Origin: Cenococcum geophilum 1.58 | Lineage: Eukaryota > Ascomycota > Dothideomycetes > Gloniales > Gloniaceae | Assembly: GCA_001692895.1 (NCBI GenBank) | Contig: KV748176.1 | Location: forward strand, 372,001 to 436,000 | DNA: 64,000 nt | Reading direction: 5' to 3' | Shown: positions 1-64,000 of the stretch, one piece after another | How positions within the stretch are numbered: the first letter of the stretch is position 1 | How the letters are laid out: each line of letters starts with the position of its first letter | Notes under the pieces: generated by a model | Seen by the model: only the letters and a program-made list of their open reading frames with translations | Database searches by the model: none | What the model was told of the DNA's origin: nothing | Made by a program: the position numbers and the translations under genes

Positions 1-2494
1 TAAATAATCTAGACGAACCCTTATAGAATAATTAAGTGCTATATAGCTAGAAGCTTCCTTACCCCTATCTCTAGGACTAGAGGCTTTCCTTACTACTAGC
101 TATACACTTAATTAAACGCCAAATAAGTAACTAGGATGGAAAACTCCGTACGAGATCGCTTACGGCAAGCCGCTATTACTTACCTATATATATATATACG
201 GCTGCAAAACCTATACACTAGATAAATAAATTAAAAGGGGAGATAAACTAGCTCCTTATATATTAATTAGACATCTAGTCGGCTATAATTTAACTAATAT
301 CTATTAAATCTGGATTCTAAGTCTCCGCAAGGTTATTTAAACTAAAGACGTCATATTTAACGAGACCTTATTCTATAACCCTAAGGGTTAAGATATTAAC
401 TACCTGCTAAGGGAAGCATTAGAAGACACTCTCTAGATAATTAGTCTACCAGAACCTCTCTATAAGGATAAATCTAAGGATAAATCTATTCTATATAGAC
501 CTACCTTAAATATAAATTAAACGACTATACCTAAATCAAATAATGCGGTAGAGCCTTGTATAAAGGATACCAAGTAGTTACCAACTCCTAGCAGAATAGT
601 ATCTCCAGATTTATTAGAAATAAATACTATACCAGAAGGACTTTAAGACGATATCTTAAATATAATTAAAATAACCCCTACCTAGCTAAGTTCGCTAGAG
701 CTATTTAATATAGCTCTATAAGCTAATAAAGTCTTAGCTAAACCTTTTGCCAACCTTATCCTACTAAAAGGGTTAAAACGAATTTAACGTTAAGCGTATA
801 TAGCAGCACTAGCCAATCTATCTACCCTATTTAATTACTACGCTGGCTTTATTATAGGACTAGTAAAGGATATTAACCAAACTAGATCCTTATCTCTATA
901 TTAGGACAACCTTTCTCCTAAACTAAAGAATCTTAAAGATCTAAGAAAGCATCTATTAACTACTAGCTTCTAAAAAGCTATAGAAAAAGAATACAATAGC
1001 CTAAAACGTTAAGGGATATTTAAAATCGTACTAAAGGAAGAGGTAAGTAATAAGCAGATCCTTCTACTAAAATAGGTCTTTAAATATAAGCTTAATAGCA
1101 ACGGCTACCTATAAAAGCTTAAAGCTTAACTATATATCCGTAAAGACCTATAGATTACTAAAGAAGAGATCTATACAGTAACCCTAGCTGCTCGAATATT
1201 CCATACTCTTATAGCTATAGCAGCTGTATTTAATTTAGAAATTTAATAGTATAACGCTGTAAACGCGTTTATAAATGCTAAGCTTAGTAAACTAGTCTAC
1301 TGCTACTACCTAGAAGGATTTAATTAAAAAGGACATATCCTAAAGCTACTTATAGCGCTATACGGATTAAAAATCTCACTACTACTTTAGTATAAAAAGC
1401 TTACTAATACACTGTCTAAATTTAGATTAAAGCCTATCCTAGGTACTAACTGCCTATTTACTAATAAATAACTTATTATCTTCTTTTACGTAAACGATAT
1501 TGCCGTTTTATTTGCCAAAAAGGACCTTCTAAAACTAGAAGAATTTAAAGCCAAACTACTACACTAATACGAGATCCGTGTACTAGGAGACCTATAATAG
1601 TTCCTAGGTATTTAAATCAAACGAAATTAAGTAAGCAGGAAGCTCTGGCTCTGCTAAGACTCCTATATTAAAAAGATAGCCAATTAATTTAATATTTAAC
1701 TACTAGAAAGATTCCCTAAGTTACTATTTCCTAAAGAACTAATTCCATCTAACCAGCAGACAACCCCTTAAAGAACGCTAGCCTACTAGCAATAAGTAGG
1801 GTCACTTACACACCTTACCGTATTTAGAAAACCTAATATTACTAAGATGTATTCTAAGCTGGCCGAATTCCTAACTAATCTAAATTAAAAGCACCTTAAT
1901 ATAGCAAACTAAGCAATTACCTATTACCTTAGAACAAAATCTATAGCTATTAAATACTCTAGCGAAGTATTTAAAGCATATATCTACTTTAGAAACCCTA
2001 AAGAAGAAGACGTTACCTTTTATAGAGCATCTAATATAGTATTTATAGACTAAAAGGAGACCAGATGGAGCTCTTAAGGATATTTATTTATCCTATTTAG
2101 AGGTCTAATTAATTAGAAAGCAACCCTACAGCGATCTGTTATACGCTTAACTACTAAAGCAGAGCTTCTCTCCCTATTTACTACTGCCGTTAAAATTATC
2201 TAGTGGTAATAATTCTTTAAGGCAATAGGCTTTAATTTAGAACGCAATTTTACTATACTTTACGACAATATATAGACCGTATAACTCCTAAGACAGGATA
2301 CACTAAAGCTTAATACCAAGCTTCGACATATTAACGTCTATTAGCACTAGCTAAGATAGAAAGTTTAAGACAAAAAGATTAACATTTAATAGGTCCCTAT
2401 AGACAAAATACCTACTAACGGCCTTACTAAGATCCTACCTTATTAAAAGCACAAAGCTTAGATAAAGCAATTAAATTTAGTGGATATTCAACAT

Positions 2495-2772
2495 TGTGGG
2501 AGGGTACGACCACTCTCAGATAGGAAAGTCTCAATGCTGTCTGTCTGTCTGTTGGTCGGTCGGTCGGTCGGTCGGTCGGTCGTAATCAATTAGTAGGAAA
2601 GCAGTTAGTAAGAAGAAAGGAAAGAATATATTCCCGGTCGGTCGTGCCTATCCGAGTTATTATTAACTCTAAGGGCTCCAGACCGATCTATATAACTTAT
2701 ATAAGGCCTAAGCTCTCCTAAAGCTATGCCTAATCTAGATATTAAATCTAGGGGCCAAATCACACTACCACA
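2495..2772 (-). repeat. 3' LTR of the 10.6-kb Gypsy element
   Basis: 278 bp, with TG...CA ends on the + strand, matching 12842-13119 at identical length. The differences I can see are transitions, apart from the shared length. It contains a short tetranucleotide run of GGTC units near 2551-2580 that is interrupted in the partner LTR. On the element's own strand the polypurine tract adjoins its inner edge (2773-2785). Confidence 0.93.
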
Positions 2773-2785
2773 TACCTCCCCCACC
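2773..2785 (-). other. Polypurine tract of the 10.6-kb Gypsy element
   Basis: On the - strand the bases adjoining the left LTR read GGTGGGGGAGGTA, a typical plus-strand primer. It sets the orientation of the element. Confidence 0.8.
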
Positions 2786-5700
2786 TAAGTTGTTGTCCCC
2801 TAACGACTTCCAAAACTCTAAAACTCCTTATCTTTAAAACAAAGGCGCGGTAGGTAATTATATACGTTCCTTACCCTTACTACGAACCCAAGATAGTAAA
2901 CAAGGAGACTCTATTCTGGTTAAATAAGACCATTCTTATCTACTTGGCTAAGCAGCAAGAGAGACTTTAGACTGGCAGCTCTTAGATAATATAGCTCTTT
3001 CGCGCCCTTCTATTTGCTTAGTTTTGTCCTATAATTCTTTAGGCAACTCCACATAACTCTATCCTTCTATAATAACTAGGGGTACTCTACTTAGATCTAC
3101 CGTAATAGCTAAAGGATTAATTCTATTATTAATATAGTAGAAGTAAGAGCGGCTATTAAAGCGTTCTATCTTAGTTACACATATTAGCTTAAACGCATCT
3201 TTATAATTCTTAACAGCCCTAAAACGGTAGGAATGCATCCATTTCCCAACTTCGTTCCTATTGCTATTAAGAAGAAAGTTATAATCTTAAACTACCGCTA
3301 GAGAATCCTATTATTGTTTACTAAGAAGGGCGTTAGATAGAGCGCTAGCAGCTATAAGCTTAATTACTACAGGGAAGTGATATGGAATTGCGCCGTAGAG
3401 ATTAGTATGTCTAGACGGCGTATAGGGCGGCGCTCTTAAGTCTTAGTGCGCATCTACCAACTCTGCCCAAGTACCTCCTTTAGTAACCTTAAGGTTATTA
3501 TAATCGTCCTAAATACCAATAAACTATAGTAGTATTGTTCGCCGGGTTTTAGTTAAAGGTCCTTTCGCTCTATAAGGAAGGTAAGGCATAGTTATACGCA
3601 CATCTCCTTTTTTATATGGCTAAGCTACCTAGTCAGTCGCATACTTTTCTACGTCTTTAGTAGTCTAGTCTTAGTTAGAGATCTTATAAACAAATCCGTT
3701 GCCCTTAGTTAATCCTCACGCCTTAAGATCCTCCTACTATGATTCTAGGTGGTAATATATACCAAGTAAAATAATTATGCAGTTATCCTTAGTCTTATTA
3801 TCTAGAGAAATGCTCCCTTAAATTATATTAGTACTATATCTACTTTTAAGAAGCGAGGGAATATTAATATTAATATGGCGGAAAGCTGTAGAGTCTCCTT
3901 TAACTGCGAATTTTATATAATAAGGGTAGGAGATAAGTCGCCACTAGCTGTTAGGTCTAAGGGCGTAATAGAGACAATAATACTAAGGGTCTTATCTTAT
4001 TAGCTATTAACAGAAACCGTAGACCATTATTCTTAACTAGCTATAATTTAGCCGCCCATTAATTAGACGCTAATAATAGCGGTATATACGCATTTCCTTA
4101 TTAATTATTATTAAGATACTAAAATCCCACTACTATTTAAACACGTTTAAAATCACGGATCCTTCTTACTACCATACTTCTTAATCTTTTAGTAATATTA
4201 TCCAATTAAGCAAAGCCTCTCTATTATAGGAAAACCTTAGCGCTAAGTTATAAATGAACTTATACAGTCCTAAGGAATCGGACGGAACTAAAAGTCTATA
4301 AGCCTTTCTAAACTAGGAGTATATAGTAGGATTAGTCTTTATAGTGCCGAGGTAGTTATAGGCGTAATATATTAAATAGAGTCTATAACATAGTATGGCA
4401 TAGTTTAGACCTTTTATCGCCAAACCTATATATCCTCCTATTGCTTAAGTATACATCTAGTAAACCTTATATATCTCCGGATTAAAACCAGCCGCCCTAT
4501 ACCAGCTACGCAAGAGCTTTATAACCTCTATTAGTTTGATTTTAGTAGTTTAATTTAGGGACACCTTAAGATACGCTAGCACATTATCCTTACAGTTATA
4601 TCCTTGTTTTACACGGAGTACCGCTATAGCATCTACAGCCTCCTTAATATACTCCACATTATCTCCTAGCTTAATAATATTCTCATTAAATATTAATTCT
4701 ACTCCTAGCCCCCCTACTTCTAGGTAAGCAATTATTAGCCCCCTTCTTGGATTCCTTCTTAATAAAGATACTAGCAGCTATAGGGGCGAGCCAACAGGCG
4801 TTCCAGCTGCGAGAATACTCTCATTTATAGATAATAAAGGCGAGTTAACTAATATAGGCAATCCTTATTAGGACGGGCTTGGCATAATATTAATGCCTCC
4901 TCCTTAAATAAGTGTCGACGGCTAAAAGGCTAAGGGATTTATTATATTAGAAGTATACTATAAATATATTCGCAGTGCAAGAGCTAAGCTCTCTCCTACT
5001 TATCTAATTCCAACATTAGTAACCTCTAGTCCTATAGTAGTTAGTCTCCTACTTCTTAGTAGTAGGTCCTTATTTAAAACAAGGAAGCTAGTTAAGTGTC
5101 TTCCTAAACTATACTTATTCACCACCTGGTCTAATATTACCCTTCCTAACATCTTAGATGCGAGCGTAAAATCGGTCAGCTATAGTTAAGTAGTGTTCTT
5201 AATACCACGTCCTAGACGTTTAAGCCTATTAATTAGAGCTTTATTAACTCTTACTATAACTTTAGGAAGTAGGTATATTATAAGCTTTTAGACGGCGGAG
5301 AGGAAGTTATAGGAGACTATATATTTTAGCGGTCCGTTAAAAATATCTTATCCCTAGGCCTTTCGGATGGTTTCTCTAGCTTTATTATATTAGTTTCTCT
5401 AATCTTTAGCCATTTTGCTAACGTCAGAGATGTCCTTAAAGATTAATATAAATGTATCCTTTTCTAGAGATACTTATAGTCCGTTATCTTAGTTAATGAA
5501 ATTAACTACTACACTAGCCATATCTGCGTAGTTTTCTTATAAGAGCAAAATCTCGTCACAGATTTAGATAAGCACTACTCAACGCCAATTAACCGCGAAG
5601 CCTCTAACTTCCGTTAGGACGTCACTAATTTATTACTTAGCTCCTTTATAGAGGACTAGTGGTCTACTAAATAAAGACATAATAAGCATACCATTATTCT

Positions 5701-5800
5701 TAATTCTGCTTGGTTTCTACTTTAGCTAATTATAACTATCTCTAAGGTTTATTAAGGGCAAAAAGGTAAAGTTCTAAATAGGGTTTCCTAATCTAAATGG
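2786..5800 (-). other. Extra coding-like region 3' of integrase in the Gypsy element (fossil)
   Basis: Between the end of integrase plus spacer and the 3' LTR, the - strand keeps long stretches with few stops (notably about 5600-5100, 4750-4150 and 3700-2900). Amino-acid composition there is protein-like, with none of the gag, RT or integrase motifs. It occupies the place where some LTR elements carry an additional gene. I do not recognise a family and see no clear membrane protein pattern. It belongs to a broken element and is described only as a fossil region. Confidence 0.5.
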
Positions 5801-6093
5801 TCTACCGAATCTAGGTAGTGGTATAGAGTTCTACCAGCTCTAATCGTTAAATAGACCAATTATGATTTTCTATACCCGGCATAAAAAATTACTATTAGCT
5901 TAGTAAAGGCGGTAAGCGGAACTAACATCTTTATAGTAAATAATACTATATAGTTATTTACAAACATTCTTCTACCCTTACCTTACTATTAATACGTATT
6001 AGATTCCTAACTAAAAAAGCAAATAAGAACGCGTAATAGAAAGAGCTTTAGAAAATACGGCAAATAAAAGAATTACACGGCTGTTATCTATAT

Positions 6094-6106
6094 CCCCTCC
6101 CCCGCC
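6094..6106 (-). other. Internal polypurine tract in the Gypsy element
   Basis: A run of 13 purines on the - strand (GGCGGGGGAGGGG) lies about 230 bp after the integrase end and before the extra 3' region. It resembles a polypurine tract but is 3.3 kb away from the 3' LTR. It could be a central priming site or a relic of a shorter ancestral 3' end. Confidence 0.4.
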
Positions 6107-9100
6107 GTAGAACTTAACTGTCCCCTAGTTAAATGTTTTATACTTAGTTCTATTAAACGATCTTTCTAAAACATACACTTCTTAAACTACGCGGCGTTGC
6201 GATACTAGTGGATTTTATATATCTTTCTTAGGCTCTAGCTCTGCTGTTATTTCTTATAGCATAGTTCCGCCTAACTGGTCGAGCCAGTCTTCCTAGTGGA
6301 CTTTAAATATCTATTATTAATAGAACCTCTTTAATCTATTTCTAGAAGTTTAATTATAGAATAGTGTACTATTAAGATCCTTAATCAAGTACTATCCTTT
6401 ATAAGGGTAACTCTCACATATACGGAATAGGCCCAGCCATTTTAGATCTAACTTACAACTACTAGAATAGTCTTACTTAAGCTGCGTGTTATAAAGTATA
6501 ACTATATCTCCAACCTTAAATCCATCCTAGCGAATGCAGTAGGTGTTATTAAAGTACTCCTTATTTACTACCCTTAGTCGTCTTATACGCGTAATAGCCT
6601 CTTTTATATCTATATCTCTTTAGTTAAACTACTTTATATAAAGTACTAGTAGCTCTACAGTAGTCCGGATTGTTTACTAAGGTAGCGTCTACCAAGTAGG
6701 TATACAGAGTTCAATAGGAAGGACATACTTATATCCGCATATAACTCTTACCAGTATTATTCCCATAGGCCGCTTAATAGTTATCCTATCTGCCTATAAA
6801 ACGGTATAAAGATTGTCCAGCTATAAGCCATCCATTTTTGCTAAAGCGTCTATTATAGGTTTATGGCCTCGCTTTATAAAGCCTTACGCCTAAGTATAGT
6901 AAGCGAAAGCCATAACCCTCTTAATATTATAGAGTTCTACGAGCGCAGCGGTAATATTAGCATTCTCTCCTCTACTATCTACAGAGAGCTATCCAAATGC
7001 TCCCCATTGGCAGATAACATCTTCGTAAAGGAACTTCGCTATACTTTTCGCATCCTTATTTTAAAGGGCCCAAGCTTCCACCTATCTAGATATATATTCT
7101 TAAGTAATAACTAGGTACTAGAATCTAAGACGGCTTAGAGGTATAAACGTAATATCTACTACTACTTATTATTACAAGGTGGACTCCTATATAGGGTATA
7201 TCGCTTCTTCTTCCTATTCTAGCTGTTGCTTCTAGCATTATAGACACGATTTAATATACTATAATATCTAATCCTATAGCCCTAGCTACCAATATCAATT
7301 TAAGATTCTCTAATACGTTCCTTTTTATTCGCGATGTCCGCTTTAATTATAAAGGCTTTTAATAATCTCTTGCTAAGCGTCCTTGTTATTAACTACCCTT
7401 TGCATTAGTATATTTTTTAATTATCGGCGGAAGAGCTATTAATTGCGCACTAGGAATTTCAGCGTATATTATTTAAACTTTTTAAATTCTTTAGTATTTA
7501 TTTCTTTTGGACGTTATAAGGTCACTAGCTATTTTATAATCTTCTAAGACTTTCTAGAATATAAGTCTTCCAGTAGCAGATCCACCTCTATTTTAACTAG
7601 GCTAGCCGTATATTCTAAAGCACTTAGTTCGCAGTTAATGAACTCTTTAATATCTTTAGTCAGCTTATTAGGTCGTTTGCCATCTAGTAGTTGTTATAAT
7701 AGTCTATTAGCTAGGCTATTCTTCTTCCCTAGAACATGCCTAATATTAAAGTCCTATAACTGAATCTATACTAGCTATTATGTCATTAAGGCTCCTAGTA
7801 AATTAGTAGCAGCACAATTTAGTTATATAACTAAGGTATTTATATCCGTCTTAACTATAAAGCGGACGCCGTATAGGTACACTTAATACTTCTTTAATAT
7901 ATGCAGTAATGCCCGACATTTAAGCTTTCCTGAATTGTACTTCTGCTCCGCTTAAGACTAAATGCCGCTCTTATATTAATATAGGTGGTAACAACCTTGC
8001 ACGTCCAGTTATATAAGACCGCATCCCTACCCATTCTTACATCCGTTAACGGTGAGAATAATTAGCCTAGCCCCCTTACTATAATCTAGTTAAACCAACG
8101 CGGGTATAGTAGTGATTGCATACTTTAGAGTCTTTATAGCAGTTATCTGCTCTATACCCTATACAAACGGAATATTTACTCGTAGTAGTCGGAAGATTAG
8201 CTCTGCCTTTATTACGAAGTCTTCTACCTATATTCAGTAATACACAACAACTCCTATAAAGGCTTGGGCAGATATAACGTCTTTACAGTCTCTCTAGTAA
8301 ATAATCTTTGCGACTTTTAACTCTTCCAGATATTGCCCCTTTCTATTATAGCGGTAACCAACCACTATAATCTCGTCCTTGTAGAAATGAGACTTTGCGC
8401 CTAAGATTATATACCCAGCTCATTCCAAATCTATAAGTACTCCGTCTAGCCATATAATATATTCCAGAATATATCTGCGCACGCCTAAAAGGCTCTCTTC
8501 TCCATCATACATTATCTATGGTCCTTTTACTATAATATTATCTAGAAACGGCAGGGCATAGTGTAGGATATATTACTCTAAAATCTTAGTAATTATCCTC
8601 ACAAACTAGGCTACTGAATTTATTCCTTTTATAGGTACCGTCATTTGTTATAGAAGTCCTAGAGGTATTATAAAGGCCATTAGGTTCCTACTTTCTATAT
8701 CTAGCTCCAATTAGTCATATTTAGAGAAGAAGTCTACTAGAGACATAACTTTACACCCTGCAAACTCCTTAGAAAACTCATCAGCATATGGCGGCAGATT
8801 TGCGTCCCTAATAGTCACTTGGTTGATATTTATTACCGCGTTAATTAGCCAGTACTTCTTATGTTCCTTTTTGCTTATAAGAAACCATAAATTCCTATAT
8901 AGGCTTTCGCAATATTCCAGAGTCCCTTAAGCTAGTTATTCTTATAATATATTTATTACTTCCCCTTATAGGGCTCTTAGTATAGGGAAGTTTGGCACTT
9001 GCTATGCTTTATATAGTACAGTCTTAATCTTTAATGGTGGAGTTACGTCTCTACTAACACAACCTATCTTAGAAAACTCCCATACTAGAGCCTCTTCTTA

Positions 9101-12100
9101 GTTAAATAATATGGCCTTAAAGATTTCTCGTTCTCTTAGCTGGAGGTCCCCTATAATTACGCGCTCTAATTATTCTAGCTTTAGCCGTGTACTATAGGCC
9201 AGCTTAGTATACCGCGGCTTAAGGAAATAATTATATGGACTAAGGGGTAACTCTTAAATGGACGCCTTTTGCCGACGCAAGGCCACTTCTTACTACTCTA
9301 TTATTCCTCCTATAACCGTTCTGTCTGGTACTAACGAATTAACTAGGCGGACCTTCTCTGCCTTTTATTTATACGCAGTTACTATACTTATAGCATTCTA
9401 TTAGGCCTTACTCCTATAGCCTTCTATTTACATCGTAAATAGATCCGTTATCTTTAATATTTAATATATAAGGGATCTAGCCTTTGCTTTAAATACTAGC
9501 TTCTACCTTTCTCCTAAGTACTTCTTTAGGACTTCCTTTAACGTTTTGCTGTCGAGCTTTCTTTATCTAGCGTTATGCTCTTCTTTCCGTTAATTGCCCT
9601 ATTTAGCGGATATCTAGAATGGCAAACGTCCTTATTAAAGTTACACCTCATTTCCCTCCTCTCCGTCCTCGGCGTCCTCCTTATCCTAATATGCCGGGTT
9701 ATAAGTAACCCCGGATATGATCCTAGCGGTTATACCAGTTACATATTTCCCGAACTACTACCTATACTAATTCCTTTATCTAGTCTAAGGAATATTATGT
9801 CCTTGTAGGATGTTAAGAACCTTATTTTAACTCCGCTATCTTTTAATTAAATAATGCAAGATACCTAGCCTATTGCGGTTTGCTGTGTTACTAGCCTAGC
9901 CCTTACTAACTACGGCTTACTAAGTATTACCTTATGTAATATTTCTCCGATAGCAATGAAAGTCGTGGATATTAAGACGTCCCCTATAACTATAGTGGCT
10001 ATATACACTAATCTAATAAACTTAGACTAAGTCCCATTTATAGACATTAAACGTATACCCTATAACTACGGGGGCAGACTTAATATTAGCAAGCCGTATT
10101 GTAGAGCCACACTTTCCTTAATAAGGTTAAGCTCCGCTCTAGAGTTAATTAAGCACTTAACCCTTTTGTCTCCTATCTATGCTTCCACCTTTAAACATCG
10201 TCGTCGAAACTAGGTAAATCCTGCTTCCCGTTTAATCTGGTCTACCTCTATAGTTATTAGGCCAGCTTGATTAGTATAAAACGTCAGGTATGCTAATGAC
10301 GTAAATGCCTTAACACCCTCTTGCTTTTATTGGTAAGGTTCTATAAGAGATAGCGAAAGCGGCTTAAAGAATAACCTTACAACTTCAGGCATATACATAA
10401 GGCAGTCACCGACAGTAACTTTAATAGTTTTTAATAAGATCTTATCCGCCATTATAGTTAGGCTTAGGACGTTCTCTTTTAATATGTCTATTATCCTAAC
10501 CGGCTTTAGTCGCGGTGCTTTAGCAGTCGCAGTCGCTTCCGTTCCTTGCTCTACTTCTCTTCTTAGCTGTTTAGTATAGTCTATTTTATTAGTCTCCTTA
10601 TTATCTACTAGTGAATGGGGGGCCTGCCACTGTAGTCGTGGTGCGATTTAGATATGTCCTCCTAGTTATATATTTTAAACTATTACTAGTTGCAAACCAG
10701 TTAGTTTTAAAGGTGGTTTTGTTACCCTAATATCTCCTCTTAGCTTCCTAAGATCGTATGACCGTATTATAGACTGCGACTAGGTTGCTGCTCCTACTGG
10801 ATTAATATACACTAACTCCACTTAGTATATATCTTCCCAGGACTTACCGAGCTTTTCTTCGCTTTTAGCGCCATTGCTTTCTATAAGCTCTACTAAGGAT
10901 GCATTTAGTTAGATGCCTGTCGCCGTTACATTAGGATTAATATTCGCATTCTACCTTAGCCAGTCTTTAAGGAACTAAATTTAATAGCTGCTCGGTAAAT
11001 ACGGGAGTGGATTTCCTAGGTACTAACGTGTTCTAGTATAGATTTGGTTGTTCTCGTTTATATATAGGAACCCCTGGCTAACTAGTTCTTAGAGCTCTAG
11101 GTATTAGTTAATAAAATAATAAGGGCCTCCATATCTATAACACGTCTTATCTTATGCCTAGTATGCACTAAGGTTTCCTAGTCCTTTATACCTTCCTAGA
11201 CCTAGCTTATATTACTCTTATAGCGCCCCTTTATAGGACGGCAGTAGTCTATTATTATTTGTTACTAGTCGCGGACCTACTTATTCTTAACGCGCTAACG
11301 CCTTATTTAGGAGCTGTATATACTATATTAGGTCTTGGCGAATTCTATTAAGGAACGGCATTAAAGATATAACGCTTGCCAATTCAACCGTCCCAAGATT
11401 AAGCTTCCAAAGTTAACTAGTAAGGCTCTCTAGCTTAGGGTCTATTTCTTAGGTCATATAACGGGTACTTACCAACTTATTTAGCTAAGAGACTACGGGC
11501 GGCTAAAGAGCAGCATCTCTCTAGTTTAATATAGCCGGCTACTGCTCGCGGAATTGTCTAACTAGTTGTTAGAGACCTTGCTCCTTAGGGTTTATTATTA
11601 ATAAGCAGTCTGCGCCCTTATATAAATTAAGCCTGTCTTCTACAGCCCTTCTTAATAGGTAGAAGTTAAAAGACTTTCGTCTATCCAGGTCAGCTCCTGT
11701 CTTAGTTATAGTATATTTTTAATATTTAAATAGGAGTCCTTTTACAAACCAGTATCCTTATTCACAGTTTTCCAAATTATTAGCTTTAGTAACCTTCTAA
11801 AAAATTAGTGTAAATTATCTACAGTACTCGCGTATACTACTAGGTAGGTTATTCCTACACTATAGTATATACGCTTCCAAGAATTCTACCGTCTTAACTT
11901 ATTAAAAGTAGTTACTTCCTTAGTAGTCTATCCGAAGCTTTCTTACAAGTTCTATCTATCTGCTAATAATAAACTTAGGCAGACTTTAGATCTAGGTCCC
12001 TATCCAATAGTTACAATATTCCGGAAGTCCTTAATACTTCTTATTATCCGTAACACGGTATTAAATACATAGTCGCTCATATTATTCAATAAATTGCGAT

Positions 12101-12841
12101 ATATTTTATCCTATAAAGTAAAGAGTCCCTAGAGTCCCTAAAGCTAGCATAGGCTGGGCCATAACATATACCTTATCTTATTCCATTAGTGGTTTATTAT
12201 AAGGTAATAGACTAGTAGTTTCTTCTAGGATAAGTAAGTTAACCTCCTAGTTCTTATCCTCTCTTTATTAAAGGTCATCGGTTCTAGACATTATAGGAGT
12301 TAGGTCTAGTACCACATCCTCTAGGTTAGGAAAACTTTGTAAGTCAGCAGGCTGCCTACTTTCTTCTCCACCGTCATTATAGAATAGGCCTAGCATCCCT
12401 AGTATTCCCTTTATTAGTCCTATCGCCATTACTCTTATAAATTTAAGGGAGGCTTATATAAATACCAGAAGAATTATATAGACTATTATAAATATAGTAA
12501 ATAAAAAATTAAAGACTTCTTTCTACTAGTCCTAATATATCATAACCCTCTCTTTTATCCTCCGTCCTGCCATACCCCGTGCTCGTATTCCCACTCCTAG
12601 TCGTCTATTCCGTCTACCATAGGTCTTAGATAACAATCTCCGAAAGTGTTATTAACTTATCTTAGTAATGGTAATGCCTGCGCGTACGTCGCTAGTAGTT
12701 CCGTGCTCAATTTCCGCACCTATTGGTGACTCAACAGTTTTCAGTAGCTGCAGCACGTTCCTATGCGTCTCCTGTGTATATAGCGCTAGACTTCTAATCC
12801 AAAGAGCTTGCCGTCGTCCCCACGTAGAATGCCATAAAATA

Positions 12842-13119
12842 TATAGGAGGGTACAACCACTCTTAGATAGGAAAGTCTCAATGCTGTCTGTCTGTCTGTT
12901 GGTTAGTCAGTCGGTCGGTTAGTCAGTCGTAATTAATTAGTAGGAAAGCAGTCAGTAAGAAGAAAGGAAAGAATATATTCCTGGTTGGTCATACCTATCC
13001 GAGTTGTTATTGACTCTAAGGGCTCCAGACCGATCTATATAACTTGTGTAAGGCCTAGGCTCTCCCGAAGCTATGCCCAATCTAGATGTTAAATCCAGGG
13101 GCCAAATCACACCACCACA
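12842..13119 (-). repeat. 5' LTR of the 10.6-kb Gypsy element
   Basis: 278 bp, the same length as 2495-2772, and followed by the second copy of the ACAT target duplication (13120-13123). The terminal TG on the + strand side has become TA here, consistent with RIP. Confidence 0.93.
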
Positions 13120-13307
13120 ACATCAGGTTAATTAATTCCATTTACAATATTCGCAATATCCGCAATATCCATAATATTTATAATATCCGTCACAGTTACC
13201 CTATCCGTTTACTACTCTTAAATTATATCTAAATTTCCTATTTTAGTATAGCTTCTGCCTTTATTTTATATTCTATAGCTTTAACTACACCATTAAATCT
13301 GGGGGGG

Positions 13308-13553
13308 TGTATAACCGACTACCAACACTACTAAGACACAAGATTACCGCTTAGAAGGCTCTAAGATAGCGTCAACGCCACCCTATATATTAATTGTAGA
13401 TTAATATTACTTGCAGATCACTATTCCCATTTTAGTTACCTATTACCCTTTTATATCTTATTACCTCCACCTTCTTCGTGTATATATAGAGGCTTTAGAG
13501 CCACATTCACAATCAAGTCGTTTATTTAATTCACCACACTACAAAGCTTATAA
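13308..13553 (+). repeat. 3' LTR of the split Copia element
   Basis: It begins TGTATAACCGACT directly after a run of seven G. It ends at the point where homology to the solo LTR at 49863-50045 stops. The shared blocks cover both ends and the middle (for example TTGCAGATCACT). It is longer than the solo copy (246 versus 183 bp) because of indels in the middle. Confidence 0.85.
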
Positions 13554-13733
13554 TAACGCATATATAACGCATATTCTCCCGCTAATAAGCCGTTTAACTA
13601 CCGTAATATATTCTCGTTTACTTTATGCCGGCGTTTATTTACTATAGGTATCTTATCCCTTGCAACGTTAAAATGTGCCCTATTCTTATCGATAATCTCC
13701 AGCGTGAGAATCTTAGAGTCGTGTAGCTCTGAT

Positions 13734-13751
13734 CAGACCTGCGGAGGATAG
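13734..13751 (+). repeat. Left terminal inverted repeat of hAT element
   Basis: 18 bp, the exact reverse complement of 18393-18410. The 8-bp target duplication GCTCTGAT lies just outside. Confidence 0.93.
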
Positions 13752-13984
13752 GCCGGATAGGCCTCTCGGATAATAGACCTATCAGCTGATAGTATCCGGA
13801 GACTATCCGGATAGTCTTAGCAAAACCCCCTAATATACTTACACTTGTAATGCACCCCCCAATATTAAATAAATAATTTTTCTATTAGTATAGATTTATA
13901 GAGCTTATAAAGCGCTTTAAAATGGTACCACTTTTATCTAAATATCCTAAGGATAAGTAATATTATATAGATATAAGGCTTATA

Positions 13985-14268
13985 AGAGCTCTGCGGAGGC
14001 TCCGCTCGAAGCTCTGCGGAGGCTCCGCATAAAGCTCTGCACGAAGCTCTACACGAAGCTCTGCATAAAGCTTTACACGAAGCTCTGCATAAAGCTCTAC
14101 ACGAAGCTCTGCACAAAGCTTTTATATAGAGCCTCCGCAGTAGAGCCGTCGTACGCAGAACCGTCGTGCAGAGCCTCTATATATAGAGCTTCGTATAAAG
14201 CTTCGTATAGAGCCTCCGTAGAGCTTCGTGCAGAGCTTCGTGCAGAGCTTCGTGCAGAGCCTTAGCAA
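13985..14268. repeat. Head-to-head 12-bp minisatellite forming a large inverted repeat
   Basis: The left half (to about 14125) repeats GAAGCTCTGCAC with variants. The right half (from about 14130) repeats the reverse complement GTGCAGAGCTTC. GCGGAGGCTCCGC palindromes sit in the left half. The single strand could fold into a long hairpin. It lies inside the hAT element between its left end and the transposase 3' end. Confidence 0.85.
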
Positions 14269-14269
14269 A

Positions 14270-14966
14270 TACCTTTAGCTTTCCTACTAATTAGATATCT
14301 TCTTTCTACCTTTTTATTTATATTTCTCTTTATATAAAATACTATAAAATAAAATAAAAATAGGAAAAAAGAGAGGAGACCTAGCAGTTTAAATTCAGTA
14401 ACTTTTTTCTACTCCTTATTATCCCCAGTTCCACAATCCGATCCTTACCCTTTAATGCTCCCGCTGCCGCCACTATAGGCTAAGAATTTATATCGTACGA
14501 CGAATATTAAGCTCATAATCCCGCCACTTGCAATTTCTATAGCACCCACCACAGAACCCTAAGAGACTTTAATATTTAGTAAAGGGGCAAGGGCCTACTG
14601 GACGACGTAAAGTCGCCGTACAAGCCTCGCAAGGCTAGTATTAATTAGCTCTCTGCCTCGTACGAGTAATATAGGTTACTTATAGTTGTATTTAGAGACC
14701 CACAGCTCTAAATTAGAATTGCATTTATATATAAGGGCCTCCCTATCCGCACCTGCCTCTTTAATATACCCCTAACCTAAGCCTCTACATTAATCGCCGG
14801 TAAAGCTTCCACCTTCTCCTACTTATCCTAAGAGTAGTTAGTTATATAAGTATATTATACAGAAAGAAGAGTTTACTTATAGTATAGTAATGTGCCGGAG
14901 AATCTATTATACGGTAGGACGAGAAGTATACTAGACAATTATATTTCCCGATTCTTAATAAAGGAC
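14270..14966. other. Unassigned segment inside the hAT element
   Basis: About 0.7 kb between the inverted minisatellite and the tRNA-like segment. It is slightly less AT-rich than its surroundings and has moderately open frames on the + strand. I find no transposase or other motif. It could be captured sequence or a further small insertion, but no target duplication was found. Confidence 0.35.
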
Positions 14967-15041
14967 GACGTTGGTGGGATTTAAATTTATAATCTATTAA
15001 GTTTAAAGTTAGTATATATTTACCTATGCTACCTATACGCC
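14967..15041 (-). pseudogene. tRNA-like fossil or SINE head (RIP-damaged)
   Basis: Read on the - strand, 75 nt fit a tRNA outline. The last seven bases pair partly (5 of 7) with the first seven. The T-loop is TTTAAAT, flanked by ATAAA and CCCAC, and the arm would pair perfectly if G-to-A changes restored GTGGG. An A-box-like TAGCATAGGT and a B-box-like TTTAAATCC are at suitable spacing. The anticodon loop is one base too long and the D-stem is weak, so this may be a SINE head or chance. Confidence 0.3.
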
Positions 15042-15149
15042 TTTAGTGGTTACCTTTTGCCTAAAATTATTTTATTTATATACCCCCCTACCCCCCTTTA
15101 GTGTTATACAACATACCCCTTATATACTTTCCCTTGTACAACTATAAAA

Positions 15150-17440
15150 GAATACTTAGAATCTTATAAGCTGCCTAGTCCTTTGCGCATTCTAATGCCT
15201 TAAGTATTTATAGAGTAGTACTTATACGATCCCATAGAACGCGACGTTAAGAACCTAAAAATACTCTCTTTAGCTTATCGCTTATTCCAGGTATTAAGAG
15301 AACTTTAATTATAAGCTGTAAGAGTTATAGAAATCTTATATACTAAAGAGGCTGGTTCTACTATTAAATAGCTGTTATATGGCTATTAAGCGGAATTAGG
15401 TTCTTATTAATATAGTTATTAAACTTATCTAGACTTTACGGACGAGTATATTTTAAATAATGCTAAAGACGAGCCTTATAAAAGGCAAAGAGGTTTTCTT
15501 TAGACTCTAAAGGCGACTTTTAAGTTTTCTTAGTTGCGTACGATATAGTTAAACCTAAAAGTATTACTTTCTCGCGGAATCTCTCCTAGAGCTTTTATAC
15601 GCTAAAAAGCTTCTTTTCTTCTTTAATGGTAATATAATTGTTCCAATCTTTTAAAAAAGCCGTATAATACTCCGGGTTAAGAACTCGTGCTGCTAGATAG
15701 TAGGGAGAATTATCTAGCTTCTTAATGTACTTTATAAGCTTTTCCTTAGCATGTTAGAGTTAAGGAGTTATAAACTTATCCTTAGCCTTAGTAGCTATTA
15801 CCTGTAGGAAAGTTAGCTAAAGAAATATTAAGAGTATTATATAATATACTAATGCGGTCTATATTATATCCTTAAAAATATTAACTAATTTTAGAACCCT
15901 CTCTAGTGTTATATAATCTCCTTAAAGAAATAGAGTTGCTTTATAGAAAGACTAAAGGAAATTATAAATCGTATAAAGATATATCTATTCGCTTATTAAG
16001 AGGATATTATCTTTTAAGTTATCCTTATAGCGCTCTATATAGAGTTAAAGCCTAGCCTTTACCTTATCCTCTAGAGCTACACATAGTATAAAAAACTAGC
16101 TATTCTATCTTATATAGTTATTAAGAGGAACTATTTTACTAGTATATTTGGTAAACCATATTATATAGTTAGCTAAGCTACGGATATAAATAATATAGTT
16201 ATAAAGCTTTCCTATCGGCCCTATAATATTTCGAATATTTTTACCTCTTTTACACTTTTTATCTAATGCTAGCTCTAATTCTTTATCCTTCTTTTTCTTT
16301 TTTTTAACTAGCGGTAGTACTTATTATACGACTTCTTCTTCTTCCTCCTTTTCTTCTTTATTCTGTTTTTTATTCTCTTTATTATATAAGTTTATAAGCT
16401 TTTTATCCTTTTTTAAACTAAATAGAAAGGCTTAAATAATAAGATTAATAACGTGCCCTTAATAGCGAATTCTTTAATGTATTATAATCCAGTTGATTTT
16501 ATACTTAAGGCTAAGCTATTAGCTAATTATATAATAGAGAATATTGTTTAATCCGGTATTATCGCCAATAAGAGCTCTAATCTTTGTTTTAATATTATAC
16601 TTAATAAGAACCGGATAAAGCGCCTTTTATTAATCTATATTACTCTAACTAGATACTATATAAAGGGCAATTAAGGGGTTCCGGTATTTATTCTAAATAT
16701 TAATAAAGCTAGTATAGATTCCGAGAAAAAGGGAATAACTTAAAGAAGTCTAGATATCTACAGTAAAATAAATTTTTATTTTTGCAGATTAAAGTACTTT
16801 TTGTATAATATCTTAACTCTTAGTAAAGTATTTAAGAATCTAGGCTGTAATTGTTAAGTAGTATATAGGGATAATTAAGGGTGCTTTTTAATTTAATGCT
16901 TTTATAAAAGTATAAAACTCTAGCCATTCTATATATAAGAAGGGAAGCCGTTATACAATAATTAGATCTAGAAGTGCTTGCTTTATAGTATTTTAATATA
17001 CTATATACTTTAAAACCTTACCCTTAAGACATTAAACTTCTCCTCTTACTAAAAGCTTTTAATATAGATCTAAAAGAGATCTCTCCCCCTAATCTTTTAC
17101 TGTTGTACGCTCCTAGTTCTCTGCTAGATTCTATTTAATAATATATTTTTTAAGATAGCCTTATAATCTAACAGTTAAGGAATAGTGTCCTTTTAGGTCT
17201 TAAGGAGGATAGTATTTATAAAAGTAGCGTTTCTTTATATAAGCCTTTTCTTCCTTTATTACCGTATAAGTATGTTTATAAATTAAGGAGACTTATCTTA
17301 AGATCTGTGTTATATAAGTAGTTAGGATTAAACTAGTATTAGCTTTAGTTTTAACGCCGCTTAAAAGGGTAGAAAGTATATTAACTTTAAAGGAATTATT
17401 ATTATTAAAGTTTTTAGGGTGAATTTTACTAGTACTAGCT
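15150..17440 (-). pseudogene. hAT transposase, decayed
   Basis: On the - strand the order is as in fungal hAT transposases. A BED-zinc-finger-like segment lies around 17220-17080 (YKYYPP...LKGHY). The catalytic-core region around 16760-16440 contains SLFLGI-like, ALIGDN and GHVINLI blocks. The C-terminal dimerisation segment around 15280-15160 ends in RRVLWDR and ALECAKD words. Dozens of stops, mostly TAG/TAA as expected from CAG/CAA/TGG under RIP, make it nonfunctional. The element could in principle be moved only by another hAT transposase. Confidence 0.8.
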
Positions 17441-17528
17441 ATATTTATAGCGTCGTACAATAGGGGGTAAAGGTTTAGTTTTGTAGTTAAAATTTTGCGG
17501 ATATCTAGATGTTATCTGGATATTATCC

Positions 17529-18328
17529 TTACCTCAGCAAGCTCAGACCGAAGAATTAATTAGCGGACTTACGTATATCCGCAAGCGGATATCGCTAACC
17601 TTTTTTGTCAAAAAGTTGATTCTATGGTCTGAGGGACTTTTCCAACGTTTCTTAAGCGATGCGACGTTGTTTGTATGTAAAAGCAGTCACCTTTTTTAAT
17701 GAAATTGATCTATAGCCCCACAACAGCTATTATTTTATAAATATTATTNNATTAATCTATAGAACTAACTCTATAATTNATNAACTTTTNGGCCTTATAT
17801 ATNNGCCTNCTGCGACATTATAGCTAAGTCTCGCCGCGTTGTCTAAATTTGTATAGGGAGCTATATACAATCTTTAANAAAATTGTTAAAGCTACCCACG
17901 TAAGGTCTAGGGCTNNACATAGGCTTAAAATAATCGCACGAGCTAGGTCTATAAATGATTAATTTTTGGCTCTTATATATATACTTTTTGCGACGTTATA
18001 TATAATGTTACAATCCCTAATAATAACTTTTTTTTTGGCGAAAATAAGTACAGCTCCTAGGGGTTATGGGCCAATTTAGACCCCAATATCTATAAAATAT
18101 CGGGTTATCTCTCTAATTAATGAACTTTTCTTAGTATTTTAAGCCGTTGTAGTTGAGTAATTTAACCGCGAGTATAGGGAAAATCGTGGATATCGTCGGA
18201 GCTGCTAAGAAACATTGGAAATGTCCCTCAGACGTGATTCCGGTGGTTTCGCACAAACGTAGTTAGTCAGGTTGCGGACCGATTAAAAATCCGCACCAAC
18301 GGAATCACGTCTGAGCTTGCTGAGGTAA
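17529..18328. mobile_element. 800-bp non-autonomous DNA transposon, 20-bp TIRs, 9-bp target duplication (MULE-like)
   Basis: The ends are perfect 20-bp inverted repeats beginning TTACCTCAGCAAGCTC (17529-17548 and 18309-18328). Flanks repeat ATATTATCC exactly (17520-17528 and 18329-18337), a 9-bp duplication as in Mutator-like elements. Each arm contains a second, inward copy of the CAGAC...GTCTGAGGGA motif, so each end can fold on itself. The interior has no coding capacity, several ambiguous bases and an internal direct repeat (about 17757-17822 and 17945-18000). It is inserted into the sub-terminal region of the hAT element and is therefore younger than it. Confidence 0.88.
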
Positions 18329-18392
18329 ATATTATCCGATATCCGGGCTATCCTCGGATAGGATTATTATCCGCCCGACCGGATAGGATAAT

Positions 18393-18410
18393 CTATCCTC
18401 CGCAGGTCTG
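18393..18410 (-). repeat. Right terminal inverted repeat of hAT element
   Basis: Exact reverse complement of 13734-13751. It is followed by the second GCTCTGAT target copy at 18411-18418. Confidence 0.93.
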
Positions 18411-18418
18411 GCTCTGAT

Positions 18419-18946
18419 TCTGGTGTTCCCGCACGGACCACCTCCAGTAGGACCTGCAAGGGATAGTTATATACGTGTATATGCTTAGTATATGCACTGT
18501 ATATTCAGTGCATGCGGTCGCTAAAGGTGAATTGTGGCTACCGATGCGCGTTCTGTGTGGGTAAAAGTGTAGCACTGCCGATCTTTTTCCGGTGGCTCTA
18601 TCGGTGACCATGCTCAGCTTCTCAACGTGTCTTGGAAAAGACCAAAACCGAGTGGAGTTCGTAATCAGTAACTTGGAAGAAGTGAGATTTCGAAATGCCA
18701 TTGGGCATCAAGGCTGGCCTGATTGATGTAAGAATTTATTTGCCCTCTAGGTGATTCCCATTCAGAATAAGCTAAAATTTGCTGGTTAATACACTTCTAG
18801 ACCGTGATATAGCTTAACATGTTCTCTAGTTCTAATTTGGAAATGACCAACCAACCGAGTCTAAAAAGCGCTCAAACCGCACCACAAAAGAGTACCATAT
18901 CAAATACCCATCCAACACCTCCCACAAAAACTTATCCCTTCCCTCC
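18419..18946. other. Intergenic, left edge of the host gene island
   Basis: GC content rises sharply right of the hAT end. I see no supported gene. Short open frames on either strand lack introns or motifs. One small palindrome (ATGCACTG/CAGTGCAT, about 18494-18515) is present. It should hold the 3' flank of the - strand gene that ends at 18947. Confidence 0.5.
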
Positions 18947-19687
18947 TCACATAGCCACCCCGATCCCCTCCAACTGCATAAGCTCAGCCGGCTCTCGCTT
19001 CTGCATCTCTACCAGTCCCTTTACAGCCGGCTTAATGATATTCACCTCCGCCATCTGCAGCAGATTCCCGCACACATCCGCAAACAGCGCCTCTCTCTCC
19101 TTCTCTCCCCACTCCGCGTCCGCAACCCTTAGCACAAACACGTCGCCATACATCTTCCTCCCCGTTGGCCTGAAGCAATTCGGCACCCTCCGATTCAGCG
19201 GGAGCCCAAAATTATCGCGCTCGATAACTTGATCCTCAATATCGACGGACGTGTCGATATTCGTGCCAGGCCCATTGGTACCGACGAGTCTAGCGGGCGC
19301 GTCGTCGATACATGGTACATGGTAGCCGGTATAGATGGTTACATAGATGCCGTTGCAGGCGGCGCACGGCTGGTCTCTTAATACATTCCTGCAGGACTTC
19401 ATCTGCATCCATTCTTCGTGCAGTAATTGCGCCCTACGGACATCATCTCCGCCATTTACCCAGGGCGCCCAGAAGCGGCGAACGTCTGGGGCGTGCTTTA
19501 GGTAGCTACAGCGGGTGTCGTTGATCGCATAGGTGGTGGTGGTGAGGTAGACGTACTCGGCGGTGGCGAAGGAGTGGTCAAAGTGCAGTGCGGGGAAGCG
19601 GACGGCGAGTATATTGATGGGGTGGAGCGGTTTGGGAAGGCGGAAGAAGTTACTGAGGATTGCACGGAGAGTGGCGTAGCAGCGCAT
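18947..19687 (-). CDS. Unidentified protein, 246 aa
   Basis: An uninterrupted - strand frame in GC-balanced host DNA, with codon use unlike the flanking RIP-damaged DNA. I do not recognise a family. Visible features are a basic, hydrophobic N-terminus (residues 1-35, possibly a mitochondrial or secretory leader), a paired cysteine word CAAC near residue 108, a NGPGTNIDTSVDIEDQ acidic loop around 138-153, and an alanine/glutamate-rich helical C-terminus. No intron is evident. The overlapping + strand frame (18819-19232) is probably a shadow, as it is proline/serine/threonine-rich low-complexity sequence. The next host gene is more than 1.2 kb away. The start chosen is the first ATG of the frame; a later start is possible. 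Confidence 0.55.
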   Translation of the reverse strand: MRCYATLRAILSNFFRLPKPLHPINILAVRFPALHFDHSFATAEYVYLTTTTYAINDTRCSYLKHAPDVRRFWAPWVNGGDDVRRAQLLHEEWMQMKSCRNVLRDQPCAACNGIYVTIYTGYHVPCIDDAPARLVGTNGPGTNIDTSVDIEDQVIERDNFGLPLNRRVPNCFRPTGRKMYGDVFVLRVADAEWGEKEREALFADVCGNLLQMAEVNIIKPAVKGLVEMQKREPAELMQLEGIGVAM

Positions 19688-20570
19688 GATGGCTAGGGCT
19701 GGATAATAGGGCCTGAAATCGAAATTTAAGCTCCCCCGGGCGACTAGTAAACGAGTCAGAAAGACTAGGCAACTAAACTACTTACGCTGATGACACTGCA
19801 GAGAGCGACCCTATCCCAATCAGAAGAGATTTCGAAGCGAATGGTTTTTTTTTAAAATAAAAAAGAGCCTAGGTCTTTCGAAAGCAGACTGAAGGCGGCT
19901 TCTAGAAGTGCAGGAATGCGTAGATAGTTAAAATATTTCTATATTCAAGCTAGGCTTTCGCAATCATGAGTGTAGAAACTAGTTATTATGAAATATGTTA
20001 TGTAAACGAAGGAGTTGCGTAGGATTAACAGAGTTCTATAGTTGAGGAAAGAGGTGAAGAGCTGGGATGATTGTGCGATAGAAGATAGGGTAATGGAAGT
20101 ATGAAGCGGAGATATCCACCTTCACTTACCAAGGCTTGGCAGTCAAGACGCCTATTGAAATTGACGAAGTTTGATTCGTAGAGAGATATGGGACTTTATA
20201 AGCTTTAACGGTTTCCAACACTAAAACTCCAAGCCTCAGGGCACGGACGTAATTATACGGGAAACCTAAACGATCATCAAACCCCCAACTAGCAAAAGCA
20301 CATAAGCGACGTAATGGAAAAGCTAATATCAAACCGAACATTTCTTTTCAACGCCCCTGCAGGGGTAATGAAGGATCGACAATCATCCCCAGGACTCGTT
20401 TACCTCGACGTGTGAGTAAAATAGCCGCATCTACCAAATTTATCGGCGATTCCTGAAAACTCAAAAAGCAACAGAAATTTCCTAATTTTTTTTTTACTTC
20501 GGTCAAATTGAAGCTCAAGCCTGCAGAATCTTTTAAGGCTCCTCACCGGAGTTTGGGATGAATATGTCGA
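19688..20570. other. Intergenic region
   Basis: It holds the upstream region of the - strand gene ending at 19687, then about 0.8 kb without a supported gene. There are short runs of T and A (around 19846 and 20486). The small - strand frame 20126-20341 has no recognisable features. Confidence 0.5.
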
Positions 20571-20785
20571 GCACTATTGATACGATTTGAGGAGATTCTG
20601 CAGCGGCTCGAGTCCAATGGGTGGATGATTGCGGAATCAAATAACCCCAATCGAAAAGACTTCCACGACAGAGCGATTCCTGGTATGGACGGTAAGAACC
20701 TTGCTTGTGGTGCTTTGTTATACATTTTCTCTCAGGTGACGATATCCTCCGAGAAATCCTAGAAACAGTCAAAATATTGAAGTAG
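20571..20785 (+). CDS. Possible small spliced gene or gene remnant
   Basis: A frame with ordinary host codon use (…RFEEILQRLESNGW…) runs to 20691. A 44-bp intron-like segment follows (20692-20735, GTAAGA...CTCAG) and the joined frame continues through DDILREIL to a stop at 20783-20785. There is no in-frame ATG before the conserved-looking part, so an upstream exon is missing or this is the 3' remnant of a lost gene. No family is recognised. The clean splice signals and helix-rich composition argue for a real coding past; the short length argues for caution. Confidence 0.3.
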
Positions 20786-20916
20786 AATACAGAAAGTAGT
20801 CATTAGTAACGTAACTAGCGGACACTCATCCCCAGGGAAGAGCGACAGAACAAAAGGCTATCGATTCATACAAGGTGAGCAGGTGCCACAAACATTAATC
20901 AGCAGGTATGATGACC

Positions 20917-22015
20917 CTAGCCTCCGACCTTCTGGATGAGATCCTCACCAGGCTTGACTCGTTGGGCCCACTCGGTCCAGCTTCCATCGTAGAGTCCCTT
21001 CTTCTCACTGGGATATCCGGCCTCAACAAGGGCAGCATCAATGACTGCGGCGGTCACACCAGTGCCACAGCTGCTAATGATGGGCTTGGATGGGTCGATG
21101 CCTTTGAACTTGAAAAGAGCTTGGAGGTCTGATGATGGGAGTAGAGCTTTCGTTTTCACATCAAGAAGGGAAGACACTGGCACGGAGATGGAATGCGGAA
21201 TATGACCGGAAGAAAGCCCTAAGTCTAGTTAGAAGGATGGCCATTCATTGAATAGAACGAATTATAAGCGATGGCAAAGAAACAGGACATGGCTTACCGG
21301 GTCTTGGTTCTGGCTCTGTTCCCTTCCATCTGCCCTCACTTCTAGCGTCCAAGATTTGCACCTCCTCAGCACCCTCTTTTCCTTGTTCCAACGCTATCTC
21401 CTTGACTTGTTCAAATGCCACGACTTTGCCCACGTCAAGCTCCGGGACTGGATACTCCACAGGCTCGACAGCTTCCGGCTCACCGCTTTCTACTGGATAT
21501 CCTTCTTCGCACCACAGCCTGAAGTTGTTCAAGAGGTGTACATTAGAATGTCCGAAGACTTGAAGGGTCCACCCTACCCTTGGCGCGCTGAATATACCCA
21601 GTTCTTTGGAGTCGTACACAACTACGCTGTCGTCCCTCCGAATGCCCAATTGGCCCATTGCTTTGGCAAAGTCTTCCGGAGAGGGAAGCATGTGTGGGTA
21701 AGGAGAGTTTGGATCCTTGACGGCATCCAAGTCAAAAAACCTTGCACGCGGTACACGACCAGCAATGAATGTATCCATCCCGGTCCTACCAGAAGTATCG
21801 TTTGGTAGAAACCATGTTGCGCACAGTGGGATTATGCGAGGTGCTGTAGAAAGCCGACTGTGGATATTCTTTTGAAGAGCAGAATCGAGCTGGGCAGGCG
21901 TGACAAGGTAGGAATCGAGCGTATATTGGGACATGAGTCGTCGTGCTACCCGAGGCAGCTGAGGAGAGAGGTACGAAAGCGGGCGAACGGCGGCGCGGAA
22001 ACTGACAAATAGCAT
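20917..22015 (-). CDS. TUM1: Rhodanese-type sulfurtransferase (thiosulfate/3-mercaptopyruvate sulfurtransferase, TUM1 family)
   Basis: Two exons, complement(20917-21218, 21298-22015), with a 79-bp intron (donor GTAAGC, branch CTAAC, acceptor TTAG), give 339 aa, the normal family length. The first rhodanese domain (about residues 35-180) has VYDSKELGIFSAPRVGWTLQ. The second (about 205-335) carries the catalytic loop CGTGVTA with Cys290. The family moves sulfane sulfur from mercaptopyruvate or thiosulfate; in yeast Tum1 passes sulfur towards Uba4/Urm1 for tRNA thiolation. Residues 1-27 are arginine-rich and free of acids, a likely mitochondrial leader. A second ATG (MSQYTL, residue 28) could give a cytosolic form. 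It is transcribed divergently from APC11. Confidence 0.92.
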
Positions 22016-22492
22016 GACGGAAGCTGTAGGGTATCGGCTCGGATCAGTTCAGATAGAAGAAATGGACATGAAGAGCTCTAAGGGGGAGAGAGATGATGTC
22101 CGGGTGGGGAGTGGGAAAGAGGGGATGCTGGAGCTTGGGATATATTGCTCGTTGCAGATCGGGATCTTCGCGTGTTCTCCTTTGCTGAGGTAGTTATCAC
22201 ATGAAAGAGCTCACCAGCAAGCTTAGAGCAATTTCAAGCTCGTCACTACAGCGTAGACATGGTGGTGAGTCCCATTGATCGCATTACCTGCTGCTGATGA
22301 GAAAATGCCAGCATGTCCGACAGTCTTGGCGGATGTTGTCATTTCGACAAAGTGGGACGTTTATTTTTCGGCCGCCTGTTTGACCGCTTCGTAATCTGCC
22401 GTTATCTGCCAATTAATCTGCCATCGTTGTTTACTTTTATTCCGCTTCACCCCTATCGCCACTATTGTGTGTCTCACTCTATTGAAATTACT
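22016..22492. promoter_or_regulatory. Shared upstream region of TUM1-like and APC11 genes
   Basis: 477 bp separate two divergent start codons, so it must contain both 5' leaders and promoters. No convincing TATA or other named site was identified. Part of it is open in frame with APC11 but lies upstream of the conserved APC11 start. Confidence 0.6.
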
Positions 22493-22982
22493 ATGAAGGT
22501 CACTATCAAACAATGGAATGCTGTGGCTGCGTGGCGCTGGGACATGCCAGACGACGATGTCTGTGGCATCTGCCGCAATCCTTATGATAGCACATGTTCC
22601 AAGTGTAAATTTCCTGGCGATGAGTGCCCTCTCCGTAAGTCCACATCTGCTTGAAAATCGCATATTTTCTTTTATTCAAGCACTAATATCATGTCTCAGT
22701 CCTAGGCGAATGCAACCATTCTTTCCATATGGTAAGCCGAGTATGAACGGTTCATGTTTACGACCGCATTCCTGATTTACAATCTTCTAATAGCACTGTA
22801 TCTTCTCCTGGCTCCGACAAGAAAGCTCTCAAGAGAAGTGCCCAATGTGTCGACAGCGTAAGTTAGGTCCTGCTCTCCCCTTGCACCCCAACTGACCACT
22901 TGCCTCTTTAGCATTCAAGAGTAAGGCACAGGAGGCGACACGCCCCACAACTCAAGGCGGTGACTTTGTCCCACCAAGTTGA
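22493..22982 (+). CDS. APC11: Anaphase-promoting complex subunit 11, RING-H2
   Basis: Four exons, 22493-22634, 22700-22731, 22794-22857 and 22912-22982, join in phase to 102 aa, with GT-AG introns of 54-65 bp. The start MKVTIKQWNAVAAWRWD is the conserved APC11 N-terminus, which fixes the ATG although the frame is open upstream. The RING-H2 ligands are visible: C24, C27, C35, C38, C45, C52, H54, H57, C60, and C74/C77 in CPMCRQPFK. APC11 is the catalytic RING of the APC/C, which binds the E2 and drives ubiquitination of cyclins and securin in mitosis. The C-terminus runs about 20 residues past the RING, which is slightly long. The second exon is only 32 bp. Confidence 0.96.
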
Positions 22983-23455
22983 AATCATCATATATATCTT
23001 GAATGATTCAATCTACAACGAGAAGAGCTGAGCAATTAACGTGGATACCTGAGTGATGATGATCCGCGACTCTTGCAGCAGGACGCGTGAGAGAAAATGG
23101 GTAGGGAGCATAGGACAGAGCCGCAGGATAGCAGCCGGAGACTGTAAAGGCATCGAACGAGGTGGTAAAGATGCGTTCAAAATCTTGGCCTTTCGATTGT
23201 CTGAGATGGACTCGCTGCAGGGATAGAATTTGGCTGGGTATCCCATACCTGCGCGGAAGCTGATGAGAACGTTAGGGTGGACAAATGTAAAATGGTGCAG
23301 ACGCCGCCTGAGTCTGTCGTAAACAATATATGTGACCAAGCCAGTGATATTGTTTGCCTTGGGGCTCAACTCCCGTGCTCCCTCGTCCCTACCATCCTTA
23401 TCGATAAAGCTTCCATCAACCTCTATCCAAACCCCAACCACCTCCCACCCCAACA
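22983..23455. other. Intergenic region
   Basis: 473 bp between the APC11 stop and the next start. The last 60 bases are C-rich, a common fungal 5' leader. The - strand frame crossing it (23013-23582) overlaps the next gene and looks like a shadow. Confidence 0.5.
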
Positions 23456-24322
23456 ATGTCCACCAACCCACAACCACCACCGGCCCTTCTCCCCTCCGTC
23501 TTCCCCCCAGACCACCCCTCTCCCTCCTCTTCACTCCATCCTCCCCCAGAAGTCCCTCAAAACCCTCACGATGCCGCTCCACCGCCCGATCCCACCGACG
23601 AAGCAGCCTACATCGAACCCGACGCCGGGAGCCTGCTGCCCCCTCCCAACTTCAAGCCCTTCTTCACGCTCATCGAAGACGCCGACACAGGCGAGCACTA
23701 CCACCCGTCCGTGCACTACGTTTTCGCCGACGACGACCCGGTCCTGCTGACCGCGGCATCCATGCGCGCCCTCGGCGTCGACGACGCGGCGCTGATCGCG
23801 CGGCCGCCGGAGCCGGAGCCGCTGAACGACGGCGTAAACGCCGACCCAAACCTAGGGCCCGGCGCGCGCGAGAACGAGGTGGACGACGAGGTTCGCGAGT
23901 CTCCACTGCCGCCGTCGCTGCCCGGCGTGAAGGAGCGGTTCTTGCTGCTGGATGTGGGGTCTGATGGCGCGAGCATAGTCGCCGCGCAGAGCTTGAGTGC
24001 CGAGTGGCAGGTCACAGGGACGCAAGTGCGGGCGGCGCCCACGTGGGACGAGGAGGCTGTGGCAGAGGGGGGAGGGATCAGTGGGGGCGTGATGGTGCGG
24101 GTTGAGGGGGTGGAAGTCCCGCAGCCGCAGCAGCAGGGGAAGCAGAAGACGCCGGCGGGGGGAGAGCAGTTATTGCAGGAGGCGAGGGCGGCCGCGGGCG
24201 GGGATCTGTTTGCGGGGATAGAGGCGGTCGTAGGGAAGTTTGAGAAAGATGCGGAAGTTTTGAGGAGGGTAGTTGGAGAGAGGGAGGAGGCCGGAGCTGA
24301 GGGAGGGGAGAGGCAGAGCTGA
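23456..24322 (+). CDS. Unknown proline- and acid-rich fungal protein, 288 aa
   Basis: A single exon with start context AACAATGTC and much higher GC than its neighbours. Residues 1-57 are a proline-rich disordered tail. Residues 62-108 are the most structured stretch, with PNFKPFFTLIEDADTGEHYHP then VHYVFADDDP, and look like a conserved core. Another ordered piece at 156-195 begins PGVKERFLLLDV and ends in VTGTQVR. A glycine/glutamine linker follows (205-235), then a predicted helix (237-280) rich in A, E and R. There is no signal peptide or membrane segment. I cannot name the family. The core suggests a small domain whose disordered flanks may bind partners; no function is claimed. Confidence 0.75.
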   Translation: MSTNPQPPPALLPSVFPPDHPSPSSSLHPPPEVPQNPHDAAPPPDPTDEAAYIEPDAGSLLPPPNFKPFFTLIEDADTGEHYHPSVHYVFADDDPVLLTAASMRALGVDDAALIARPPEPEPLNDGVNADPNLGPGARENEVDDEVRESPLPPSLPGVKERFLLLDVGSDGASIVAAQSLSAEWQVTGTQVRAAPTWDEEAVAEGGGISGGVMVRVEGVEVPQPQQQGKQKTPAGGEQLLQEARAAAGGDLFAGIEAVVGKFEKDAEVLRRVVGEREEAGAEGGERQS

Positions 24323-25172
24323 TGAGGGAGGAATGGGGAGAGGCGTTTTGCATGGGGTTGGGTTGGGTGTTTTGTGGTGGTTTAAAAGTGCTGGAACAAG
24401 AGGTATATAGGTCATAGTAGATAGCGGCGTTGATAGATGACCGTCGGATTGATTATCTTCTATTTGTTTCTATATCTGTACTGTATTCGGCGTAGGATTG
24501 CATCTGGATATCTTGATGTATATTCGTACTCTACCAGGCCTTCCATTACATAAAATTTTTGTCTGATCGAGAACTACATTGCATAATGGTTTGTATAAAC
24601 AGTCGAGAATACCAAATTAAAATGCCAGACCTTGGATGCCTACCTTAAAGTTTCCTCATGAGCGTGAGGGCCTATCGCTCCAATCTAGCTACTATGGGAC
24701 AGTAATGATACCCTGACTTGAGGAGGTTCGCCAGTACGCTGACATCTCTAGGATTTACCTGTGCTAATGGTAGTAGTAGAGGTAAGCCAAAGGCTTTGGA
24801 GGAGAGGAAGCTTGATTTTATAACAGTGAGGTGGCAATCATAAGTGAGTGGAAATTCGTGCCGGGGAGGAATTTGCCATTCTTGTCAACTAGGTGGCGTT
24901 TACTTACCTCGCGCTATACTCCGACAACAGCAACTAGGGGCTTGCCAAAGCTGAAAACAGTCGTAAGTGTAGGGTTCCTAGGGTACGCATATCCGAATTC
25001 TACGGATGTCGATTCTCACATGCTAGACATACATTTAGAGAGATAATTCAAGGGGTTAATACAAAATCCACCTCCTGCCAATTAAGGCTTAATAACCTTA
25101 CCCTTTATATAGTAGTAAAATAATAGAGTGCGGGGTTTCCCTAATTAGAATAAGCTTAATTTTAAGTAAGGC
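24323..25172. other. Intergenic region at the right edge of the gene island
   Basis: 850 bp without a supported gene. GC drops from about 25050 onward, where TA/CTAG words typical of RIP begin. A short frame at 24831-25046 has no ATG start and no recognisable motif. Confidence 0.5.
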
Positions 25173-25596
25173 TGTTACGGACGCTTTAAGTACGATGTTA
25201 CGACTACTTGGAGAAGAGTCGGAAGAAGCTAGTTAGTTAATTCAGGCACGGTCCAGAATGGAGCCAATAGAACTATGTGACGAGGAATAGTAACCGAGGT
25301 CACGAGACATGATCTGTATAATCTATAGGATCTGTATAATCTATAACAAAGCAGATAGAGCACACGTATATTATATATAAGAAGGATTTTATAGGAGTAT
25401 GGTTGTGTATTTAAGGACCCTTAGTCCCTACCTAGATAGTTCCTTCCTTATAGTAATTCTTAGAATATAATTAGAGTTAATCTATTAGGCAACCACTCCA
25501 CTAGTTATTATTATATTATTAACTTTAATTTATATTACCTATATACCTAGCCTAATAATAAGTCTACCGTAGTATCTATTATAAGGTTCCATTATA
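25173..25596 (+). repeat. 5' LTR of the outer Gypsy element
   Basis: Begins TGTTACGGACGCTTTAAG and ends at ATTATA (ancestral GTTACA). It is homologous to 30336-30761, 37863-38288 (both inverted) and 60551-60973. Confidence 0.9.
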
Positions 25597-26553
25597 TAAT
25601 TACTACCTAGTTACAATATTAAATATAGAAAGTTAAATAATATGCCACTAAAAGCAGCTACTATAACGCTATTAACGGCGGTAACTACTTTAAGGTTAGG
25701 AGGAGATACTAGTATAGCGGATACTAATTTATAACAACCTATAACGGTTAAATAGTTATAAGAGATAGTTAACTAGTTAATAACCAATAATGCAGCGCTA
25801 GAAGAAAGGGTTAATAGGATAGGAGCGGTAAAGATTAAGTTACTATTAATTAAGAGGTACTTAGGGGAAAGATTAAAGCTTAAAGGATTCCTTATGTAAA
25901 TATACTTTAAGGTTATATAAGAAAGAGTAAAGCTACTAATACCTATAGATTAAATAGCATATATAGAACTATTCCTATTAGAAAGAGTACTTAAGTAGTT
26001 TAAGCCTTACCTTATAGAGATATAGAATAATAGAATAATAACCACTAATTAAGAGGTATAATTTATATTCTTAAGCTAGGAAGAATTTATGGAGCAACTT
26101 ATATAAATATTTAGAGACCTAGAGGCGGTAATTATAGTAAAAAAAAACTCTAAGATATTATGTAATAAACCTTAGTAATTAAGTATATAACGTAGTTTTA
26201 GATATTAGTAATATAAGTAAAGTAGAATAATAAGGTGCTTATAGCATAGTATAAGCAAGGACTTAAGGCTAAAGTCTAGAATATAATTATCCTAATAAAA
26301 GATACGGACACCCTATAGGATTTAATAGATTAAGTAATTAAGATTAATAATTAGATTTACTAAAGTCAATAAGCTAAGAGAGGCTAGGATAGAGTTCTAT
26401 AGTTATATAAAATATAAAGTACGCAACAACTAAAGCTAAGTTAAAAACTATAGTATAGCGCGGAGCTAATAGACCTAAGTAGTACTAAAGAAGCCTATAA
26501 AAGATAGAGTAAGAAACTATAGAAACCTAAAGGTTAAGGATTTAGTAATTATA

Positions 26554-26768
26554 TATAAGGGATATTATTACGGACACCTTAGGTTACCCTTAGGACAACC
26601 CCCAGACGCCCCTTAAATAGTCGCCAGTTACGTATTAGAGGCACGTGCCTATAGTATATAATCTCCACAATCCCAGAAGCCTTACCTTTTTAAGGATTTA
26701 TCTCTCTTACCAATCTATTCTATTCTAATCATGTCCTTATAGCCCCCTGTCTATAAAATCCCCTTATA
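26554..26768 (+). repeat. 5' LTR of the second Gypsy element
   Basis: 215 bp. Begins TATAAGGGATATTATTACGG and shares blocks such as GGTTACCCTTAGGACAACCC with 43167-43380. TTATA lies just outside. Confidence 0.9.
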
Positions 26769-29700
26769 TTTAAATTCTTTCTACTCTTTTTTAGAAGGGT
26801 AGTCGGCTTAAGGACTAGATTATTTATTTACATCTTTTGTTTACAACTACTATTTTCCCTTAAAATCTCGCGATAACCTAAATAGAAACTCCATAAATAC
26901 CTTATAGAAAGCCGTCGCGTAAAGGCAGGAAGGTCCCTCTAATAGCAAGAGATTGCGATAATATAACCCTCTAGGTAAGATAGCTAAACGAGCCCTAATA
27001 CCTAGATGCTCTAAGAGCTTAAAGACTCTCGTATACTTACAGTTACTAGCAACGCTAAGGAAAATATAGATACCCTCTATAACGGTTATAACGCTGCTAA
27101 AAAGTAACTAAAACCCCTCTAGCCCTACCTAGGCTAATTAGAAGATTAAGCGCTAGAGGCAACTCTAAGATCTTCCCCTAAGCTAGAAATGCCAGAAAAA
27201 TACACTAATATATTTAACTAGGGAACCAACCGGAACCCTCCCAGAAGACCACCGGCCTATAATTAGTATAGTAGTAGTATATAGACTGCTTATAAGCTAA
27301 GCGGGCCTACTTCTTTAGGTAATCTAAGCTAATTACTAACTTAAGACCCAAGCCTTGTTGGGAAGCCTATACTAGCTACTAGTACTAACACTACCTTTAT
27401 AGTAGGAGCCTCCCTAGGCCTAAGTTTAGAAGGTTAAGAGCCCTATACCAATCTTCTTTAAGATAGATATTAGAAAGCTATCGTAAGGCTCTTAGAAGCT
27501 ATATAGAAGGAAGCCACTAATAAATATATTAGAACCCTTTAAGGGTAAATCTAGATCTAGTAGGGTCTAATCTAAGCAAGGCAAATTCTTTTATAACCTA
27601 GTTAAGGCTAAGGGCTTCCTAGAAGCTACTTAATACCTACCTAAGGAGGTATAAAAGACTTAGAGAGTTATCTACGCTATAAATAGAAAAAGGATATAGA
27701 CTAACTGGCTAAGGCCTTTAGTAGTTTAGAACTCCGCCATAGACCTAACGCCTAGCAGTTAGACGATTGGGTTTATAAGGTAAATAACTTCTTTAAAATG
27801 CTAATAATATAAGATAATACTAAAGAGCGTATATACTAGATTATTAGCAAGATTAAAGACCAATTACTAAACTAGATTGCACTTAATTAGCTTAATAAAG
27901 AGTAAATTACTATATAGCTATAGCTATAAACCTTTCTAAAGAAATGGACTTAATATCCGTATATTATATAATATAATAATATAGAGCTATTCTAAAATAG
28001 GATCTAGCTAGACTGCCACGACTTTCGCTAGTTTATAAACTTTATAAAAACTTATACTTAGTAGATAGATTTAGAGCCCTTTAAAAATAAGGGCGGTAGC
28101 ATCTATAAAAAGGAGAAATTGGGTTTATCTAGGCTAGAATTAAGCTAGTAATTTATAATAAGATAAAGCGCGTAGGAGCCCTATTATGGATTACTATATA
28201 TATAGATTTCAAATAAGCAGTTCTAAACGCTAAAGATATAATAAGGAACCAGACCTCTTCTAGTAGAAAGTTAAGGGGTCACTAAAAGCGCGGGCACTTT
28301 AGTAGTAATATAGGGCAGACCTAACCTTTAAAGAAGCTGTTCTTAAAGAGAACTTTAAAAGGGTTAAAGTTAGGAACCTTAAATAACGGGAAAGACTTCT
28401 AGGGTTAACCTAATACCCGTCTGGCACCTTTACGGAAACACTTTAAAAAGTTAAGAGAAAACTCCGGAGGTAGATTCTATTAGAAAAATAAGTAGAGTAA
28501 TAACCGCACTAATAATCTAAAAAAAGAAAAGCCCTAGTTGCGGACCTCTTTTAGCTGTAACTAGGGCAAGATACGGAAGAAAAGACTCTCCGTATTGCTG
28601 TTAAGCTAGAAATAATACTCCCTATAGGTATGGTATAACAGTTCTAAGCACTATATAATAGCGGCGCCGAAATTAATCTTATATAATATGATTTAGTAAA
28701 AGAGTATAAACTTATCCCATTATAAAGGTAGCAGAAACCTATTATAGGCTTTCTAGATAAGTATTAGATTAAGCTATATAGTGCCTATAAGCTTATAGTG
28801 TTAGTGGCTAATATATACAACCGCATTAAGGTAGTTAGCCCGTAACCCTTCTAAGCGGCTAACTTTATAGGTTATAACCTTATTCTTAGATACCCTTAGC
28901 TAGCAGAAGTAAATCCTAAGATACGCTTTAAGACTAGAGCCTTTAAATAATAAAATAATAAAGATTTAAAAGGGCGTATATTACTAATAAGCCTAAAGGA
29001 CATCCTAAAGAATATAGCCCTAGGTAAAATAGTGTACACTCTATACCCAAAGGAGTATTAGATTTAACCCCTATTTAATAGTAAAATAGGTATAGAGCCT
29101 AGTATAGGTAATAACCCCTTTATAATGGAGACCCTATAGGGAACTACTAAATAGGTCGCGGAGACATTATAGGGAGGCGGCGATCTTAAGGATCTTATAA
29201 GATATTTTAACCGCTATAGGTTACTCTAGCTTAAGTAATATACGGAGAGTATACTACGGCACCTTAAACGCTGCGTTAAGGAGTTCCCTGCCCTTTACTG
29301 GCTACTGTATAAAATGGTTTAATGTATAATGGTAACCATATATAAGTAACTACTATAGCGTATAACGCTGCCCGTAAGTATTTTAAGAAAGCTCTAGAAT
29401 CTACCTAACGATAATATAGAGGACAAACGCGACCCTAATTTGTTAAATATTCTAGTAGGCCTAAGGGACTTACTAAGGGTATTTTCGAGTAGGAGAGCAA
29501 AAGTCCTACTATAGAACTTGGAGTATAATTATATAATTAATCTAGAAGAAGGCAAATAACCGCTAAACCTTCTTATCTATAACCTCTTGCGTAAAGAGCT
29601 TAAGATCCTACGGGAGTACTTTAATAGGTTACTAGAAAAGGGGTAGATCTAGCCTAGTAAGTCGCTGTTAGGCGTACTAATTTTCTTTATCCTAAAACTA

Positions 29701-30335
29701 AATAGAACTATAAGGCTATACGTAGACTATCGCGGTCTTAATAAGATTATAATTAAGAACCGTTACCCACTACTACTAGTTAGTAAAATGCTAAATCAGC
29801 TATTTAGGGCGAAGATCTTTACAAAGCTGGATCTATAAGACGCCTATTATAGGCTCCGTATTAAAGAAGGGAATAAGTAAAAGACCGCTTTTAAGACCTA
29901 ATACGGCCACTTTAAGTATTTGGTAATACCTTTTAGGCTAGCTAATGCACCTGCGATATTCCAATTATATATTTATAGAGCCTTAGGGGGACTAGTTGAC
30001 CGTATATACGTTATCTATTTAGATAATATCTTAATCTACTTAGAAGACGAGGATTAACACAAGTAATATATCCGCGAAGTACTGGAACGTTTAGATAATT
30101 AGGGCCTCTACGCTAAGGCGTTAAAGTATATCTTTAATACTAAGTAGGTTAAGTTCCTGGGTTATATTATAACGCCTATAGGTATAGTTATAGACCTAAT
30201 ACGGGTGTAGATGATCTAGGAGTGGCCGGAGCTAAANAGCTANTAGGATNTTTAAGTNTTCCTAGGCTTTGCTAATTTCTATAGGCGCTTTATCTATAAT
30301 TACTTAAATATCGCCCAATACCTATTTAACTATAT

Positions 30336-30761
30336 TGTAACGGAACCTTGTAGCAAGAACTACGATGGGCTCGTTATTGGGCTAGGTGTGTAGGAAATGC
30401 AAGTATAAAAGTCAACAACGTAATAACAACTAGTGGAGTGGTTGCCTAACAGATTAACTCTAATTATATTCTGAGAATCACTATAAGGAAGGAACTATCT
30501 AGGTAGGGACTAAGGGTTCTTAAATATATAACCATACTCCTAAGAAAGTTGTTGCTCTGTCTGCTCTATCTACTCTATTTACCTTTACGATAGATCTTAT
30601 AGATTATATAGATTATACAGATTACATTATATAATTCTGCTTACTATTCCTCGTTATATAGTTCCACGGGTTCTATTCTGGACCGTGCTTATATTAACTA
30701 ACTAGCTTCTTCCGTCTCTTCTCCGAGTAGTTATAATATTATACTTAAAGCGTCCGTAATA
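30336..30761 (-). repeat. 3' LTR of the inverted Gypsy copy
   Basis: 426 bp, the same length as 37863-38288. I count about 33 differences, all transitions, with no gaps. Confidence 0.92.
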
Positions 30762-33700
30762 CCATCTCCCTCCTCTTTATCTTCGTCCTTAAAGATACCT
30801 AGCATCTTTAGGTTGTTTACTAGAGGTATAATATCCGTCTAATTAATTTGGTTAATATTGTTACTTATAATACCTAAAGCACCTTCTTCTTCCTCTACAG
30901 CCCGTTAGTCTTATACTGTTACTATAATATTATCTCTTAGTAAGATAATACCATCTCCGTATTCTCGTTATGTAAAAGAGGGGTTAGTTTATATTATGTT
31001 AGTAAGTCCTTTGTCCTGGTAACCTTCCTCTTATTTAGAGTGCACTAAAGCAAATATTTGGTTATCCTATAACATTCGCTCTATCTCTAATGTTAAATAT
31101 GCGCGACCTATTACTCTTAATAGTTATTTAGTTCCCTAATTAATTTGTCTTAGGGTCTTATATTTAATCCGAGGTAGAAAAACTTAAGGGTAATCTTGCC
31201 ACAGCGCTAGCGGAAGCCTATTGTCGATCTAAAGAATCTGCTTATGCCCTTAAGGCTTAGCAGTCTACCTTTGCGAAAGTTTAGCGTCTTTAATACGTTT
31301 ATAAGAAGGTTTGTTTTAAGGAGTAGAAACTTATAGAATAAGGTCTATAGGAACTAGGTAATAAAAGAACAGATTCTCCTTTAATAAAGAAGGAAATAGA
31401 TCTAAGTAGTTTGGCAACTGCTCTTCTTAGGTCCCCCTTAGGTGACTTATTCTTTAGTAATCTTTCTTTATTAATGCTGCCTAACCTAATCTCTTCCGAT
31501 ACTTCTATACCTTTCTTATAGCGTTTCTTAAATTCTCTAGTAGCTCCTAGGTAGTCTTAGTGTAGCCTATCTACTTAATCTTATACTATATCTTGTTATT
31601 AATGTCCTTATAATTAATGATCTTTAAAACTTACTATTTATCTTCTTCTTATTCTCTATATGTGTCTGCTTTATAGACTGGTGGCTTAATATTCCCATAT
31701 ACTAGCTCTAGTATTGCGATGTGCTATATAGGGTAGATTTTTATTTTAGCTGGTAGGTTCAACTTAAATATAACTAGTAAAATTCTTTATATAATTTTGA
31801 AAGGTCCTAGTCTAACATAGTCTAATTTCTTGCTTAGTCGTTAACTCTTAAAATTTTTATATAGTAGCTATACTTTATCTCCCTCCTTAAGATCTGGTCC
31901 CTTAGATCTCTTAGCATTATAGTACCTTTTTATTCTCTCTTGTACTTTTTTTGCTAATTCCGTAAGGTTTGTATAAAGATTTATTAATATCTTTATTCTT
32001 TCTTTAGCTGTGCTACTTGTTTTCTTTACTTATTATAGTAATAACGATGTTTTTGGCTTATATCCGTAATTTGCCTTAAATAGTAATATACCTATTTCTT
32101 CTTAAGGTGTTGCGTTATATGCGAATTATATAACTGGTAATAGCGATACCTAATTATTCTGTGCATAATTAATATAATACCTTAGATACTATTCTAGCGT
32201 CTAATTTAACCTTTCCGTTTAACCGTCTGTCTGTAGATAATATGCAGTAGAAGTTGCTGCTTAAACTTCTTACTCTGCTAAGAATACTTCCCAGAATGCT
32301 GTTACGAATCTTAGATCTCTATCTAATATAATTTTGCTTAGTGCTCTATATTTTATAAACACTTCTTTAACATAGATTCTAGCAATATCCTCCGCTAAGA
32401 TTTCTTTTATATATACTATAAAATATCCCCACTTTATAAGCTTATCTACTATTACTAAAATCGCGTTATAATCTTATTCGGTAATAGGATTTTTTAATTT
32501 TAGCAACTTAATAATAAAGTCCTATAATATAACCTCCTATAGTCTCTCTAATATTTTAATAGGTTATAGCCCTCTATATAGCTTATGCCTTGTTAGTTTA
32601 TTCCTTTAGCAATCTAGATATTTCTTTATAACCCTTCTAGCTATTCTCTAGATTCTATTAATAATGTACTCCTCCTAAAGTCTTAACACTAAGCCTGTAG
32701 CTCTATTATATCCTTAGGTTAGTCCCTTATAGAAGTCTTTTATAAACTACTCTGCTATGCTTTTTAGGATGTACTTTACTTTTTAATTTTCGTATATATC
32801 TGTCTGTAGATCTTCTAGCTGTGCTTTTAGAATTCTTTATACCTAAAAGCTTTCTAGTATCTTGTAGACTTTCTCTAGTTTATCATCTTCTTAAGTTGCT
32901 GTGATTTTTAGATAATTATACCTAATTAATCCGTCTATATCTTTTCGTAATAAAGCCCCTAATGGCTTTTCCTTATTTTGTAGTTTAGCTTTACGGCTTA
33001 GAGTATCTGCCCGCGTATTGTCTGTACCTTTAGTATACTAAATCTTAAAATAGTATTCCGTAAGCATCTCTGCCCATCTAACCTATCTTTAGTTAAGTTC
33101 CTTTGTCGTTAGGAATCCTATTAGGTTCTTATAATCCGTCTTAACTATAAATGGTTTCTCTATACCTTATAAAAATGCTCTTTATTTCTTTAATACTGTA
33201 ACTATACCTAATAACTCCTTGTTATAGATGTTATAGTTTAACTCCGGTAGTATTATCTTCCGACTATAGTATACCACTAAGTGCTATCTATCTTAATGCT
33301 TTTATATAAAGTATGCCCCTAGTATATAGTCTAATATATCTATCTCTATAACCGTCTCTAGTTCTAGTTAATAGATCTTAAGAACTAGCTTCTAGGTAAA
33401 TAACTCTTTGACTTTCTTAAAGAGTTCTTTTTACTCCTCTCCCTATGCCTATAGTTCTTCTTTCTTTATTAACCGCGTAAATGGCTTAATATCCTTTAAC
33501 CACTGCGCTATAAACCTTCTATAGTAATTGTAAAACCTTAGGAATAATCTTAACTATATAACGTTCTTTAGTTCCTACCAATTTACTATAGCCTCGATCT
33601 TCTTTAGATCTATACTAAGTTAGCCTAGTTTAATAATGAATTTAACGAAATTAGTCTTCCTAGTAAAGAACTCGTATTTCTTAATTACTACTAGCATCTG

Positions 33701-36700
33701 TTCTTCTTATAGTCTCTTTAAAACCTATTTAATGTATTCCCTATATTCTTCCTTAGTTATTAAGTAGATAATAATATTATTAAGATATACCATAACAAAT
33801 TTATCTAAGTGTTCTTTTAATATATTGTTAATACGCTTCTGGAACATTGCTAGTGCGTTTATAAGCCCGAATTATATAACTAATAGTTTATATAGTCCTT
33901 CCTTTAACCTAAAGGCTGCTTTCTATTCATCGCCTTCTTTAATCCTAATTTAATAGTACGCCTATCTTAGATCTATCTTTGTGAAGATTTGCGCATTACC
34001 TATCCTGTCTTAGATTTCGCTAATTAAGGGTAAAGGATACCTATCCTTTCTAGTAATGCTGTTTAACTGTCTATAGTCGATATATAGCCTTAGTTTGCCA
34101 TTCTTTTTTAGTATAAATAGTACTAGATAACCCGCTAATAACTGCGATGGTTTAATATATCCTTTTTATAGATTTTCCTAGATAAACTCTTTTAATGCTC
34201 TACCTTCTTCTTTGGTAAGCTTATAGATTAGAAAAAACTTTAAATTTATTTCTAGTTCTAACTCTATCTTATAGTCCTATATTATATATTCTAATAGCTT
34301 TTTACTTTCTAGTAACTATAGTTTCTTGCCGTACTTATAGTATCTCTTTGGTATATAACTTAGTCCTTTTTCTATTTCTTTATAGGTTGCTCCTACTTAG
34401 TATCATACTAACTTAGCTTATTGTTGCATTTTATAGCGTTAAGTATCTTTAATATTGACTTAACCTATAATCTAATTAATTCTTAGATTATATTCCTATA
34501 ACTAAGGTATACCTAATACTGCCTCGTTCCGTCCTAATGGTAGAATATTAAAAGACATCTTAATTTGTCTCCCTTTAATAATTATCTAAATAGGTCCTGT
34601 TTTAAGATTAATAATCCCTCCTCTATAGGTTATTGGATCTCCTAAAATTGTAACTAATAGGTAAAGTTGCTTCTTCTATCTATAAGGTAGCCCTATTCTC
34701 TTAACTGCTACTAGTAAAATATGGTTTTGTATTGCTCTACTATCTATTAGCGCTTTAAACTGCTAATCTTACTAATTAATCCGTAAATTTAGGTGTTATC
34801 CTTAAATTCCTTTAAGGGTTTAAGGCTCTACTACTAGCTCCCTTTAGTTCTATAGGCCTCTACTTTTCCTAACTATTAGCTACTTAATCCTAGTATATTT
34901 AGCTTACTCTTTAGCCAATGCCTAGTTCGCTTTTTATCTTTAATATACTATAGACACGTATTCTCTAGGTATTCCTACCACTATTATCCGTCTAAGCATT
35001 CTTCTATAAGGAATCTTCCTAGTTAAAGTACTAAACTTCCTTCCTTTTAGACCTCTGCTAGATGCCATCTATATATATATTTGGCATTCCTATATTATTA
35101 CTTATCCGTTATCTAGTATATCCTTATAGGGTATTTCCGATTCTTTTTTTTTAGATTCTTATATATTTCGTATATATTGTCCACGTACGCAATCTATAAT
35201 AACGTATAGTGTGCTAGGTGCTTTAGGTTAACTCTTAGCTCGTCTTTATCCCTAAGTTTAAACCTTTATCGTGCTAATTTAAACGTTATAACTTNATTTA
35301 CAGGTACTAAAATGCGTCTCTCGCTTCTTTAGTCCTCTAAATGTTCCTCTAGATCCTTTGACGTTATAATTAAGGCTCCTTTAATATACGTTATGGCCTT
35401 TTCTATAATTGGGTGGTCTTAGATAATTTTTTTATCTAACCATATATAGAAATCTTCCTACTTATTATTGTGCCTTTGCCTATACTACTTTTAGTATAGC
35501 TGCTAAAGTGTATACGGCCTATTTATAAGGAAGTATCTTCTTACTACTATATTATAACAGCCCTTTATATGTCGTTCCTTAAACCTAGTTGGAATCCCTA
35601 AATCCTCTTTATCTTCTAGTTCGGTAAGCTACTTAGCTCTTAGTGTGCCTGCTCTCGGCCTATTAGTAATTCTTTATACTAGTGCTCTGTCCTTTATACG
35701 TCCCAATATACTAGATCTCTTATCTAGTTTCTATTCTTGCTATATAATAATTCTTTACCTAAATTCTTCTATAGTTTCTTTTAGTTTGCGCCTTGCGCTC
35801 TAATCCTTAAAGTCGTCTTACTTCTTAATCTTAGTATTAACTTTTTAATCTTTAGTCTAAACACTTTATTTAACTAGTAAATCCTTTAGGTCTATATATT
35901 CGTCTCCTAGTCTAATTGCTGTTTATGCCGTAGATTCTCTGATCTATAAAGAAGCCCCTTACCTCTTGCCTATAGGTGCCCTTATTTATACTCTGAAATC
36001 TTAGTCCCTTAGATTCTTTAATCCTAAGCTTGCTTCTAACTTAAGCTTAGCTCCCGCCTTAGTCTAGCTAGGCGTTTATAGTGTTCTTATCTCGTCTTAA
36101 GAGTCTTAAATCTCACTTATCTCGTCTTAAGAGTCTTGTGCCTATGGGAACTTCTATTCCGAGCTTATTCGTATGTTTCCAAACTAAGCTACTGCCCTAC
36201 TTCATTGGTTATCGTCTGTTATAGGTCCTTAAGCTTGCCTTATCTCGTTTTAAGAATCTTAGTTATTTCTTATTTTGCTGTAAGAATCTTAAGCCTTTGG
36301 CCTTTTGCCTTTATTAAGTGCCGAAGTGGTTTACTATCCTACTTCTCTTGCGTCTTGTGAAGCGATAGACATTATGTCTAGTAGGGTTTCGATCCCTACT
36401 AATGTTTCCTATTCTATAGTGAAATTATCCTCTACCTCTAGTATAACATCTCTAAGGTCTGCTCGCTCCTAGTAAGCGGCTCTTATTGCCTTATTATTAT
36501 AGAATGTTTCGCCTATATTAAATTCATCGTCCTTAATGTCTAATCTGCGAACTAGTTTATTAGTTCCTCTATATCCTATAGGTGCTAGCTCTTATAGCTA
36601 ATAGCTTACGCCATACTTGGCGTTCTTATGAATTTAATATGCATTATTGTAATAAAACGCAAAACTTTTAATTAAACATTCTTTTGTTCCTCGCAGTATA

Positions 36701-37862
36701 TTGTTATCCCTTTATACGTATATGTCGTCTGCTAGTCTTATGCCCCTTACTATATAGTAACTCTACCCACTTTTACAGTCTCTGACGTAATAACCCTGTT
36801 TTCCGCAATTTATGTAAGCTCCTTTTTTAAACTATTTTTCTTGTTATAGAGTCCGCCTGAATATCTTTTGCTATTAAGATCCTTAATTCAGCCTCTGCTC
36901 CTTAAACCTTTAATTACTTAATCCTTATCCTCTAGGTTTTTATAGTTTGCTCCATCTCTTATAGGCTTCTTTAGTACCACTTAGGTCTATTGGCTCTGCG
37001 CTATACTATAGTTTTTAACTTAGCTTTTATTGTTGCGTACTCTACGCCTTATATAACTGTAAAACTCTATCCTAGCCTCTTTTAGCCTATTCCCTTTAGT
37101 AGATCTAATTGTTAATCTTAATCGCCTAATCTATTAGTTCCCTTAGGGTGTCCGCATCTTCTATTAGGATAATTACGTCCTAGACTTTAGCCTTAAGTCC
37201 CTGTTTATACTGTGTTATAAGCGCCCTATTATTCTACTCTACTTATATTGCTAGTGTCTAGAACTATATTGTATACTTAATTATTAAAGTTTATTGCACG
37301 AGGTTCTGGAGTTTTCTTTCCGCTATAGTTGTTTCTTTTAGGTCTCCAAATATCTGCGTAAGTTATTCTGTGAATCCTTCCTAACTTAAGAACATAAATC
37401 GCATGTCTTAATTAGTGGTTGTTATTCTATTTACCTATATCTCTATAAGGTAAGGTTTGAACTACTTAAATACTTTTCCTAATAAGAATAGTCCTGCGTA
37501 GGCTATCCGATCTATAGGTATAGGTAACTTTACTTCTTCTTATAAGACCTTAAAGTGTATCTGCGTAAGGAATCCTTTAAGCTTTAACCTTTCTTCTATA
37601 AATCTCTTAATTGATAGTAGCTTGATTTTTGCTGCTCCTATCCCGTTAAGTTTTTCTTCTAATATTATATTATTAGCTGTTAGCTAGTTAACTATTTCCT
37701 ATAGCTGTCCAACCGTTATAGGTTGCTGTAAGTTAGTATCTGCCATACTGGTGTCACCTCCTATCCCTAAAGTAGTTGCTGCCGTTAATGGCGTTGTGGT
37801 GGCTGCTTTTGGTGGCATATTGTTTGACTTCTTATATTAATACTGTAACTAGGTAGTAATTG

Positions 37863-38288
37863 TGTAACGGAACCTTGTAGCAAGAACTATGATGGGCTTG
37901 TTATTAGGCTAGGTGTGTAGAAAATGTAAGTATAAAAGTCAACAACGTAATAATAACTGGTGGAGTGGTTGTTTAATAGATTAACTCTAATTATATTCTA
38001 AGAATTACTATAAGGAAGGAACTATCTAGGTAGGGACTAAGGGTCCTTAAATATATAACCGTACTCCTAAGAAAGTTGTTGCTCTATCTGCTCTATCTGC
38101 TCTGTTTGCCTCTGCGATAGATCTTATAGATTATACAGATTATATAGATTATATTACGTGACTCTGCTTACTATTCCTCGTTATATGGTTCCACGGGTTC
38201 CATCCTGGACCGTGCTTATATTAACTAACTAGCTTCTTCCATCTCTTCTCCAAGTAGTTGTAATATTATACTTAAAGCGTCTGTAATA
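37863..38288 (-). repeat. 5' LTR of the inverted Gypsy copy
   Basis: 426 bp, followed by the second TATAT. A primer-binding-site region common to this family (ATTACTACCTAGTTACA on the - strand) lies just inside, at 37841-37860. Confidence 0.92.
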
Positions 38289-40899
38289 TATATTATAGAA
38301 GCTTCTTAAGACCTGACTTAAGGAGTAAAAAGCTTAAAGGCGGTAAGGAAGAAAACTAAAAAGGGACTAACTAAATGGTATAAGCTATAGTTATAGCCTA
38401 GAAAGGTTTAGAAGGCCTTCTAGGAACTTTATATAAAGTTTATAGAAGCTTTATTACTGCGGCATTTTAACCTAGATTAGCTATTAATAATAATTATTAA
38501 TATATTAAATTTTGCCCTTATTAGTATCCTACTATAACCTAATAGGCATCTAGACGCTACCCAGCTCCATTAAAGACTAGTAATATTTTATAATAGAAAA
38601 TTCTAGGGACCTAAAGTTAGGTATTATACCTATAATAAGGAACTGCTAGCTATAGTTAACTGCTTTAAATAGTAGCGATACTACCTTAAGTATGCGAGCT
38701 ATACCACTTATATACTCTTAGATTACTATAATCTACGCTACTTTATAACTATAAAGGAGCTTATACCTTAATAAGCCAAATAGGTAGAGGAGCTCGCGCG
38801 ATTTAATTTTAAGATTAAATATAAGCTAGGGGAAAACAACCCTGCTAATAAACCGTTATAACGGCTAGACTATACCAAAGGCTTTAAAACAGGAGAAGGA
38901 AAACAGATAATAGATATCTTACTCCTTATATTATAGAATAAGCTCCGGGTATAGGATGCTTAAGTACCTATAGCTCTATATACTAAGTCTTAGGCGGTGC
39001 AAGCCCTATTAATTTCCACTAATATTCTAGCTAGTACCCGGTCCATTACTAATAAGGGTCTAAATATACCTAGATAGGACGTCCCTAATACATTCTCGGA
39101 ACCTAGTAATATACCATCTCTAATTACTAAGCTATCCCCTTAAATAAATAGTAAAGCCATAAAGTAATTAGAACTCGGAGCCCTATAATAACTAAAGAAC
39201 TTTAACCTTATAGCGGCCTTCCTAACGTACGCGTATTAAAGAGTTATAAGATCTATAGTACTATCTAGTCTTATATTTGGAGCAGTATAGGACAAAACAG
39301 CTTTTACCTAAAAACTATCCGAAAGGTTAACGGATTTTATCTATAAGATGCAATAAAGGGATACTTCCTATACTATCCTTAATATAGAAGTAGACCGGAA
39401 ACGTAACAAAAAGAAAGCTACTAGGCGCTACTATTAGGAACTAGACCCGATAGGCCTACTATATAGAGGTAGTAAGGTTTAGGTGCTATAAGAAGCAAAT
39501 CTATAATAGAAGATTCTTATAAAGAATCACGATAATCCTTTAGGCGGCCACTATAGTTAAGTAAAGACAGTAGAATTACTTTAGCGCAAATACTATTAGC
39601 TAAGGCTTAATTAGAAAGCAAAGGAGTACATTAGCTATTATAAGAAGTATTAAGTATACAAGATCCGCAGGTATAAGCCATAGGGTCTACTTAAATCAAT
39701 TCCTCCCACCAGTGAGCTATGGCGATATTACGCCATAGACTTTATCACGGATCTCCCGCTATCTAAAGATGGCTAAGAACAAATATACAATTCGGTCCTT
39801 ATACTTATTAATAGGTTTTTAAAGTACGTCTAATACCTTTTTATTAACAAGACGATTAATATATAAGAGCTCATTAACCTAATTAAAAAGAAATGCTTTC
39901 TTAAAGTAGATTAACCATACTCTATTATTACTAATAGGGGCAGCGTCTTTATAAGCTAATACTGGTCGGACCTATACTTCTATTTAAAGATAGACCACTA
40001 GTATAGTACGGCTTTCTACCTATAGACGGATAGGCAAATAGAACGCTAGAACTAGGAACTAGAGTCTTACCTATGGATATATTTAAACTACTAGCAAGAT
40101 AACTAGTGCGAGCTACTTTCGTATATAGAGTACGCTTACAATTTAAAGCAACATATATTATATAAGTATGCATTAATCCAGATTGCCTATAGCGTTTAAC
40201 TATTTAGGTTTAATAGTATACCCAATAATTACTAGCTAAGGCCGCATAATTAGTTATAGGATCCTATTAGGAAGTCTAAGGATATCTACTAAAGAGTATA
40301 AGGATACCTCTAGAAATAGAAGGAGTAATAGAAGTATATAAAGTAGAGCCTACAAGATGCCTAAGAGCAGTAGAGACTTTAGTATAACCGCAAGCACTAA
40401 AACAAGTATTTTGGAGTAGGCGATAAGGTTCTATTACGTTTAACAAATATTAAGACCCGTTAACTATTAAAGAAGCTTAATATAAAATACCTAGGTCCCT
40501 TCTAAGTCAAGGAACGAATTGGCAAGCTAGCCTATTATCTCTAGCTACTCCCATCTATAGCCTATATATATCTAGTATTTTATATAAACTTACTAGAGCC
40601 ATGGTATAGACTACTACTAAAAAAGAACTTCCGTCTAGGCCCAATTAAACACCCTAAGGTAGTGGGCGAGCGGTATAAGGTTAAAGCTATACTATACTAT
40701 AAGTCTGTCAAGAACAAGCTTTAATTTAAAATTAAATAGCTAGGCTAGCCCGCTAAGGACTCTATATAGAAACTAGAGGATTACCTTAATTATTATAAAG
40801 ATATTCTAAAAGAATATTGGGACCAAGGTCTACAATCTATAAATTATAGAAAGCGCTCTAATACTATAGTATTATCGCAACCTATAAAGAAAGCTTATA

Positions 40900-43166
40900 A
40901 TAGGCCGCAAAAGGCCCTAAAGAGTAAATAGGTTAAATTAGATATAGTATAGATAAGCTCCGGAAACTATAGGGATAGGGCTACAGCCTAAGGCAGGATG
41001 GGTCCTTAGCCTTTTCACGTATATAGCATAGAGTTAATAGGGCATTTTGCTAGAATTACATTCCTATTTATAAATCTATATTAGGAATATAGTTCCTAGA
41101 GCTTCTAAGCCCTTTCTAAAAGCCTTATAAGGCCTTTCTAAGCACCTAATTAAGGTCCTTAATTGCTACTATATATAAGAACAAATCCCAAAAGTCTAAA
41201 CCATAAATACCCAATCTAAAAAGCCACTATGCCTTATTATTAGGAGTAGGATCAGTATCCATCAGGCTACTAAGTAATGGCTAATAAGAATAGGATCTAG
41301 ATCCCTTAGTAGGCGTATAAGTAGGTATAAAAATAGGGGTAGGGTAATAAGGTGTAGCTAGAGCAGAGACTCTTAAATGCTTAACACTAATATTAGGTCT
41401 AAACCAATACTAACAAAGCTCTTATAGCATAAGCTTATAGTTAATAAAAACACGCTTAAGCCTAGAATAAACAGAGATGTTAGCTAGCTGGTATAGTCCA
41501 GAACCACTAAGACCTTACTACAGTAACTATTAGTTACCTATCCGCTAGGTACCCAAAGGGTAACCTACCTAATACCGTATTATGTTATACTCTTTTAAAA
41601 CTTAACGCGTATACGCAAACTCCTTTCTATAGTAGACAGCGACCTTCTTCTTATTACCCCCATTACGCACCCTATCCTTAGTATACTAACCTTACTCTTA
41701 TATTAGGCGTTACTAGCTAGCTTATTAGGAATTATGGGCAGTATAGATAGCCGTAGCATAGTCTTAAATTCGGCTAAGCTATTTAGCATTTACGCTAGAA
41801 TAAGAGAGAGCCTAGGCAATATAGTAGTTAAGGATATTAAAGGAACGTCGCCACTTAGGCCTAGGCTATTAAAGCTTAAAGTTAGCAATAGAAATCTATT
41901 AAGGATAGAAAAACTTACCTTAATGCAACTGCCGCTCTTGCCTCCAGAATCCTGTCATTAGATTTCTGGTCTTTTGAAGACATATAGGCAAAATTATTTA
42001 GGTAGGACTAGCACCAGTTACAGGTTAGCGGGGATTAGGGTTCTATATATAAAGGTAGGGTTAGAATACACTATAGAATTTACTTAGAAAAGTAGTTAGC
42101 AGGAGAACAAAGAGGCATATTAAATTAATAATGAAAAAGAAGAAAATCTTAATAATATATCGAAGATACGTCTAAATTAGATAAAGGTTAATAATGGGAA
42201 GTAAGGTATTAAGGAAAAGGATTAAGCTTAATAAGTAAAGTGTCTTTATACTTTACCGTCTATTACCCTTTTAGTAACTAGCCGCAACCTTGCCAATATA
42301 ACTCCGTTACAATAGCGTTATTTAGAAGGAAGGAAACACGCGTATAAGTTATTTAACCATCACTTCCTTATAAAAACTAACTACGCGGCCGGGGGAAGGC
42401 AATTAAGACGTTAAATTAAAGACGCATATAGGTTAAATTAGACCTAAAACGATATTATAGTATCAAAGAACAACGTTATAGACGTTCTTAACAATCGCAT
42501 AATAGCTACAATTACTATCGCGAAATGTCCCTATTTACTAGGTAGTAGAGCTACGCCAAATATACAGTATAGGACCACTAGATTTGAAAGTATATACACT
42601 AAATCTTAAAAGACAAGTCTCTTTAACTAACTAATTAATACCTTAACCGCATCTAATAGCCTAAGGGCAAATATGGGAGTAATGCGTTAGTAACGCAGAG
42701 GATTATAAGAAAAGGATTATAAGAAAGAATTATAGACCATATCTTAGCAGTTAAAGACAACGGCAGGCTAAGGCTCTATACATTAAATCCCATACTAAAA
42801 GGTTCTACGGAACTATACTAGAATACTAAATTACCTATAATACTCGTGATTAATTATAGACTAGCATAAAGGCTTAGAAGTAAAGTTATATAAAAATCCC
42901 TATATTAGCCTAGGTAGTCACCGGCATACTTCTAATAGGCTTTTAATAGGTCTCCTAGTAATCCTCACGTCTTTTCTCTAATTATATTTTTCCCTTATTA
43001 AGGTTTTTTAGGAGTTTAAAGCAGGGGTTAGATAGATAGATAATATACAGCGGTATACTAATACCTCTCTAATATCTTTTTGAACCTCTTCTAAAACAAG
43101 CCCTTATAATCTCCCTACCGTAAGGTAATAGCAATCAAAGGCCAACCGCAAGAAGGGGGAGGGCAA
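40900..43166. other. Long 3' region of the second Gypsy element, no coding signal identified
   Basis: About 2.2 kb between the chromodomain and the 3' LTR. Only short frames are present (for example 41734-41961 on +), and I recognise no domain. Purine-rich sequence at 43151-43163 serves as the polypurine tract. The length is unusual for a chromodomain Gypsy element. Confidence 0.5.
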
Positions 43167-43380
43167 TGTAAGGGATATTATTGCAGACACCTTAGGTTAC
43201 CCTTAGGACAACCCCCGGACGCCCCTTAGATAGTCACTAGTTACGTGCCAGAGGCACGTGCCCGTAGTATATAGTCTCTACGATCCTAGAGGCCTTACCT
43301 CCTTAAAAATTCATCTCTCTTACCAATCTATCCTGTTCCAATCGTGTCCTTATAGCCCCTGTCTATAAGATCCCCTCATA
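43167..43380 (+). repeat. 3' LTR of the second Gypsy element
   Basis: 214 bp, beginning TGTAAGGGATATTATTGC, directly after a purine tract and followed by TTATA. Confidence 0.9.
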
Positions 43381-44479
43381 TTATAGGACTAAGGAGTAGA
43401 GGCTAAACTAGGGATCTTAGTAGTAGAAGACATTTAGGTAGACTTTATAGCAAAGTTAATAGTTTAAAGATAGAGCTTATATAATTACAGAAAATAAAGT
43501 CACTTCGCAAGGGATAATAAAGATAATTAGAGTAACTATATAATAAAGGGAACTAGACTAGTAAAAGATATATACGTATAGAGAGGTAATAGTATACTGC
43601 GAGGAACCAAAGAGTATTTAATTAGAAGTTTTGCGTTTTGTTATAACAACGCATACTAAATTTATAAAAACACTAAGTATAGCGTAAGCTATTAGCTATA
43701 AGAGCTAAAATCCTTAAAGTATAGAGAAACTAATAAACTAGTTTATAGATCGGATATTAAGGACGATAAATTTAATATAGGCGAAATATTCTATAATAAT
43801 AAGGTAATAAAGGCAGCTTATTAGGAGTATATAAACCTTAAAGATATTATAATAGAAATAGAGGATAATTCCACTATAGAATAGGGAACATTAGTAGGGA
43901 GTAAGACCCTACTAGACATAATATCTATCGCTTTATAAGACGCAAGAGAAGTAGGATAATAAGCTACTTTGGCACTTAATAAAGGCAAAAGGCCAAAGGC
44001 TTAAGATTCTTAAGATAAGATAAGAGATAACTAAGATTTTTAAGATAAGATAAGGTATACCTAAGGACCCACAATAAACAGAAACCGATGGAGTAGGGTA
44101 ATAGCTTAGTTTAAAGATATATAAATAAGCTTAAGATAGAGTTTTCTATAGGTATAAGATTCTTAAAAAGAAATAAGTAAGATTTAAGACTCTTAAGATA
44201 AGATAAGAATACTAAGTAAGCCTAGTTAAACTAAGGCTAGAGTAAGGCTTAAAGTAGAAGTAAGCTTAGGATTAAGAATTCTATAAAACTAAGATTTCAA
44301 AACACGAATAAGGATTATTAATAAGATTAAGAAGTAGGAAGACTTTAAGAATCCACTTATAAGATATAAAAAGAAAGAAACTATAGAGGAATTTAGAATA
44401 AGAATTACCTTATAGTAAAAATAGAAACTAGATAAAAGATCTAGTATATTAGGTCGTATAAAGGACAGAGCACCTATAT

Positions 44480-44588
44480 ACTAGCGTCTATATATTGCTT
44501 GGCAGCATCTACCTCAGTAACGTACAATACTAAGACCTCCCGCAATATTCGCGAATATCAAACGCAGTTACTATATAGCTAATTCACT
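44480..44588 (+). repeat. Split direct repeat A1 of the Ngaro element
   Basis: Begins ACTAGCGTCTATATATTGC. It recurs at 48952-49059 with only scattered transitions. Confidence 0.85.
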
Positions 44589-47500
44589 TTTAATATCGCT
44601 AAACTCATTAATATTCATTATATATTTATCATCCATTCGTTTAAGAATTATTTTATAACGCTATTACCGCTTATAACTAACTAGGAGACTTATACGCGTG
44701 TATAATCCCAATAAGTAAACCCACCTAGACGACCTACCTTAACTACACCATCGTCTACAACCGCTACACCCTNCTCNNCTAGTNCTATAATGCCGTCNNA
44801 GGCTAATATACGCGCCNCTGCNNTAAAAGAGCGNNAAATTGCTAAAGAGTAAAGGGAACAAGCCTAAGATAAAAGGGAGATTTAGAAGTATAAGGAAGAG
44901 CGTAAAGCCCACCTAGTGGAGGAGGCTCGCCAGTATAAATACCACCTAGCTCAAATGGCTTAATTATAGTTAGGCTTAGCCGCTTCGGCCTTACAGGCCA
45001 CTACAACAGCTGCTACAGCTAATGTCCTTAGTAAGCCTCTCTTTTCTAGCATAAAGTCGCTCGAACTCCGCCTTTCTGGCATTATAAAAAGGGATTACCT
45101 GGATATTTTTAAGGGTACCTTTAATCTAGTAAACCTCGCCCATCTTTAAGTCTATACCGCTTAAATTAAGATCGCCAATAAGACACGGATTAAGAATAGT
45201 ACTTTGGTTATAAGGAAGGCAAAGGTAAATAGGAAGCTATTTATAGATAAAGGCGTTTGGTTTAAAGGTTTTACTAACTACATAGTTATTACTGGCACCC
45301 TTTATATATGCCCACTAGACCTTATCGCTAGCATACTTCTCTAAATAAACACGATTTATACCTTATTAACCTAGTATATCTAGGTAGGTTATATACTTAA
45401 CTTAGCACTTAACTATTATACCTTTATAATAACTAATGGCCAACTAGAGCCTACTAATTGGCAAATACTAGCTTAGTATATAGCGCCATACCTTATAATA
45501 TCTAATGCTATCGGCTTCGCCGCCTTAAAGAGACCTAGGTTAGATACCTCCTATACCTCTAATACCTACTATAGGTTTAATAGCAGAGGCTGCAATAATA
45601 TAGCTTGTAAATACCTATATAAGTGCTTAAAGTATGGTAAAGATTACACTATATTATCTAAAGCTTGCGCCTAAGAATAGTAAGGTGAACCTTATAAAGT
45701 AGGGTCTAGCCTAATAATAATACTAACTTTAATTATACGCCTAGGACCTAGGCCTAATACGTTATTATTATTCTCTACCTTTATAGAGGTAAAGGCTCTC
45801 TATTACTCTCCATTACCCCTAAGGATCTTAGCATAGCACTTCCTTTTATCTAACTACCTGGGTAATTTACTAGCTACCTTAATAGGCATCCTAACCTATA
45901 GCTGCGAGATAGGAGCCGAGTTTATTTCTACCCTAAGATCTTATAGGAACTATAACTCCTCTTAGGATAACGCCGACTTTATCTCTAAGAAGATAATATT
46001 AGACCTTAAAAAAGGATATATTAGAATTGCGATAGGGCCTATTATAGTTTTACCTCTTAGCCTAGTGCCAAAATCGGATAGAGGATACCGCCAAATTCAC
46101 GATCTCTCCTTTTTACTAGCATTTTTAGTTAATAACGCAATCCTAGAAGAATATGGAGCACTAGTATACACTACAGTTACCGCTATTTAAGCCTATATTA
46201 TTTTTGTAGGTTATAGATATCTACTGCTTAAAAGAGATATTAAAGACGCGTTCTATATAGTCCCCCTATCTTATAGGGTAAGAACATTAATAGGCTTCTT
46301 CTAGGAAGGTGTTACCCACCAGGAATACTACCTATCCTTTAATCTTTAAACTGCGCCGCTTATATTTAACCTCTTCGCGGAAGGCCTATACTAAATACTC
46401 TATTTATAACTACCTTATAAGGTAGAACACTACCTAGATGATTTTATCTTTATCCTTGCCAACCTAAATAACTTAGTGGCTATTACCTAGACTTATATCT
46501 CTATTACTAACTCCCTAGGTATCCCTTAAAATGGCTTTAAAGATATAGCAGGAACTATTATTAAAGTTCTAGGATATACTATTAACACCATATAAATGTA
46601 AATGTAATTATTACCACAGAAACAATTATGTGCTATTAAGAAAGTCACTACCGCACTCTAATATGGCTTATTATTATTCTTTTAAGCCTAGTAGCTTACG
46701 GGCTACCTTATATAGTGCGCCTACGTAATTAAACTTAGTTAATCTTACTCTAAATCCCTCTAGATCTTTATTACTACTTAGCTGGAGACTTTAGTAAATA
46801 AGTATAAACCTAGGCGATTTAGTACTAAGTTATAAAGTAACTTATATATCTGGCTTAACCTACTTACTATGAGTAATAGGGTATTATTCTTTAACAACGT
46901 TAAGCGTACCCGTATTTATCTCTTTACTAACGCCTCTACCCAGTTTAAGTTTGGCGGCTTTTACTTTTTTAAGGAACTTAAATATAAGGATAACTAGTAG
47001 TAGTATATAGCTAACCTCCCTTAATCTTAGGCGTTTAGTATATTGCCTAAGCCTAGTTAATAAATAGACTATATTAATCTAAAAGAGATGCATGCTATTG
47101 CTTACGTATTTAATCTATAGTCTACTAACTAGTAGTATAGCGCGCTATCTATTTATACTAATAGCATAATGGTTTACTAAGGCATTAAGAAGACTATTAT
47201 CCGTAGTATAGTAAACAAATTACTCTGTAAGATTATGCTAGCTACTATAGCTTACGATATTATAATATCCGCGAAGTAGATCCTAGGTAATTTAAATAGC
47301 TTAGCTAATATACTATCTTAATTCCAGGCCACGGCTATCTATTAGTTCTGCCCATACTAGGCCTTTAATTTATTACTACTAAAGCTAATAAGTTTTTAAT
47401 AGGTGCCGTAAACCTAATAGACTACTTATAACCGCCTATAAACTTTAAAGATAATATTAACGCGCTATCTAACCTCTACGCGCTCCTTCTCTGGAATGGC

Positions 47501-48508
47501 CTTACGCCAGTAACCCATAGGAACTATTCCTTAGTAGTTAATAGCTGGAAGTTATACTACGCACTTAAAGGAGTCTCCCCTTACCTAGCTAAGCCGCGTA
47601 AACTAGGTAAATGGATTACCTACTACACGTTTAGTACCTCCTAGCTATAGATAGGCAGGCTTAAGGCCGAAACCTTATAAGCCTATATCTCCGTAATTCG
47701 CTTACACCACGTGGATTATAGTATCTTAATTATAGCATTTAAGGATCCTATAGTACACCAATTACTCGCTAGAGTAGCCGCTATCTCTTCCTTAGCAAAA
47801 AAGGATAAGTAACCTATTACTAGGGATATTCTAGCCCAGGTAGTAATATACGGCCTATTGCTACCAGATATCAACACTAATGCCGTATTCACCCTCGCAT
47901 TTGCTAGATTTCTATAGATAGGCGAGATTATATATACTATAGCGGAGCTTAAGAACCGAACGACCTTTTTAGCAAAAAAGGCCACTTAATATAATATTAC
48001 CTTTACGCCTAGTAGGATAATATTCCGCCTTAAATAGAGCAAAGCCAATAAGTAATACTAGGGCGTTAACGTCGCTATCGCGGTGGTAGGCGGCCTATTA
48101 TGCCTAGTTGCTGCTATAATAAAGCTATTTAATAGGGACCCTTAACCCCTTAACTCTCCCTTATTTAGTCTTAATAGTAAACTTTTTACTTCTCTAGGGG
48201 TTTATAAGATCCTTTCCTCCTATCTAGTAGCTGCTAGGATTAACCTAAGTAGTTACTTAAACTACTCCTTCTACTAGGGCGCTGCCCAGTTCGCTAAAGA
48301 TTTAGGGTATTTACACTAGTAAATTCAGCAGCTAGGTCAGTAGTTATTAGAAGCCTTTTGCCTATATATTAAGACTAAGACTACTAACCTTTATCGCCTT
48401 AACTCTTACTTTTAGCGTGGTATACCGCTCTTAGCGTAAGAATTACTATATAATAGGTTAAGATATTAAGAGGGCCGCTAAGGCGCTAGTGGTAAGCAAG
48501 CTAATAGC

Positions 48509-48535
48509 GATTTTCTATACCAGGCATAGAAAATC
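48509..48535. repeat. 27-nt palindrome, also present at 5864-5890
   Basis: Ten-base arms GATTTTCTAT and ATAGAAAATC with a 7-nt loop. A copy with three differences lies at 5864-5890 inside the unrelated 10.6-kb Gypsy element. The right flank TAATTGGT is shared too when strands are matched. Confidence 0.75.
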
Positions 48536-48562
48536 CTAATTGGTTGGCTTATAACTTAGGGT

Positions 48563-48768
48563 TGGCAAAATATGGCAGAATACGACAATATGGCAGAACT
48601 TGGCAGAATGCGACAATATGGCAGAATTTGGCAGAATGCGATAATATGGCAGAATTTGGCAGAATGCGATAATGTGGTAGAATTTGGCAGAATGCGATAA
48701 TGTAGCAGAATTTGGCAGAATGCGATAAGGTGGTAGAATTTGGTAGAATATAGCAGAATGCGGTAATG
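48563..48768 (+). repeat. Minisatellite, 28-bp unit, about seven copies
   Basis: The unit contains two TGGCAGAA words followed by TGCGACAATA or variants. The last unit is irregular. It lies inside the Ngaro element between the recombinase region and repeat B1. Confidence 0.9.
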
Positions 48769-48796
48769 TCTTGTTAGGCGCAGGAGCTTCGCTTAG

Positions 48797-48951
48797 GGAT
48801 ATCTGGCCGCTTTAGGGCAAATCCTTAGTAGATTTAAGTGCTAGGAACTAGTAAAACTGCTAAGAACTAGCCCTAGAGCGACCTTATAGCCCTACGCCTC
48901 CTAATTATATAAAAATTAAAATATCCCCTTACGTGACTGCGATAGATAGAT
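48797..48951 (+). repeat. Split direct repeat B1 of the Ngaro element
   Basis: Contains ATCTGGCCGCTTTAGGGC and ends GCGATAGATAGAT. It matches B2 (about 49219-49374) almost base for base. Confidence 0.85.
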
Positions 48952-49059
48952 ACTAGCGTCTATATATTGCTTAGCAGCATCTACCTTAGTAACGCACAAT
49001 ACTAAGACCTCCTATAATATTCGCGAATATTAAACGCAGTTACTACGTGGCTAATTCGC
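48952..49059 (+). repeat. Split direct repeat A2 of the Ngaro element
   Basis: Directly abuts B1. Homologous to 44480-44588. Confidence 0.85.
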
Positions 49060-49218
49060 TTTCCCTACCCGCCATCCCTTGTACTTAGTATATATTATAT
49101 ATAGATAGCGCTTTAAGGCAATTCTTTAGTAGGTGCTAGGAACTAGTAAAACCACTAANAGCNAGCCTTAATGCGACNACTANAGTTANATAGTCTTNNA
49201 GCNATAGGCTTGCGGTNN

Positions 49219-49374
49219 NGGANATCTGGCCGCTTTAGGGCAAATCCTTAGCAGATTTGAGTGCTAGGAACTAGCAAAACTGCTAAGAACTAGCCCTAGA
49301 GCGACCTTATAGCCCTGCGCCTCCCAATTATACAAAAATTAAAATATCCCCTTACGTGACTGCGATAGATAGAT
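49219..49374 (+). repeat. Split direct repeat B2 of the Ngaro element
   Basis: Copy of B1 ending at the element's right border. A third, diverged B-like piece (about 49109-49165) lies between A2 and B2. Several bases here are ambiguous. Confidence 0.8.
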
Positions 49375-49862
49375 AAAGAATTACTAATAGGCCTAAAGTA
49401 GGCACACTAAGAGCTAAATAGCTTACCGAACTAGAATAAGAAAAGGATTTAGGGATTTTAACTAGGTTTGAGGAATAATATATAAAGGGCTATTACAATA
49501 CAGTAATAAGAAGATACTTCCTTATAAATAAACTGTATATACTCCAGCAGCTATACCAAAAGTAGTATAGGTAAAGGCACAACAATAAGTGGGAAGATTT
49601 CTATATATAGTTAGATAAGAAAGTTATTTAGGACCACCCTATTATAGAAAAGGCGATAAGTCACATTAAAGGAGCCTTAATTATAATGTTAAAGGATCTA
49701 GAGGAGCGTTTAAAAGACTAAAGAAGTAAAAGGCGTATCTTAGTACCTGTAAATAAAGTCGCAACGTTTAGATTAATACGGTAGAGGTTTAAACTTAAAG
49801 ATAAGGATAAGCTAAGAGTTAACCTAAAGTACTAAGCATATTATACGTTGGTATAGATTATA

Positions 49863-50045
49863 TGTAACCGACTACGCGTGCTGCCGAGACAGCCTCAACG
49901 CCACCCAATATATTGATCGCAGATCAATATTGCTTGCAGATCACTGTTCCCATTTCAGCTACCATTTTATATATATATTCCACTTGATACCCATAGATTT
50001 ACAATCAAGTTGCTTGTTCAATTCCCATACACTGCAAAGCTTACA
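49863..50045 (+). repeat. Solo LTR of the Copia family seen at 13308-13553
   Basis: 183 bp, starting TGTAACCGACTACGCG and ending GCTTACA. Exact TTATA copies flank it (49858-49862 and 50046-50050). No internal Copia sequence is present, so it arose by LTR-LTR recombination. It is clearly richer in GC than its surroundings and than its relative at 13308. Confidence 0.9.
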
Positions 50046-53000
50046 TTATATATATAGATAATATATATAATATATACAGAGCACCTAAGAATAAATATCG
50101 AAAATACCCTATAAGAATATATTAGATGGCAGAAGAATAAAAGTATTAGAATACTAAGTATATACATAGCTGGCATCTAGTAGAAGTACAGAAGTTAGGA
50201 GACTTAATACTTTAGCTAAAAAGATTCCTTACGGAAGAATGCCTAGATAGATAATAGTAGTAGGAATACCTAGAGAATATATATCTATAGTATATAGAAG
50301 ACAAAAAGCAAACTAAGTATTAGCTAAAGGTAGACTAAGTATAAATAGGATTAAGCAGCTAATAGTTAGGAAAAGTAGAGGCCCACAAAACTAGAGGGAA
50401 TTAGTAGTAGAGCCTTAGACCCTTAAAGGAATTCAAAAACGGCACCTAAATTTATAAGTTAAATAGTAAGATTAATAGTTTAAAGTATTAATAAATAGTA
50501 GAGCAATAAGGAACCATATCTTACTAGCAGTAGTTAAAAGAATGGGATTACTATACAAAAAGAAGAAGCACTCTTACCTATTAGTGATAATTTTAGAAGA
50601 TCTAATAGCCTATAGAGGAGGCATTATCAACCTTAAAATAGGACCTATTTAGTTAACTATTAAAGGGAGATAAATTAAGATGTCTTTTAATATATTACTA
50701 TTAGGAAATAATAAGGCAGTACTAGGAATACCTTAGTTATAGGAATATAATCTAAGAATTAATTAGATTACAGGTTAGGTCGATATTAGAAATACTTAAT
50801 AATATAAAATATAATAATAAGCTAAGATAGTATAGTACTAAGTAGGAGTAACCTATAAAGATATAGAAAAAGGATTAAGCTATATACTAAAGAGATACTA
50901 TAAGTATAGCAAGAAACTATAGTTACTAAAAAGTAAAAAGCTGTTAGAGTATATAGTATAGGACTATAAGATAGAATTAAAACTAGGAATAAGTCTAAGG
51001 TTCTTTCCAATCTATAAGCTTACTAAAGAAGAAGGTAGAGTATTAAAAGAGTTTATCCAAGAAAACCTATAGAAGGGATATATTAGACCATCGTAGTCAT
51101 TAGCGGGTTATTTAGTACTATTTATACTAAAAAATAATAGCAAACTAAGGCTATATATCAACTATAGATAGTTAAACAGCATTACTAGAAAGGATAGGTA
51201 TCCTTTACCCTTAATTAGCGAAATCTAAGATAGGATAGGTAACGTATAAATCTTTACAAAGATAGATCTAAGATAGGCGTACTATTAGATTAGGATTAAG
51301 GAAGGTAACAAATAAAAAGCAGCCTTTAGGTTAAAGGAAGGACTATATAAACCATTAGTTATGCAATTTAGGCTTATAAATGTATTAGCAACGTTTTAGA
51401 AGCGTATTAACAATATATTAGAAGAACACTTAAATAAATTTATTATAGTATATCTTAACGATATTATTATTTATTTAATAACTAAGAAAGAGTATAAAGA
51501 ATACGTTAAATGGTTTTTAAAGAGACTACAGGAAGAACAGATACCAGTAATAATTAAAAAATGCAAGTTTTTTACTAGAAAAACCAATTTTGTTAAATTT
51601 ATTATTAAACTAGGCCAACTTAGTATAAATCTAAAGAAGATTAAGGCTATAGTAAATTAGTAAGAACTAGAAAATGTTATGCAGTTAAGATTATTCCTAA
51701 GGTTTTGTAATTACTATAAAAGGTTTATAGCGCAATAGTTAAAAAATATTAAACCATTTACGCGACTAATAAAGAAAGAAGAACTATAGGCATAGGAAAA
51801 GAAACAGCGAAAACTATTTAAGAAAGTTAAAAAGTTATTTACTTAGGAGCTAGTTCTTAAGATCTATTAACTAGGACTAAAGACGGTTATAGAAATAAAT
51901 GCATTAGACTTTATACTAGGGGCGTGCTTTATATAAAGATATTAAAATAGATAGCACCTAGTAGCATATTATAGTTAGAAGATACCACTACTAGAGTTAA
52001 ACTATAACATCTATAATAAGGAGTTATTAGGTATAATTACAGTATTAAAGAAATAAAGAGCATTCTTATAAGGCATAAAAAAACTATTTATAGTTAAGAT
52101 AGATTATAAGAACTTAACAGAATTCCTAATAATAAAGGAACTTAATTAAAAATAGGTTAGATAGGCAGAGATGCTTATAGAATACTATTTTAAGATTTAG
52201 TATACTAAAGAAATAGATAATATATAAGCAGACGCTCTAAGTTAAAAGGCTAAACTATAAAATAATAAAAAGCTATTAGGGGCTTTACTGCAAAAAGATA
52301 TAGATAAACTAATTAGATATAATCACCTAAAAATTATAGCAACTTAAGAAGAACTAGATAAAGTTTACAAGTTACTAGAAAGCTTTTAGGTATAAAGGAT
52401 CTTTAAAGCACAGCTAGAAGAACAGTTAGAGTATCTAGAAGAAGAAATACTATATAAGTATAGAGAGGCAAAGTATATCCTAAAAAGTATAGCAAAGTAT
52501 TTCGTAGAAGATTTCTATAAGGGGATAACTTAGGGACACAATAGAGCTAGGGGCTTAGTATTAAGACTCTAAGAGGAGTATATTATTAACGGAATCTAGG
52601 GCTTAGCGTAAAAAATTATAAAAGAATATCTAGATTGCTAGAGAAATAAACTAATAAGGCATAAGCCGTATGGAGGGCTATAACCTATTAAAATACTAGA
52701 GAGACTATAGGAGGTTATATTATAGGACTTTATTATTAAGTTACTAAAGTTAAGAGACCCTATTACTAAATAAGATTATAATATAATCTTAGTAATAATA
52801 GATAAGCTTATAAAGTAGGGATACTTTATAGCATATACAGAAGAAATATTAGTAAAAGACGTCGCTAGAATCTATATTAAAGAAGTATTTATAATATATA
52901 AAGCACTAAGTAAAATTATATTGGATAGAGATTTAAGATTTATAGTAGCATTTTAGGAGGTGTTTTTAGCGGAATAAGGAGTTAGAGTGGTAACTTTTAC

Positions 53001-53433
53001 TATATATTATCCGCAGATAGACGGTTAAATAGAAAGACTAAATTAGACACTAGAATAGTATCTAAAACACTATATTAATTACGTACAGAATAATTAGGTA
53101 TTATTATTATTAGTTACGCAGTTTATATATAATATAACACTATAAAAAGGGATAGGCATATTACTATTTAAGGCAAACTATAGATATAAGCTAAGAACAT
53201 TATTATTACTACGGTAAATAAAGAAAATAAGTAGTATAGCTAAAGAAGGAATAAAGATACTAATAAATCTTTATATAGACCTTATAGAATTAGTAAAAAA
53301 GGTATAAAAAAGAATAAAAAAGTACTATAATGCTAAGAGATCTAAGGGACTAGATCTTAAGGAGGGAGATAAAGTATAGCTACTATACAAAAATTTTAAA
53401 AGTTAATGACTAAATAAAAAGTTAAACTATATT

Positions 53434-53652
53434 TGTTTGTATCAACTTAATAATATAAGTGAGTTATATCCCGGGGCACGAAATACGTATAGTATTATAT
53501 GCTCTTTGGGATGGTGGTGACTGTCAATTCTATTGAGGTAGACTACGTGGTCTATATACTGACGCGCCTCCCCCTAATTAGTTAGCACCTAAGTGGTTAG
53601 TACACCAAACGCGTAACTACGCGTTTAGTATACCACGTGCTATAATTATACA
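53434..53652 (-). repeat. 3' LTR of the nested Copia element
   Basis: 219 bp. It differs from 59275-59493 at 13 sites by my count, all transitions, and this copy always has the A or T. Confidence 0.93.
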
Positions 53653-56600
53653 CTGGCAGTACTTGGAAATGACTTAATTATATTTAACCTCCGTAATTAC
53701 TTTAATGAAGCCGTAAAACATAAAAGAAATACATAGGAAATCCCTCCTAAGGTGCCTTCTGGGCTGCCTTCCAAACGGTGCTCTAAGCTGGTCGTAAGTC
53801 CTACTTACGGTCCGTAAAGTAGACCGTACGGCCTTCCAACGGGCCGTAAATGAACCATAAGTGCTCCGTTAGTTTCGTTCCACCCATTCTATAACCCTTA
53901 GGTTAAGCTTATTTATGTTAATTAGGGTTTTAAGAGCTTAGCACGGCTTTACCTTAGTCATAGCGTCTACTGGGTTGTCTTCGGTGCTGATCTATTTAAC
54001 CTCCGTAATCTCACGTCATTCATAGGCCTGATATAAGCACATTAGGTTAACCATAAGCCTCTTCTCCTGTATCGTACCTAGTTTGACTAGGCAGTTGTAG
54101 AGGGACTTTAAATCGGTGCATAAAACCAGGGGTAGCTGCTCCAATTATAGGATCTTCTGGATTGTTGATTTGATTGCGGCTGCTATATTAAAGCTATAGG
54201 CTAGTGCATATAGTTTAGAAGCTAGTACGCTGCGGGTTACTCGTTTGCATTTAATTGAAGACTAATACAGTATATTTGCGTCCTAATTACGGTCCATAAG
54301 TACAATTACGAAGCCGATTTGCGATGATAGGTCCCTATTATTGGTAAAGGAGGCGTCCGTAAATACTATTACGCTAAGGAAATTTAGGTCCAGTGGTACA
54401 AAAGTAAGTCCTCTTATTACATTATTAATTTACTACTAAATACGCTTATTTAGCTGCTTAATATCTTTCTCTTGCGGATCTATTACCTAGGCCGTAAAGG
54501 ATAAGTTATAGGTAGATTCGGGTTAATAGACTATAGCAATATAGGCGCCTCTTGCACGCTGTACGACGTATTGGTCCTTCGTATTTACGGTTTTATAGGT
54601 CTCTCCGCAGGAACTAGTAAGGTCCGTAGGCTTTACTATAATAAGCCTTAGGTTTTAAGTTTGGCGTTTCTGAGTTAGCTAGATTAGGTTACCCTTTTAT
54701 GTAATTAAGCCTCTATTAAACTTAACTGGGGTCTACTTAGTTAACTGCTCTTACGGCTTTACTAGGAACTTGGCCTTTTATAATTTATTTTCTTTAGCGT
54801 CTGTAAAAGTCTGGTCCGCTACAAAGAGGGTATTATCCGTTTGGAGTCTAATAATACTAAGGCCGTTTGATAGTGTATATAAAAGGCAGGGGTTATAGGT
54901 TAACTGTTCCGTTTTAAGTTTACGGACATAATGCTGGTGGTACGTCTTAAACCAGTAGTTTCTAGCTTCTAGCACTCCGTAAAGGGGTTTTATAACCTAT
55001 AAAATTGTTCCTAGTTACAAGTTAAGCTCAAGGGGTAGTTATATAAAGATGTCCCTACTTAGGTAGGTATTGGATTGTACGTAGGCTTATAAGATATCCC
55101 GTAAGTAGAGGGCTATGGGCTTAGTTTGCTATAGTCTAGGCGTAAGTATAAGTATAATCCGTTAACTGACTCGTTAAATTATAGGCAATTACGTAAGGAC
55201 TAAGCCCTTTCCCTAGTCGTTATAGGCTTATATAACAAGCCTTGACTTCTTAAAGGCTTTATTAGTACTAGGGTGCTTAATCTTGTTAACGAAGCGTAAG
55301 TTGAATATACGGACGCCTTGCGGAACGTCTTTCTCCGTTATAACCGTAAAGACGCCCTTCTTAAGTAGTCCGTTAATCTCTTTGCGTCATGAGTCCGTAA
55401 AAGGGGTTTCCTATACTAGAACTAATATATCCGCAGGCGGAGATTGCTTTACGGATGTGCCTACGGAGGTTAGGTGGTTCTTTGTTACGGGGTTCTCCGT
55501 TATAGGGTGCTTTTAGGGGCATCCTCGGCTACGCTTTACGGCAGGTTCAGTAGGTTTGCGGGGGACTTCTAGAGTAGGTAGGGGTGTTTCTAGTTTATTT
55601 GGTTCGGCGGGTGCTTCTAGTTTATCTGGTTTAACAGTACAGGTATTTTCGGACCAAAAATAGGGTTTTACGGACGTGCTTCTAAAGTTAGTTGGTCCGC
55701 TAGGGAGTTATATACAACACGTTTCGTCTTCTATAGCTAGTAAACGGTAAAGTCCAGTCTAATTACCGCTCTTACGCTATATAAGGACTTTAGAATTAAG
55801 CGGGAGGTTATAAACTGAAGTTATATTAGGTCCGTTGCGGTGATGTAGAGCGCTGTTAACGGCTTGTTTGGCCCGTAATTTAACTATTTTAGCCATTGCC
55901 TTCTATATTGTAGCTACTCGTTCCGTAATAGACGGGGCAGCAGGGCCTAGGTTGCTTATCCTTAGGTAGGCTCCGTAAACCAAGAGGGTGGGTACTAGTC
56001 CGTCAGGGCCAGTAGTATTATTAACGGCTTTTACGGCCATCTATAAAGCCAGTTCCTTTTAGATGTCCTTATACTTATCCGTAATAATCTAGTAAGCTCT
56101 CTATAGGGCTAGGTAAGCTCACTTAATAAGCCTAATAGACTAGTGCGCCTTAACTGGAACAGCTTTTATTAAAATAGCCATGGCTGTAGTATACTGCTAG
56201 AATTCCTTACTAATGAAGTTCTTACTAGCGTCGTGGGTAATATACTTAGGAGGTCTAAGGTATATATTAATCTAGCAGGTCCGTAAAATGTCCTAAGTAT
56301 GTTTTATAGATATATTTTGTAACCAACGGGCGGCTTAATAGCGGGTTGCCTCGTTAATTATATATAATACTAGACTGCCGTTAATATATATAATGTCCAC
56401 GTATACTAAGTAGTTGAAGTTAAGGTCCTTATAAAGGGTGAACTTAAATCTGCCTAGGGAACGTCCGTATTTCTAGCAAAAAGAGCAGTATTTGGTTAGG
56501 TGGTTAATTGCTTTCCTATTAACGTCGTTATGTCTAGAGCGTTTAAGGACTCTATATAGCTTTTCGGCTAACGGGTGGCTAAAACAGCGGTGCAGTCGGT

Positions 56601-59274
56601 AGATTTTAGTACTAGTAAGGTAGCACGGGTTGTGGTTAAAAGATTCCTAAATATAGGTCCGTAAAGTCTCTCCCTATATAAGGAACGGGTGTCCAAATCG
56701 TTATATAATTGGTAGGGTAATATGCTTGCTTCCTAGGGCAGTTATAGGGCCAATTAAGGTATCCGTAATATTGTTATAGTAGACCTATAACCTATCTATA
56801 TCCGCAAGGCAGAGTAGGAAAGGGATATCCGCTTTTACTATGTGGAAGTTAACTAGGCTAATTAGAGTCTTAACTTTAACTAATCCAATTAATACGGTTA
56901 AGCTAATGCCGAATTAGACGTTTACGGCCCCAGTTTGCATAGTATTAATATCCGTATTATTATTTACGGTGGTCTTATATATAAGGTACTGTCCGTAACC
57001 TATAGTAGACTTCTTAGAGGCACCTATATCGATTATAACGCTATAGAATTCTTTAAGGGTATAGCGTTCTATAGTAATATATATAAATAGGTCCTATTCG
57101 CGGTCCATAACGTCCGTAACAGGTCTAACGGGTATATTTACGGGCTAGTTTTCGGGTGCAATTAAGTGTATAAAGGAGCGGTCGGCTAATACGGTCGTAA
57201 TATTAAAGGCTTAGCCGTCCGTAAAAGGTTTAAAAGTGGTTAGGAATATCTCTAAGGTCTCCTATTCCTAAGTATTTAAGTTAAAGTCAATTATAAGGGC
57301 TTCCATTAACTTATTAAGGGACTCCTCCGCTTCCTCTCCTTTATAGTCTAAGATAAACTAGTTAATCCGATTGTTAAATCTCTTCTTAGACTTATTATGT
57401 TCTTCCTGGGTATACCTTATAAACTAATATCCTTCCTTACCATATACAAAGCACCTCTAATTAGTTTGTTTACGGGGGTATGCTTTTATACAGGAGTTGG
57501 TGCGGGGGTTACAGGTAGGACCTAGTTAATACGGGTGCTGCTAGCGGTAGCGGCGGTCCGTAAAGTAGGCATCTAAGTCGGTTTGCAGATTTTATAGGTC
57601 CGTAACGAAGGCTTAAGTACTGCCTAGCGGGTTTAAGGCTTTATACGTTATAATGGAGGACCGTAAATCGTTAATAAGGCCAGCTACGGTGTCTGCGGGC
57701 TTGTAATAGGCGTATTTACAAGGTTCTATTTCCTAGCAAGCCGTAATAAGTTTATTATGCAGGAAGTCATCCGTTTAAAGCTTAATATTAAGACCGTGCT
57801 ATAGGTGGCGGAGGTCTTTAATAAGGATTTGCAGGCACTCTATAGTCGATTTTTTAGTATTCTTGTCCATTACGGTCCGTAACTTGGTCGCATTCTATTA
57901 GGTAAGGATATCACGCTTATATTCCGGTCCTTTAAAGTAGTTACATGTGGCTTTATATAGCTTATTAAAGGGAACACTAAGGGGGTTATTCTTAAGGTTG
58001 GTATAGTAGTAGTCAAATGCTAGGCCGCGCAGCATAGTAGAGTAGGCTTGGCTAAACTCCTATTTAGGAATATCAGCCTTCTAATAGAGGTCCGTAAAGA
58101 TAGTCAGTTTAAAGTTAAAGTTGTTATTTTTACTACTGTATTTAGATTTGTCGGTATAGAGCTTAGCTAGGTTAACTAGCTCCTTACCGTAGGTCTTTAC
58201 TTAGGTAGTTTTCAGATCTGTGACTTAGGTAGGTTGCGGATCTGTGGCTTGGGCGACGGGAGGGTTTTAATCCGTATTTTGGTTTATGGGGGTATTACGG
58301 TCCGTAACTTGAGTACTAGGTATACTTTAGCCCGTAAGATTAATTCCAAAATCGCTTAGGTTTATAGGACGAATTTAGTTAAGTAGGTTAGGTATAAGGC
58401 CAGCGATGCCATTAAGTTTAGGAGAAGTAAAGAGTTTATTAGTAACTTTAACCTAGTCTAGGATTTCCTCTTTAGTCTATTCTGTTTGGTCCTCCTCCTA
58501 TATTGTGTTATATAAGGACCGTATAATAATAACTCGTTTATCCTTTTTAACCTATACACCTTAGTGATGTAAAAGGGTTCGTAGGTTACGGATAGTAATA
58601 GGGTTACAAGCTTTAAGAATATCTTCCGTAAAGTCCGCAAAGTCTTCCTTATATTACTCCTATAGGTTATTATTCATAAGCTTAAAATATCCGTATTTAA
58701 GGATTTTATACTTAATATAGTTGTTAACGTTAGTTATAGACGTAAGGTCGACTCCTTGTCTCCATTTCTCTCGACCTTTATTAATCTGCTTGCTTATATC
58801 TGCTATACTATATAGTATAGTACGTAGCGGGTGGTAGTAGCTTGTAACGGGTGGGGGAGGTCTTATAACGGTCTGTAAAATCAATTAACGGGTCCGTAAT
58901 AGTTCGAGAGGTCTTACGATGGTCCGTAAAGGTAATTAACAGGTACGTAATAGTTCGCAGAAGGGTAAGGGGTCTCCATAAGGGGTCTGAAAAGAGGTTA
59001 TAGGTGTTAAAAGAGGGTGTAGTAGGAATTAAGGTTTGAGGTTCGAAGGAGGTTGAGAATAGGGGGTTCTGTAAAGGTCTATATTCGCGTCTATAAACTT
59101 CCGGTAAACCGTACTAAGACTTAAATAAGTATATAGAGTTAGTAATAGTTCCGTAATCCCCGGCTTCCGACCTTTTAGCAGGTCGTACTAGGAGTCTAAA
59201 CGGGTGGTCGCTGTCGTGTATCGCTCGGGGGGAGGTGTCGAGTGATTGCTGATCTGTGCGCGCTCACTGATTAG

Positions 59275-59493
59275 TGTTTGTATCAACTTAATGATATAAG
59301 TGAGTTATATCCCGGGGCACGAAATACGTATAGTATCGTATGCTCTTTGGGATGGTGGTGACTGTCGATTCTATTGAGGTAGACTACGTGGTCTATATAC
59401 TGACGCGCCTCCCCCTGATTAGTCAGCACCTAAGTGGTTGGTGCACCAAACGCGTAACCACGCGTTTGGTGTACCACGTGCTGTAATCATACA
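59275..59493 (-). repeat. 5' LTR of the nested Copia element
   Basis: 219 bp, followed by the second ATATT copy. It keeps G or C at every site where the two LTRs differ. Confidence 0.93.
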
Positions 59494-60550
59494 ATATTAA
59501 ACTAGGACCTTTTAAAATTAAATAAAGGATTTTACCGGTTATATTTAAGTTAAACCTACTAGCTAAAATAAAAATCTACCCTATATAGTATATCGTAATA
59601 CTAGAGCTAGTATATAGGAATATTAAGCCACTAGTTTATAAGGCAGACACGTATAAAGGATAAGAAGAAGATAAATAGTAAGTTTTAAAAATTATTAATT
59701 ATAAGGATATTAACAATAAAATATAGTATAAGATTAAGTAGATAGGCTATAATAAGACTACCTAGGAGCTACTAGAGAACCTAAAAAATGCTATAGGAAA
59801 GGTATAGGAGTATCGGAAGAGATTAGGTTAGGCAGTATTAATAAAAAAGGATTACTAAAAAATAAGTTACCTAAGGGGGACCTAAGAAGAGCAGTTGCCG
59901 AACTACTTAGATCTATTTCCTTCTTAGTTAGAAGAAAGTCTATTCTTTTATTACTAAGTTCCTATAGACCTTATTTTATAAGTTTTTACTCTTTAAAATA
60001 AACCTTTTTATAAACTTTCTTAAGATAGAGTAACTAAGCGGATGCTATAATATAGGCTTTAAGGGCCTTCTACTCTATATTACGAGAACATTCTAGCTTA
60101 GTAAGAGCCTAAGATAGTTTACTATCTAGCTACGTAGCAGTAGATTAAACATAAGACCCTAAAATAAATTAATTAGGGAACTAGACGACTATTAAGAGTA
60201 ATGGGTCGTATATATTTAGTATTAAAGATAGAGTAAATATTATAGGACAAACGAATATTCGCTTTAGTATACTCTAAGTAGGAAGACAGTTATTACGAAG
60301 ATAGGTTCGCCAATATAACGTAAACTAACCCCTTTTTTAAATAGCGAGAATATAAAAATGGTATAATCTTACTAAGAGATAATATCGCAGTAATAGTATA
60401 AGCACGACGTTACGCTTATAAAGAAGAAAGAGCTTTAGGTATAATAAGTAATAATATTAACTAAATTAATTAGATAGATATTACACCTNAAGTAAACAAC
60501 TTAAAGATATTTAGGATCTTTAAGGACAAAGATAAAGAGGAGGGAGATAG

Positions 60551-60973
60551 TGTTACGGACGCTTTAAGTACAATATTATAACTACTTAGGGAAGAGTCGG
60601 AAGAAGCTAGTCAGTTAATTTAAGCATAGTCTAAGATAGAGCTGATAGAGCTATATAATAAGGAATAGTAACTAAGGTTATATAACGTTATACACAGTAT
60701 ACGTAGTATATAAAGGGAACGTACGTATAATACGTATAATATATATATTATATATAAGAAGGATTTTATAGGAGTACGGTTGTGTATTTAAGGACCCTTA
60801 GTCCCTACTTAGATAGTTCCTTCCTTATAGTAATTCTTAGAATATAATTAGAGTTAATCTATTAGGCAACCACTCCACTAGTTATTATTACGTTGTTGAC
60901 TTTAATTTGCATTACCTATACACCTAGCCCAATAATGAGCCTATCGTAGTACTTGCTACAAGGTTCCGTTATA
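60551..60973 (+). repeat. 3' LTR of the outer Gypsy element
   Basis: 423 bp, directly after the purine tract GAGGAGGGAGATAG. Homologous to 25173-25596. Confidence 0.9.
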
Positions 60974-62828
60974 ACTATTCTTTATAATTACTCTTCCCTT
61001 TTAATATAGGAACAGCCCTAAAGGAGCTATAGTATTCCTTCTTTTTTTATACTATGTCCGCCATAATAAATAATTAATCGGTTTAACTATATTATGCGTA
61101 GCGTTAATCTATATCGGTTTATTATAAATTTCTATCGCACTATACCCGGCTCTAAATTTAAGGATTTATAGCTTTATATTAACTAGTTAATTAAAAAATA
61201 AAATGGTAGCTAATAGAGCTTTAATTGAAGCTGCAAGAGGGCTTACAGTATAACCTGTTAGGCTACTAAGTGGGCTAGTGGAAATGACATATATGATACT
61301 CTATGAGGAAGAATCTAAGGGGCTCGATGGCCCGAGAAAGTAACTACACGATGGCCCGCGCGCTGTCACGTGACCTCTCGCGTGACACGCCGCTGACCTC
61401 AAAGAGACTGCCCAAGTACCCCCCCCCCCTACCAACAAAAGGCATAGTAGTAAAGGCAAAATGTGGAAAATATAAGGCTATTTAGAAGGCTCGATTAGAA
61501 CGTGTGAACGATTAAAGATTTTAATGTTATATAACATCGTTTCAAATGATACTTGCCAAGAACCAGGTTCGATATTTTAAACGACTAACTAAATACTGCT
61601 AGTAGGTGTCGATCGCTCGTCTCGACTTGCTCATACTAAATATCGAACGAATATATCGCTCCATCGAAACCCCCCTATTGAGGTGTGTTCATCGTTGTTG
61701 TTGATTGAACTCGATGCCTGGAGAAGAGGAATTACCACCCTCAGCCCGTGTCCGCGCATGTGAAGATGACTAGACTTAGTTTCAAGCGCACACCATCACT
61801 TCTCCCAGCTGACAGCTATTTGCGGTTGAGGGTGAGCGGCCTTGTACGACCCCTCAGCTTACCAAAACCGAAAGAATTCAGCATAATATCATTTTGCGCA
61901 GCTTGAGTCCTTGATGATGGCCCCAGAAAGTATTTGGAAACCATTTTGTAGGGAAGACAAATGAGCGGACGGGGTTTTCGATGTTTATTGGAGAGAATCT
62001 AGACTTTGTTTCTTATTGGGAAATAGTTATCAAAATGTCTGCCCCACATCCCTTTCGGCAAGCGCCTACATGTCGAGTAAGGAATATCCGAAAGAATGGT
62101 TACCTGAATCGATTGGATCTCACATGCATCCGTGGTGACAAGCACCACCACATCCTGCCGGTGCCGGTTCCATAATGGACCGTTGCCGAATCAGAGTGAC
62201 AGGAGGTATGGTTCCTGGCGGAATCCAGCAGCGCATGCGTGGGAAATCATACCGGAAGGGAGGGTTGATGCTCGCGGTCATTTCTTTTTGGTGTTTTTCT
62301 GCAGGCGGGAGGGCAGATGACATGGCCTAATCTAATGGATTCGAACAGCGCTCTTTGTGCAAAGATGGTGAGACCTGGCATGGCTGTCAGAAAGTGTCCG
62401 CCTTTGTTGGATTTTGCGGTCGCTCTCGGCTGCTGCACCCATGACGACGTGTCATCTCGCATTGGATACCCCTGGTTCGCAGTCAGCCTTTGGTGGCTTG
62501 TATTGCTGGTAGCCCAGTCGAATGAAAGCAAGCAGCGCGCCTGATCAACACTCACCCGCACTGAAGAATATCCACAAGTTGCATCATCGGCCTGTCTGCC
62601 GCGCAGCTCCCGACGCCGGCTGTGGATCGTGCTTTCTGTCTCGCGCATGACCTAGTTAAGCTGCATAATCGACTACATGTACTTTCAACTCTACCTACAC
62701 CACTCCGCATTCTCTATTTCTACTTTCCTTATATAGTGTGCAACCGTCCTACATATACTGGCATCACTCGCTTCCACCAGGCCTCTCCCACGGCCACACT
62801 CGCGCCCGCGCATGGCGAACGCTCACAC
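60974..62828. other. Transition from repeats to host DNA; upstream region of lipase gene
   Basis: 60974-61290 is AT-rich, RIP-like, unassigned repeat remnant. GC rises from about 61300. A GTCACGTGAC palindrome (61365-61374) and a run of eleven C (61419-61429) lie near the edge. The rest has no supported gene. Frames on both strands at 62000-62650 overlap each other and show no motif. The last few hundred bases must hold the lipase promoter and leader. Confidence 0.5.
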
Positions 62829-64000
62829 ATGTCGTTCCTGTATGATTCCGTCTTGCCTAGCACGACCAGGTTGTATTCCGGCAGAGGCGCCGACCTGAAA
62901 GATAATCAGAGACGATTGAGGAAAAGCCAGAGCCATGGCGGCTTCCTCACACCTCTTATACACCTTGTGAGGGACCCTGTGGGAACAATTGGAAGCGCAG
63001 TCGGGACGTTCCAGGATGCTTCTGAGCCGGCCGCCCCGATTGGTCCCGATGATGACAGTCGCAAACAGATTCTATATTTGCGGATGAGGAATGTGAGTGT
63101 CGGACCATTCCAATTATAACAATTGTGGATATTGATCTGGCGGTTTTCAGGCCGAGTCATATGAAGAATGGCGAATAGCTGCCACAGAACTCGACATGCT
63201 TGAGGGCAATGATACTTGGAAACATGAGGATGAATCTGCAGAGTACGACGCCGCCTTAGTCGAGGCCCGCCTCAAGCAACTTAATGAAGCCTGTATGAGC
63301 TGCGATGTTAACAAGATGCTCTTCCTCATCCGAACATCCCTAACCCGTGGTCTTGGAGGCATGGGCGATCTCAGGCTCTACAAACATTGTCATATTGGTA
63401 CAAAGGCCCTGATAGAACGCTATATTGAATCTGCCCAAAAAACTCTCACGGCGTTGCTGGATGTGTCGGCGAAACAGAGCAATAATGCATGCGTAGAGCC
63501 AAGGATTGTGCTCGAACAGCTTCTAGCTGCGCGTCAATCGTTTGGTCGAAGCGCATTGCTTCTCTCAGGAGGTGGGACTTTTGGCATGAATCACATTGGA
63601 GTTGTCAAAAGCCTCTGGCAAGCTCGCCTCCTGCCACGTATCATCTCCGGCGCATCAGCTGGTAGCATAGTTTGCGCGGTACTTTGTACTAAAACAGATG
63701 CCGAAATCCCTGATGTACTCCAGGAGTTTTGCTATGGAGACCTAGCAGTCTTTAGCAAAGAGGGGCAGGAAGATGGTGTCATGGACAAAGCGGCACGCTT
63801 CCTCAAACACGGTGCCCTCTTTGATATCACCCACCTAGTTACTGTCATGAGGAATAGGATTGGTGATATGACCTTTCAGGAGGCCTACAACCGGACCCGA
63901 AGAATCTTGAACATTACCGTGTCGAGTGCGAGCCTGTACGAGCTACCCAGATTGCTCAATTACGTCACAGCCCCTAATGTCATGATTTGGTCTGCAGTGT
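62829..64000 (+). CDS. Patatin-domain triacylglycerol lipase (Tgl3/4/5 family), 5' part
   Basis: Exon 1 is 62829-63092, a 58-bp intron follows (GTGAGT...TTTCAG), and exon 2 from 63151 is open to the window edge, giving 371 residues so far. Residues about 89-200 match the N-terminal DUF3336 domain typical of these lipases (SYEEWRIAATELD, then DLRLYKH). The patatin fold starts with the oxyanion loop SGGGTFG (about 227-233), and the nucleophile elbow GASAGS places Ser257. The catalytic Asp lies beyond the window. In yeast these enzymes hydrolyse stored triacylglycerol on lipid droplets. The ATG chosen (MSFLYDSVLPST) follows a CACAC context. The frame is open further upstream, so an earlier start is possible. 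Confidence 0.93.

Follow-up and report, generated by a model that had tools for sequence, protein, structure and literature searches.

A decayed multi-copy retrotransposon family with Ngaro-type split direct repeats in Cenococcum geophilum

Ngaro retrotransposons of fungi were reported in 2013 from Basidiomycota, along with one truncated copy in Neosartorya fischeri (PMC3783388), and a complete Ngaro (RYN) family was described in 2015 from the dothideomycete Zymoseptoria tritici (PMC4502367). A first-pass annotation of the DNA analysed here stated that tyrosine-recombinase retrotransposons are far rarer than LTR elements in filamentous ascomycetes; given the complete Z. tritici family, the present case is less unusual than this implies. 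Ascomycete Ngaros, though seldom described, are already in print (N. fischeri 2013, Z. tritici 2015), and the element described below is a further member. The annotation also held that grouping of the reverse transcriptase (RT) with LTR elements would count against a Ngaro identity, but this is unsuitable as a test because in a published tree the principal Ngaro lineages fall together with LTR elements (PMC4157794).

The element spans 4.9 kb (44478-49374) of the window, the whole 64,000-nt stretch analysed, with split direct repeats ordered A1-coding-B1-A2-B2. The Ngaro superfamily is its best classification, and we hold with high confidence, for both statements jointly, that it belongs there and to a family numbering some 90 copies or more, which expanded recently and afterwards decayed through RIP or something akin to it. 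This agrees with the first-pass reading and draws on the split direct repeats, the order of RT, RNase H region and tyrosine recombinase (YR), the lack of methyltransferase or DDE integrase matches, the absence of target duplication and the existence of further copies.

Borders, repeats and coding regions

The repeat pairs occur in the order originally claimed: A1 (44478-44594) and A2 (48950-49062) are 90% identical, and B1 (48797-48950) and B2 (49220-49373) are 95.5-96% identical. Borders first drawn at 44480-49374 were correct to within 2 bp, and an uncertainty of up to 2 bp is inherent because the dinucleotide AT is present at both ends. The features of the locus are as follows.

44478..44594, + strand: A1 repeat (left end), starting AT-ACTAGCG, 90% identical to A2; left junction in 20 of 21 copies, including the window copy
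44718..45690, + strand: gag-like region in the RT's frame, broken by TAA/TAG stops only
45894..46820, + strand: degraded reverse transcriptase; Pfam PF00078 below cut-off, YLDD present
46821..47480, + strand: putative RNase H region, degraded; its motif blocks recur in a second family
47462..48457, + strand: putative tyrosine recombinase, degraded, in a frame different from the RT's
48560..48768, + strand: 28-bp minisatellite
48797..48950, + strand: B1 repeat, about 96% identical to B2
48951..49062, + strand: A2 repeat, directly abutting B1
49130..49177, + strand: partial B-like 48-mer (81%) between A2 and B2 (repeat family D5)
49220..49372, + strand: B2 repeat, the right end (...GATAGATAG); the dinucleotide AT comes next, at 49373-49374
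35376..35781, - strand: unoccupied version of the insertion site, inside a putative Gypsy-type copy

Length differences between elements are mostly multiples of about 28 bp, the minisatellite unit, and runs of N from the assembly lie within the window copy. Two inverted pairs of at least 20 nt occur in the element, neither of them terminal; inverted repeats are thus absent from the element ends, and a Dirs1-like element was rejected. A search for inverted arms flanking the B1/A2 junction returned TATATA palindromes only.

The gag-like region gave no Pfam match; it contains a Cys-rich stretch near 45591-45670 that we take to be zinc-knuckle-like. The RT of the window copy matched Pfam PF00078 at approximately 46218-46583 (E 3.8e-5, 23.9 bits against a curated cut-off of 29.6). 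The same model matched all 18 copies scanned (E<=1, best 1.9e-8) and exceeded its cut-off in a 46%-identical relative from the same genome (E 5.8e-14). One viral_contigs scan yielded no RT relatives, and a PDB profile search with the RT-RNase H alignment (A2; 18 of 21 copies, L025, L029 and L034 omitted) returned nothing meaningful. For the RNase H region, Pfam likewise gave no match, but its motif blocks are common to both families, and we presume those within 46821-47480 to be RNase H motifs. The identity of the middle protein as RNase H is supported but not proven. Of the order RT-RNase H-recombinase proposed in the first-pass annotation, the placement of RT before recombinase on one strand stands, while the RNase H rests on motifs without a domain match.

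The spacing of these regions bears on whether the element might instead belong to the DIRS group, as a PAT-like form whose methyltransferase has been lost, a reading we consider improbable. PAT elements likewise carry split direct repeats, a derived Pat1-like lineage without methyltransferase is reported from a nematode, and structure alone has been termed an unsafe classifier (PMC4157794). However, in both families the RNase H region takes up the gap between RT and YR (641 nt in the window copy by our borders, approximately 744 nt in one second-family copy), leaving no space for a methyltransferase, and the internal repeat pair lies downstream of the YR, as described for Ngaro (PMC4157794). 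Searches of the element's three forward frames (E<=0.1) found no methyltransferase and no Pfam match to aspartic protease or DDE integrase (rve), negatives that are weakened by decay.

Decay and the putative tyrosine recombinase

Transitions account for 935 of the 937 variable columns among copies, indicating RIP-type decay. Stop codons were present in every piece examined, and the window copy has no functional coding capacity. The base following the mutated C (n=525) was A in 230 cases, G in 156, T in 106 and C in 33; since mutated C was not mainly in CpA, the decay departs from the classical RIP pattern confined to CpA.

The last protein is probably a tyrosine recombinase, an identification supported but not proven by its sequence. 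The catalytic tetrad of these enzymes is R-H-R-Y (PMC3212892). Over 18 copies, the tetrad columns retain R in 6, H in 6, R in 11 and Y in 18, with all four together in 2; the window copy encodes the tetrad Y, its first R, H and second R not being encoded. Blocks FLRxGE, HSFR, LGxW and LY are found in both families, which are approximately 45% identical. The YR alignments comprised 16 of 21 copies (A1; L026, L027, L029, L031 and L032 omitted) and 18 of 21 (A3; L026, L031 and L032 omitted for indels).

A profile built from both families aligned with phage P1 Cre along 172 columns, keeping R, HxxR, W and Y in register and scoring 28.0 compared to 10.8-20.1 in 30 column shuffles. By hhalign probability the match is weak (8.1% local, 18.4% global), and the same profile reached 0.9% against a joint three-protein reference and gave no meaningful alignment with XerD or lambda Int. 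The in-register match arose only once the second family was added: the first family's profile alone scored 23.9 against Cre over 43 N-terminal columns, a value without shuffle control, and 17.9 against the joint reference (12.7-20.0 in 5 shuffles, 17.6 reversed), neither lending support. Pfam searches for a YR had no match in the window region, 16 copies, C-terminal pieces of 10 copies or 5 second-family copies; PHROGs and NCBIfam had none in 16 copies, and PF00589 had 0 matches across the genome at E<=0.01. Two YR alignments, searched as profiles against the PDB, returned nothing meaningful, and AlphaFold models were uninformative (mean pLDDT 33.8 and 34.3). Recombinase homology, whose absence was to have counted against the first-pass reading, is nonetheless suggested by catalytic motifs in two families together with the weak in-register Cre match.

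Copies across the genome and their insertion sites

Other copies with the same A/B repeats, a listing of which had been suggested in the first-pass annotation, are numerous: the 19-base B1/A2 junction (<=1 mismatch) occurs 88 times on many contigs of the 177.2-Mb genome, and its reversed control 0 times. Twenty further copies were selected via the B1-A2-B2 block, which they therefore possess by selection, so the independent result is the presence of A1 at the expected left end in 19 of them; in the remaining copy (L025), the left end is absent from the fetched stretch. A second family, whose only detectable DNA similarity to the first lies in a minisatellite, shows an A1-B1-A2-B2 arrangement of its own (in L059). 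An origin of the split repeats in misassembly or chance is extremely improbable given this second family and the 88 junctions with a control of 0, even though the N runs inside the window copy would favor such an explanation. A 1-bp deletion is shared by both B1 and B2 in 6 elements and found in neither B in 15 (outermost 5 columns excluded); this pattern favors the Ngaro reading, but it is a single event, and gene conversion could also account for it.

The empty site that the first-pass annotation saw in a related Gypsy copy near 35670-35710 was located at window 35376-35781 (- strand), with 87% identity over the flanks once joined. About 1.3 kb further 3' on that strand lie an RT and RNase H and, after them, a Tf2-1-like SH3 domain (29.8 bits against a cut-off of 30); we take RT, RNase H and SH3 domain to be parts of one Gypsy-type element. 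Ngaro elements insert without target-site duplication, and all four insertions compared with 11 unoccupied loci lacked one, consistent with the original claim. We give almost no credence to the element itself being an LTR (Gypsy) retrotransposon with rearranged terminal repeats. Although RVT_1, a general model, is the only one to recognise its RT, the left and right ends bear different repeats (A and B, respectively) in 20 of 21 copies (the fetched stretch of L025 having no left end), the four insertions show no duplication, rve is absent from the three forward frames at E<=0.1, and comparison of one copy's RT with that of the window Gypsy was non-significant (22% over 90 aa, E 3.2).

In the two informative insertions among these four, the left dinucleotide is the element's and the right is the target's. 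The right-hand dinucleotide is AT in 19 of 21 copies, compared to 9.3% in the window. Integration may accordingly be polar and precise, a proposal we regard as evenly balanced: the B-A junction of a circle would join the target at a core of two bases, A(T), preferably preceded by T, leaving the element's AT on the left and the target's dinucleotide on the right. For the Ngaro element, RNA would be reverse transcribed and the internal B1-A2 block would act as a template to complete the ends, yielding circular DNA with the B-A junction ...GATAGATAG/AT/ACTAGCG.... The element's tyrosine recombinase could then carry out strand exchange between this junction and a target site whose A(T) matches, with no bases duplicated or lost. 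If so, a decayed family whose insertions have many unoccupied counterparts in sister transposon copies would record, at base level, how YR retrotransposons integrate and by which target rule.

Comparison with described elements

Our data add to the isolated reports of Ngaro elements a burst of many copies, with at least two families, in a large dothideomycete genome affected by RIP. They also offer examples of elements whose probable recombinase goes unrecognised in the usual domain searches once RIP-type decay has set in. Because copies are inserted in other repeated transposons, unoccupied sites are readable for several of them, making YR-retrotransposon integration amenable to study from sequence alone.

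With the fungal Ngaros of the 2013 report, the element has in common RT, the probable YR, the lack of a methyltransferase and A-pol-B-A-B repeats, and their RNase H has a putative, motif-based counterpart here; the N. fischeri copy is without terminal repeats, whereas many copies here have intact ones (PMC3783388). Set beside Z. tritici by description, where one family makes up 0.06% of the genome, there are at least two families here, one with 88 junctions (PMC4502367). DIRS and PAT elements share RT and YR, and PAT the split direct repeats, but they encode a methyltransferase and Dirs1-like elements have inverted repeats (PMC4157794); here, neither a methyltransferase nor terminal inverted repeats are seen. 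The Ngaros of Cafeteria burkhardae show the same A1-ORFs-B1A2B2 arrangement, a YR in place of the rve integrase and many copies; they too have isolated AB repeats, which we count as a shared likeness, though host and targets differ from those described here (PMC8547959).

Split repeats and insertion junctions

Within window positions 43500-50500, repeat finding paired 44475-44590 with 48947-49062 (90%) and 48797-48952 with 49220-49375 (96%) as long direct repeats, whose borders were set by per-copy mapping:

44478-44594, A1, left end
48797-48950, B1
48950-49062, A2, joined directly to B1
49220-49373, B2, right end

These pairs, with B1 and A2 abutting, bear out the A1-coding-B1-A2-B2 layout of a Ngaro-type retrotransposon that the first-pass annotation had read from the sequence, and its element coordinates were correct by the same mapping. 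A partial third B-like copy (49130-49177, 81%) lies between A2 and B2.

Among the window copy and 20 further copies fetched from the same genome, left ends read target, AT, ACTAGCG and right ends read GATAGATAG, dinucleotide, target, while the internal junction of the window copy reads GATAGATAG-AT-ACTAGCG. On the right, 19 of 21 copies carry the dinucleotide AT and two carry AA (AT background in the window 9.3%, by plain count); T precedes the left AT in 18/20. A DDE integrase would generate a target duplication, and a tyrosine recombinase (YR) acting at a short shared core would generate none. Unoccupied sites were sought for 20 insertions in the window and the 20 fetched stretches and were found for two: the window copy (one locus, window 35376-35781, matching the empty site earlier placed in a related Gypsy copy near 35670-35710) and the L023 insertion (two loci, window 33561-34161, which overlaps the reverse transcriptase (RT) of a Gypsy-type element, and 51077-51671). 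A genome search was added for insertions L027 and L036, picked for a right dinucleotide other than AT, and four listed loci were aligned for each. Together, four insertions compared with 11 unoccupied loci are consistent with insertion without target duplication or loss, in agreement with the annotation; three mismatches adjoin the junction in the window pair, and at one L027 locus the aligner put the gap at another place. Unoccupied loci of L027 and L036 carry AA at the insertion point, as does the occupied right end, and the left end is AT; thus, in both informative cases, the element supplies the left dinucleotide and the target supplies the right.

Copy number, coupled B repeats and decay

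The searched assembly (177,193,698 bases, 162 contigs) includes the window. A B1-A2-B2 block search, which scored 40 of 256 candidates and so gives a lower bound, returned 42 matches: the window itself, 39 further full-length matches (93-95%) and two short weak ones. Other genomic copies with the A/B repeats, the check proposed in the first-pass annotation, are plentiful: at ≤1 mismatch there are 88 sites (49 + 39) for the 19-base B1/A2 junction (reversed control 0), and a 34-base piece of A, with ≤2 mismatches allowed, has 138 (control 0). The 20 fetched copies were the best of the block matches, so that the right-hand block is present by selection; the A1 left end was found in 19 of them. 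Length differences among most copies are multiples of ~28 bp, the minisatellite unit.

Edges aside, the 42 B repeats contain a single non-transition variable column. A 1-bp deletion is present in both B1 and B2 of six elements and in neither B of the other 15, a pattern that gene conversion could alternatively have produced; independent evolution would mark one B only. On this one event, B1 and B2 look to stem from a single template, which is what the split-repeat replication model calls for.

Variation among the 21 copies is overwhelmingly transitional: of 937 variable columns (minor base at least twice) among 4061, 935 are C/T or A/G only, and mean pairwise transitions and transversions are 9.2% and 0.08% (210 pairs). 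Among 525 mutable C positions the next base is A in 230, G in 156, T in 106 and C in 33, making CpA the leading but non-dominant context; among 410 mutable G positions the preceding base is T in 165, C in 155, A in 65 and G in 25. No examined piece of any fetched copy has fewer than 12 stops; in the window copy, nearly all interruptions of the forward coding frames are TAA or TAG, and the sole listed ORF of ≥80 aa lies on the minus strand and is irrelevant to the element. We read this pattern as RIP or a RIP-like process acting on a young family. The TpA/ApT ratio is 1.5-1.9 across much of the window, and one source lists RIP in Cenococcum geophilum as 'Probably' (PMC5445492). Islands of ~48-53% GC without TpA skew, at 18001-24000 and 62001-64000 amid AT-rich sequence, are perhaps gene islands.

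Reverse transcriptase and probable recombinase regions

The window-copy RT matched Pfam PF00078 at E 3.8e-5, under the cut-off; the domain was matched in 18/18 copies at E≤1 (best 1.9e-8), and a 46%-identical RT relative in the same genome passes (52.7 bits vs cut-off 29.6). Sequence blocks between RT and YR, which we take to be RNase H motifs, are conserved between this family and a second one. The recombinase region lies in a different frame from RT and adjoins the RNase H region, without room for another domain. RNase H drew no database match, and all library searches for YR were negative.

The YR catalytic set is given as R-H-R-Y in PMC3212892. These residues occupy their columns in 6/18, 6/18, 11/18 and 18/18 copies, respectively, other residues there being mostly as expected from transitions or stops; the full set survives in two of 18 copies, and in the window copy Y alone remains. 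Spacing here is R-116-H-3-R-31-Y; the corresponding values are 116-3-32 for P1 Cre, 96-3-32 for XerD and 96-3-31 for lambda Int, references in which the letters at the catalytic positions were checked. In the second family the YR blocks recur, including GFLRIGE, NHSFRRG, LGRW and LYY. A combined profile of the two families (five copies each) was compared by hhalign with Cre, and the resulting alignment spans 172 columns and keeps R, HxxR, W and Y in register. It scored 28.0 at P 0.0043 and a probability of 8.1% (P 0.00028 and 18.4% in global mode), against 10.8-20.1 for 30 column-shuffled controls; the profile gave no meaningful alignment with XerD or lambda Int and a probability of only 0.9% against a joint reference. 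The shared motifs and Cre register support, short of proof, a tyrosine recombinase as the predicted last protein.

A second family and known Ngaro elements

Searched at the protein level, the recombinase region of one copy had at least 123 matches (121 of 315 candidates scored), 19 of them to the second family, which is 43-47% identical to the window family in YR and mostly 46-52% in RT. Its member L059 carries the same kinds of repeat (A pair 91%, B pair 93% identical):

1016-1136, A1
5594-5756, B1
5752-5872, A2
5952-6113, B2

At E≤1e-5, the only DNA similarity between the window element and L058, a 91%-identical relative of L059, is an oppositely oriented minisatellite. L058 has an A1-coding-B form (957-5703) in which A2-B2 is missing, possibly through recombination between B1 and B2. 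The TGGCAGAAT-type minisatellite lies between YR and B1 in both families (L058 5171-5372; window 48560-48768), in opposite orientations; the genome contains 227 exact occurrences of one of its 19-mers (control 0), some of them at listed places with no listed Ngaro match. L060 (G000:C77:616000-616930), a further RT relative at 46% identity whose matched stretch contains four stops and which RVT_1 recognises strongly, is perhaps a third family.

On repeat anatomy, insertion junctions and further copies, assignment of the window element to a RIP-degraded Ngaro family is well supported. Muszewska et al. 2013 describe a single truncated ascomycete Ngaro, from N. fischeri, without terminal repeats (PMC3783388); other papers give one complete family in Z. 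tritici (Zymoseptoria paper, 2015; PMC4502367) and Ngaro annotations in Sporothrix (PMC9281073), and passages of PMC4905642 and PMC13041039 hold nothing further. Literature searching for Ngaro together with Cenococcum turned up a single paper containing both words, in unrelated places (PMC7181583), and 'DIRS' and 'tyrosine recombinase' are absent from the main text of the C. geophilum genome paper (PMC5023957). The family may thus be undescribed in the main texts of the open papers searched, though its kind is already known; to that kind our data add copy number, a second family and an exact insertion record.
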